Both the position numbers and the translations under genes were made by a program. Source: Gammaproteobacteria bacterium (GTDB lineage Bacteria > Pseudomonadota > Gammaproteobacteria > Steroidobacterales > Steroidobacteraceae). Taken from it: a DNA stretch of 47,369 nt. The stretch is taken from assembly GCA_003132425.1 (NCBI GenBank), contig PKXS01000002.1:1-47369 (forward strand), written 5' to 3'. Positions 1 through 47,369 of this stretch are shown here, one piece after another (positions within the stretch are counted from its first letter, which is position 1; each line of letters starts with the position of its first letter). Below the pieces are notes generated by a model. That model was not told where the DNA came from, made no database searches, and was given only the letters and a program-made list of their open reading frames with translations.

Positions 1-404
1 AGGACAGCAAGAGTTATTACGTGACGATAAAAGAACTCAATGGCATGGGGAACGAGGCTTACGCCAAGCGGCTGCGGGTAGCGGGCAATGTGGTGGCGGG
101 GTCGATCAAGCGGTCGGGAACGCGGGTCGATTTCATGCTGAAGGAAAATGACCTGACGCTGCCGGTTTCGTATACGGGGACGGAGGCGCCTCCGGACACT
201 TTTAAGGATGATTCGCAAGCTTTGGCCGATGGCAGTTTTGGACGCGATGGCGTTTTCCATGCCAAGGGACTACAGGCTAAGTGCGCTTCGAAGTACGCGC
301 CACAGCCGGGGCAGCCGGGAGTTACGCCCGCTCCTGCTAAGAGCATGTCGCAGAATCAGGGCTCGGTGAGCCCGAGTGCTGGGTCGAGCGGGATGGCGAA
401 CTAG
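1..404 (+). CDS. ccmE: Cytochrome c maturation heme chaperone CcmE, 5' partial, CxxxY type
   Basis: CcmE is the periplasmic, membrane-anchored heme chaperone that takes heme from CcmC and passes it to the CcmF/H ligase in system I. The frame is open from base 3 to the left edge, so the N-terminal anchor is missing and the GTG at 21 is probably internal. Visible family features are the OB-fold core (LRVAGNVVAGSI, LPVSYTG, PPDTFK) and the end GVFHAKGLQAKCASKY. The covalent heme-binding histidine of Escherichia coli CcmE (HxxxY) is replaced by cysteine, giving CxxxY, a variant known from archaea and some anaerobes. A low-complexity Pro/Ser/Gly tail follows. ccmA, ccmB, ccmC and ccmD lie downstream on the same strand, which supports the call. 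Confidence 0.9.
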   Translation, partial: DSKSYYVTIKELNGMGNEAYAKRLRVAGNVVAGSIKRSGTRVDFMLKENDLTLPVSYTGTEAPPDTFKDDSQALADGSFGRDGVFHAKGLQAKCASKYAPQPGQPGVTPAPAKSMSQNQGSVSPSAGSSGMAN

Positions 405-479
405 TAGGGTGTCGCGAAAATTCGCGGCATAACCACCGGGGCCATTACCACTCACTTGAAGCGCGTTGGTGGTGTGAAC

Positions 480-550
480 AAAATACATAGGTCCTTCGCT
501 TCGCTCAGGATGACAGTCGGAGTTTTATTGCGAACTTGCGGGACGGGACA
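480..550 (+). repeat. Dispersed intergenic repeat, copy 1
   Basis: A roughly 70-base stretch between ccmE and ccmA recurs at 3125-3217. The shared core includes the words AAAATACATAGG, TTCGCTTCGCTCAGGATGAC and TGCGAACTTGCG, then GACGGGACA. It carries no reading frame with protein-like features. The TTCGCTTCGCTCAGGATGAC word is one I associate with intergenic DNA of acidobacterial genomes; that is memory, not a search. Confidence 0.8.
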
Positions 551-643
551 CTAGCTTTTATTCACTGGACCTGATCTAAGGCGGTTGCATGAAGTGGTCA
601 GTGAATTCTCCAGGCAACTCCGATACATTTATTCCACATTCCC

Positions 644-1348
644 TTGACTGAAACCGCGACCGCCAACGTCATCACTATCACAAATCTCATCAAGCAGTTT
701 GGACGCTTTGCGGCTTTGCGCGGCGTCTCTGCGGAATTTTCTGGCGGAAAGCTTTACGCCATTCTGGGCGATAACGGCGCGGGCAAGACTACTTTGCTGC
801 GGACGCTTGCGGGGCTCAACCGGCCTTCGAGCGGGCGGATCTCGATTCTTGGCTCGGAGCTTGGCTCGGACACATTTCGCGACATTTGCGGGCAGGTGGG
901 GTACATGGCGCATCCTTCGCTGCTCTATGACGAGATGAGCGGGATGGAGAACCTTGCTTATTTTGCGCGGCTGTATGGCATCACGAGCGGTGCGCGGTGC
1001 GCGGAGGTGATTCAGGCGGTGGGGCTTGATCCGGAGCTGGCGCGGCCGGTGGGGCAATATTCGCAAGGGATGCGGCAGCGGATGTCGCTGGCTCGGGCAT
1101 TGCTGAATGATCCGAAGATTCTGCTGCTTGATGAGCCGTTTTCTAATGTGGATTTGAATTCGGCGGGAGAGATGGTGCGGCTGCTGGCGCGGACGCGGGA
1201 TGCGGGGAAGACAATCTTTGTTGTGACGCATCAGGCGGCGCTGCTGGAGGGCGCGGCGGATGAGTTTGTGTGGATGGAATTTGGCAAGATTATCGGGCGG
1301 ACGCGGGAACTGAAACGGCCGGCGGTTGCGGAGGAAAACGGCCTGTGA
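644..1348 (+). CDS. ccmA: Heme exporter ATP-binding protein CcmA
   Basis: This is the ATPase of the CcmABCD complex, which uses ATP to release holo-CcmE from CcmC after heme loading. At 234 residues it is a normal single-domain ABC ATPase. Visible motifs are Walker A GDNGAGKTT (about residue 43), the signature YSQGMRQRMSLAR (about 141) and Walker B ILLLDEPF (about 163). The ORF opens with TTG at 644; no better ATG precedes the conserved start. It overlaps the GTG start of ccmB by four bases, so the two are translationally coupled. It could be confused with other small ABC ATPases, but its neighbours fix the identity. Confidence 0.92.
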   Translation: MTETATANVITITNLIKQFGRFAALRGVSAEFSGGKLYAILGDNGAGKTTLLRTLAGLNRPSSGRISILGSELGSDTFRDICGQVGYMAHPSLLYDEMSGMENLAYFARLYGITSGARCAEVIQAVGLDPELARPVGQYSQGMRQRMSLARALLNDPKILLLDEPFSNVDLNSAGEMVRLLARTRDAGKTIFVVTHQAALLEGAADEFVWMEFGKIIGRTRELKRPAVAEENGL

Positions 1349-2019
1349 GCGCGCCTTCCGGCATCACTCGCGTCACCTTGCTAAAAGACCTGCGACTGGA
1401 GTGGCGGTCGAAGGACGCGATCAACTCGATGCTGTTTTTTTCTTTGCTGGTGGTGGTGGTGTTCAGCTTTTCGTTTGATCCGAGCGCGGAAGAATCGCGG
1501 CAGATTGCGGGCGGGCTGATCTGGGTGGCGTTTTTGTTTGCGGCTGTGGTGGCACTGAATCAGACTTGGGCGCGCGAGATTCGCAATCAGGTGCTGGATG
1601 CTTATAGGGTATCGCCGGCTCCGGCGAACTCACTTTTTGTGGCGAAGGTGCTGGGGAATTTTGTTTTTGTGAGCGTGCTGGAGGCGCTGATGACTCCGCT
1701 GTTTATTGCGTTTTATCGGCTGCGGTCGATTGGTCCGGCGTGGCAACTGTTGGTAGTTGCGATGCTGGGGACTTGGGCGCTGGTGGTGAATGGAACTTTT
1801 TTTGCGGCGATGTCGCTGCGGACGCGCAGCCGCGAGATCATGCTGCCGCTGCTGCTGTTTCCGATTTCGATTCCGGCGATTCTGGCGATGGTGCAGGCGA
1901 CGACTGCGATATTGAATGGCGAAGGGGCGAGGTTCTGGATGACATTGCTTATGACGTACGATCTGGTGTTTACTACGGTGTGCCTGCTTTTGTTTGAAAC
2001 TGTGTTGAACGCGGAGTGA
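1345..2019 (+). CDS. ccmB: Heme exporter membrane protein CcmB
   Basis: Integral membrane partner of CcmA in the CcmABCD complex, about 224 residues. I place the start at GTG 1345, four bases inside the ccmA stop (GTGA overlap). The frame is open further upstream but only within ccmA. The N-terminus (LLKDLRLEWRSKDAINSM) matches the CcmB pattern of a short cytosolic segment before six hydrophobic segments, with the typical WVAFLFAAVVALNQTW stretch near residue 60. It is followed by a 146-base gap with two hairpins before ccmC, the only real break within the ccmABCD genes. Confidence 0.9.
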   Translation: MSAPSGITRVTLLKDLRLEWRSKDAINSMLFFSLLVVVVFSFSFDPSAEESRQIAGGLIWVAFLFAAVVALNQTWAREIRNQVLDAYRVSPAPANSLFVAKVLGNFVFVSVLEALMTPLFIAFYRLRSIGPAWQLLVVAMLGTWALVVNGTFFAAMSLRTRSREIMLPLLLFPISIPAILAMVQATTAILNGEGARFWMTLLMTYDLVFTTVCLLLFETVLNAE

Positions 2020-2057
2020 CGAAAGAAGCTGGTCCGCGGTTTGAAGCATGGACCTCA

Positions 2058-2109
2058 GGGGCTAAAGCCCCTTGATTTATTGGTTGGACGGCACGGCTGA
2101 AGCCGTGCC
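2058..2109 (+). repeat. Two adjacent perfect hairpins between ccmB and ccmC
   Basis: Two palindromes lie 18 bases apart. The first, GGGGCTAAAGCCCC, is at 2058-2071. The second has nine-base arms GGCACGGCT (2090-2098) and AGCCGTGCC (2101-2109). Neither has a T-run, so they are not simple terminators. A near-relative (GCCCCTAAAGGGGC) appears at 21593-21606, so these look like members of a dispersed palindromic repeat family. In the mRNA they could slow decay or attenuate transcription between ccmB and ccmC. Confidence 0.75.
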
Positions 2110-2165
2110 CTACCCAAAGGAAGAAATCTATCCCAGAAAAGCATTCCCAGAAAGAAAGCGGTCCC

Positions 2166-2858
2166 TTGAAAAAAGCGTTTCCCATTTTTGGCGTGGTCAC
2201 TGCGGTTTTGCTGGTTTATGCGCTTTACATGGCTTTGATTGGGGCTCCTACCGAGCAGACCATGGGGAATGTGCAACGAATTTTTTATTACCACGTGCCT
2301 TCGGCCTTGATCGGGTTCACGCTTTTTTTCGTCAATTTCGGAGCCTCGATTTTCTATCTGATCAAACGTAAGCCGGCGGCGGATATCGTTGCGCTGGTCA
2401 CTGCCGAGGTGGGCGTCATCTTCTTGACGGTCAATTTGGTGACGGGGCCGATCTGGGCGCGGCCGGTTTGGGGCATCTGGTGGACTTGGGATATGCGGCT
2501 GACGTCGACGCTCGTCTTGTGGCTGATTTATGTCAGCTATCTTTTTTTGCGGCGCTTTTCATCGAGCGGAGAGACGCCTACTCTGGCTGCCGCTTTGGCC
2601 GTTCTGGGGGCGCTGTGCGTGCCGTTTGTTTATTTTTCGATCTGGTTCTTTCGCACGCAGCATCCGCAGCCGGTGATTGGTGGAGGGGGATCGATTGATC
2701 CGCGGATGCTACACGTGCTGCTGATTAACTGGCTGGCGTTTTCCTGCTTTGCGTTTCTGGTGTGCTGGTCACGGTATCGACTGGAAGTGCTGCAGCGCGA
2801 GGTTGACGAGGCACATGCGCTGGAATCGCTGATGGCGCCGCGCGGGAGTGTGCGATGA
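2166..2858 (+). CDS. ccmC: Heme-handling membrane protein CcmC
   Basis: CcmC binds heme at the periplasmic face and delivers it to CcmE. The 230-residue protein has about six hydrophobic segments and the tryptophan-rich WWD domain, seen as PVWGIWWTWDMR near residue 100. Histidines sit in the two expected external loops (FYYHVPSA near 40, MLHVLLINW near 180). The ORF opens with TTG at 2166 just after a purine-rich stretch (AGAAAGAAAGCGG). ccmD follows 39 bases after its stop. Confidence 0.93.
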   Translation: MKKAFPIFGVVTAVLLVYALYMALIGAPTEQTMGNVQRIFYYHVPSALIGFTLFFVNFGASIFYLIKRKPAADIVALVTAEVGVIFLTVNLVTGPIWARPVWGIWWTWDMRLTSTLVLWLIYVSYLFLRRFSSSGETPTLAAALAVLGALCVPFVYFSIWFFRTQHPQPVIGGGGSIDPRMLHVLLINWLAFSCFAFLVCWSRYRLEVLQREVDEAHALESLMAPRGSVR

Positions 2859-2897
2859 GGTTCGTTTGGATCGGGAGCATCGAATGAGGTACGCTCG

Positions 2898-3032
2898 ATG
2901 AAAGGCAATAACGCCTACCTTTTTGCCGCCTATGCGGTTACGTGGATCATCCACATCACTTATCTGGCGACGATCGTGTCGCGCTATTCGCGGCTGAAGC
3001 GGGAGATCGGGAACCTCAGGAAAGGCAGGTGA
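2898..3032 (+). CDS. ccmD: CcmD-like small membrane protein
   Basis: A 44-residue ORF too short for most gene callers. It starts at ATG 2898 and ends at TGA 3030-3032. It has one hydrophobic segment (YLFAAYAVTWIIHITYLATI) followed by a basic tail (SRYSRLKREIGNLRKGR), which is the CcmD layout of one membrane helix plus a charged cytosolic tail. CcmD stabilises the CcmABC-CcmE interaction. Its position directly after ccmC is the usual one. Sequence conservation in CcmD is low, so the call rests on size, topology and place. Confidence 0.8.
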   Translation: MKGNNAYLFAAYAVTWIIHITYLATIVSRYSRLKREIGNLRKGR

Positions 3033-3270
3033 CAGGTCGCAGGTGACAGGGCCTGGAGTCTGGTGGCATTTGCGGGAAATTCGCAGCCTCGCGACCGGGG
3101 GCGATTATCCTCTATAGTGTCGAGAAAATACATAGGTCCTTCGCTTCGCTCAGGATGACAATCGGAGTTTCGATGGATGACAATCAGAGTTCCGGTGCGA
3201 ACTTGCGCGACGGGACATTCTCCATGTGCAAGTTTTTCCTGCTACCTGTTTTCCTGTCATCTGTCACCTG
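3026..3270 (+). repeat. Inverted repeat flanking the ccmD to SBBP-gene spacer
   Basis: The word CAGGTGACAG occurs at 3026-3035 (overlapping the ccmD stop) and 3040-3049. Its exact reverse complement CTGTCACCTG is at 3261-3270. The same word recurs at 28755-28764 after the GGDEF gene, so it is a dispersed element. The enclosed 210 bases contain copy 2 of the 480-550 repeat. The rest of the 463-base gene-free stretch 3033-3495 shows only a possible promoter at 3341. Confidence 0.6.
3125..3217 (+). repeat. Dispersed intergenic repeat, copy 2, with an internal duplication
   Basis: This is the second copy of the element at 480-550. It shares the first 35 or so bases almost exactly and ends with the same TGCGAACTTGCG and GACGGGACA words. 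It is longer than copy 1 because the unit GGATGACAATC plus GAGTT is duplicated in tandem inside it (about 3153-3192). No ORF is supported. Confidence 0.8.
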
Positions 3271-3340
3271 ATTCTTGCCCTTACAACCATTTCGCTGGCT
3301 TTCGGCTTCTCACTATCCGGCCCACACACTCTATCCCGGC

Positions 3341-3368
3341 TTGACAGCGTATCTGTTGGATGTAAAAG
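3341..3368 (+). promoter_or_regulatory. Possible sigma-70-type promoter upstream of the SBBP-repeat gene
   Basis: A perfect TTGACA at 3341-3346 is followed after 16 bases by TAAAAG at 3363-3368, a 4 of 6 match to TATAAT. It would give a leader of about 125 bases before the GTG at 3496. There is no other clear promoter in the gap, but the -10 is weak. Confidence 0.4.
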
Positions 3369-3495
3369 TATTTGTTTGGTTCAATCCTAATTTTGGTGAC
3401 AGGTACGCATCCGCTCCCTTGGGCGTCGAGCCGCAGCGGTGTTGGTGTGCCAGTCGTTTCTTCAACCCATGAAATTGGGAACTTGGAGGAGCTTA

Positions 3496-6400
3496 GTGAA
3501 TAGGAATTACCCTGTGTCGGTAGGAGGTTCGGTGAGAAGTTCGGTGACAGAGAAGAAGCGCAGAACAGGCAACGGGCTGGCAGTCATATTCCTGGCGACG
3601 GCTCTATTGGCTATCGCGGGCATCGCATTTCATTTTGGAAGCTCACTCTCTGCCGCCAAGGCTAGCGGGTCGCATGCCGTCGGCTCGCAGGTTGCTGACC
3701 GGGAGGCGCTGGCGGCGAAGTCGCTGTCAGTGCCGCTGGTGTTTGAACCGAATCAGGGCCAGACTGCTGCTCCGGTTAAGTTCGTCGCGCATGGCGCCGG
3801 CTACGGGTTATTTCTGACGTCGGACGAAGCGGTGCTGGCATTGCAGGGTGCGGCAATCAAGAATCAGCACTCAGCATTCAGTTCTCAGTCGTCGGCTCCC
3901 AGTTCTCAGCGTGCTCCCGGTTCGGTGATTCGGATGCGGCTGGAGGGGGCAAATTCGTCGGCTCGCGTTTCCGGCAGCGCGCCGTTGCCGGGCAGAACCA
4001 GCTACATCATCGGCAATAATCCTGCGAAGTGGCATCGCGACGTGCCGCAATTTGGGGGGGTGGAGTATGCGAGCGTGTATCGCGGCGTGGACCTGGTTTA
4101 TTACGGCAATCAAGGGCAGCTTGAGTATGACTTTCGGGTGGCGCCGGGCGCCGATCCGAATCAGATTGCGTTGAATTTTCAGGGAGCCTCGGCGCGCATC
4201 ATAAAAGATGATTCGGAAGGTGGCTCGGGCGATCTGGTGCTGACGACCGCCTCGGGAGAAGTTCGCTTCCATGCTCCTCGCGTTTATCAGCCGGCTACGA
4301 CGGCATCGGGAGAATCGGCGGGCAGCGGCGAGACGGAGGTTCAAGGGAGTTTTCGCCAACTGGCCAACAATAAAATTGGCTTCGCTATTGGCGACTACGA
4401 TCACAGCCGCGAACTGGTGATCGACCCTACGCTGAGCTATTCGACGTTTCTTGGCGGCACGGCCGGTATTGAAGGGCCGAGCGGGCTGGCCATCCCGGGG
4501 CAGTTAATCCCGTGGAATGTAATCTCCGTCGCAGTCGATCCCGCTTTGAATATTTATCTGGCGGGGTCGACTACGTCGACGAATTTTCCGATTACGACGG
4601 GAACGGACGTTACGGCGGGCGCGCAGAATATTTTTATTTCCAAGATTTATCCGCTGAGCACAGGAAGCGCGCAGCTTATTTATTCGATCATTCTGGGCGG
4701 CACGGACACGACTGAAGTTGATACGCTGGCGGGAATCGTCGTCGATCAGCATGAGAATATCTATGTTGCGGGTTCGACGTACTCGGCGACTTTGAACTCG
4801 GCGACTTTTCCGACGAATGGAACGAATGCTCCGTTTCAGGCTGCGCCGGTGGTAGCCGGGACGCACGGATTCCTCAGCGCGTTTACCGTTTCGAGCTCGG
4901 GCTCGACACCATACACTCTGGCCTACTCCACTTATCTCTCGGGCAACGGGACCGATATCGTCACAGGGTTGGCGGTCGACCTCAACCAGAACGCTTATGT
5001 GACGGGCAATACTACCTCCAGCAATCCGGCCACTTCGGTAAACGGCTTCCCCGCCAACCCCAACGGTTATCAGCTGGTGTCGAACTCTCCCGGGAATCCA
5101 CAGTTTTTTGCCAGCAAAATCAGCACCACTGCCGGTAGCACCGGCGCGCTGAGCATGCTCTACTCCACCTATTTTGGCGGCGCATTTCCGTCGGCGGCGA
5201 CGAACGTGGCGATCATTGCCAACGGTGGCGGAGCCGCGGTGGATCTTGGCAACAACATGTACATCACAGGGACTACCAACATGGTGTACGCGGTTCCGAC
5301 CGAGTCGGGCTTGGCGCCGTTTCCGCTTCTGAACGCGCAGCAGACTTGTCTGAACCAGCCCGGAGGGACGAGTTGCACTCCGCAAAACGCGACGTCGGTT
5401 ACGGACGGATTCGTCGCCAAGATCGACCCGAGCCTCGATGGCTCGCAATCTCTCGTTTACTCGACTTATATAGGCGGCAGCGGCACCGATACCGGCCTCG
5501 GAATCGCCGTGGACACTGCCGGGAACGCGTGGGTTGCGGGTTCGACGAATTCGAGCGATTGGAATTCCACCCTCACCCAGGTCTTTCAGCCCGCCTATGC
5601 CGGCAGCGCGTCTACTAGTAATGGATATGTGGCCGAGTTAGTCAACTCGAATGGATTGAGTTTCCCGCTCAACTACTTTACTTACCTGGGCGGCACCGGG
5701 CCGGACAGCGCTTTAGCGATTCAGGTGGATTCGGTGGATGGGGTTCACGTGGCGGGCTACACGGAGTCTCCCAACTTCCCGTCTCTCAATCCGCTGCCCG
5801 TGCCGGGCGGCAACTGCGCTGGCGCGAGTCCCAGCGTGCCCTATGCATTCGTGACCCTGATCGAAACCAGCTTGCCGGGGCAGGCCGCTGGCGATTACTC
5901 GACGTGTCTCGGTGGCAGCGGGTTAACGCAGGGCACGGGAATCGCGATCGACAACTTGGCCGCGAGCTATGTGGCGGGCACAACGCAGGCGGCAAATTAT
6001 CCGCTGATGAATCCATATCAGCAACAGCTGAACGGCTCGCAGAATGCTTTCGTGAGCAGGCTCGGCGGCCAGAGTACGCTGCAGATGACGGCGACCGCGT
6101 CTCCCAGCCCGGTCAACGCCGGGCAACAGGCGACATTTACGTTCAACATCACTAACACTTCGGGCGACAATGCAACCAATGTAACCTTCATCGCCACCAT
6201 TCCCAGCACTGGGCTGCTAACGACTTCGCAGGCGCTGGTCGCCGGTGGGTTGGGAACTTGTAACCCAGTCCAGGGAACGACCATCCTTTGCGTCATTCCG
6301 ACGCTGGCGGCGGGAGCTTCGGCACAGGTCGAAGTGGAAGTGACAGCGAACGCCACCACTTTTCCTCCGGTTATCCAGATGACGGTGTATGGAGTCGCCA

Positions 6401-7011
6401 GCGCGAATGGCAATTCGTTGCCAGTGTCGCAATCTGCGACTGTCCAAGTCGTGGACTTCACGGTCAGCTGCTCGACGACAACTCCTGAAATTAGCGCGGG
6501 GGATACGGCGGCGATCCAGGTGGTGTTTCAACCCGCTCCGACGAATGATGGGTTCCCTTACATCGCCACCATCACGCCGAGCGACACCATCTCGCCTTCG
6601 ATGGTGACGTCGCCGACACCAACGTTTAACCCCATCAACGTGCCGATGACAGGGCAGACTTCGGGAAGCACGACGTTGAGTATTGGCACGGTGGCGCGTC
6701 CGGTGAATAGCGGCAGCTTGTTGCGGCGCGGTTCGTTTTACGCATCGTTCTACGCAACATGGTTGCCGATTGGAGGGGTGAGCCTGATTGGGCTGGGTAT
6801 CGGGGCGGGACGCAAGCGGCGACGCTGGTTGATGGGAGCTGTGCTTGGCCTAGTTGCGGGCGTAATCCTGCTGCTGCCGAGTTGCGGATCGAACAGCAAC
6901 GTTGCCACCAGCACCGGCGGGACGCTGGCGGGCACCTACATTATTACGATTGAGGGCTCGGCAGGGACGGGGTCATCGCATAGCTGCCCGGTAACTTTGA
7001 CTGTGAACTGA
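3496..7011 (+). CDS. Large SBBP beta-propeller repeat surface protein with DUF11-like region
   Basis: A protein of about 1171 residues. I chose GTG 3496 because GGAGGA lies five bases upstream; ATG 3469 in the same frame is the alternative. Order of parts: membrane or signal segment at about 29-48; an N-terminal domain with EPNQGQTAAPVKFVAHG typical of acidobacterial SBBP proteins (DUF7948 type); many SBBP repeats recognisable by the pattern D..N.Y..GST.S..FP (about 330-885); an immunoglobulin-like DUF11-type region (ASPSPVNAGQQATFTFNITN); two hydrophobic segments near the C-terminus separated by GRKRRRW; and a lipobox-like LLLPSC. Family function is unknown, probably extracellular adhesion or structure. 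A short Ser/Gln-rich insert at about residue 123-138 derives from a low-complexity DNA repeat. A strong terminator follows. Confidence 0.8.
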   Translation: MNRNYPVSVGGSVRSSVTEKKRRTGNGLAVIFLATALLAIAGIAFHFGSSLSAAKASGSHAVGSQVADREALAAKSLSVPLVFEPNQGQTAAPVKFVAHGAGYGLFLTSDEAVLALQGAAIKNQHSAFSSQSSAPSSQRAPGSVIRMRLEGANSSARVSGSAPLPGRTSYIIGNNPAKWHRDVPQFGGVEYASVYRGVDLVYYGNQGQLEYDFRVAPGADPNQIALNFQGASARIIKDDSEGGSGDLVLTTASGEVRFHAPRVYQPATTASGESAGSGETEVQGSFRQLANNKIGFAIGDYDHSRELVIDPTLSYSTFLGGTAGIEGPSGLAIPGQLIPWNVISVAVDPALNIYLAGSTTSTNFPITTGTDVTAGAQNIFISKIYPLSTGSAQLIYSIILGGTDTTEVDTLAGIVVDQHENIYVAGSTYSATLNSATFPTNGTNAPFQAAPVVAGTHGFLSAFTVSSSGSTPYTLAYSTYLSGNGTDIVTGLAVDLNQNAYVTGNTTSSNPATSVNGFPANPNGYQLVSNSPGNPQFFASKISTTAGSTGALSMLYSTYFGGAFPSAATNVAIIANGGGAAVDLGNNMYITGTTNMVYAVPTESGLAPFPLLNAQQTCLNQPGGTSCTPQNATSVTDGFVAKIDPSLDGSQSLVYSTYIGGSGTDTGLGIAVDTAGNAWVAGSTNSSDWNSTLTQVFQPAYAGSASTSNGYVAELVNSNGLSFPLNYFTYLGGTGPDSALAIQVDSVDGVHVAGYTESPNFPSLNPLPVPGGNCAGASPSVPYAFVTLIETSLPGQAAGDYSTCLGGSGLTQGTGIAIDNLAASYVAGTTQAANYPLMNPYQQQLNGSQNAFVSRLGGQSTLQMTATASPSPVNAGQQATFTFNITNTSGDNATNVTFIATIPSTGLLTTSQALVAGGLGTCNPVQGTTILCVIPTLAAGASAQVEVEVTANATTFPPVIQMTVYGVASANGNSLPVSQSATVQVVDFTVSCSTTTPEISAGDTAAIQVVFQPAPTNDGFPYIATITPSDTISPSMVTSPTPTFNPINVPMTGQTSGSTTLSIGTVARPVNSGSLLRRGSFYASFYATWLPIGGVSLIGLGIGAGRKRRRWLMGAVLGLVAGVILLLPSCGSNSNVATSTGGTLAGTYIITIEGSAGTGSSHSCPVTLTVN

Positions 7012-7030
7012 TAGAAGTAGTTTGGTTATG

Positions 7031-7057
7031 AGCCTCCGCTGCGGCGGAGGCTTTTTT
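7031..7057 (+). terminator. Rho-independent terminator after the SBBP-repeat gene
   Basis: Perfect eight-base stem GCCTCCGC (7032-7039) and GCGGAGGC (7044-7051), a four-base loop and six Ts at 7052-7057. It lies 20 bases after the stop codon and ends plus-strand transcription before the convergent vapC. Confidence 0.92.
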
Positions 7058-7084
7058 CTTTGGCGGATGCGGAATCGAGGTCGA

Positions 7085-7480
7085 TTACACAAGCTCGAAG
7101 CCGGGAAGTCGGAGTGCCTTTCGGTCAAACGTCAGGGTGCGAGTACATCCTGCGCGCGTTCCGAGTTCTGCGATTAGAGCGTCCGGGAATGATCCGCGCC
7201 CCTGTTTCAGCGCAACCATGGCAGTAAAAACCTCCTGCTCGTTTTCGATCGCCAGAACCTCGACCTGCAACAGGCGCTCGACAGTGGTTGCGATCTCCTG
7301 AGCTGTCAGACCATAAGCGCGATCGAGTACCCATACGGTCTCGACCATTGCCACAACGCTGACAAAGCCAGGATTCTTCGGTGTCAAACGGCGTTCAAGA
7401 ATCTGCGTGGCCTTGACTGACTGTACAGGGTCGTCCTGGGTGAGATAGCGTACGAGGACGTTGGTATCGAGCCCGATCAT
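7085..7480 (-). CDS. vapC: VapC-type PIN-domain toxin ribonuclease
   Basis: A 131-residue PIN domain. Acidic residues that bind the catalytic metal are in place: D5 (MIGLDTNVLVRY), E47 (MVETVW), D100 (FPDALIAELG) and D119 (TFDRKAL). VapC toxins cleave tRNA or rRNA and are held inactive by the cognate VapB. Its ATG overlaps the stop of the upstream antitoxin by four bases (7477-7480), the usual coupled order with the antitoxin first. The specific RNA target cannot be read from sequence. Confidence 0.9.
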   Translation of the reverse strand: MIGLDTNVLVRYLTQDDPVQSVKATQILERRLTPKNPGFVSVVAMVETVWVLDRAYGLTAQEIATTVERLLQVEVLAIENEQEVFTAMVALKQGRGSFPDALIAELGTRAGCTRTLTFDRKALRLPGFELV

Positions 7481-7734
7481 CGGTGTCGGCGCCGCGGATT
7501 TCGACTCAAAGCGCCGTCGGCAATCGCTGCGGTCATCTGCTCGGTAGTCACAGGCCGGGCATTCCGGGATTTGACCATACCGCGAATCGCTGAAGCGGAG
7601 AGCTTCGGCAACAAAACTACGCTGCCATCGGGATGCACGAAGAACTTAACGCGATCGCCCGGCTGCAGCCCAAGATGTTCACGGATAGGCTTCGGGATGG
7701 TCGCCTGGCCCTTGACGGTGATCGCGGATTCCAT
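7477..7734 (-). CDS. vapB: VapB-type AbrB/MazE-fold antitoxin
   Basis: An 85-residue protein whose N-terminal half (SAITVKGQATIPKPIREHLG) is the swapped-hairpin AbrB DNA-binding fold. The C-terminal part is the flexible basic segment that would cover the PIN toxin. I start it at the ATG at 7734 because GGAGGGG lies just upstream; the ATG four codons earlier overlaps that ribosome-binding site. The pair is expected to repress its own promoter, though I saw no clear operator between 7735 and 7900. Confidence 0.88.
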   Translation of the reverse strand: MESAITVKGQATIPKPIREHLGLQPGDRVKFFVHPDGSVVLLPKLSASAIRGMVKSRNARPVTTEQMTAAIADGALSRNPRRRHR

Positions 7735-7903
7735 TTTCCCCTCCATTACATATCAGGAACAGTAATACCACGACCGAGTCTGCACGTCAAGGGAAGCAAT
7801 TCACCCACAGTTCTGCACCCCAAGACAGCGCGTCCTCTTGCCTTTTTACACTATTGCTAAGGCGCGGATTTCTAAGTCCGTGGAAACAGGCGTAATGCAG
7901 TTC

Positions 7904-7940
7904 TTGACAATATTCCATATTGCGATATTCTTATCGCGAT
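7904..7940 (+). promoter_or_regulatory. Promoter with overlapping palindromic operator for the HTH/NfeD/flotillin/PspA set
   Basis: TTGACA at 7904-7909 and TATTCT at 7926-7931 are spaced by 16 bases, a good sigma-70-type promoter. Covering the -10 is an inverted repeat with nine-base arms, ATTGCGATA (7919-7927) and TATCGCGAT (7932-7940), one mismatch and a four-base spacer. The HTH gene begins 10 bases downstream at 7950. A bound dimer would block RNA polymerase, so self-repression by the HTH protein is the natural reading. Confidence 0.7.
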
Positions 7941-7949
7941 CTGCTATAT

Positions 7950-8474
7950 ATGACGCTGGGCGAAAAAATTCGCTATCTGCGCGAGGTGGAAGGTTCGCTG
8001 CGCGGGCTCAATCGCCCGCTCACGCAGCAGGAGTTGATGAAGGGCATCAAGGCCGAGACGGGGAAGACGATTAGCCAGTCGTACCTGTCGCAGATCGAGG
8101 GCGGCAAGCGGCCGCACATGACGCAATCGTCGCGCACTTTGCTGGCGCGATTTTTTAAGGTGCATCCGGGATTTCTGGTGGACGACCCGGAGGGCTATCA
8201 CGCGGAGCTTACCTCGGACTTGCGCACGACGGAGGGGCAACTCGATGTGTGGCTGCTGCAGGGCTCGGAGCGGTTTGCCAACGATCCGGAGGTGAGTGAG
8301 GTGCTGATCAAGCTGGCGCGCGATAAAGACACTCGGCGATGCCTGCTGTTGCTGGGCGAGATTCTGAATACGCTGGGCCTGGCGGATCACCTCTTTGAAG
8401 CGCTGCGTCCGGATCTGGCGCACGTTGCGGGCGGTGCGCGCGCGAAGGCGGCAATTGCGAGGCGAAGCTTATGA
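7950..8474 (+). CDS. XRE-type helix-turn-helix transcriptional regulator
   Basis: A 174-residue protein. Residues 1-70 form an XRE-like HTH: LGEKIRYLREVEG, then TQQELMKGI and the recognition part SQSYLSQIEGGKRPHM. The C-terminal half is helical without a recognised domain. I use ATG 7950 rather than the upstream in-frame 7920, because the latter lies inside the palindrome and adds nothing conserved. It overlaps the NfeD-like gene by four bases (ATGA at 8471-8474), so it heads that operon. Its place ahead of a PspA operon is reminiscent of the ClgR-PspA arrangement in mycobacteria, but I infer only a similar role as local regulator. Confidence 0.82.
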   Translation: MTLGEKIRYLREVEGSLRGLNRPLTQQELMKGIKAETGKTISQSYLSQIEGGKRPHMTQSSRTLLARFFKVHPGFLVDDPEGYHAELTSDLRTTEGQLDVWLLQGSERFANDPEVSEVLIKLARDKDTRRCLLLLGEILNTLGLADHLFEALRPDLAHVAGGARAKAAIARRSL

Positions 8475-9121
8475 CTTGGGCAGACTTTTATTTGACGTGT
8501 TTCGCCGTCGGCTTTCTGCTGAGCGCGATTTCGTTTGTTGCCGGCGGAATGCGCTGGCACCTGCATCTTCCGCATTTTCCGGGCGGACATGCGGTGGGCG
8601 GACATGGTTCAGGCGGGCACGTTGGGAGCGGGCACGTTGGGAGCGGGCACGCTGCCGCAGCGGGAAGTAATAGCCCAGGGGCGCGCTCCGGTCGCGAGGC
8701 GGCGATGTCGCCGTTCAACTTCGTTACCTTGACGGCGTTTCTCGCGTGGTTTGGAGGGACGGGCTTTTTGATCACGCGTTTCTCGAGCGTGTGGTTCGCG
8801 CTCGGATTGATGATTGCGCTGGCGGCCGGACTCTTCGGCGCGGGCATCGTTTTTTTGTTTCTCACACGCGTGCTGATTTCGCGCGAGGAGAACATGGACG
8901 CAGCGGACTACGAGATGGTCGGCGTGCTGGGGCGAATCTCGATGCCCATACGCGAAAACGGCACGGGGGAAATTATTTATTCGCAAGCGGGAACGCGGCG
9001 CACCTGCGGGGCGCGCAGCGACAACGGCGGCGCGCTCGAAAAAGGTGCGGAGATCATGGTGGCTCGCTACGAGAAGGGCATCGCTTACGTTAAACGCTGG
9101 GAGGAAGTTAGCGGGGAGTAG
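8471..9121 (+). CDS. NfeD-like membrane protein
   Basis: A 216-residue membrane protein. Residues 5-25 form a first membrane helix. A Gly/His-rich linker follows (GGHAVGGHGSGGHVGSGH, about 38-56). Two more helices lie at about 80-130, and a soluble C-terminal domain starts at MVGVLGRISMPIRENG and ends KGIAYVKRW, consistent with the small OB-fold of NfeD proteins. NfeD proteins partner flotillin or stomatin-type SPFH proteins in the same operon, and a flotillin gene lies two genes downstream. It overlaps the HTH gene by four bases. The His-rich linker could bind metal, but that is speculation. The linker is encoded by a tandem DNA repeat. Confidence 0.72.
   Translation: MTWADFYLTCFAVGFLLSAISFVAGGMRWHLHLPHFPGGHAVGGHGSGGHVGSGHVGSGHAAAAGSNSPGARSGREAAMSPFNFVTLTAFLAWFGGTGFLITRFSSVWFALGLMIALAAGLFGAGIVFLFLTRVLISREENMDAADYEMVGVLGRISMPIRENGTGEIIYSQAGTRRTCGARSDNGGALEKGAEIMVARYEKGIAYVKRWEEVSGE
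8613..8651 (+). repeat. In-frame 15-base tandem repeat in the NfeD-like gene
   Basis: The unit GCGGGCACGTTGGGA is present at 8613-8627 and 8628-8642, with a partial third copy at 8643-8651. Each unit encodes SGHVG-type residues, so gain or loss of units would keep the frame and change only linker length. Confidence 0.88.
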
Positions 9122-9124
9122 AAG

Positions 9125-9205
9125 CAGGTTTCAAGGTTTCATGGTCGGGAGCTTCAGTTTCAAGGAGCGTTTTGCTTCTGCTTTTCCTTGAAACTTTGAA
9201 ACCTG
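9125..9205 (+). repeat. Long imperfect inverted repeat between nfeD-like and DUF1648 genes
   Basis: Arms of 20 bases at 9125-9144 and 9186-9205 pair with two mismatches (CAGGTTTCAA on the left, TTGAAACCTG on the right). There is no T-run. It fills almost the entire spacer before the ATG at 9214 and could form a stem in the operon mRNA. Confidence 0.75.
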
Positions 9206-9213
9206 GATTTTCT

Positions 9214-10110
9214 ATGCATCGTCGACTCTTCCAATTCGCGGTCGTTTTGCTGTGGTTGGCTCTGCCGCTGGTCGCAGTACAGTACACGCAAGTTTGGGAC
9301 CAGTTGCCGTTTCGGGTTGCCACGCATTTCAACGCAGCAGGACAAGCGAATGGCTGGATGACGCGCGTGGAAGCGGTGGACTTTGGCGTTGGATTCGTGG
9401 CGTTTCTGTTGGTTATATTCACGGCGCTTCTGCTTTATAACGCGCGCAACCGCGTCGACGCATTTTCCTGGGCGGCGCTGGGGTTCTGCGCTCTCGTCCT
9501 CGGAGTGATGGTCGAGGTGAATCGCGGCATCGTGAACTACAACCTGCACGATTCGCCACTGCAATTGGGAGGGATGCTGATTGCGCTGCCGATTGCGGCG
9601 ATTTTGCTGATCGCGGTTTACGTTGTCTCCAGGCGCGAACCGGCGCTTGCTTCTAGCGGACCTTTGTCTGCCGATCTTCTGGTCGAAGAGACGCACTCGG
9701 GACGATCGATGGCGTTGTTCATCTTTCTGGCTCTGATCGGACTCGTGATCACTGCGTCGATGGTTGCGGCGCCGGCCTTGCGTCTTTCACTGGCGCTCGT
9801 TGGATTGATTGGATTGGCAACGATGGCGGCGGCGTGGAGCGGATTCCAATATCACTTTCTGCGACATGGGCTGGAGATTCGGGCGCTTGGCTTTCGTTTG
9901 CGGTCGATTCCACGACAGCAGATACAGAGTTATGCGATCGAACCGTGGAGCGCGCTGCGCGGATATGGCATTCGTGGCGTGGGCAACTCGCGCGCCTATG
10001 TGTGGGGTAATAAGGTGGTTCACATTAAGACTTTGAACGGAGACATTTTTCTCGGACACAGCGATCCGCAACGCATCGTGCGCGATCTCGACCGGGTAAT
10101 GAGTCACTAA
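9214..10110 (+). CDS. DUF1648-containing multi-pass membrane protein
   Basis: About 298 residues; the start is ATG 9214 (MHRRLFQFAVVLLWLALPL), because upstream codons lie in the inverted repeat. After the first helix comes the DUF1648 signature LPFRVATHFNAAGQANGWM. More helices lie at about 55-75, 85-100, 120-140 and 165-215. The C-terminal region is a soluble beta-rich segment (LEIRALGFRLRSIPRQQIQSY to LDRVMSH) that may be PH-like. DUF1648 occurs in SdpI-type immunity and stress membrane proteins. Within this operon it is likely another membrane component; its function is unknown. Confidence 0.72.
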   Translation: MHRRLFQFAVVLLWLALPLVAVQYTQVWDQLPFRVATHFNAAGQANGWMTRVEAVDFGVGFVAFLLVIFTALLLYNARNRVDAFSWAALGFCALVLGVMVEVNRGIVNYNLHDSPLQLGGMLIALPIAAILLIAVYVVSRREPALASSGPLSADLLVEETHSGRSMALFIFLALIGLVITASMVAAPALRLSLALVGLIGLATMAAAWSGFQYHFLRHGLEIRALGFRLRSIPRQQIQSYAIEPWSALRGYGIRGVGNSRAYVWGNKVVHIKTLNGDIFLGHSDPQRIVRDLDRVMSH

Positions 10111-10138
10111 AGCGATGCGAGGAAGGTTTTGAGGCGAT

Positions 10139-11569
10139 ATGTATCTCGGCATAGCAATTGAAATCTGGGTCATCGCGGGGCTGGTCGTATTGGCGACCTT
10201 GTTCCTGATGAGCATGCTGGCGCGCTTATACCGCAAAGCGGGGCCGCATGAAGCGCTGATCGTTTATGGCTTTCGCGGAACGCGCGTAGTGCAGGGCCAC
10301 GGCACGGTCATTTTTCCGATGGTCGAAAACTGCAAGGATCTCTCGCTCGAACTGATGTCGTTCGACGTGGCTCCCCAGCAGGACCTCTACACCAAGCAGG
10401 GTGTGGCGGTGACGGTTGAGGCGGTCGCACAAATCAAAGTGAAGTCGGACAAGGAATCGATTCTCACGGCGGCCGAGCAATTTCTGACCAAGAGCGATCA
10501 GGAACGCGAGAGCCTGATTCGGTTGGTGATGGAAGGGCATCTGCGCGGCATTATTGGACAGCTCACGGTCGAAGAAATTGTCAAACAGCCCGAGATGGTT
10601 GGTGATCGCATGCGCGGCACTTGCGCCGACGATATGAACAAGATGGGTCTCGAGGTCATTTCTTTCACCATTAAAGAGGTCCGCGACAAGAATGAATACA
10701 TCACCAATATGGGCAAACCCGACGTAGCGCGCATCAAGCGCGACGCCGACGTGGCTACTGCTGAAGCGGAACGCGATACGGCGATCAAACGCGCCATTGC
10801 GACGCGAGAGGCGGCGGTTGCGAAAGCGCAAGCAGATCAGGAGCGGGTGCTGGCGGAGACGCTGTCGCAGGCCAAGCAGGCTGAATCGCAGCGCGACTTA
10901 GAGGTCAAGAAAGCGCAGTATCTCGAAGTTACTAAGAAGCAACAAGCGCAGGCGGATAAGTCATATGACATCCAATCGAATGTGATGCAGCAGCAAGTTA
11001 TAACCGAGAGCGTGCGCGTGCAGCAGGTGGAGAAAGAAGGACAGGTAAAAGTTCAGGACGCCGAAATTGCTCGCCGCGAAAAAGAACTGATCGCGACTGT
11101 TTTGAAGGGAACTGAGATCGAGCGGCAGCGAATTGAAACGCTCGCTGCTGCCGAGAAGCAACGCCTGATCGCGGAGGCGGAAGGACAGGCGTCGGCAATT
11201 CGCGCTCAGGGAGAAGCGGAGGCCGAGATTATTTTCAAAAAAGGTGAGGCTGAAGCGAAGGCGATGAACGTAAAGGCTGCGGCTTATCAGGAATACAACC
11301 AGGCCGCGGTCATCGACAAGCTAATTACAGCGTTGCCCGAAATCGTGAAGGCCCTCGCCGCTCCGCTCGCTAACGTGGACAAGATCACAATCGTCTCGAC
11401 CGGGAACGGCGACGCTGCCGGGATGAACAAGATAACAGGCGAAATCACGAAGATGGCGGCGCAGGTGCCGGCTTTGTTTGAAACGCTTTCCGGCATGCCA
11501 TTGGCGGAGTTACTAGGTAAGGTCCGGCAAATTGGCGATAAGACGCCAAAGGTGGAGGAGAAACGGTGA
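10139..11569 (+). CDS. floT: Flotillin-like SPFH/band 7 membrane scaffold protein
   Basis: A 476-residue flotillin. It has one N-terminal membrane helix (about 5-27) and an SPFH domain (about 35-195, with the typical LYTKQGVAVTVEAVAQIKV and DMNKMGLEVISFTIKEVRD). A long coiled coil rich in Ala, Glu and Lys follows (about 205-375, with the EAxAxA-type repeats EAEGQASAIRAQGEAEAEI). A short C-terminal segment has VDKITIVSTGNG. Flotillins form oligomeric scaffolds in membrane microdomains and work with NfeD proteins. Placed 28 bases after the DUF1648 gene. Confidence 0.93.
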   Translation: MYLGIAIEIWVIAGLVVLATLFLMSMLARLYRKAGPHEALIVYGFRGTRVVQGHGTVIFPMVENCKDLSLELMSFDVAPQQDLYTKQGVAVTVEAVAQIKVKSDKESILTAAEQFLTKSDQERESLIRLVMEGHLRGIIGQLTVEEIVKQPEMVGDRMRGTCADDMNKMGLEVISFTIKEVRDKNEYITNMGKPDVARIKRDADVATAEAERDTAIKRAIATREAAVAKAQADQERVLAETLSQAKQAESQRDLEVKKAQYLEVTKKQQAQADKSYDIQSNVMQQQVITESVRVQQVEKEGQVKVQDAEIARREKELIATVLKGTEIERQRIETLAAAEKQRLIAEAEGQASAIRAQGEAEAEIIFKKGEAEAKAMNVKAAAYQEYNQAAVIDKLITALPEIVKALAAPLANVDKITIVSTGNGDAAGMNKITGEITKMAAQVPALFETLSGMPLAELLGKVRQIGDKTPKVEEKR

Positions 11570-11579
11570 GGCTGTCGTT

Positions 11580-11637
11580 GGTCGTTCGTCGGCAGTCGTT
11601 AGGAATAAAGAGTCGAACGACAGAATGGCGAACGACC
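11580..11637 (+). repeat. Inverted repeat between flotillin and the small membrane protein gene
   Basis: Perfect nine-base arms GGTCGTTCG (11580-11588) and CGAACGACC (11629-11637). Further partial copies of the GTCGTT word lie between them. No T-run follows. It seems another of the simple intergenic repeats of this genome. Confidence 0.6.
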
Positions 11638-11668
11638 ATTGACCATTGACGTTTTTAGGAGGACTGCT

Positions 11669-11848
11669 GTGCACGAAGAACTTCATCACGCGAGATCGCT
11701 CGGGCTCTCTGTCGCGCTCGGAGCGGCGATGGGCGCGGCTTTGGGCGCGGTTACCGGCCATGTAGGAATCTGGGTAGCTGCGGGAATCGCAGCCTATATC
11801 GCGATCTCGCTGGTAGGCGGCGCCTGGCGTAACAAGCGAAATAACTAA
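11669..11848 (+). CDS. Small glycine/alanine-rich membrane protein
   Basis: A 59-residue protein. GTG 11669 is chosen because AGGAGG lies at 11657-11662, six bases away, one of the best ribosome-binding sites in the window. After a short His-containing head (HEELHHARS) come two hydrophobic segments rich in Gly and Ala (LSVALGAAMGAALGAVTG, IWVAAGIAAYIAISLVGG), with GxxxG-like spacing that favours tight helix packing. The tail is basic. Sitting between flotillin and PspA, it may be the membrane anchor or sensor of the system. No family recognised. Confidence 0.72.
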   Translation: MHEELHHARSLGLSVALGAAMGAALGAVTGHVGIWVAAGIAAYIAISLVGGAWRNKRNN

Positions 11849-11879
11849 CGACTAACAACTGACTTACACGAGGTGTCCT

Positions 11880-12539
11880 ATGGCATTACTGGAACGTGTC
11901 TCTACATTAGTTCGAGCCAATCTCAACGACCTGATTGACAAAGCTGAAGAGCCCGAAAAGATGATCAAGCAAGTGATCCTCGACATGAACAATCAGCTCT
12001 TGCAGGTTAAGACGCAAGTTGCTATTGCCATTGCCGATCAGCACTTGCTGGAGAAAAAGAAACTGGAAAACGACGACAAGATCAAGGAGTGGATGCGAAA
12101 GGCGGAACTTGCTGTCGACAAGAAGCACGACGATCTCGCCCGCGCGGCGCTGCTCCGGGTAGAAAGTTATCGCGACCTGAGTTCTACTTTTGCGCAACAA
12201 GTCGATGATCAGAAAGCGCAGGTCGAGAACCTGAAATCGGCCCTGCGTAATCTCGATCAGAAACTGGCCGAGGCGAATGCGAAGGCCGATCTGCTGATCG
12301 CGCAGCATCGACGGGCACGCGCCGCACACCGAGCCACCGATGCGCAGTCTGGCATGAGCGCTAACAGCAAGTCTGCCACCTTCGACCGAATGAAGAAGAA
12401 AGTAGCTCGCGAGGAAGCCATCAGCGGAGCTAAGGCACAACTCTTGGCGGACGATGTAGAAGACCGGCTGGCCGCTTTAGAAAAAGAAGACCGCATCGAA
12501 CAGTTGCTGGCAGAACTGAAGACGAAACGCGGGGCGTAG
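11880..12539 (+). CDS. pspA: PspA/IM30 family membrane-stress protein
   Basis: A 219-residue, almost wholly helical protein of the PspA/Vipp1 (ESCRT-III-like) family. It has an amphipathic N-terminus (ALLERVSTLVRANLNDLID), then EEPEKMIKQVILDM and long coiled-coil helices to about residue 150. A second helical part has FDRMKKKVAREEAISGAKAQL. PspA binds and repairs damaged inner membrane. It is the last gene of the HTH-NfeD-DUF1648-flotillin set, 31 bases after the small membrane protein. A carbonic-anhydrase gene begins 24 bases later and could be cotranscribed. Confidence 0.92.
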   Translation: MALLERVSTLVRANLNDLIDKAEEPEKMIKQVILDMNNQLLQVKTQVAIAIADQHLLEKKKLENDDKIKEWMRKAELAVDKKHDDLARAALLRVESYRDLSSTFAQQVDDQKAQVENLKSALRNLDQKLAEANAKADLLIAQHRRARAAHRATDAQSGMSANSKSATFDRMKKKVAREEAISGAKAQLLADDVEDRLAALEKEDRIEQLLAELKTKRGA

Positions 12540-12563
12540 CAGGTTACAATCACGTTTGTACCT

Positions 12564-13064
12564 ATGCGTAAGGTCTTCCATTTCGACTCTCCACCCGAAC
12601 CCTATGTGGCGGACGCGGCCGTGCTCTGCTGCTTTGACTATCGCATCAGCCGCGCGGTGCGAAAGTTTCTTAAGAAACAGGCGATTGAGCGGGCCGACAT
12701 GATTGTCGTCGCCGGCGGCGCCAAAACATTGGCTTCGCCCCGGAACGATTTCGAGCAGGACTTCATTCTTGAGCAAGTGCGCATGTCTATACGGCTGCAT
12801 CAGACGAAACGTGTCCTGGTCATGAGCCATTCCGACTGCGCGACTTATGGCGGGCTCGCTCACTTCAAAGGCGATCGCAACGCCGAGGCGGATCATCACC
12901 GCGGCGAACTGCTGCGCGCCGGTGAGTTACTCACTTCACATTTTTCCGGCATTTCGGTCGAACCTTACTTCGTGAAGTTTGACGGGATATGGGAAGTGAG
13001 AAACGCAGACGGCTTGAAGTCTGCAGCGCCCGCAAAACAGACGGGTGCCCGCGAGATCGCTTAG
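12564..13064 (+). CDS. Beta-carbonic anhydrase-like protein
   Basis: A 166-residue protein. Zinc-site elements of the beta class are visible: CFDYR (C23, D25, R27, the CxDxR motif) and HSDC (H89, C92, the HxxC motif). The enzyme would interconvert CO2 and bicarbonate, but it is shorter than typical beta-class enzymes (about 200 residues) and catalytic activity is not assured. The last 20 or so residues are encoded by a palindromic stretch (GCAGAC at 13005-13010, GTCTGC at 13019-13024) resembling the genome's intergenic repeats, so the natural C-terminus may have been replaced. Confidence 0.75.
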   Translation: MRKVFHFDSPPEPYVADAAVLCCFDYRISRAVRKFLKKQAIERADMIVVAGGAKTLASPRNDFEQDFILEQVRMSIRLHQTKRVLVMSHSDCATYGGLAHFKGDRNAEADHHRGELLRAGELLTSHFSGISVEPYFVKFDGIWEVRNADGLKSAAPAKQTGAREIA

Positions 13065-13096
13065 GGCTCCGTTTTGCCTCAAGATCTCTAGTTTTT

Positions 13097-14125
13097 ATGA
13101 AGATCCTCTTCATGGGCGGGACTGGAATTATCAGCGCGGCTTGCACTGCGCTGGCGGCCAGGCGCGGCATGGAGGTGACGTTGCTCACACGCGGGCAGCG
13201 GGCTGCACAGTTGCCGAGCGGCGTTAGGACTCTGATTGCCGACGCGAACGATCCTAGCTTGATTGGGAAACTGGACGGAGAATTCTTTGATGCTGTCGTC
13301 GACTGGATTGCTTTCACTCCTGCCGATATCGAACGCGATCTTAAACTTTTTCGCGGACGGACACGCCAGTTTGTTTTTATCAGTTCGGCCAGCGCTTATC
13401 AGAAGCCGCAGACGTATTACCTTATCAATGAGTCGACTCCGCTGGCCAATCCGTACTGGGATTATTCGCGTAACAAGATTGCTTGCGAAGAGCGGTTGAT
13501 GGCGGCTTTTCGCGACGAGGGTTTCCCGGTGACCATCGTGCGGCCGTCGCTGACTTATGGCGAGACGCTGATTCCGCTGGTACTGAATAGTTGGGAGCGA
13601 TCGTACACCGCCGTGGATCGGATGATTCGCGGACAAAAACTGATTGTGCCGGGGGATGGGACGTCACTTTGGGTGATCACGCACAACACCGATTTCGCCA
13701 AAGGGCTGGTGGGCTTGCTCGGCAACCAGCAAGCGATTGGGCACGCCTTTCATATCACGTCCGATGAAGTGCTGACGTGGGATCAGATGTTCCGTAGCGT
13801 GGGTGACGCCGTTGGCGTGGAGCCGCGGTTGGTGCATATTTCGTCCGACTTCATTGCGGCGTGCCTTCCGGATAAAAGAGGAACGCTGATGGGCGATAAG
13901 TCGGTGAGCGTGGTCTTCGATAACTCGAAGATCAAACGCATTGTTCCGGACTACCGCGCCACGACTTCGTTCGCGGAAGGGATTCGGCAGTCGCTCGCTT
14001 GGTTCAATGCGGATGCGGCGCGGAAGCAGGTCGACTCGCAAGTGAACGCTACCATGGACAAGCTGATTGGGTTGTATGAGAAAGGAATGAGCGACGCGGT
14101 GCGGAGCTTTGTCGCCAACGGGTAA
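13097..14125 (+). CDS. NAD(P)-dependent epimerase/dehydratase family protein (extended SDR)
   Basis: A 342-residue Rossmann protein. I start it at ATG 13097, where the dinucleotide-binding motif begins at once (MKILFMGGTGIISAA). Other SDR marks are VVDWIAF (about 72), FISSASAYQ (about 96) and YWDYSRNKIACEE (about 118-130), where Y-x3-K supplies the catalytic pair. FPVTIVRPSLTYG follows. The C-terminal half resembles the atypical SDRs related to plant CSP41 and isoflavone reductase-like proteins. The substrate cannot be told; neighbours give no pathway. Confidence 0.82.
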   Translation: MKILFMGGTGIISAACTALAARRGMEVTLLTRGQRAAQLPSGVRTLIADANDPSLIGKLDGEFFDAVVDWIAFTPADIERDLKLFRGRTRQFVFISSASAYQKPQTYYLINESTPLANPYWDYSRNKIACEERLMAAFRDEGFPVTIVRPSLTYGETLIPLVLNSWERSYTAVDRMIRGQKLIVPGDGTSLWVITHNTDFAKGLVGLLGNQQAIGHAFHITSDEVLTWDQMFRSVGDAVGVEPRLVHISSDFIAACLPDKRGTLMGDKSVSVVFDNSKIKRIVPDYRATTSFAEGIRQSLAWFNADAARKQVDSQVNATMDKLIGLYEKGMSDAVRSFVANG

Positions 14126-14132
14126 GCGCGAT

Positions 14133-14552
14133 TCAGGTCCGGGGTTTCGCCCAATCCTCCCACTCAAGACCTTTGATGCGCCCGAATTCTCTGCAGTTGG
14201 CAGTAATCAGAGTCAGGCTGTGACGCAGCGCCTGTCCGGCGATCAGGAGGTCATAGGCGCCGATCGGCTTTCCTGCGGCCTCCAATGTCGCGCGCACACG
14301 GCCCGCAACTTTCGCGTCTTCGGGTTCGAAAGCCAGCAGGCTTAGCGGTCCGGCAAAGAATTTCTCGAGCAGTTGAGCGTTGGCTTCCTGACGCGTACTT
14401 TTTGCCACTCCATACCAAAGCTCAAAAGCCACTACGGATGAGACGGCCACAGCTGCCTCAGCGGCCAGCGCTCTCTGCAAACGTGCGCGGACCGAGGGGA
14501 CTTTGTCGTTGATCAGCTCAATGCAGGCGTTTGTATCGAGCAGATACTTCAT
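14133..14552 (-). CDS. vapC: VapC-type PIN-domain toxin (second pair)
   Basis: A 139-residue PIN domain started at ATG 14552 ([17 protein letters not shown]), which overlaps the upstream antitoxin stop by four bases. The acidic set is D6, E44 (VVAFELWYG) and D101 ([12 protein letters not shown]), with N119 in [12 protein letters not shown], the usual TN/D position of VapC. It is not closely similar to the VapC at 7085-7480, so this is an independent toxin-antitoxin pair. Confidence 0.92.
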
Positions 14553-14794
14553 TTGAAAATCTCGCGGCGCGGCGCCGGCGGTTGGTTCCGTTCTTTGGGA
14601 AGAAGATATCCCTTTCTCAGCCGATCCATTTCTGCGAACCACTCACCAGGGTCAGCGATCAAGGGCTCCAAGAGCACGCCTTCATTCAGGCGGCGAACGC
14701 GAACCTCCTTGCCCTCAAAGCGAAACTCGCGCGGCAAACGGACGGCCTGGCTTCGCCCATTGCGGAATAATTTGGCAATTCCCGTCACAGCCAT
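14549..14794 (-). CDS. vapB: VapB-type AbrB-fold antitoxin (second pair)
   Basis: An 81-residue protein with the VapB/AbrB N-terminus [19 protein letters not shown], which binds DNA, and a C-terminal segment ([18 protein letters not shown]) that would wrap the toxin. It is four-base-overlapped with vapC. A symmetric operator lies directly upstream. Confidence 0.92.
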
Positions 14795-14818
14795 TTGGAA
14801 TGGCTCCTCTGGCCATAG

Positions 14819-14861
14819 TATATACCAACTGTCGATACTAGCAGTATATTTATGGTATATA
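14819..14861 (-). promoter_or_regulatory. Palindromic operator upstream of the second vapBC
   Basis: Perfect nine-base arms TATATACCA (14819-14827) and TGGTATATA (14853-14861) surround a 25-base AT-rich spacer that itself contains ATACT and AGTAT words. It lies 25 bases upstream of the vapB start. VapBC complexes bind such symmetric AT-rich sites to repress their own operon. Confidence 0.68.
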
Positions 14862-14910
14862 TCGCATCGGCGCAGCGGTTCCTATCCCGGGTCGATGGCC
14901 GCTTCAAGGA

Positions 14911-16257
14911 TCATCCTCTGGGAATCTCGCCCGCATCCTCAGCCGGAGGAACTTCTTCTTCAGCCCAGACTAGGGCCAGTGTACGGGAAGTGGTTTCGAT
15001 CTGGGCAAGTTCTGGGATACCCAGCACGCTCGATGCTCCTAGTTCAGGGAATCGCCGCGCAGATACGAGAACCCGGCTCTCCAGCGAACCGACGGCCTTG
15101 TTATAAGAATCTACAGCTCGATCCAAATCCTTCCCCACTGCACCAAGATGGGTCGCAAAAACGCGCAAACGCTCATACAGTTCTTTGCCGAGTTCACTAA
15201 TTTTTTGTGCATTTTCGGCGATTTTCTCTTGATTCCATCCATATGCAACCGCCTTAAGGAGCGCAATAAGAGTTGTCGGCGAGGCAGGGATGACGCACTG
15301 ATTCACACCATACTCGATTAAGCCGGGATCTTGTTCGAGCGCGGCGCTGAAAAATGATTCTCCCGGCAGAAACATGAACACGAATTCGGGAGCAGGTTGA
15401 AACTGGTCGAAATAGGATTTCGAACCCAGCTTCGCCATGTGCCCCCGGACCTGCTGAGCGTGTTCGAGCAATTTTGCTCTGCGAACCTCATCATCGTTTG
15501 TTTCCACCGCATCCAGATAGGCCTGCAGGGGGGTTTTTGCGTCAACGACGATACTCTTTCCACCAGGGAGCTTGACCACTAGATCCGGGCGTAACCTGCC
15601 GTCGATAGTATTAACGGAGACTTGTTCGTCGAAATCGCAGTAGCTGAGCATACCTGCCATCTCGACAACACGCTTCAACTGGAACTCACCCCAGCGCCCG
15701 CGGACCGCGGGTGCCCGCAAAGCCTTCACCAAATTCCCGGTCTCGTTGCGAAGTTGCTCCTGCGTGAAAATCAATGAACGAACTTGCTCGGTCAGGGTTC
15801 CATAGGCTTGGCTACGCTCGTTCTCGATCGTCCGGATTTGGTTGTCAACTTTGTTCAGAGATTCCTTGATTGGAGTGACCATCGTCTCTATTGCCTGCCG
15901 CCGCACCTCCAAATCGCCCACCGCTTCGGCTTTATATTTCTCTAGGCGTGTTTCTGCGAGTTGCAAAAAAGACTCGTTGTTACTCTGCAGCGCCGCAGCA
16001 GCCAAAGCTTGAAATGCTGGCCGTAGCTCAGCTGAAGCCTGTAACTTGGAACTAAGTCCTGCCACTTCAGCCTTAAGGCTCGAGTTATTAGAGTTTGCCA
16101 CTCCCAGTTCTTGCTGCAAAGCTGTAATAGTTCGCGCCGAAGATGATATCTGCTCCTGCAGCACGGCGGACTTAGTGCGCAAAGCCAGCCAAGTAACGAT
16201 GACACCCGCAAGCGCTGCTGCGACGGCTACCATGAGAACTATCGAAAGGCTAATCAT
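14911..16257 (-). CDS. rmuC: RmuC family DNA recombination-limiting protein
   Basis: A 448-residue protein: an N-terminal membrane helix ([20 protein letters not shown]), a long coiled coil (about 25-170), then the RmuC domain (about 190-400) with [38 protein letters not shown] and [18 protein letters not shown]. The DAKT part resembles the PD-(D/E)xK nuclease core. RmuC limits inversion and recombination at short repeats in Escherichia coli; the biochemical activity is thought to be nucleolytic. I start at ATG 16257 because codons upstream belong to the overlapping small gene. Confidence 0.9.
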
Positions 16258-16471
16258 GCCCGTCCCTTCTCTGCTCGGGCCTAGTGGCCATGTCGGCAGT
16301 GGCGGCACTGAACTTCTGGCCAAGGGAAGTACCGAGCCTTTCGAGCTGACCTGCAACTTCCGCTTTTACATCTACTTGCGGAGCGGCGGAAATGCGACGC
16401 AAGAGAACGACCGAAAAGCCAAGCAGGATAAGGGTTCCGGCGAGCACGGTAACCAGCAGCAGGGTCTCCAT
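16250..16471 (-). CDS. Small single-pass membrane protein upstream of rmuC
   Basis: A 73-residue ORF whose stop overlaps the rmuC start by eight bases. It has one hydrophobic segment ([20 protein letters not shown]) and a charged helical tail ([20 protein letters not shown]). The topology copies the N-terminus of RmuC. It is coupled to rmuC and may be a partner or a degenerate duplicate of its anchor. There is no clear ribosome-binding site. No family recognised. Confidence 0.5.
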
Positions 16472-16578
16472 AGTAAGTGGCTTACGTGAATTTTAGAGGT
16501 TAGCGTGAGAGATGGAAAGCGGAAGTTTTACTTGGACTCTCCCGGCGACCCCAACGCCGCAATGCTGACCACAAAATT

Positions 16579-17466
16579 ATGCTGCGGGCCCTGGTGGTTT
16601 CATTCGCGATCCTGGTGGCGAGTCAGGGGATTTACGCGGCCGACAAGAATTTGGCGGCGTCACCAAGCCGCAACGACGTTAACAGCAAGCAGCCCACCCC
16701 CCAAGCGAACTCGGCGGCTAGAGCCACCTCTAGCGAGGACCTAACCGCCGAGAACGAACTTCTGGCAGCCGCGAATAAGAGCCGGGACCTTGCGGGCGTG
16801 GCGCCGTTGCGCGTGGAGGACAGTTTGCGCGACGCAGCGCGAACCCACGCTCTGCTGATGATTACGAACAATCGACTGGAGCATCAGTTCGCGGGAGAGC
16901 CGGCGCTTCTCGAGAGAGTTGGCGAGGTAAGCCCGCTGAAAATCGATCGCGTTGGCGAGAATGTTGCTTACGCGGGGAGCGCAACGGATGTGAATGCAGT
17001 ACTGATGCACTCGGCTCCGCATCGCCAGAACCTACTGGATCGCGGATTTAACGTCGCGGGCATCGTGGCTATTTGGAGCCAGGGTAAGCTGTACGTAGTG
17101 CAGGATTTCGCGCACGACCTTCCGTCCTATTCTGCGCGAGAAAGTCGAGCGCTGGTGGGACGCGCTGTAGCTGAGATGCGGCGTCAGGCGGGGCTTCCGG
17201 AGCTCGCACAACTGACGCCGGCGAATCTCGATGAGGTTACTTGCTCGCTGGCGAACGAGCAACGCCCAAGCGTGCATAAGATCGCAGCGGCCTACCATAA
17301 TCGGAGGATTATCACCTACACGCAGAGCCATCCCGAACTTATTCCGCAAGAAGCGATGCATCTGCTGGATGATCCTGACGTTCGGCAGTTTGCGGTTGGG
17401 GCTTGCTACGCACGTAACGCGGCTTATCCTACCGGGATGTATTGGGTCGCTATTCTGCTGTACTGA
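16579..17466 (+). CDS. Secreted CAP-domain (SCP/PR-1-like) protein
   Basis: A 295-residue exported protein. It has a signal peptide (MLRALVVSFAILVASQGIYA), a linker rich in Ser, Asn and Ala (about 25-55) and a CAP domain (about 58-180). CAP marks are LLAAANKSRDLAGVAPL, HALLMITNNRLEHQFAG, GENVAYAG, SAPHRQNLLDRGFNVAGIV and LYVVQDFA. The usual CAP cavity histidines are plausible at the NRLEHQF and SAPHRQN positions. The C-terminal 110 residues are an extra domain of unknown kind. CAP proteins bind lipids or act at the cell envelope; the specific role here is unknown. Confidence 0.82.
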   Translation: MLRALVVSFAILVASQGIYAADKNLAASPSRNDVNSKQPTPQANSAARATSSEDLTAENELLAAANKSRDLAGVAPLRVEDSLRDAARTHALLMITNNRLEHQFAGEPALLERVGEVSPLKIDRVGENVAYAGSATDVNAVLMHSAPHRQNLLDRGFNVAGIVAIWSQGKLYVVQDFAHDLPSYSARESRALVGRAVAEMRRQAGLPELAQLTPANLDEVTCSLANEQRPSVHKIAAAYHNRRIITYTQSHPELIPQEAMHLLDDPDVRQFAVGACYARNAAYPTGMYWVAILLY

Positions 17467-17503
17467 AATCATTGCTCACCTGACGTTTTCTACTCTCGCA
17501 GCA

Positions 17504-17522
17504 CGCGGGCGGGGCGCCCGCG
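17504..17522 (+). repeat. GC-rich palindromic repeat
   Basis: Seven-base arms GCGGGCG (17505-17511) and CGCCCGC (17515-17521) around GGG, followed by GCCACA. A relative lies at 21711-21737 (GCCGCGGGCGGGGGCGCC, then CTGCTCCACA). No T-run follows it. Confidence 0.6.
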
Positions 17523-17577
17523 CCACACCAACCCTGCCACACTTGCACTGTGCTAACCTGCGAGCTGGGCTGGCCGC

Positions 17578-18513
17578 ATGGAAGCTGATTCTCGAATTCG
17601 TATCGGGACTGCCGGCTGGTCTTACAAGGACTGGGACGGGATCCTGTATCCGCCGGAAGTGACGCGGAAGAAAATTCATCCGGTCGAATTTCTGGCGCGA
17701 TTCTTTGACGTCATCGAAATCAACACTTCGTTTTATGGACACATACGGCCGGAGTTGGGGCGTCTGTGGTCGCGGAAGGCGGCGGCCGCTAATCCTAATT
17801 TTGTTTTTACGGCGAAACTGCATCGATCGTTCACGCACTCGCCGCTGGCGGTGATGGAGCCGACTTCGGCGGCCAGCATCCGGCCGAATGACAAGGATGA
17901 GCGGCTTACGCGCGAGGGCCTCGACTCGCTGGCCGCGGAGGGCAAGCTGGGGGCGGTGCTCGTTCAATTTCCTGTCTCATTCAAAAACACGAGTTTGAAT
18001 CGCGAGTATCTGGAGCAGTTGCTGCGGCAGTTCATTGAGTATCCGCGGGTGGTCGAGGTGCGGCACGAGAGTTGGAACAACGCGAAGACGATCGCGGAAT
18101 TCATGAGTCACAATGTTGGCTTCTGCAACATCGATCAGCCGCTGTTGGGGCGTTCGCTGGGTCCGACGGAACATGTGACGTCGGGAGTGGGATATGTTCG
18201 GCTGCACGGACGGAACTATGAGCAGTGGTTCGACACCGATAATCGCAACGATCGCTATAACTATCTCTACAAGCCGGCGGAGTTGGAGAAGTGGAAAGAT
18301 AGGATCGAGGCGATCGCGCGACGGGCGGAGTCAACTTATGTGATTGCGAATAATCATTTTCAGGCGAAGGCCGCGGTGAATGCGCTGGAGTTGCGGCATC
18401 TGCTGGAGGGAAGAAGGGTGCCTGCTCCGGAGACGCTGGTGAAGCATTATCCAGAGCTGAAGGAACAGGTCGAGATCGAAGATAGCAGTGGAAACTATTC
18501 GCTGCTCGGGTGA
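17578..18513 (+). CDS. DUF72 (YecE-like) TIM-barrel protein
   Basis: A 311-residue DUF72 protein, about the family's normal length. Marks are RIGTAGWSYKDWDGILYP at the start, FFDVIEINTSFYG, FVFTAKLHRSFTH, LGAVLVQFPVSF, VVEVRHESW, VGYVRLHGRNYEQWF and the YVIANNHFQAKAAVNALEL end. The fold is a TIM barrel with a likely phosphate- or metal-binding site. Biochemical function is not established in the family. It is flanked by unrelated genes; no operon is evident. Confidence 0.9.
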   Translation: MEADSRIRIGTAGWSYKDWDGILYPPEVTRKKIHPVEFLARFFDVIEINTSFYGHIRPELGRLWSRKAAAANPNFVFTAKLHRSFTHSPLAVMEPTSAASIRPNDKDERLTREGLDSLAAEGKLGAVLVQFPVSFKNTSLNREYLEQLLRQFIEYPRVVEVRHESWNNAKTIAEFMSHNVGFCNIDQPLLGRSLGPTEHVTSGVGYVRLHGRNYEQWFDTDNRNDRYNYLYKPAELEKWKDRIEAIARRAESTYVIANNHFQAKAAVNALELRHLLEGRRVPAPETLVKHYPELKEQVEIEDSSGNYSLLG

Positions 18514-18539
18514 GACGGCGAAGGCAGCCGTCGTTTGTG

Positions 18540-19049
18540 TCATTTTTTTGGAGTCAGAATGCGCTCAATCTGGCTTATGTGGTTAATGTCGTGGCCGGCG
18601 ATCATGCGGACTATGTGTTCGATGGACTCCTGGCCGCGCTCGGCGTGCTGGCCAAAGTGTTTCCACTGATCGGGAGAGAGCGACTTGAGGAGCGCGAGGT
18701 TGGCTTCGCGTAGGGTGCGCTGAAGCTCGATGGATTTCTTGGGGTCGCGCTTTTCATAGTGGCCGGCGATCACCCAGGCATTTTGGTCGTAGGCTTGAAC
18801 GGGCGTGCCGGGACTTCCGAGGATGGAGCGCATGCGCCAACCGACTGCGATTTCGACGTCGGCGAGGTGAGCGAGAATTTCGGCGACTGACCATTTCTCG
18901 GGCGCGGGGCGCTTGCGAAGTTGGGCTGGAGGGATGCCCTTGATGAGGCGTGCTAATTTTTTCGGCGTGGTGGATTGGACCTTGATCGGATCCTGGCCTT
19001 CTGCGTTCGCCATGATGCGTTGCGTGTATTGTTCAACTGTTTCGGGCAT
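18540..19049 (-). CDS. DinB-like four-helix-bundle protein
   Basis: A 169-residue protein started at ATG 19049 (MPETVEQYTQRIM); the longer frame reaches into the TetR operator. The DinB/YfiT pattern shows in KWSVAEILAHLADVEIAVGWRM and, near the end, HIVRMIAGHDINHISQIERIL. Histidines H84 or so, H153 and H157 are the likely metal triad. DinB-like proteins are often thiol- or metal-dependent transferases. It is divergent from tetR and shares the intergenic region with its two operators, so it may be coregulated. Confidence 0.85.
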   Translation of the reverse strand: MPETVEQYTQRIMANAEGQDPIKVQSTTPKKLARLIKGIPPAQLRKRPAPEKWSVAEILAHLADVEIAVGWRMRSILGSPGTPVQAYDQNAWVIAGHYEKRDPKKSIELQRTLREANLALLKSLSPDQWKHFGQHAERGQESIEHIVRMIAGHDINHISQIERILTPKK

Positions 19050-19123
19050 TTCATATTTATAATCCAGCCTCGCCCCTGCTGGCGAGCGCGGCGCGATTGT
19101 GTTTTGGGGTTGCGCCTCGGCCG

Positions 19124-19140
19124 ATTGACCAGTGGTCAAT
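19124..19140 (+). promoter_or_regulatory. TetR-type operator 1
   Basis: The 17-base site ATTGACCAGTGGTCAAT has perfectly complementary eight-base arms around one central base. It lies 75 bases upstream of the dinB-like start on the minus strand and 140 bases upstream of tetR. Its half-site matches operator 2. Confidence 0.85.
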
Positions 19141-19224
19141 CTCTCAAAAAGAGTGCGATCCAAGAAATCGAAAAAGCCTTTGATAAAACCATTGAAAAGT
19201 AGTTTGCGCGTACTGTATCGTGCC

Positions 19225-19241
19225 TTTGACCGAGGGTCAAT
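19225..19241 (+). promoter_or_regulatory. TetR-type operator 2
   Basis: The site TTTGACCGAGGGTCAAT repeats the TTGACC/GGTCAA half-sites of operator 1 with a different centre. Its centre is 101 bases from that of operator 1, about ten helical turns. This would suit looping or independent control of tetR-oxygenase and dinB-like genes. It lies 38 bases before the tetR start. Confidence 0.85.
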
Positions 19242-19279
19242 CGAACGAGGTAAATCGAACCAGGGGGGGGAGTTGGGCC

Positions 19280-19990
19280 ATGGAAGGGATCACAAGCAGT
19301 TTGGCAAAACCGACGCAGATGAGGCGGGACGGGAAGCCGCGTCCGCGCTCGGAAGCGAAGCGGGCACGGATTGTAGAGGTTGCGATCCGGCATTTTGCCG
19401 AACGCGGGTACAGCGCAGCACGAGTAGAGGATATTGCGGGACAGTTGGGAATTGCGAAGGGATCAGTGTTTCAGCATTTCAAGAGCAAAGACGGATTGTT
19501 TTTTGAGGCCTACAAGAAAGCGGTGCAATCATTTCCGAAATACATGCAGACTCCGGCGGCGGTACAGGAGCGAGGATTTTTTGAATTGCTTCGGTACTGG
19601 CTGGCGCGAACGGAAAATATGGTGCGGGACAACTGGTCGTCTTATCGGATCTATTTAATTGGCAACTACGGGACGGACCTAGCGCTGCGGCGAGAGATCA
19701 ATCGCTTTCTGGTGGCGGAGGATCCTTACGGATGGCGTGAATTTGTCAGCTTCGGAGTTACTCAGGGGGAGTTACGGTCCGATTTGGATGCGGACATGAT
19801 TGGATCGATTCTAGAGTGGACGACGGACCGGTTTCAGGATGCGCTGCTTACGGAGGAGTTAGACCCTGGGTTGTTTCGTAAGTCGGGACCTATCCCACAG
19901 GAGAAAGAAAGACGGATTGAACAGTTTGTCGCGTTACTGCGGCGAGCGGTGGGATCGGACAAAGCGCAAGTCAGGGAGAAAACAGCGTGA
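19280..19990 (+). CDS. TetR family transcriptional regulator
   Basis: A 236-residue TetR protein. ATG 19280 is chosen because the earlier frame reaches into operator 2. A basic N-terminal arm (RRDGKPRPRSEAKRAR) leads to the TetR HTH: IVEVAIRHFAERGYSAARVE, DIAGQLGIAKGSVFQHFKSK and DGLFFEAYK. The rest is a helical ligand and dimer domain. Its stop overlaps the oxygenase start by four bases, so repressor and enzyme are one operon and the enzyme's substrate is a likely inducer. Confidence 0.93.
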   Translation: MEGITSSLAKPTQMRRDGKPRPRSEAKRARIVEVAIRHFAERGYSAARVEDIAGQLGIAKGSVFQHFKSKDGLFFEAYKKAVQSFPKYMQTPAAVQERGFFELLRYWLARTENMVRDNWSSYRIYLIGNYGTDLALRREINRFLVAEDPYGWREFVSFGVTQGELRSDLDADMIGSILEWTTDRFQDALLTEELDPGLFRKSGPIPQEKERRIEQFVALLRRAVGSDKAQVREKTA

Positions 19991-21120
19991 TGGCGGGTCT
20001 GACGGTGGAGCGAATTATCGCGAGTTATGACGATGGCGCGCCATTGGCTGAGGCTTCGACGATCCCGGCGGCATGGTATGTAGATACGCGAATTGCGGAA
20101 TTGGAACGCCATGCGGTCTTTTCGCGAACGTGGCAAGTTATCGGACGAGTCGATCAGGTGCAAGAGCCGGGCCAGTTTGTGACGGCGACGGTAGCAGGCG
20201 AGCCACTGGTGGCGGTTCGGGGGAATGACGGCACTCTGCGGGCATTTTACAACGTGTGCCGGCATCATGCGGCGGCGGTGGTGACGGAGCCGTGTGGACG
20301 GACGTCAATTTTACATTGTCCGTATCACGGGTGGAATTATGGACTGGATGGAGCGCTCAAAGGAATGCCCGAGTTCGACGGGGTGAAGAACTTTGAGCGC
20401 AAGGATAATGGACTGGTTCCGGTGAAGGTTGATACGTGGGAGAAATTTGTATTTGTGAATCTGGATGCTGACACTGCATCGCTAGGAGAGTTTTTTGGTG
20501 GAATAGTGCAGCGCGTGGCTCCGCTTGGACTTACTAAGCTGCATTACTTTACGAGTCGTAGTTATGACATTCACTGTAACTGGAAGGTGTTTGTCGATAA
20601 CTACCTGGACGGTGGCTATCACGTTCCTCATTTGCATAAGGGGCTCAATTCTGTTCTGGATTACAAGCAATATACGATTGAGAATGACGGACGGTATTGT
20701 TTGCAGTCGAGCCCCATGGTGAGTTCTGAGGCTGATGCGGCGACGGGCATGACGCGGCGGGGTAACCGGGCGTGGTATTTCTGGCTGCATCCAAATTTTA
20801 TGTTCAATTGCTACGAAGGGTATTTGGACACGAATCTGGTGGTGCCGATTGATGTTGACCATTGCCGGGTGATTTTTGATTTCTATTTCAGCGATGTGAG
20901 CGAGAGTGCTCGGGCTTACAATGAAGAGAGCGTTGAGGTCGGGAATCGGGTTCAGGACGAGGATTTAGAGATTTGCGAGGCGGTGCAGCGGGGGCTGAAG
21001 TCGCGCGCTTATCAAGCGGGGAGATTATCGGTGCGGCGGGAAGCGGGCGAACATTTATTTCATCGGTTGCTGGCGACGGATTTAAAGAAGGGACTGATTG
21101 AGCCAGGCAACGAGAGTTAG
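19987..21120 (+). CDS. Rieske non-heme iron oxygenase, choline monooxygenase-like
   Basis: A 377-residue alpha-subunit of a Rieske oxygenase. The [2Fe-2S] ligands are C91-x-H93 (NVCRHHAAAV) and C111-x2-H114 (HCPYHGWNYG). The catalytic domain has the bridging and iron-binding motif DNYLDGGYHVPHLHKGL (D204 or D208, H212, H217), closely like plant choline monooxygenase and bacterial glycine-betaine demethylase. Near the end LEICEAVQRGL supplies the third ligand region. The likely substrate is a quaternary amine or similar N-methyl compound. A reductase partner is not in the window. It is regulated by the overlapping TetR gene. Confidence 0.9.
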   Translation: MMAGLTVERIIASYDDGAPLAEASTIPAAWYVDTRIAELERHAVFSRTWQVIGRVDQVQEPGQFVTATVAGEPLVAVRGNDGTLRAFYNVCRHHAAAVVTEPCGRTSILHCPYHGWNYGLDGALKGMPEFDGVKNFERKDNGLVPVKVDTWEKFVFVNLDADTASLGEFFGGIVQRVAPLGLTKLHYFTSRSYDIHCNWKVFVDNYLDGGYHVPHLHKGLNSVLDYKQYTIENDGRYCLQSSPMVSSEADAATGMTRRGNRAWYFWLHPNFMFNCYEGYLDTNLVVPIDVDHCRVIFDFYFSDVSESARAYNEESVEVGNRVQDEDLEICEAVQRGLKSRAYQAGRLSVRREAGEHLFHRLLATDLKKGLIEPGNES

Positions 21121-21530
21121 GATGGGCACTTCTTTGAGTTGACACCCTTGAGCACCGCCTGAATCTTGAGGGCCAGCCGATCAGAACTTTTGTCGAGGTC
21201 CAAAGCGGATTTTTCCAGGTAGGCAGCCGCGCCTGCTCCGAGGAGTTTGTCTTCATTCATTTGCGAGAGGCTGGTCAACACGATCACAGGGATGTTTGTG
21301 GTGGCTGGATTTGTTTTTAGAGCTTTCAGAACTTCGGTGCCGCTTATCTTCGGCAGCATCATGTCGAGCAGGATGATGTCGGGGAGTTTGTCATTGGCGA
21401 CTCTCAATGCTTCCTCGCCGTCGGCAGCGGTGCTGATCTGGAAACCGGCCTTCGATAGGGCGCGCTCATTGGCCATGCGGAGAAACTTGCTGTCTTCGAC
21501 CAGCAATACTTTGGAGTTCAAAACGGTCAC
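21117..21530 (-). CDS. Single-domain response regulator (CheY-like)
   Basis: A 137-residue receiver domain with no output domain. Key residues are present: E12 and D13 (VLLVEDSKF), phosphoacceptor D56 (DIILLDMMLP), T86 (VIVLTSLS) and K107 (YLEKSA). The tail is short and lacks DNA-binding features, so it acts by protein contact or as a phosphate relay. It is convergent with the oxygenase gene and overlaps its end by four bases. The partner kinase is not visible nearby. Confidence 0.92.
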   Translation of the reverse strand: MTVLNSKVLLVEDSKFLRMANERALSKAGFQISTAADGEEALRVANDKLPDIILLDMMLPKISGTEVLKALKTNPATTNIPVIVLTSLSQMNEDKLLGAGAAAYLEKSALDLDKSSDRLALKIQAVLKGVNSKKCPS

Positions 21531-21592
21531 GCGCGAACCTCGTGGGATTCATCGGCGTTGCGGGGGGAGAACTTGACGGCACCCGATGGACG

Positions 21593-21737
21593 GCCCCTAA
21601 AGGGGCGTTTTTGTTGCGGAATTTACGGTATCGCTAAAGCGTTACCCTGATACGACAACACTGGATACAAAACTATGGAGCGGCGTGCGCCGCCCCATTG
21701 AAAGTCAAGAGCCGCGGGCGGGGGCGCCTGCTCCACA
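21593..21737 (+). repeat. Cluster of palindromic repeats between the response regulator and ahcY
   Basis: Three elements follow one another. GCCCCTAAAGGGGC at 21593-21606 is followed by GTTTTT, so it could terminate plus-strand transcription. A GGCG/CGCC-rich palindrome lies near 21678-21694. A GCCGCGGGCGGGGGCGCC element with CTGCTCCACA lies at 21711-21737, a relative of 17504-17522. Read on the minus strand there is no T-run after the first stem, so ahcY transcription may continue into the response-regulator gene. Confidence 0.6.
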
Positions 21738-21742
21738 CGAGG

Positions 21743-23014
21743 CTACGTTCCTTCGTTCCAGCTGGCCAGGTATTCTTCTTGTTCGGAGGTTAGGCGGTCG
21801 ATTTTGATGCCTAGCGACTCGAGTTTGAGTTTGGCTACGCGCTTGTCGAGGTCGACGGGAACGGTGTAGACCTTCTTTTCTAACGACGCGTGGTTCTTCA
21901 CCATGTAGTCGCAGGAGAGAGCCTGGTCGGCAAAGCTCATATCCATGACCGAGGCGGGATGGCCTTCGGCGGCGGCGAGGTTGATAAGGCGGCCTTCGCC
22001 TAGCAGGTTGATGCGGCGACCGTCTTTCAGCGAGTATTCGTCGACATAGGTGCGCGTGGTGCGCTTCGAGGACGACAGTTTTTCGAGGGCTGGGATATCG
22101 ATCTCGACGTTGAAGTGACCGGAGTTCGAGATGATGGCTCCGTCTTTCATGGCCCCGAAATGCTGCTTGGCGAGGACATTTTTGTTGCCGGTGACGGTGC
22201 AGAAAACGTCGCCGATTTTGGCGGCTTCGTCCATGCTCATCACGCGGTAGCCATCCATCACGGCTTCGAGCGCCTTGGTGGGATCGATTTCGGTAACGAT
22301 GACTTCAGCGCCCGCGCCGCGTGCGCGGGAAGCGAGGCCGCGTCCGCACCAGCCATAACCGGCAACCACGAACTTCGAACCTGCCAGGAGGAAATTCGTG
22401 GCGCGAATGATGCCGTCGATCGTCGATTGCCCGGTGCCGTAGCGATTGTCGAAAAGGTGCTTGGTGTCGGCATCGTTGACGGCGATGATCGGATAGGGCA
22501 GCACGCCTTCTTTCGCCATGGCGCGGAGACGAATGACGCCGGTGGTCGTCTCTTCGGTGCCGCCGATTACGTTCGCCAGTTCCGTCTTGCGCTTGGTGTG
22601 CAGGATGGAGACGAGGTCGGCGCCGTCATCCATGGTGAACTGTGGTTTGTGATCGATCGCTGCCATGATGTGCGAGTAGTAGCTGTCGTTGTCTTCGCCC
22701 TTGATGGCGAAAACGGGAATGTTATAGTCGCGCACCAAGCTCGCGGCCACATCATCCTGCGTGGAAAGCGGGTTGGAGGCGCACAGAGCCACGTCGGCGC
22801 CGCCGTCGCGCAGGGCGATCATTAAGTTGGCGGTCTCGGCCGTCACGTGCAGGCAAGCCGAGATGCGGACGCCCTTGAGCGGCTGGTTCTTGATGAATTC
22901 TTTGCGGATGATCTGGAGAACCTTCATCGACTGGTTGGCCCACTCGATGCGTTTCTTGCCCAGATCGGCCAGTTCAAATCCTTTTACGTCGCTGCTGATT
23001 GATGTAGTAGCCAT
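21743..23014 (-). CDS. ahcY: Adenosylhomocysteinase (S-adenosyl-L-homocysteine hydrolase)
   Basis: The enzyme reversibly splits S-adenosylhomocysteine into adenosine and homocysteine, clearing the product inhibitor of methyltransferases. The protein is 423 residues from ATG 23014, with GGAGAGAA just upstream. The NAD-binding [15 protein letters not shown] and the conserved [32 protein letters not shown] and [15 protein letters not shown] segments are all present. It is encoded 161 bases downstream of metK on the same strand, a natural SAM-cycle pairing. Confidence 0.96.
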
Positions 23015-23083
23015 TTCTCTCCTACTCCCCGGATGATGACGCTGGATAAAGTCTATGCAGTTGTGAGCTGCAAACGAATAATC

Positions 23084-23168
23084 CACCACGGAGGCACGGA
23101 GTCACTGAGAAAAACTTAGAACGGAAAACCCTAAAAGGCTTTCTCCGTGTCTCGGTACCTCCGTGGTG
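23084..23168 (-). repeat. Inverted repeat in the metK-ahcY spacer
   Basis: CACCACGGAGG and CACGGAG (23084-23101) are matched by CTCCGTG and CCTCCGTGGTG (23143-23168) in inverted order, with eight extra bases in the right arm. The stem would fold in the leader of ahcY. The words resemble a repeat near 25655 (CACAGGGGGCACGCAGG), so I read it as a mobile or dispersed element and not a riboswitch. Confidence 0.7.
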
Positions 23169-23175
23169 AAAAAAG

Positions 23176-24360
23176 CTATTTCCTGGCTCCGACTGGCTCA
23201 TTCTTTTTCAAGCCGGCGTCCGATGCCAGTTTGGCGGCTTTGTCGGTCGCTTCCCAGGTGAAATCCGGGTCGGTGCGGCCGAAATGTCCGTAGGCTGCGG
23301 TCTTGCGATAAATGGGACGGCGCAAGTTGAGGGTCTCGATGATCTCGCGCGGCTTGAGCTTGAAATTTGCCCGCACCAGATCTGGAATCAGATTGGCATC
23401 GATCTTCTCAGTTCCGAAAGTATCCACCAGGACGCTGACGGGATCGGCAACTCCGATGGCGTAGGCGAGCTGCACTTCGCAGCGATCGGCGAGACCGGCG
23501 GCGACGATGTTCTTCGCGATGTAACGCGCCATGTAGGCGGCGGAACGATCAACCTTGGTCGGATCTTTGCCGCTGAAGGCGCCGCCGCCGTGACGGCCCA
23601 TACCGCCGTAGGTGTCGACGATGATCTTGCGGCCGGTTAGGCCGGAATCGCCCATGGGGCCGCCGATGACGAAGCGTCCGGTGGGATTGATGTGGTATTT
23701 GGTGTCCTCGTCGAGGAGGTCGGCGGGAATGACGGCCTGGATGACATGCTTCAGAATGTCGCCGCGCAGTTCGTCGTTGCCAACGCTTTCCGAATGCTGA
23801 GTAGACACGACCACCGCGTCTATGCGCTTCACTTTCTTGTTGGCGTCGTATTCAACCGTGACTTGAGATTTCCCATCGGGGCGCAGATAAGGGCAGGTAC
23901 CGTTCTTGCGAACTTCGGAAAGTTTCTGGGTGAGCTTGTGGGCGAGTGAAATCGGGAGGGGCATCAGTTCCGGCGTCTCGTTGCAGGCATAGCCGAACAT
24001 CATGCCCTGGTCGCCGGCGCCGCCTGTATCGACACCCATGGCGATGTCGCCGGATTGCTTGTTGATGCTGGAGATGACGGCGCAGGTGTTGGAGTCGAAA
24101 CCGTAGACGGCATTGTCATAGCCGATGGACTGAACCACGCCGCGGACGAGATTCTGGAAGTCGACGTAGGCTTTGGTGGTGATCTCGCCGGCGATGACGA
24201 CCAGGCCGGTGCAGGTCAGGGTTTCGCAGGCGACGCGGCTGCTCGGGTCTTCACGAAGGCAGGCGTCAAGGATGGCATCGGAAATCTGGTCGGCAATCTT
24301 ATCCGGGTGCCCCTCGGTTACAGATTCCGAGGTAAACAGAAAACGATTCTTAGCTGGCAA
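23176..24360 (-). CDS. metK: S-adenosylmethionine synthetase
   Basis: Makes SAM from methionine and ATP; cytosolic tetramer. The protein is 394 residues from TTG 24360, preceded by AAGGAG. Family signatures are [19 protein letters not shown] (substrate and metal site), [16 protein letters not shown] and [19 protein letters not shown] (P-loop-like). All are intact. With ahcY downstream it forms the methyl cycle. The 231 bases upstream (24361-24591) show no riboswitch I could recognise. Confidence 0.97.
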
Positions 24361-24591
24361 GCTGTATCTCCTTCAAAGGTAACTTCTAGCCGTCACGTCC
24401 GATTGGGGAGGCTTACGGAGTCATGGGCTGTTACTTGGGGGTCTGAACAATTCTACTTGAAAACGGTACCAGAGACGAGCGGTGGAAAGCAATGGAATTG
24501 GGGGTAGCGAGTAGAGGCGACATCGAAGGGGAGCGGAGCGGGTTTGAACGGCAAAAACGGATGGTAAATGGAAGAAAATAAAGCCAGAAAT

Positions 24592-25554
24592 CTAGGGCTG
24601 CGGAGCCGGCGGCGTAGCGCTTCGTGACATTCCGGCAGGACCGAAGGTAACGGTCTTGACCTCGCCGTAATCGGCTCGGAGATCGACCTTCTTGCCGTTG
24701 AATTGAAAGTCGACGCCACCCGCATTTCCGGCCTTGACGGCGATCTCCTTCCGGCCGCGGACGGTGCGCTCGGAGCCTGACACCATAAGCTCGGAGGAGA
24801 CAGACTTGCCGTCGGCGACGATCGAAATCCACGAGTCTTCGCGCGCCTGGATGACGACGGTGAATTCACCGGGAGCCGGGGTGGCGGGCGCGAGCTGAGA
24901 CGGCGGAGTTTTTGAGGTGGTGGATGAGGCCGACGCTCCCGTGGGCGAACCGGAAGTCGGCGTGGCGCCGGGCTTTCCCTGTGTCAATCCCCCCTGTGCC
25001 ATTCCGCCGGGCGTGTCAGCGGGCAGTTGTCCCGACGAGGGCGAACCGATTATGCGGGAAGCGGGATGAAGCGATTGCCTTTCATGCTCATGGTGGCGAC
25101 GGTTCCACAGCGCCAGCGCCAGCGCGATTAGAAGAAGGATTGCGGCGAATAAGCCCCAGGGCAATTGGCGCGGGGAAGTCTCGGCGCTGCTTTCGAGACG
25201 GCGCACGGTTTCTCGATACGTGTCTTGAATTCTTGCCTGTTCTTCTCCCTGATGTCTTTCTCGGGCTTTTTCTGGAACTTTGGGCGCATCGCTCGGCCGC
25301 ACGGGATCGGTTCGCGGAAGGTCGCCTGAGGCCTGCAGGTAGTCAGCGATGATTTGATCTTCGTCGAGGCCTACGCAGCGGGAGTAAGCGCGGACGAAGC
25401 CCCTATTAAAGATGCCTCCCGGCAATTGGTTGAACTTATCCTCCTCGAGCGCCTGGAGAAGGCGGGTGCCAATTTTGGTGGAGGCGGAAATCTGCTCGAG
25501 AGTGATGTTGCGCTTCTCGCGCTCCTGTTTTAGTTTTTCGCCAAAGGAAGGCAA
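24592..25554 (-). CDS. RodZ-like HTH membrane protein
   Basis: About 320 residues from TTG 25554; a longer TTG start at 25641 is in frame. Parts in order: an HTH_25-type domain (GEKLKQEREKRNITLEQISA to NRGFVRAYSRCVGLD, residues 5-70), a charged linker, one membrane helix (PWGLFAAILLLIALALALW), a Ser/Pro/Gly-rich periplasmic linker and a C-terminal DUF4115-type beta domain (EFTVVIQAREDSWISIVADG to GEVKTVTFG). This is the RodZ architecture. RodZ links MreB to the cell-wall machinery. No mreB lies in the window, so the role is inferred from architecture. Confidence 0.82.
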   Translation of the reverse strand: MPSFGEKLKQEREKRNITLEQISASTKIGTRLLQALEEDKFNQLPGGIFNRGFVRAYSRCVGLDEDQIIADYLQASGDLPRTDPVRPSDAPKVPEKARERHQGEEQARIQDTYRETVRRLESSAETSPRQLPWGLFAAILLLIALALALWNRRHHEHERQSLHPASRIIGSPSSGQLPADTPGGMAQGGLTQGKPGATPTSGSPTGASASSTTSKTPPSQLAPATPAPGEFTVVIQAREDSWISIVADGKSVSSELMVSGSERTVRGRKEIAVKAGNAGGVDFQFNGKKVDLRADYGEVKTVTFGPAGMSRSATPPAPQP

Positions 25555-25736
25555 ACGAGTCTCTCGCTTTCGTCGGGAGAACGGAATTTTACTCTGACGG
25601 CAAGCAAGTTCATAGAAAATTGGTGACTCGGTGTTGCGCAACTTGCGAAAGCATTAACCACAGGGGGCACGCAGGTACACAGAGGAATACATACAGCCGT
25701 TTACTTGTTAACGAAGCTGTGCCCCTCGCTCCCGCC

Positions 25737-27467
25737 TTACGGCAATTTATTCAAATAGCAGGGACCGTTGGTGTTTTGCGCGGGCGGCGTGGGCGGCGTC
25801 ATCCAAGGGGGATTGCTGAAGTTGAAAAACTCGCTCATGCTCTTTTGCGCGGCGTCGCGCTTGGTCAGCGGATTCAGATTGAAGCGCTGCTCGATAAAGC
25901 TGAGGATTGCGGTGGTGTCCATCACAGTGTGGGAAACGTAATGTTGAATGGCATACGGTGAGACGACGATCAGCGGTATGCGATAACCGGTATAGGTGAA
26001 ATCGCAGGTGGGGCCCGTCGACTGGGTGCAGATATCGCCGGGCATCAAGTCTTGCGGCTTAATGCCGTCGGGACTCACGGTCGGCTGCGGCGCGACGTGA
26101 TCGTAAGTGCCTCCAAACTCGTCGTAGGTCAGAATAAAGGCGGAGTCTTTCCAGTAACTGCTGGTCATCAAGGCGTTGACGAGCGAAGAAACATAATTTG
26201 CGCCCAGTTGAATGTCGATCGGATACTGGTCGGAGTCGGAGCCGTGCTCGTCGAGTCCGGCGGACGAAGCTGGTTCGATGATCGCCACTTGCGGCAGCGT
26301 TCCGTTCTGCAAGTCGTCAAAGTATTGCGTGATGGTGGCTAGATTTTGCGGATAGTCGGTGGGAATATCCTGTCCCCACTCGAAGTTCTGCACGTAGCTC
26401 AAGGTCAGCAGGCATTGCGGGGTCGGATCCGATTGGCACGAGGAGTCTTGCGGATTCACATAAATCTTCCACGTGATGCCAGCAGCCTGCAATTCCTGGA
26501 AAATGGTTGTGGCGGTAAGCAGCGCCTGATCATTCTGATCGGTGCCGATCGGATAGGCATAGCCCTGCGAGGTGGCGGCAATCAAATATTCACGGTTGGG
26601 CTGAGTGCGGGTCATGGCTGGCGAAAACCAGCGGTCGGATGTGGCAAAATCCGACGCCATGAAGTAGTAGTAATTAAGGTCGGTGCCTTCGTAATAGCCC
26701 ATCGTTCTCTTGCCCTTGACATCGTGGTAGGGCGGATCGATGTCGCGAGCGTCGTGGGCGTTGGTCCAAACCAAGCCATTGAGCGTGGGTGTCTCTGAAA
26801 CCGGATCGTCGAGATTGAAATCGACGTGGCTCTCGTTCCACGAAGGACTGGGATTCTCGATGCATTGGGTGATCAGGTGGTAAGAATCGATCTTGGGACT
26901 GGAATCATCGATAGTGCAATCGGCGGGCGGCGGATAAGCGGGGTCGCATCCGGGGTTGCTTGGCACCGGACCATGCAGGGGAGCGATTCCGGTGCGCGGG
27001 TTGAATTGGGGCAGGCCGTCGAAAGAGGCGTCGGCGATTCCATTCGCAGCCCAGTAGGCGCGCAACTCGCCGAAATAGGAATCGAGCGAGCGGTTCTCCT
27101 GAGCCATAAAGATGATGTGATTGAGCGCGTTGGGGCTCTGGTTGAGATCGAAGGTTGCTATCGCGGACTGGTCCGCATTCATGGTCAAGCTGCAGGCGCC
27201 GGTGCCTTGACAGGCTCCCGACCAGCCGGCAAACGAGGCGCCGCTGGCGGCAGTTGGCGTGAGCGTCACCGCCGTTCCGGCGGGATACGATTTAGTGCAG
27301 GTCGGACTGCACTCGACGCCGGCCGGGCTGCTGGTGACGGTGCCGGTGGCATTGCCGGATAACTGTACTTCCAATTTGTATTTCGTCGTCGCAGAGCTGG
27401 CGGAGGCGGTTAGAAAAATTATTACGCCTAAGATGTTCATCAAAATAGCGAGACTACGTTGAGTCAC
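25737..27467 (-). CDS. Secreted phosphoesterase of the phospholipase C/acid phosphatase family
   Basis: A 576-residue exported enzyme. The GTG start at 27467 gives a signal peptide (AILMNILGVIIFLTASASSA). Next is a small repeat domain (VQLSGNATGTVTSSPAG to GWSGACQGTGACSL, about 30-105), then the phosphoesterase domain with the hallmark FMAQENRSLDSYFG (about 121), DARDIDPPYHD, TRTQPNREYL and FILTYDEFGGTYDHVAP. The family hydrolyses phosphatidylcholine or other phosphate esters outside the cell. A role in phosphate acquisition is plausible. No pho-box could be identified upstream (27468-27691). Confidence 0.88.
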   Translation of the reverse strand: MTQRSLAILMNILGVIIFLTASASSATTKYKLEVQLSGNATGTVTSSPAGVECSPTCTKSYPAGTAVTLTPTAASGASFAGWSGACQGTGACSLTMNADQSAIATFDLNQSPNALNHIIFMAQENRSLDSYFGELRAYWAANGIADASFDGLPQFNPRTGIAPLHGPVPSNPGCDPAYPPPADCTIDDSSPKIDSYHLITQCIENPSPSWNESHVDFNLDDPVSETPTLNGLVWTNAHDARDIDPPYHDVKGKRTMGYYEGTDLNYYYFMASDFATSDRWFSPAMTRTQPNREYLIAATSQGYAYPIGTDQNDQALLTATTIFQELQAAGITWKIYVNPQDSSCQSDPTPQCLLTLSYVQNFEWGQDIPTDYPQNLATITQYFDDLQNGTLPQVAIIEPASSAGLDEHGSDSDQYPIDIQLGANYVSSLVNALMTSSYWKDSAFILTYDEFGGTYDHVAPQPTVSPDGIKPQDLMPGDICTQSTGPTCDFTYTGYRIPLIVVSPYAIQHYVSHTVMDTTAILSFIEQRFNLNPLTKRDAAQKSMSEFFNFSNPPWMTPPTPPAQNTNGPCYLNKLP

Positions 27468-27691
27468 TAATAATCCTCAAATGTTGGAATCCGATAGAAT
27501 CCGCGCAGTATTTGGATAACACTGTTGGGTATAAGGTTGTGGAGGGAGTTGCGTTATATTGCATTAATAAGCGGGGATTTACGGGCGGGACGGAAATGCA
27601 TCGCCGTGACCCGTACTAGTTACCTCCGTTCGTTGCCCGCGCGGTGCGACCAAACCTATAATTTCTTATCCACCACCCGAACGAGGAGTTC

Positions 27692-28744
27692 ATGCCGGAG
27701 GCAGCGGGCACATCCCCAATTCGCCTGTCGCAAGAGTTAACCATCTTCCACGATGTCGCCAAGGCGCTGACGTCGTCGCTCAACCTTGATTCGATTCTGC
27801 AAACCATCATGGAGAAAATGGCGGAATATTTCCGTCCCGACACATGGTCTTTGCTGATGGTGGATGAAGAAAAGGATGAGCTTTATTTTGCGATTGCGGT
27901 TGGGGCGGCCGCGGAGGTTCTGTCGAAGGCGCGGCTGAAGATGGGGGAAGGGATTGCGGGGTGGGTGGCGCGGCAGGGGCAGGTACTAATTGTGCCCGAC
28001 GTGCAGAGTGACCGGCGCTTTTCATCGCGGCTGGATGAGATGACGCGGGTGCAGACTCGGTCGGTGATCTGCGTGCCCTTGCGCTCGAAACACCGCGTGC
28101 TGGGCGTGATTCAGTTGATCAACGCCAACGTGGGGCTGAGCGAACAGGAGCTGTTTTTTCTCCAGGCATTGTGCGACTACGCCGCCATTTCTATCGAGAA
28201 TGCGCGGTCGGTTGAAAAAATTCAGGAACTGACGATCACCGACGATTGCACGGGATTATTCAATGCGCGCCATCTGCACAAAACGCTCGAGACCGAGGTT
28301 TATCGTTCGGCGCGCTTCGGGTATCAGTTCAGCGTGATCTTTATTGACCTCGACCATTTCAAGCAGGTCAACGACACACACGGACACCTCGTAGGAAGCC
28401 GGTTGCTGGCGGAAGTTGGATACCTGATCAAAGCGCAGCTGCGGCTCATTGATTTTGCGTTTCGCTATGGCGGAGACGAGTTTGTGGTTCTGCTGCCGCA
28501 AACCAGCAAAGATCAAGCGGTGGTGGTGGCGAAACGTTTGCAGGATTCGCTGCGCACGGGAACGTTCTGCGTCGAGCAAGGGTTGAATCTGAATGTGCGT
28601 GCCAGCATGGGGCTGGCAACATTTCCGAACGATGCGCAGACGCCGCATGACATCATCCGCCAGGCCGATGAAATGATGTATGTGGTGAAGAACGGCAGCC
28701 GCGATAACATTGGCGTCGCCTCGCGCGGCGTGATGGAAACTTAG
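27692..28744 (+). CDS. GAF-GGDEF diguanylate cyclase
   Basis: A 350-residue cytosolic sensor. A GAF domain (about 18-172, with KMGEGIAGWVARQGQ and VICVPLRSKHRVLGVIQLIN) is followed by a GGDEF domain (about 180-345). The active-site GGDEF is intact at 260-264 (RYGGDEFVV), and an RxxD inhibitory site, RLID at 251-254, lies five residues before it. The enzyme should therefore make cyclic di-GMP and be product-inhibited. The GAF ligand is unknown. No EAL domain is present. Confidence 0.93.
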   Translation: MPEAAGTSPIRLSQELTIFHDVAKALTSSLNLDSILQTIMEKMAEYFRPDTWSLLMVDEEKDELYFAIAVGAAAEVLSKARLKMGEGIAGWVARQGQVLIVPDVQSDRRFSSRLDEMTRVQTRSVICVPLRSKHRVLGVIQLINANVGLSEQELFFLQALCDYAAISIENARSVEKIQELTITDDCTGLFNARHLHKTLETEVYRSARFGYQFSVIFIDLDHFKQVNDTHGHLVGSRLLAEVGYLIKAQLRLIDFAFRYGGDEFVVLLPQTSKDQAVVVAKRLQDSLRTGTFCVEQGLNLNVRASMGLATFPNDAQTPHDIIRQADEMMYVVKNGSRDNIGVASRGVMET

Positions 28745-28815
28745 GGGCAGGTCTCAGGTGACAGGTGTTAGGAAACGCCAAACACAGCCCGCCCTCGTTA
28801 ATTATTATTTTTCGA

Positions 28816-29838
28816 TTATTGCTTTTCTCGCTTTTGTAGATCGGCTGGTTGATCCGCCTTTGGCTGCAGTTCGTTCGGGTCGGGCTTCCAGGTAAACGCG
28901 TTGGCGGGCGCGGAGGGGTTTACGCCGAAATCCCACACGTAGAGATTCATTCCTTCAGTGTCGAGCATCTCGGCGACCGCGTATTCACCGGGCGCAAGGG
29001 GTTCGGCGGGCGCGATCTTCACCCAGCCTCCGGTCATAGCGGCGGAGGTGGTCGCAACGAAACGCTCGTCGGTTTTCATCTTTCCGTTGACTGCAATCTT
29101 GACGGCTCCGGCGAAGCGTTTGCCGTTCTTCAGGTCGATGCGAATAATTTTGAAGCGGTCGTTGTTATTGGCGGGGCTACTCGCGGGCGCTGCTGTTGTG
29201 CCGGCTGCGGGCGCTTCGGTTGCGGTTGCGGGCGCGCTCTGGTCGGGATCGACATTAATATAGATCGAAGGCACAGTGGTGTGGGACTGAATTTTCGCGT
29301 GCGGCCCAGGCAGTTCGATGTTTTGTTTTGCGCCAGCCAGCGGATTGATCACCGCGCGCAGAATATTCGTCTTACTGGTCTTCTCTACGTCGCCGCCGGA
29401 TTGTTGCAACTCGGCTAGCTGTGGCTGATTCTCGAAGGTATCGAGAAGAAAAATTCCGCCTTCGTCGGGCAAGCGCAAGCCGGGGGCGACCTGCGGTGAA
29501 CGGGCTTGCTCGACTTTGCGCTCGGCCTCAAGCTCTTTGTCGAGTTCGACGGCTTCGGGAGCGTGGCCGCCATCCTTGCGGCCCTGCTCAAACTTATCGG
29601 TCGCGTCCCAGTCGATCAGCGATTTCGGAACTTCCTCCCATTCTCCGCGCTCGGCGCTGTAATAGCGGACACGGTCGCCGTGAATCTCATACTTGGTGAC
29701 GGACTGGTAGGAGCCATCTTTCAGGATGAGGCGGCGGGCCTGATTTTGAGCAGGACTCGCAGCCGGAAGAGCAAGACAAAACGCCAAACCTAGAGCGGCA
29801 GCGAGAATATTTCTCACCCTGGGAGTTGGGGATTTCAT
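28816..29838 (-). CDS. Secreted protein of unknown function
   Basis: About 340 residues from ATG 29838 (MKSPTPRVRNILAAALGLAF), with a clear signal peptide ending ASPAQ. Following parts: a basic segment LILKDGSYQSVTKYEIHGDR with VRYYSAERGEWEEVP, which looks like a short SH3- or SLA1-like fold; a charged linker; and a C-terminal domain (DRFKIIRIDLKNGKRFAG to NLYVWDFGVN) after an Ala/Pro/Thr linker. I do not recognise a named family; similar proteins are typical of acidobacteria as I recall. It is divergent from the kinase gene and could be linked to it functionally. Confidence 0.6.
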   Translation of the reverse strand: MKSPTPRVRNILAAALGLAFCLALPAASPAQNQARRLILKDGSYQSVTKYEIHGDRVRYYSAERGEWEEVPKSLIDWDATDKFEQGRKDGGHAPEAVELDKELEAERKVEQARSPQVAPGLRLPDEGGIFLLDTFENQPQLAELQQSGGDVEKTSKTNILRAVINPLAGAKQNIELPGPHAKIQSHTTVPSIYINVDPDQSAPATATEAPAAGTTAAPASSPANNNDRFKIIRIDLKNGKRFAGAVKIAVNGKMKTDERFVATTSAAMTGGWVKIAPAEPLAPGEYAVAEMLDTEGMNLYVWDFGVNPSAPANAFTWKPDPNELQPKADQPADLQKREKQ

Positions 29839-29978
29839 CTGGAGAACATTATCGCCCCTGCCGCTCCGACTGCAAAATTGGATGCGGGTGCCATAGCGAT
29901 CTCCTGGTGCTGACGGCATGCCCTCATTGACTGCCCCGTTTCATCCACGTAAGATTCGCGCCATCGGTCGGCGACACT

Positions 29979-32303
29979 ATGATTGGCGAAACTATGATCG
30001 GCGAAACCATCTCGCACTACCGCATCGTCGAGAAACTCGGTGGCGGCGGGATGGGTGTCGTCTATAAGGCCGAGGATGTCAAACTTGGCCGCTTTGTCGC
30101 GCTAAAATTCCTGCCCGACGATGTCGCGCAAGATGTTCAAGCTCTCAGCCGCTTCCAGCGCGAAGCCAAAGCAGCCTCTGCTCTCAATCATCCAAACATT
30201 TGCACCATTTATGAGATCGACGAGGTAGGCGGCCGGGCTTTCATTTCCATGGAATTGCTGGAGGGGCAGACGCTCCGGCACCGGATCGCTGGAAAAGCAT
30301 TAGACCTCGAAACCTTGTTGGCGCTCGCAATCGAGATTGCCGATGCATTGAACGCCGCGCACGCCAAGGGTGTGGTTCACCGTGATATCAAGCCCGCCAA
30401 CATCTTTGTAACGGAGCAGGGGCACGCTAAGGTTCTAGATTTTGGATTGGCGAAGGTTGCGTCGGCCGGCGCTTCTTCGAGCGACATCGCATCGGCCAAT
30501 ACGCGCACGATGGACGACCAGCACCTTACCAGCCCCGGTTCCACGCTCGGCACCGTCTCTTACATGTCTCCCGAGCAGGTGCGGGCCAAGGAACTTGATG
30601 GCCGGACGGATTTGTTCTCGTTGGGCGCAGTGCTGTACGAGATGGCAACGGGCGCGCTGCCGTTTCGCGGAGAGAGTCCAGGAGTGATCTTCAAAGCCAT
30701 TCTGGATGGGACGCCAACCCCAGCCGTGCGTCTGAATCCCGATCTGCCAGCGGACTTGGAACGCATCATCAATAAATGCCTGGAGAAAGATCGCAACTTG
30801 CGCTACCAGCATGCGTCCGAGATCCGCACCGACCTGCAACGGGTGAAGCGCGACAGCGAGTCTGCGAGATTTGTCGCGCCCGACGAACTGGGCACGAAAC
30901 CGCAAACCGCTGCTCGGTCCCGGGTCGCGAAGGCGCTGATTACGGCAGGAGCGGCGCTGGTCGCGCTGGTTGTGGGGTTCGCCGGATACCGCTGGTATGA
31001 AGCCCATTCTGCACTGACCTCAGCGAATGTGGCGGCGAAACCGTCGATCGCTGTGCTCCCGCTCGAAAATCTCAGCTCTGATCCGGACGGCGCGTACTTC
31101 GCCGATGGCATGACGGACGAGATCACGACCAAGCTGTCCAAAATTCAGGCGATCAACGTGGCTTCGCATTCGGCGGTTGCATCGCTGAAGACTGCGCCAG
31201 CCGATGCCGCTGAAACCGGACGCCGGCTGGGCGTGCGTTACCTTCTGGAAGGCAGCGTGAGGAAGTCCGCGGATCAGGTGAGGGTCAACGTGCATCTGGT
31301 CGACTCCTCTACCGGGTTCGACGCGTGGGCCGAGGATTTCAAGGGTGAGACGAAGGATGTGTTTTCGCTGCAGGAACAAACCGCGCTGAAAATTGCGCAG
31401 GCACTCGACCTGAAGTTGAGTCCTCAGGAAAAAGAGGGTTTGGAGCGGCGCTATACGCAAAATCCGGAGGCATATGAGGCGTACCTAATCGGTCGCGCGC
31501 TGGCAGAGCATGACAGCCAGCCCGACAAGCTAGAGGCGGCGCGCAGCCACTTCGAGCAGGCGCTGAAGCTCGACCCGGAATATGCCCCGGCTTTGGCAGG
31601 TCTCGCGCAGGTGGAAGGCTACTACTATCGCAACGTCGATTCACAGCCAGTTCACCTGGAGCGTGCCGAGCAACTTGCCCAACGGGCGGTTGCCGCCGCA
31701 CCAGATCTCGTGGAGGCGCGGATTGCGCTTGGTTACGTCTACGGTTGGAAATACGAGTATGCGAAAGCCGCGGAAATTCTTCGCGAGACCGTCCGGCTGG
31801 ACCCCGAGAATTCACACGCGTGGGATGTGCTTTCATGGGTCCTTGGCTACGAACAGCCGCCGGAGGCGATCGAGGCCGAGAAAGCGGCGCGAGAGGCGAT
31901 TCGTCTGGAGCCGCCCATGCCGGTCGCCCATTATCATCTCGGCCGCGCACTTCTATTACAGGGACGCTACGACGAAGCTAGCAAGGCCTTCGAGCGCGAA
32001 GGAGAATTGGGAGACGCTTCGTATGTGGAGCTTGGAGAAGCTCAAATTTATCTGGCCCAAGGGAACTATGACGCGGCGATAGCCCGGCTGTCGAAGAATG
32101 GTGAACCAAAGGAGGCGATCAACTCTTACTTTCGAAGCGCCGCCTACGCCGCGAAAGGCGACAAAGAGAAAGCTCTGGTGTCGCTGCAAAAAACCTTCGG
32201 CCTTGGTTACCGTGATTTCGCCGCCATCGAAGGCAGCCCGTATTTTGCTTCCTTGCGCTCTGATCCGCGATTCCAGCAACTCATCCGCCGCTACCAGCAG
32301 TAG
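29979..32303 (+). CDS. Ser/Thr protein kinase with TolB-like and TPR sensor region
   Basis: A 774-residue membrane kinase. The kinase domain (about 14-285) has the glycine loop [15 protein letters not shown]43 (VALKFL), catalytic HRDIKPAN with D136, DFG at 154-156 and SYMSPEQ. One membrane helix follows ([19 protein letters not shown], about 315-335). Next comes a TolB/FlgO-like domain ([20 protein letters not shown] to [20 protein letters not shown]) and TPR-like repeats to the end ([32 protein letters not shown]). This fusion is common in acidobacteria. The start codon region is duplicated ([10 protein letters not shown]), so the true start may be 29979 or 29994. Convergent with ppc, eight bases between stops. 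Confidence 0.93.
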
Positions 32304-32311
32304 CTGCCGTT

Positions 32312-34930
32312 CTATCCCGTATTGTGCAAACCGGCGGCGATGCCGTTCATCATGGCGCCTATCGCGTAATCGAGAGCGGGATCGGCGACCGAATTTGAGG
32401 TGGCGCGCTTGCGGCGCAGCAGATCGACCTGAATCAGGCTAAGAGGATCGACATATGGGTTGCGCAGGCGTATGGAGCGGGAGAGAACGGAATTTTTCTC
32501 CAGCAGATCGCGCTGGCCCGTGATCGACAGAATGACGCGGGCGGTGCGCTCGAATTCCTGGCGCAGCATTTCGAAGACGCGGTCGCGAAGGGCGGCATCG
32601 GTTACGAGATCGGCGTAGAGGCGGGCGATAGCGAAGTCGGCCTTGGCCATGGCGATTTCGACGCTGCTGATCAGGCTCGCGAAAAGCGGGAAGCCGTGCA
32701 TCATTTCGCGCAGGAGGTCGGCATTAGCAGGGGCGCGCGCGGAGAAGCGATCGAGGGCGTAGCCGAATCCGAACCAGGCGGGAACGGCGTGGCGACTTTG
32801 CATCCAGCCGAAGACCCAGGGGATGGCGCGGAGGTCGTCGAGGCTTCTGGTTGCGGCTCGACGCGCGGGGCGGGAGCCGATGCGGGCGTATTCAAGTTCA
32901 TTGACGGGTGTCGCTTGTTCGAAGTATTCGAGGACTTCGGGATTTTCTGCGATGTGTTCGCGGTAGAAAGCGAAAGCGTCTTTCGACATCGTCTGCATCG
33001 CATCGTGCCAGCGTTCGCTCGTTTCTGGAGCGGCTTTCGCCGGCATAGTGATGGCCTCCAGGCAGGCGGCGATCATGATTTCGAGATTCCACTCGGCGAG
33101 AACAGGGTCGGAATATTTCCAGCCTAGAACTTCGCCTTGCTCAGTGATGCGGATCTCGCCCGAGAAATCGCCGGCGGGTTGAGCGAGGATGGCGGCGTGC
33201 GTGGGACCTCCACCGCGGCCTACAGTGCCGCCTCGGCCGTGGAAGAGGCGCAGATTGACTCCGCAGTCGCGCGCTGCTTCGTGCAGGTGATGTTGCGCTT
33301 GATGCAATTCCCATGTGCTGGTGAGCATGCCTCCGTCTTTATTGGAATCGGAGTAGCCGAGCATGACTTCGTGAATGCGTCCCCAGGAATCGAGGAGCGG
33401 CTGGAACTGGGGAGATTTCCAGACGCGGCGCATGATTTCGGGCGAAGTACGCAGCGCATCGATCGATTCGAATAGAGGCACGGGCATGAGGCCGGGATCG
33501 CCATCGCTGGCTGCGGAGGAAACACCGCTGAGCGCGGCTAGACGGAGCACGGCAAAGATGTCGTGTTCGGATTGGGTGTTGCTGATTACGAAATTGCGAA
33601 TGGCTTTCGGCGAGTGCGTCTTTTTTAATTTGGCGATGGCGCGGAAAGTTTGGAGCAATTCGACGGAAGCGTGGGAAAGCTCGGGCGGGAAGTGAGTGGA
33701 GCGAGCGGGGAGTTTTTCCGCCGACTCCAACTCGGAGAGCGCCTGCGAATGCACGCGGGCGTGCTGACGAATATCGAGCGCGTGCAAGTGGAAGCCGAAG
33801 GTTCGGACTTTGCTAAGCAGCGGTGAGACGAGTTCCGCTAAGCGGTGTCCGCGGTTTGCGTGCAGACTGTCGCGGATAAGGTTGAGATCTTCTTCGAACG
33901 GTTGCGAGGACTGGTAGGCGTGTTCGTGCTTGGATGATTTGCGGCTGAAGCGCAGACGGGCGATCAGGAATTCGAGGAAATGGCGATAGAGTTCGGCGGA
34001 GGTGATCTGTTTCCAGCGCGAATATTTTTCGCCGAGCTTATCGTCGTATTCGCGAACGCGCTTGGCGAGAGGCGCAGAGACTCCTATGCGGCGCGTGGAC
34101 ATGCTCAATTGGCTGATCAGGCGCGTGGTTTCGGCGATGTAGTGGTCGATGATGGTGCCGCGCGCCATGTCGAGCGCGTCGACGGTGGAAGCAGCGGTAA
34201 CGAAGGGATTGCCGTCGCGATCGCCGCCGATCCAGGAACCGAATTGCAAGAACGGCGGGACTTCAAAGCGTTCGTCCGGAAACTGCTTCACGAACGCGCT
34301 CTCGATCTTGCCGAGCAGCTGCGGCACCACCTCAAAGAGATTTTCGTTGAAGAAATACAAGCCCCAGGCCACTTCCTGGGCGACGGTAGGCTTGGCCAAT
34401 TTGAGTTCGCCGGTAAGCCAGAGCAGCTCGATCTCATTTCCTACGGCGAGGATCAACTCCTCCCGTTCGCGAAGCGTCCAGCGCGGCGATTCGAGATCGA
34501 GCAAGCGCAAGTAAATTCGCCTATGCCGCTCCAGCACGGTGACGCGCTTGGCCTCGGTCGGATGCGCGGTAATCACCGGCCGCACGCGCAGTCCGGTAAG
34601 GGTGCGGCGGATTTCCGCGCCCGTGATGCCTTCGGCAGCGGCGCGCGCGAACACGCCTGCAAAGGTGCCGCGCAGCTGCTCATAGCCGCGTTCCCGTTCG
34701 ATCTCACGGCGATTGCGCATGTCGCGGTTCTGTTCGGCGATCGCCAGCAGCTGAAACCAGATGCCTTGAGCCTGCAGCGTGCGCGCCAGCAGCAGCGCCG
34801 ACATGCCCGCTGTGGTGCGCTCCTCGCGCAGCACTGCCGCGACCTGCGGCTCGTAGCGCTGCACCACGCCGACCAGCAGATCGAACAGCAGCTCCGCGCG
34901 CGAGAAGGCGGCGTTCGGCGGTTGCTGCAC
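32312..34930 (-). CDS. ppc: Phosphoenolpyruvate carboxylase, apparently hybrid
   Basis: PEP carboxylase adds bicarbonate to PEP to give oxaloacetate. The 872-residue frame is intact: TAHPTEAKR (H123), FGSWIGGDRDGNPFVTA, LGYSDSNKDGGM, LFHGRGGTVGRGGGPTHAA, QGEVLGWKYSDP, AMAKADFAIARLYADL and the conserved C-terminal AGLHNTG. Its ATG is four bases after the mtkB stop. Leucine codons change within it: in residues 1-133, 14 of 15 are CTG; in residues 141-192 only 2 of 16 are. Residues after about 134 match the acidobacterial side, those before match the proteobacterial side. The product is a full enzyme on paper, but may not exist in one organism. Confidence 0.9.
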   Translation of the reverse strand: MQQPPNAAFSRAELLFDLLVGVVQRYEPQVAAVLREERTTAGMSALLLARTLQAQGIWFQLLAIAEQNRDMRNRREIERERGYEQLRGTFAGVFARAAAEGITGAEIRRTLTGLRVRPVITAHPTEAKRVTVLERHRRIYLRLLDLESPRWTLREREELILAVGNEIELLWLTGELKLAKPTVAQEVAWGLYFFNENLFEVVPQLLGKIESAFVKQFPDERFEVPPFLQFGSWIGGDRDGNPFVTAASTVDALDMARGTIIDHYIAETTRLISQLSMSTRRIGVSAPLAKRVREYDDKLGEKYSRWKQITSAELYRHFLEFLIARLRFSRKSSKHEHAYQSSQPFEEDLNLIRDSLHANRGHRLAELVSPLLSKVRTFGFHLHALDIRQHARVHSQALSELESAEKLPARSTHFPPELSHASVELLQTFRAIAKLKKTHSPKAIRNFVISNTQSEHDIFAVLRLAALSGVSSAASDGDPGLMPVPLFESIDALRTSPEIMRRVWKSPQFQPLLDSWGRIHEVMLGYSDSNKDGGMLTSTWELHQAQHHLHEAARDCGVNLRLFHGRGGTVGRGGGPTHAAILAQPAGDFSGEIRITEQGEVLGWKYSDPVLAEWNLEIMIAACLEAITMPAKAAPETSERWHDAMQTMSKDAFAFYREHIAENPEVLEYFEQATPVNELEYARIGSRPARRAATRSLDDLRAIPWVFGWMQSRHAVPAWFGFGYALDRFSARAPANADLLREMMHGFPLFASLISSVEIAMAKADFAIARLYADLVTDAALRDRVFEMLRQEFERTARVILSITGQRDLLEKNSVLSRSIRLRNPYVDPLSLIQVDLLRRKRATSNSVADPALDYAIGAMMNGIAAGLHNTG
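34511..34575. other. Putative junction between acidobacterial and proteobacterial DNA
   Basis: This segment encodes the ppc motif around TAHPTEAKRVTVLERHRR. On the high-coordinate side codons are almost all CTG, CGC and GCG; on the low side TTG, CTC, AGG, CGA, GGA and AAT appear at once. Gene content and repeat content also change across it. A join at a highly conserved stretch fits either homologous recombination or an assembler joining two genomes. Confidence 0.7.
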
Positions 34931-34934
34931 TCGC

Positions 34935-35825
34935 TCAGTTCGCCTTGGCCAGCGCCAGCGCGACGGTCGAGCCGAGCTCGGCTGCGCTGGGTGCGACGAA
35001 CAGACCGTACGATTTCATGATCTGCGCCTTCTCCGCGGCGGTATCGCCTTCGGCGGAAATGATCGCCCCGGCATGCCCCATGCGACGGCCCTTCGGCGCC
35101 GTCAGCCCGGCCACGTAGCCGACCACCGGCTTGGTCATGTTCTCTTTGACCCATCGCGCCGCCTCCGATTCCTGCGGTCCGCCGATTTCGCCGATGATGA
35201 TGACAGCCTTGGTTTCCGGGTCTTGCTCGAACAGCATCAGGTGATCGAGGAAGGAGCTGCCGTTGATCGGGTCGCCGCCGATGCCGACGCTGGTGGTGAC
35301 GCCGATGCCCAGCGCTTTCATCTGCGCGCCGGCCTCGTAACCCAGCGTACCGGAGCGCGAGACAATGCCGACGCTGCCGGGAATGTAGATATTGCTCGGC
35401 ATGATGCCGAGCATCGCCTTGCCGGCGCTGATGATGCCCGCGCAGTTCGGGCCCACGATGGTCGTGCGCTTGGGCTTTGGATAGCGCCACAGGTAGCGCT
35501 TGACGCGCATCATGTCCTGCGCGGGAATGCCGTCGGTGATGATGCAGACCAGCCTCAAGCCCGCATCCGCCGCTTCCATCAGCGCATCCGCCGCGTAAGG
35601 CGGAGGCACGAAGGCGAGACTCGCCTCGGCGCCGGTGGCCTGCACCGCGTCCTTCACCGTGTTGAAGACTGGGCGGTCCAGATGCGCCTGACCACCCTTG
35701 CCCGGCGTGACCCCCCCCACGACATTGGTGCCATATGCGATCATTTCCTTGGCGTGAAATGTCGCCTTGTCGCCCGTGAAGCCCTGCAGGATCACCGGTG
35801 TCGTTGCGTCGATTAGGATGCTCAT
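34935..35825 (-). CDS. mtkB: Malate-CoA ligase (malate thiokinase) alpha subunit
   Basis: Together with MtkA it ligates malate to CoA with ATP, giving malyl-CoA for the serine cycle. The 296-residue protein starts at ATG 35825 ([18 protein letters not shown]), overlapping mtkA by four bases. It has the CoA-binding fold (GGVTPGKGG), the ligase part with [18 protein letters not shown] and [16 protein letters not shown], and the phospho-histidine region [12 protein letters not shown]. It belongs to the succinyl-CoA synthetase alpha family; the sequence and the adjacent ppc fit MtkB of Methylobacterium-type operons better than SucD. Succinyl-CoA synthetase remains the alternative. Confidence 0.82.
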
Positions 35826-36991
35826 TGGACGGCTCCGCCGCGCGACGCCGCGACCGCTTTCTGCGCCGCTTCGGCCAGCGTGTCGGCAGTGATGATCGGC
35901 AAACCGCACTCGCGCACGATGCGCCTCCCTTCCTCGACATTGGTGCCGGCGAGGCGCACGACCAGCGGCACGCGCAGGCCCTTGGCCGCCTGCACCACGC
36001 CCTGCGCAACCCAGTCGCAGCGGTTGATGCCGGCGAAGATGTTGACCAGTATCGCCTTCACGTTCCGGTCGGAAAGCACAAGATTGAACGCCGCCGCGAC
36101 GCGCTCCGGCGAGGCGCCGCCGCCGACATCGAGAAAGTTGGCAGGCTCGCCGCCTGAGTGCTTGATCATGTCCATGGTCGCCATCGCCAAACCGGCGCCG
36201 TTGATGATGCAGCCGATGTCCCCGCTCAGACCGACGTAGTTGAGGCCGAACTGCGCAGCCTGCGCTTCGCGCGGATCCTCTTCGGCAGAGTCGCGCATTT
36301 CGGCGACCTTGGGACGGCGGAACATGGCGTTGTCATCGAAGGACATCTTGGCGTCGAGCGCCAGCACTCGATTGTCCTTGGTCACCACCAGCGGATTGAT
36401 CTCGACCATCGTCGCGTCGAGATCGCGGAACGCGCGGTAGCAGCCCATGATCGTGGTCACTGCCTGGCTGACCTGCTTGATGTTCAGCTTGAGGCCGAAA
36501 GCCAATTCGCGGGCCTGGAAACTCTGCAGCCCCAGCGCCGGGTCGACCTGCACCTGCAGAATGGACTCGGGCCGCTTAACGGCGATCTCCTCGATCTCCA
36601 CCCCGCCTTCTGCTGAGGCGATCACGCGGATGCGTTCGATTTTGCGGTCGAGGACGAATCCTAAGTACAGCGCGCGCACGAAAGGTTCGGCCTTCTCGAC
36701 GTAGAGCCGGTGAACGGCTTTACCGGCGGGGCCGGTCTGGTTGGTCACCAAAGTGGCGCCAAGCATTCCCTTCGCCGCGGCGGCCACCTCCTGATAGGTG
36801 CGGCAGAGCTTGACGCCGCCGGCCTTGCCGCGGCCACCGGCGTGAATCTGCGCCTTGATCGCCCAATGCCAGCCACCCAATTCCGTCGCGACGTACACGG
36901 CCTGCTCGGGACTGTAGGCGACCCCGCCCGGGGGCACAGCCACGCCGAATCCGGACAACAGCTCCTTCGCCTGATACTCGTGAATATCCAT
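35822..36991 (-). CDS. mtkA: Malate-CoA ligase (malate thiokinase) beta subunit
   Basis: The 389-residue ATP-grasp subunit of the malate-CoA ligase. It begins [20 protein letters not shown], has the ATP-binding [20 protein letters not shown], the metal-binding region [12 protein letters not shown], and the ligase part [20 protein letters not shown] with [10 protein letters not shown]. The family resembles SucC, but [19 protein letters not shown] and the mtkA-mtkB-ppc order are as I recall from serine-cycle methylotrophs. It leads the three-gene operon. It is divergent from yraN. Confidence 0.82.
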
Positions 36992-37124
36992 CGTTCTCTC
37001 CGTAGCGCACGCCAGTCACTATAAACTAACCGGCCGCCGCGGGTGACGCCTAGCAGTGTCGCCGATTTGGCGGCGAACACGCAGGAAAACGCCGGCGACG
37101 GCCGCGAGCTGTCGAGGCAAGCTT

Positions 37125-37508
37125 GTGCGCGTGGCCCAGCCTCTCACCCGAATTTCGGCCGGTGCGTTGGCCGAACAGCTCGCGGCCGAGCACCTTAAAG
37201 CACGCGGCCTGTCGGTTCTCGCGCGCAACCTGCGCTGCCGAGCCGGGGAGATCGATCTGATCTGTCTCGACGCGCAGATTCTGGCGATCGTCGAGGTGCG
37301 GCAGCGCCGTCGCGTGGATTTCGGCGGAGCCTTGGGATCGGTCACGTGGCGCAAGCAACGCAAAATCATTCGCGCCGCTCGATACATTCTGCGGTTCCGG
37401 CCGCAATGGCGCGCCTACCCGATTCGCTTCGACGTGATTGCCGTGCAAGGGACGCCGGACGGCGCCCACGACATCCTGTGGATCAAGGACGCCTTCCGCG
37501 CTACTTGA
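37125..37508 (+). CDS. yraN: YraN/UPF0102 family endonuclease-like protein
   Basis: About 127 residues from GTG 37125. The conserved pattern runs AGALAEQLAAEHLKARGLSV, LARNLRCRAGEIDLICLD, then IVEVRQRR and ITWRKQRKI-like text (VTWRKQRKIIRAARYILR). It has the GEIDLI...VEVR core of the PD-(D/E)xK-like UPF0102 fold. Function is not established; a role in Holliday-junction or chromosomal processing is suggested. Its end overlaps the convergent sspB by eight bases. The position next to sspBA matches the order in Pseudomonas. Confidence 0.88.
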   Translation: MRVAQPLTRISAGALAEQLAAEHLKARGLSVLARNLRCRAGEIDLICLDAQILAIVEVRQRRRVDFGGALGSVTWRKQRKIIRAARYILRFRPQWRAYPIRFDVIAVQGTPDGAHDILWIKDAFRAT

Positions 37509-37902
37509 CGACCTGCAATTTCGGGCGCTTGGCAGCCGCAGCCTTGCCGGCGTTCGGCGCCGCCGGCGGCCCGTCAGTGGGATCGGGGTCCGCATCGCCC
37601 TCCGGAAAAATCATCCCTTGGCCGGTTTCGCGCGCATAGATGCCCAAAATCGCCCGCACCGGCACCTGCACGGCGAATCCCACGCCGCTGAAGCGCGCTT
37701 CGAAGCTCACGAAATCGTTGCCCAGCTTCAGCATCTGGGTAGCCGAGAAACTCACATTCAGCACGATCTTGCCGTCCTTCACATACTGCCGCGGCACGGT
37801 CACGCCTTCGGCGGCCGCATCCACGACGATATGCGGCGTCTCGCCGCTGTCGGAAATCCACTCGTGCAACGCACGCAGCAAATAGGGCCGCCGCGGCTTC
37901 AA
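37501..37902 (-). CDS. sspB: ClpXP protease specificity-enhancing factor SspB
   Basis: SspB tethers ssrA-tagged and other substrates to ClpXP. The 133-residue protein starts at TTG 37902, overlapping the sspA stop by four bases. It has the fold pattern PRRPYLLRALHEWISDSG, TPHIVVDA, VPRQYVKDGKIVLNVS and ARFSGVGFAVQVPVRAILGI. The C-terminal linker ends in the ClpX-binding-type tail (AAKRPKLQVVK), which is the XB motif region. The pairing with sspA is the standard one. Confidence 0.94.
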   Translation of the reverse strand: MKPRRPYLLRALHEWISDSGETPHIVVDAAAEGVTVPRQYVKDGKIVLNVSFSATQMLKLGNDFVSFEARFSGVGFAVQVPVRAILGIYARETGQGMIFPEGDADPDPTDGPPAAPNAGKAAAAKRPKLQVVK

Positions 37903-38516
37903 TGTCGCATATCCCGTTCAGTTTCGGTCAAGCAGGCGCGAAACGTGGCGCGCGCGAAAATCGAGTTCATATATTTCACGATGGGATGCGCCTGAGCCGG
38001 CAACTGTATGCCGTAGGCCTGCAAACGCCACAGGATCGGCGCGATGCTGGCATCCACCAAGGAAAACTCGTCGCTCAAAAAAAACGGCTTTGCCTTGAAA
38101 ACTTCCGCGCTTGCACAAATTGCCTCGCACAGGACTTTGCGGCTATGCGCGGCGGTCTCGCTCTGCCCGCCCAGCTCGATGTCGCGTGCCAGCGCATACC
38201 AGTCGCGTTCCAATCGGTAGAGCGCCACTCGAAACTGCGCGCGAGTCACCGGGTCGATCGGCATCAGGGGTGGATGCGGGAACCGTTCATCCAAGTATTC
38301 GATGATAACCCGCGAGTCGTACAACACCAGATCCCGATCGACCAGCGTCGGCACACTGTGATAGGGGTTAAGATCGATCAGGTCCTCCGGCAGATTTTGC
38401 GGATCGACGTTCACCAGCTCGATCGCGATTCCTTTCTCGGCAAGCACAATGCGCGTTCGATGACTCCAAGGATCAGCCGGTGCGGAAAACAAAGTCATCA
38501 CCGAGCGACGTGCCAC
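37899..38516 (-). CDS. sspA: Stringent starvation protein A
   Basis: SspA is a glutathione-transferase-like protein that binds RNA polymerase and helps acid and stationary-phase survival. The 205-residue protein starts at GTG 38516. It has the thioredoxin-like N-domain (MTLFSAPADPWSHRTRIVLA, then YHSVPTLVDRDLVLYDSRVI and YLDERFPHPPLMP) and a helical C-domain. It is followed by sspB and preceded by petC, 61 bases away, an order typical of proteobacteria. Confidence 0.94.
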   Translation of the reverse strand: MARRSVMTLFSAPADPWSHRTRIVLAEKGIAIELVNVDPQNLPEDLIDLNPYHSVPTLVDRDLVLYDSRVIIEYLDERFPHPPLMPIDPVTRAQFRVALYRLERDWYALARDIELGGQSETAAHSRKVLCEAICASAEVFKAKPFFLSDEFSLVDASIAPILWRLQAYGIQLPAQAHPIVKYMNSIFARATFRACLTETERDMRH

Positions 38517-38576
38517 TAACGCGATCTCCTAAGAGCCTATACAAACGGGAGTCCCCCCCGGGAGTACTCGCTCGCG

Positions 38577-39314
38577 TCAGTGGACGTCCTTCCAATACTC
38601 TTTTTTCAGCAGGTATGCGAACGCCAAGAACACCAGCAAAAACAGCGTCACGAAAATGCCCATCGATTGGCGCTTCGCCTTGACTGGCTCGCCGGCATAA
38701 TCCAGAAAATTGACGGTGTCCCGAACGAACTGATCATACTCCTCTGGCTTCATCGCGCCCGGCGTCATTGCATCCACGCCCACCAGAACCATTCTGGCGC
38801 TGCCGTGATCGTCGGGCTCGTTCTTGAATACCGGCTTTTGCAATCCCTGTCTGTCCTCCAGAACATGCGGCATCGCAGCGTTCGGCAAATACAGGTTGTT
38901 GACGCCCCAGATGCGGGTTTTGTCGGCATAAAAGCCATGTAGGAACGAATATAGGTAGTCAACACCCTTGGAACGGGCGATGAGCGACAGGTCGGGCGGC
39001 TGCTTGCCGAACCAAGTTTCCGCATCGGACGGCATGGCCGAGTTGATGGTGTCGACGGCCTTACTCGAGGTGAACATCAAATTCGCGGCAAGTTCCGGCT
39101 CGGTCATCTTTAGATCCTGCGCCATCCGGTTGTAGCGCAAATACTTGAGCGAATGGCAGCCCGAACAATAATTCATGAAGTTGCGCGCGCCGCGCTGCAA
39201 GGAATCGATGTTATTGATATCCGTGCCGGCATGCAGCAGCGGAATCTCGCTCTCCTGGGCCATGGCGCCGGCCGGCAGAAGCACCACAACGGTCAATAAC
39301 AAGTGCTTAAGCAT
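38577..39314 (-). CDS. petC: Ubiquinol-cytochrome c reductase cytochrome c1
   Basis: Heme-binding subunit of complex III. The 245-residue protein has a signal peptide (LLLTVVVLLPAGAMA), the heme-attachment motif CSGCH (residues 50-54), the axial-ligand methionine region (AMPHVLEDRQG or VDAMTPGAM) and a C-terminal membrane helix (MGIFVTLFLLVFLAFAYLL). It overlaps petB by eight bases. Electrons go from the Rieske protein to a soluble cytochrome. Confidence 0.95.
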   Translation of the reverse strand: MLKHLLLTVVVLLPAGAMAQESEIPLLHAGTDINNIDSLQRGARNFMNYCSGCHSLKYLRYNRMAQDLKMTEPELAANLMFTSSKAVDTINSAMPSDAETWFGKQPPDLSLIARSKGVDYLYSFLHGFYADKTRIWGVNNLYLPNAAMPHVLEDRQGLQKPVFKNEPDDHGSARMVLVGVDAMTPGAMKPEEYDQFVRDTVNFLDYAGEPVKAKRQSMGIFVTLFLLVFLAFAYLLKKEYWKDVH

Positions 39315-40572
39315 GTCCTGTTACCCTCTCCGGCTCTGGCTTCACGCTATCGAATCTCGTGTACCAGGGCATCAGCAAAAAGAAAGCGAAATACAAAGCG
39401 GTACAGACTTTGGCCAGGGTCGGGTAGATCCCCGAGGGCGGCTCCAATCCGCAGACCCCCAAGGTGATAAACGACACGACGAAGATAGCTAACATAATCT
39501 TATATATCGGCCCGCGATAACGAATGGATCGAACCGGGGACCGATCCAGCCAGGGCAGAAAGAACAACACGGCGATGGCGGCGCCCATCACCAGCACGCC
39601 CCACACCTGCGTCCCCGCGAACGACGGCACCGCCCGCAACATGGCGTAGAACGGGGTGAAATACCATACCGGCGCAATGTGCGGCGGGGTCTGCAAGGGA
39701 TTGGCCGGCTCGAAGTTCGGCGATTCCAAGAACAGGCCGCCGAAAGTGGGAGCAAAGAAAATCACGCCGCAAAAGATCACTAGGAATCCCGCGACACCGA
39801 GCAGGTCCTTCACCGTGTAGTACGGATGGAAGGGAATGCCGTCGAGCGGATGGCCCTGCGAGTCCTTATGCTTCTTGATCTCGATGCCGTCCGGGTTATT
39901 GGAGCCCACCTCGTGCAAGGCCATGAGGTGCGCGATCACCAAGAACACCAAAGCCAGGGGCAGCGCTGCCACGTGCAGGGCGAAGAATCGATTCAAGGTG
40001 GCGTCGCCGATGACGTAGTCGCCGCGGATCCATTCGACCAAACCTCCGCCGATCACCGGCAGGCTGCCGAATAAAGATACGATGACTTGCGCGCCCCAAT
40101 AACTCATGTTGCCCCAGGGCAGCACATAGCCCATGAAGGCCTCCGCCATCAGCAGCAGGAAAATCAAGCAGCCGAATATCCAGAGCAGTTCGCGCGGCTT
40201 GCGGTGCGATCCGTACAGGAGCGCACGGAACATGTGCAAGTAGACCACGATGAAGAAAGCCGACGCACCGGTAGAGTGCATGTAGCGGATCAGCCATCCC
40301 CATTCGACATCGCGCATGATGTATTCCACGGAGGCGAACGCCCCGGCGGCCGAAGGGTTGTAGCTCATGGTCAAGAAAATGCCCGTGACCAATTGGTTCG
40401 CGAGAATCAACAAGGCGAGAGATCCGAAGTAATACCAGAAGTTGAAGTTCTTCGGCGCGTAATACTCGGAAACTTGTTCCCGCCACATTTTCGTCAGCGG
40501 GAAGCGCTGATCGATCCAGTCGATCAATCGTCCGCCCTTGCCGGTGTCGGCGGATTCAGGTGCTGCGGCCAT
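39307..40572 (-). CDS. petB: Ubiquinol-cytochrome c reductase cytochrome b
   Basis: Central quinol-oxidising membrane subunit of complex III, 421 residues from ATG 40572. The frame is open upstream, but only through petA in another frame. Eight or so membrane helices are visible, with heme-ligand His pairs in the MHSTGASAFFIVVYLHMF and LHVAALPLALVFLVIAHLMALHEVGSNNPDG regions, and the quinol-site PVWYFTPFYAMLRAV. Order petA-petB-petC is the standard fbc operon. Confidence 0.96.
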   Translation of the reverse strand: MAAAPESADTGKGGRLIDWIDQRFPLTKMWREQVSEYYAPKNFNFWYYFGSLALLILANQLVTGIFLTMSYNPSAAGAFASVEYIMRDVEWGWLIRYMHSTGASAFFIVVYLHMFRALLYGSHRKPRELLWIFGCLIFLLLMAEAFMGYVLPWGNMSYWGAQVIVSLFGSLPVIGGGLVEWIRGDYVIGDATLNRFFALHVAALPLALVFLVIAHLMALHEVGSNNPDGIEIKKHKDSQGHPLDGIPFHPYYTVKDLLGVAGFLVIFCGVIFFAPTFGGLFLESPNFEPANPLQTPPHIAPVWYFTPFYAMLRAVPSFAGTQVWGVLVMGAAIAVLFFLPWLDRSPVRSIRYRGPIYKIMLAIFVVSFITLGVCGLEPPSGIYPTLAKVCTALYFAFFLLMPWYTRFDSVKPEPERVTGHA

Positions 40573-40595
40573 CGCTTGAACCTCTTCTGCGTTAT

Positions 40596-41216
40596 TTAAG
40601 CTGTCTTGGGGGCGTCGTCCACGCCGATCACGACGCGCGCATCCGCGCTGATCGCGTAGGAAGGCACCGTCAGATTCTTCGGCGCCGGCATGCTCTTGAA
40701 TACCCGGCCCGATATATCGTACTTGGAGCCGTGGCAAGGGCAGTAAAACCCGCCCGGCCAGTTCTGGCCCAAATCGGTACCCGAGACTTGGTATGCATTG
40801 TTCGGCTCGAACGCACCGAGCGGCGAGCAGCCGAGATGGGTGCATACCGCCAATCCTATCCAGTATTCGGGATTGCGCGCGCGCGCGGCCCCCGCCGATT
40901 TAATGTAAGCCGGCTGAACGGAATCATCGGACTTAGGGTCCGCCAGCATCGCGTCGTGAGCTCCGAGCTGAGCGATGATAGTTGGGGTCCGGCGCACGAC
41001 GAACACCGGCTGTCCGCGCCAGACAACCTTCAGCATTTGCCCGGCATCGAGCTTCGATGCATCAACCTCGACCGGAGCGCCGAGCGCTCTGGCGCGCGCG
41101 CTGGGTTGCCACGATGCCAAGAAAGGCACCGCGGCGAAGGCCACGCCGATCGCACCCGTTCCTACAGTAGCCGCCGTCAACAACCGGCGTCGGCTATGGT
41201 CAACCTGATCGTTCAT
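40596..41216 (-). CDS. petA: Ubiquinol-cytochrome c reductase Rieske iron-sulfur subunit
   Basis: A 206-residue [2Fe-2S] subunit of complex III, started at ATG 41216. The N-terminal SRRRLLTAATVGTGAIG is a Tat-type signal that stays as membrane anchor. Cluster ligands and disulfide cysteines lie in CTHLGC and CPCHGS. First gene of the operon; the 119-base gap to the divergent protease gene holds the likely promoters for both. Confidence 0.96.
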   Translation of the reverse strand: MNDQVDHSRRRLLTAATVGTGAIGVAFAAVPFLASWQPSARARALGAPVEVDASKLDAGQMLKVVWRGQPVFVVRRTPTIIAQLGAHDAMLADPKSDDSVQPAYIKSAGAARARNPEYWIGLAVCTHLGCSPLGAFEPNNAYQVSGTDLGQNWPGGFYCPCHGSKYDISGRVFKSMPAPKNLTVPSYAISADARVVIGVDDAPKTA

Positions 41217-41335
41217 TCGATTGCCCCCGAACAATGTTGACAAATCTTCACGCAAACCCCTATGCGCATAGTGTTTCCCTAGCAATGGTGGGAGCGCATT
41301 ATACACGGACGACTTAATCGTCCTCAGGAAATTAG

Positions 41336-44014
<2,679 letters not shown>

Positions 44015-44060
44015 GCCGGCTCCTCAATTTCTCTAAGCATACCGCGGTATCATTGGGACA

Positions 44061-45044
44061 ATGAACCGCGACTATTCGGACGAGGCCCTCGTCGATCTTG
44101 GCCGTCAGGCGCTCGACATCGAGATCGAAGGTCTGCGCGCGCAAGGTGCGCGCCTGGGAGCGGAGTTTGCACGTGCCTGCCGCGTTTGTCTGGACTGCCG
44201 CGGACGTATCGTCGTCACCGGCATGGGCAAATCAGGCCATGTCGGCGGCAAGATCGCCGCAACTCTGGCCAGCACCGGCACCCCGGCCTTCTTCATGCAT
44301 CCGGGGGAAGCCAGCCATGGCGATATCGGCATGATCACCCGCGACGATGCGGTGCTGGCGCTGTCGAATTCCGGGGAAACCGACGAGATCCTGACCATCG
44401 TCCCGGCGATCAAGCGCTTAGGGTCGCCCCTGATCGCCTTTACGGGCAACTCGAACTCCACTCTGGCACGGGCCGCAACGGTGCATTTGGACATCGGTGT
44501 TCCGGGCGAAGCCTGTCCGCTCAACTTAGCCCCGACGGCCAGCACCACGGCGGCATTGGCCGTCGGCGACGCGCTGGCCGTGGCGCTGCTCAAGGCACGC
44601 GGATTTACCGAAGAGGACTTTGCCCGCTCGCATCCGGCCGGCAACTTAGGAAGGCGGTTGCTGCTGCACGTCAAAGACGTCATGCGCACCGGCTCGGACG
44701 TGCCGATGGTGCGAGAGTTTGCGCCGCTGGCCGAGGGACTCATGGAGGTGACCCGCAAGGGTCTTGGCATGACGGCGATCGTTGACGAGACGAATCGGGT
44801 CCTCGGTGTCTTCACCGACGGCGACCTGCGGCGGGCGCTCGATCGCGCCGCGGATTTGCGCACGACGCGCATGGACCAGGTCATGACCCGCCGGGCGAAA
44901 ACCGTGACCGCAGCGTTGCTCGCGGCGGAGGCCGTGCATATCATGGAGGTCAATCGGATCACCTCGCTGCTCGTCGTCGATGCGGATGATCGAGCGGTGG
45001 GCGCGCTCAACGTGCATGACCTGATGCGCGCGGGTGTCGTTTGA
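44061..45044 (+). CDS. kdsD: Arabinose-5-phosphate isomerase KdsD
   Basis: Converts ribulose 5-phosphate to arabinose 5-phosphate, the first step towards Kdo for LPS. The 327-residue protein has an SIS domain (about 40-175, with VVTGMGKSGHVGGKIAATLA and LSNSGETDEIL) and two CBS domains (about 205-320, VMRTGSDVPMV and TRRAKTVTAALLAAEAVHIM). First gene of a five-gene run kdsD-kdsC-lptC-lptA-lptB; overlaps kdsC by four bases. Confidence 0.96.
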   Translation: MNRDYSDEALVDLGRQALDIEIEGLRAQGARLGAEFARACRVCLDCRGRIVVTGMGKSGHVGGKIAATLASTGTPAFFMHPGEASHGDIGMITRDDAVLALSNSGETDEILTIVPAIKRLGSPLIAFTGNSNSTLARAATVHLDIGVPGEACPLNLAPTASTTAALAVGDALAVALLKARGFTEEDFARSHPAGNLGRRLLLHVKDVMRTGSDVPMVREFAPLAEGLMEVTRKGLGMTAIVDETNRVLGVFTDGDLRRALDRAADLRTTRMDQVMTRRAKTVTAALLAAEAVHIMEVNRITSLLVVDADDRAVGALNVHDLMRAGVV

Positions 45045-45544
45045 ACGCGCGCAGAGCCACGCCTTTGGCCAAAATTAAGCTGCTGGTGCTCGATGTCGAC
45101 GGCGTGCTCACGGACGGACGCTTGTATTTCTCGGGTCGAGGCGAGGCGCTGAAGGTATTCAACGTCCGCGACGGCCGCGGCATCAAGCTCATTATGGGCA
45201 GCGGCGTCGAAGTCGCGGCGTTCAGCGGACGCCGCTCGAGCGCAGTAGCGGCGCGCATGCGCGAGCTGGGAATTAGCCGCCTGGTCCAGGGATGCGGCGA
45301 CAAGGTCGCGGCCCTGCTGCGCTTGACGAAGCGTCTGAATATCACGCCGTTATCTTGCGCTTGCATCGTCGACGACACTCCCGACTTGCCGCTCATGTCC
45401 GCCGTCGGCTTTGCGGCGGCGGTCGCGGACGCGCATCCGCTGGTCAAGTCCGCGGCGCATTGGGTCGCCAAAGCATCCGGCGGCCGCGGCGCCGTGCGCG
45501 AGCTGTGCGACGCGCTGCTGCGCGCGCGCGCCGGAATCCGTTAG
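45041..45544 (+). CDS. kdsC: Kdo 8-phosphate phosphatase KdsC
   Basis: HAD-family phosphatase that makes free Kdo. The 167-residue protein begins at TTG 45041 inside the kdsD stop. HAD motif I is LLVLDVDGVLTDGR (D18, D20), motif II FSGRRSS, and motif IV ACIVDDTPDLPLM. No cap domain is present, as is usual for KdsC, which works as a tetramer. Overlaps lptC by one base (TAG/GTG). Confidence 0.96.
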   Translation: MNARRATPLAKIKLLVLDVDGVLTDGRLYFSGRGEALKVFNVRDGRGIKLIMGSGVEVAAFSGRRSSAVAARMRELGISRLVQGCGDKVAALLRLTKRLNITPLSCACIVDDTPDLPLMSAVGFAAAVADAHPLVKSAAHWVAKASGGRGAVRELCDALLRARAGIR

Positions 45545-46101
45545 TGCTGTTCAGAGCGTTCACGTTGTTGGCGGTGGTGGCGCTGGCGATCGGCACGTGG
45601 ATTTTGAGTTCGCCGGCGCGCCGGCAGCAGGCGCAAACCGACGCCAAGCAGGCGGATTTGCCGGGCTATTATCTGAAAAATGCCGTGCTGACGGATTACG
45701 ATGCTACGGGCGCCCCCGGCATACGTATCGAGGCGCAGCGCATCGATCAGATCGCGCACGGCAACGAGGTCGCGCTGTACGACGTGCAGGTCGATTACCA
45801 GGCTCCGGGCGGCCAGCCGTGGGTGCTGTTCGGCGATATCGCGCACGTACAACCCGGCGGCAATGTCATCGACGTGACCGGCAATGTGCGGCTGCAAGGA
45901 AAACCCTCGGCAGGCGAAGCCACTGCCGTGGTACACACCGACGCGCTGAGCTATAACGTGCCTGATTCGGTCGCGAGCACCCAGAGCGACGTGCGCATCG
46001 ATTTCGGGGGCCATACCTTGACCGCGCGCGGATTGGTCGCCAATTTGAAAGAGCGCACGATGCGATTAGAATCGAAAGTCAATGGCCGCTTCCAACCTTA
46101 G
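45544..46101 (+). CDS. lptC: LPS export protein LptC
   Basis: About 185 residues from GTG 45544. One membrane helix at the start (LFRAFTLLAVVALAIGTWIL) is followed by a periplasmic beta-jellyroll (YLKNAVLTDYDATGAPGIRI to GGHTLTARGLVANLKERTMR). LptC links LptB2FG in the inner membrane to LptA. Its end overlaps lptA by 20 bases. Confidence 0.92.
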   Translation: MLFRAFTLLAVVALAIGTWILSSPARRQQAQTDAKQADLPGYYLKNAVLTDYDATGAPGIRIEAQRIDQIAHGNEVALYDVQVDYQAPGGQPWVLFGDIAHVQPGGNVIDVTGNVRLQGKPSAGEATAVVHTDALSYNVPDSVASTQSDVRIDFGGHTLTARGLVANLKERTMRLESKVNGRFQP

Positions 46102-46696
46102 GGCTCTTGTCCTGTTCGCGCTGGTGTCGGGTTCGCAAGCGATTGCGGCGGCCGCCCACCCCGCGCAGCAGCCGATCTTGCTCGACGCGGACTCGACCGA
46201 AGTTGACTTGCGCACCAACAACGCGGTGTTTCACAAGGTGCGCATCACCCAGGGCAATACCTCGGTGTCGGCCGACCAAGGACAGGCCACACGACACGCC
46301 TCCGGGCTGGATTTCGACAACAGTGTGTGGGTGTTTCGCGGTAATGTAAAAATTACCATGGACCAAGCCCAGCTCACCTCGGAGGATGCAGCAATCACTT
46401 TTGCCAACAAGGTGCTGGCCAAGGCGGTTGCCAACGGCAAGCCGGCCGCCTTCGAGCAGCGTATCGCCAAAACCGGCAAGCTGGCGCAAGGGCGCGCCGA
46501 CTCGATCGAGTACGACGTGCACGACGGAATGGTGCATCTATCGAAGGATGCCTGGGTCAGCAATGGGGAAGATGAGATTCGCGGCGAGTCGCTCAAGTAC
46601 AACGTCATCGCGCAAAGTATTGTCGCGGAGGCATCGGAACAGGGTTCTCAGCGCATTCATATCATCATCACGCCGCCGCCGGCCGCCAAACCATGA
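46082..46696 (+). CDS. lptA: LPS transport periplasmic bridge protein LptA
   Basis: A 204-residue periplasmic OstA-like protein with signal peptide ([18 protein letters not shown]). The beta-jellyroll shows typical patterns such as [25 protein letters not shown]-like [10 protein letters not shown] and [20 protein letters not shown]. It polymerises to bridge LPS from LptC to LptD. Overlaps lptB by four bases. Confidence 0.93.
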
Positions 46697-47369
46697 GTGT
46701 GCTGCAGGCGCTGAACCTTGCCAAGAGTTACAAATCGCGGCAGGTAGTTCGAGAGATGTCGCTGGAAATCGCGAGCGGCGAAGTCGTCGGCCTGCTCGGT
46801 CCGAACGGAGCCGGAAAAACCACGGCGTTCTACATGATCGTGGGGCTCACGAGGTGCGAACACGGGGAGATCCTTCTCGATAATCTCGACATTAGCCGCT
46901 TGCCGATGCACCGGCGCGCCCAGCTGGGATTGGGCTATCTGCCTCAAGAACCCTCCGTGTTCCGGAAATTATCGGTGGCGGACAACATCATGGCGATCCT
47001 CGAAACGCGCCCGGGAATGGACGAAACCCAGCGTGCCGTCCGGCTGCAGGAACTGCTCGACGAATTGCATATCGGACACGTGGCCGACAGCTTGGGGATG
47101 AGTCTTTCCGGGGGCGAGCGCCGCCGGGTTGAAATCGCCCGCGCCTTGGCCGCGGATCCGCGATTCATCCTGCTCGACGAGCCGTTCGCCGGGGTCGATC
47201 CCCTCTCCGTCGGAGATATCCAGCGGATAATCAAGCACTTGTCCGACAAGGGCATCGGCGTGCTAATTACCGATCATAATGTCCGTGAGACTCTCGGCAT
47301 TTGCGGCCGCGCGTACATCGTCAGTCAAGGCACCGTACTCGCCTCCGGATCTGCGGAACAGATTCTTGC
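46693..47369 (+). CDS. lptB: LPS export ATPase LptB, 3' partial
   Basis: ABC ATPase that powers LPS extraction by LptFG. From ATG 46693 about 225 residues are seen before the window ends; the usual length is about 240. Walker [10 protein letters not shown], the signature [15 protein letters not shown] and Walker [14 protein letters not shown] are intact, as is the switch region [10 protein letters not shown]. rpoN would be expected next in most gammaproteobacteria. Confidence 0.96.

Follow-up and report, generated by a model that had tools for sequence, protein, structure and literature searches.

An acidobacterial segment very probably joined by the assembler to a gammaproteobacterial contig at the GGDRDGNP motif of ppc

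The ppc open reading frame at 32312–34930 (minus strand) runs uninterrupted over 872 amino acids, and its two parts each align with ppc genes of a different bacterial group. Does it encode a hybrid enzyme produced by recent recombination, or is the contig that carries it a chimera of two organisms? We addressed this question using a window of 47,369 nucleotides, the whole stretch of DNA that was analyzed, which comprises positions 1–47369 of contig C52 (91,358 bp in total). The source genome, G000, consists of 4,082,086 bases in 146 contigs, with a completeness of 96.57% and a contamination of 5.74%; judged by the contig number and the contamination, it appears to be an assembly from a metagenome. 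A single copy of recA was found in G000, with no sign of a complete second genome in the bin.

We compared the hybrid ppc with that of L044 (PLIX01000036.1, Gammaproteobacteria bacterium isolate palsa_1196), a sequence identical to part of the first 20 kb of the 29,850-bp contig G027:C190. Because L044 is thus contained in G027, which belongs to the same family as G000, the latter is, as classified, gammaproteobacterial. Nucleotide identity to L044 was 81% over residues 1–60, 81% over 61–118, 88% over 119–140, 83% over 141–180, 83% over 181–210, and 81% over 211–234; it reached 96% over residues 235–242 and then fell to 43% (243–270), 46% (271–330), and 50% (331–400). The acidobacterial ppc genes L035, L036, and L040 gave the reverse profile, with 40–58% over residues 1–234, 92–96% over 235–242, and 77–86% over 243–400. 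Thus, the gammaproteobacterial N-terminal part comprises residues 1–234 (34228–34930), the join corresponds to the GGDRDGNP codons of residues 235–242 (34206–34227), and the acidobacterial C-terminal part covers residues 243–872 (32312–34205), all on the minus strand.

The protein comparison, which included 53 related loci and contig C58, was consistent with a switch at residues 235–242; some rows, L043 among them, represent a partial gene, and L087 was left out, as it gave no ORF. Amino acid identity to the L044/G027 ppc was 87% for residues 1–118 and 82% for residues 141–234. Residues 243–400 and 401–872 shared 71–84% identity with acidobacterial ppc (L035–L042 and L078), as compared to 22–31% and 37–42%, respectively, with the proteobacterial and gemmatimonadotal genes compared. 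The acidobacterial L043 ppc, which the stop-to-stop ORF step recovered only in part and for which the table accordingly holds no N-terminal identities, showed 32% identity over 28 residues and 78% in residues 401–872. The score of the whole hybrid against the phosphoenolpyruvate carboxylase family NF000584 was 811.5 bits, narrowly below the curated cut-off of 815.

The sequence-only reading had proposed that acidobacterial DNA on the left gives way abruptly to gammaproteobacterial DNA on the right at a single place within this ORF, 34511–34575. The identity profiles bear out the change and move it about 300 bp leftward, to 34206–34227, since gammaproteobacterial identity persists through the TAHPTEAKR motif to residue 234. 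Likewise, the idea that the join lies where a conserved motif gives unrelated ppc genes bases in common was correct in kind, while the codon table identifies the motif as GGDRDGNP and not TAHPTEAKR.

Leucine codons had been counted on both sides of the original position. Our count agreed with 14 CTG among 15 leucines in residues 1–133, while residues 141–192 contained 1 of 13 on recounting, not 2 of 16. Such a drop could reflect a three-part mosaic with a second switch at 34511–34575, which we regard as exceedingly improbable: identity to L044 is alike on both sides of that interval, identity to the three acidobacterial ppc genes remains at 42–58% over residues 119–234, and a single alignment with G027 spans 34197–34907 at 83.8% DNA identity. 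The ppc of L044 is also poorer in CTG leucine in the same place (8 of 14 in residues 1–133 and 3 of 11 in 141–192). Because L044 shows a similar dip, and the dip falls inside the gammaproteobacterial segment, we did not retain leucine codons as an indicator of where the join lies. The GC3 profile in 30-codon bins showed no clear step at either 34511–34575 or 34206–34227.

The arm to the right of the join (34228–47369, continuing on C52 to 91358) is native to G000. It was matched in 38 of 39 relatives (G000 excluded), several of them syntenic at 73–79%; synteny extended to genomes of the same genus, and a long syntenic match with G007 had 78% identity over 10 kb. Farther along the contig, C52 67001–87000 was matched in all 12 relatives searched. 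All nine acidobacterial genomes also gave matches to the right arm, of which the longer ones were conserved patches with 63–71% identity.

Adjacent to ppc, the right arm carries two CoA ligase genes on the minus strand. The product of mtkA (35822–36991), malate–CoA ligase subunit beta, scored 709.9 bits against NF010647 (cut-off 604). The neighboring alpha subunit gene (34935–35825), whose start was set by comparison with L092 of G027, scored 424.3 bits against NF004230 (succinate–CoA ligase subunit alpha; cut-off 336) and is regarded as mtkB because it adjoins mtkA and ppc. Window positions 34927–36991 share 86.4% DNA identity with L092, and in G027, the order mtkA-mtkB-ppc-mcl is intact on one contig (L092 6334–12293). 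The G000 copy of this cluster is divided between window 34935–36991 and positions 3039–6047 of L090, which lies on C58. The names mtkB and mcl, as well as those of the genes past mcl on C58, are provisional, as they follow gene order and not a family search. Together with the N-terminal part of ppc, mtkAB also align at 74% to contig C78 of the same-genus genome G003.

The left arm (1–34205) is probably foreign to G000, as suggested by its few matches in relatives and its synteny with acidobacteria. Among its genes are ahcY (21743–23089) and metK (23176–24360), both on the minus strand and acidobacterial, as well as a CcmB family gene and a flotillin-like gene. Window positions 16000–34200 gave some match in 36 of 39 relatives (G000 excluded); all those longer than 800 bp were metK, with 65–69% identity, and the remainder were shorter and fell in metK, ahcY, ppc, and other patches. 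Positions 1–16000 were matched in only 2 of 12 relatives, each time over less than 130 bp. All nine acidobacterial genomes matched the left arm; among the matches listed, the best-scoring ones had 71–86% identity and those of metK had 78–84%. The order metK, the gene at 27.7–28.7 kb, the gene at 28.8–29.7 kb, and ppc recurred, among the matches listed, on G060:C67, G061:C72, G062:C32, and G065:C95, and ahcY joined metK in the ordered block on all of these except that of G062. The acidobacteria syntenic with the left arm carry their own ppc. Thus, synteny and the matches in each group upheld the taxonomy proposed for the two arms, acidobacterial on the left and gammaproteobacterial on the right.

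Between ppc and the 28.8–29.7 kb gene, the window contains a gene (29979–32303) that we take, from its translation, to be serine/threonine-kinase-like. Among the matches listed, ppc and the 28.8–29.7 kb gene lie only 176–306 bp apart in G060, G061, G062, and G065, and the kinase-like gene is therefore absent from that place in these genomes. Its first 0.9 kb had many matches elsewhere in acidobacterial genomes among the matches listed.

Because the left arm brings its own copies, G000 has two metK and two ahcY genes, the second copy of both being on C73. The C73 metK (42719–43820; L144 and L145), presumably the native one, was matched in two pieces that overlap and lie in different frames, pointing to a frameshift or a sequencing error.

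The composition of the two arms was also different, with a tetranucleotide correlation of 0.53 between them and a GC content of 57.0% on the left and 62.1% on the right. The right arm correlated at 0.88 with a gammaproteobacterial reference (stretches of G003 and G007) and at 0.64 with an acidobacterial one (L035–L037), and the left arm at 0.55 and 0.73, respectively; the references contain genes homologous to the arms, and these values are therefore biased toward the expected answer. Between its own two halves, the left arm correlated at only 0.66 and the right arm at 0.81. Tiles of 5 kb were noisy, and the two references tied at 15001–20000. Of the 38 sampled pieces of other G000 contigs, 36 were closer to the right arm than to the left. 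The two exceptions, C46 (0.41 vs. 0.40) and C22 (0.44 vs. 0.38), differed by slim margins of 0.01 and 0.06 and are no proof of more acidobacterial contigs in the bin.

These data bear on the question of which arm belongs to the host. An acidobacterium that acquired the gammaproteobacterial DNA on the right would have in its favor nothing beyond the contig that the two arms have in common, while relatives of G000 match the right arm and C52 67–87 kb and hardly the left arm, and the pieces of other contigs point the same way. We therefore give this scenario almost no probability. G000 belongs with the gammaproteobacterial arm of C52.

The gammaproteobacterial half of ppc that is missing from C52 was found on a separate contig. 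Of the three ppc loci in G000, one is the hybrid on C52, another is a full-length gene on C68 (37% identity), and the third lies on C58. This contig is 6,049 bp long, and its ppc frame of 662 amino acids is open at the contig end. Read inwards, this end matches 22 bases of window 34227–34206 exactly, with a mismatch at base 23; the match lies at position 57132 of the C52 reverse strand, equal to window 34227, and 22 bp is the longest exact prefix. Besides the rest of the gammaproteobacterial ppc, C58 contains a malyl-CoA-lyase-like (mcl-like) gene, two further genes, and RNase P RNA. G027:C190 aligned with C58 at 84.8% over 3,011 bp, and on that contig, the alignments of the C52 right arm and of C58 meet at the same spot with an overlap of 31 bp. 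The opposite end of C58 (L090 1–275) is cut within the bacterial RNase P RNA gene (RF00010), so that both ends are in conserved sequence.

The overlap at the join was the longest among the contig ends. The sampled contigs had 62 ends, of which 4 were dropped as N, and among the 58 informative ends, only that of C58 had an exact match of at least 21 bp elsewhere in the sampled sequence, located at the join. The other 57 gave one match of comparable length, 20 bp near the start of another contig, and one 14-bp match. These overlaps do not establish the word size of the assembler. Among the loci compared, the exact 22-mer occurred outside G000 only in L006, L054, and L057. It was exact in none of the 10 acidobacterial loci compared, differing by one base in L035 and by two in L036 and L040; the acidobacterial source gene is thus assumed to have carried the same 22-mer.

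The nearest organisms therefore differ on the two sides of the join, and the displaced continuation is present as another contig that ends there. We consider it very probable that C52 is a chimera of a gammaproteobacterium and an acidobacterium, both from soil and unrelated to each other, joined by the assembler at the GGDRDGNP motif of ppc. Two organisms of one sample would have had ppc genes with about 22 bases in common at this motif. The assembler would have entered the fork along the gammaproteobacterial ppc from the mtkA-mtkB side and exited along the acidobacterial ppc, and the true gammaproteobacterial continuation would have been left over as C58. An assembly graph that forked at a short word common to the two ppc genes would explain why identity switches sharply within a conserved motif, why the frame is kept, why the displaced half stops at those very bases, and why the bin contains a foreign arm and two copies each of metK and ahcY. 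We observed directly the switch point, the end of C58 there, the intact order in a relative, the two duplicated genes, and that each arm is syntenic with members of its own phylum; the attribution of the join to the assembler, as opposed to recombination inside a cell, is what we infer.

Alternatively, the gammaproteobacterium might very recently have acquired an acidobacterial segment of at least 34 kb, joined in frame within ppc, while its own ppc copy, intact or truncated, persisted. The ORF unbroken over 872 residues and the full-length second ppc retained on C68 would agree with such a transfer, although a join at homologous codons would preserve the frame in any case. The end of C58 exactly at the join is what a fork in the assembly graph predicts, whereas recombination needs an extra explanation for it: the sequence upstream of the C58 end would have to represent a collapsed repeat, although C52 is continuous for 57 kb. 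The second metK and ahcY would have to have come along as well. The arms also differ in composition, though this would be true of a very recent transfer too. We thus judge a real transfer to be very improbable. An equally slight chance is left to the view that very recent recombination between phyla put this acidobacterial DNA beside mtkAB and yielded a functional hybrid PEP carboxylase. Hence, of the two options offered by the sequence-only reading, the 22-bp exact overlap of the C58 end at the switch strongly favors the chimera and disfavors the recombinant, and it is almost certain that no such hybrid enzyme exists.

In the collection searched, G000 is the representative of its species; the misjoin matters as a caution only. 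Taken at face value, it would credit a gammaproteobacterium with a false hybrid ppc and with acidobacterial genes such as metK, ahcY, a CcmB family gene, and a flotillin-like gene. Moreover, it conceals an intact mtkA-mtkB-ppc-mcl cluster, because most of ppc and mcl are severed onto C58.

The mtkA-mtkB-ppc-mcl arrangement is a gene cluster of serine-cycle methylotrophs. The gene order of the C52 right arm and C58, intact in G027, matches this cluster; in G000, however, it is split across two contigs by the misjoin, and its serine-cycle function is putative. The join itself resembles the interspecies chimeric contigs of short-read metagenome assembly, in which two genomes are likewise connected within a short segment of a conserved gene, the displaced half remains as a contig that stops at the fork, and genes are duplicated in the bin. 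As a probable misjoin, C52 is ordinary and a clean example of its kind. The mock-community chimeric contigs described in PMC8172020 were formed between highly similar genomes and were located at the ends of contigs; in contrast to these, the partners in C52 are from different phyla and would have only about 22 bases in common at the join.
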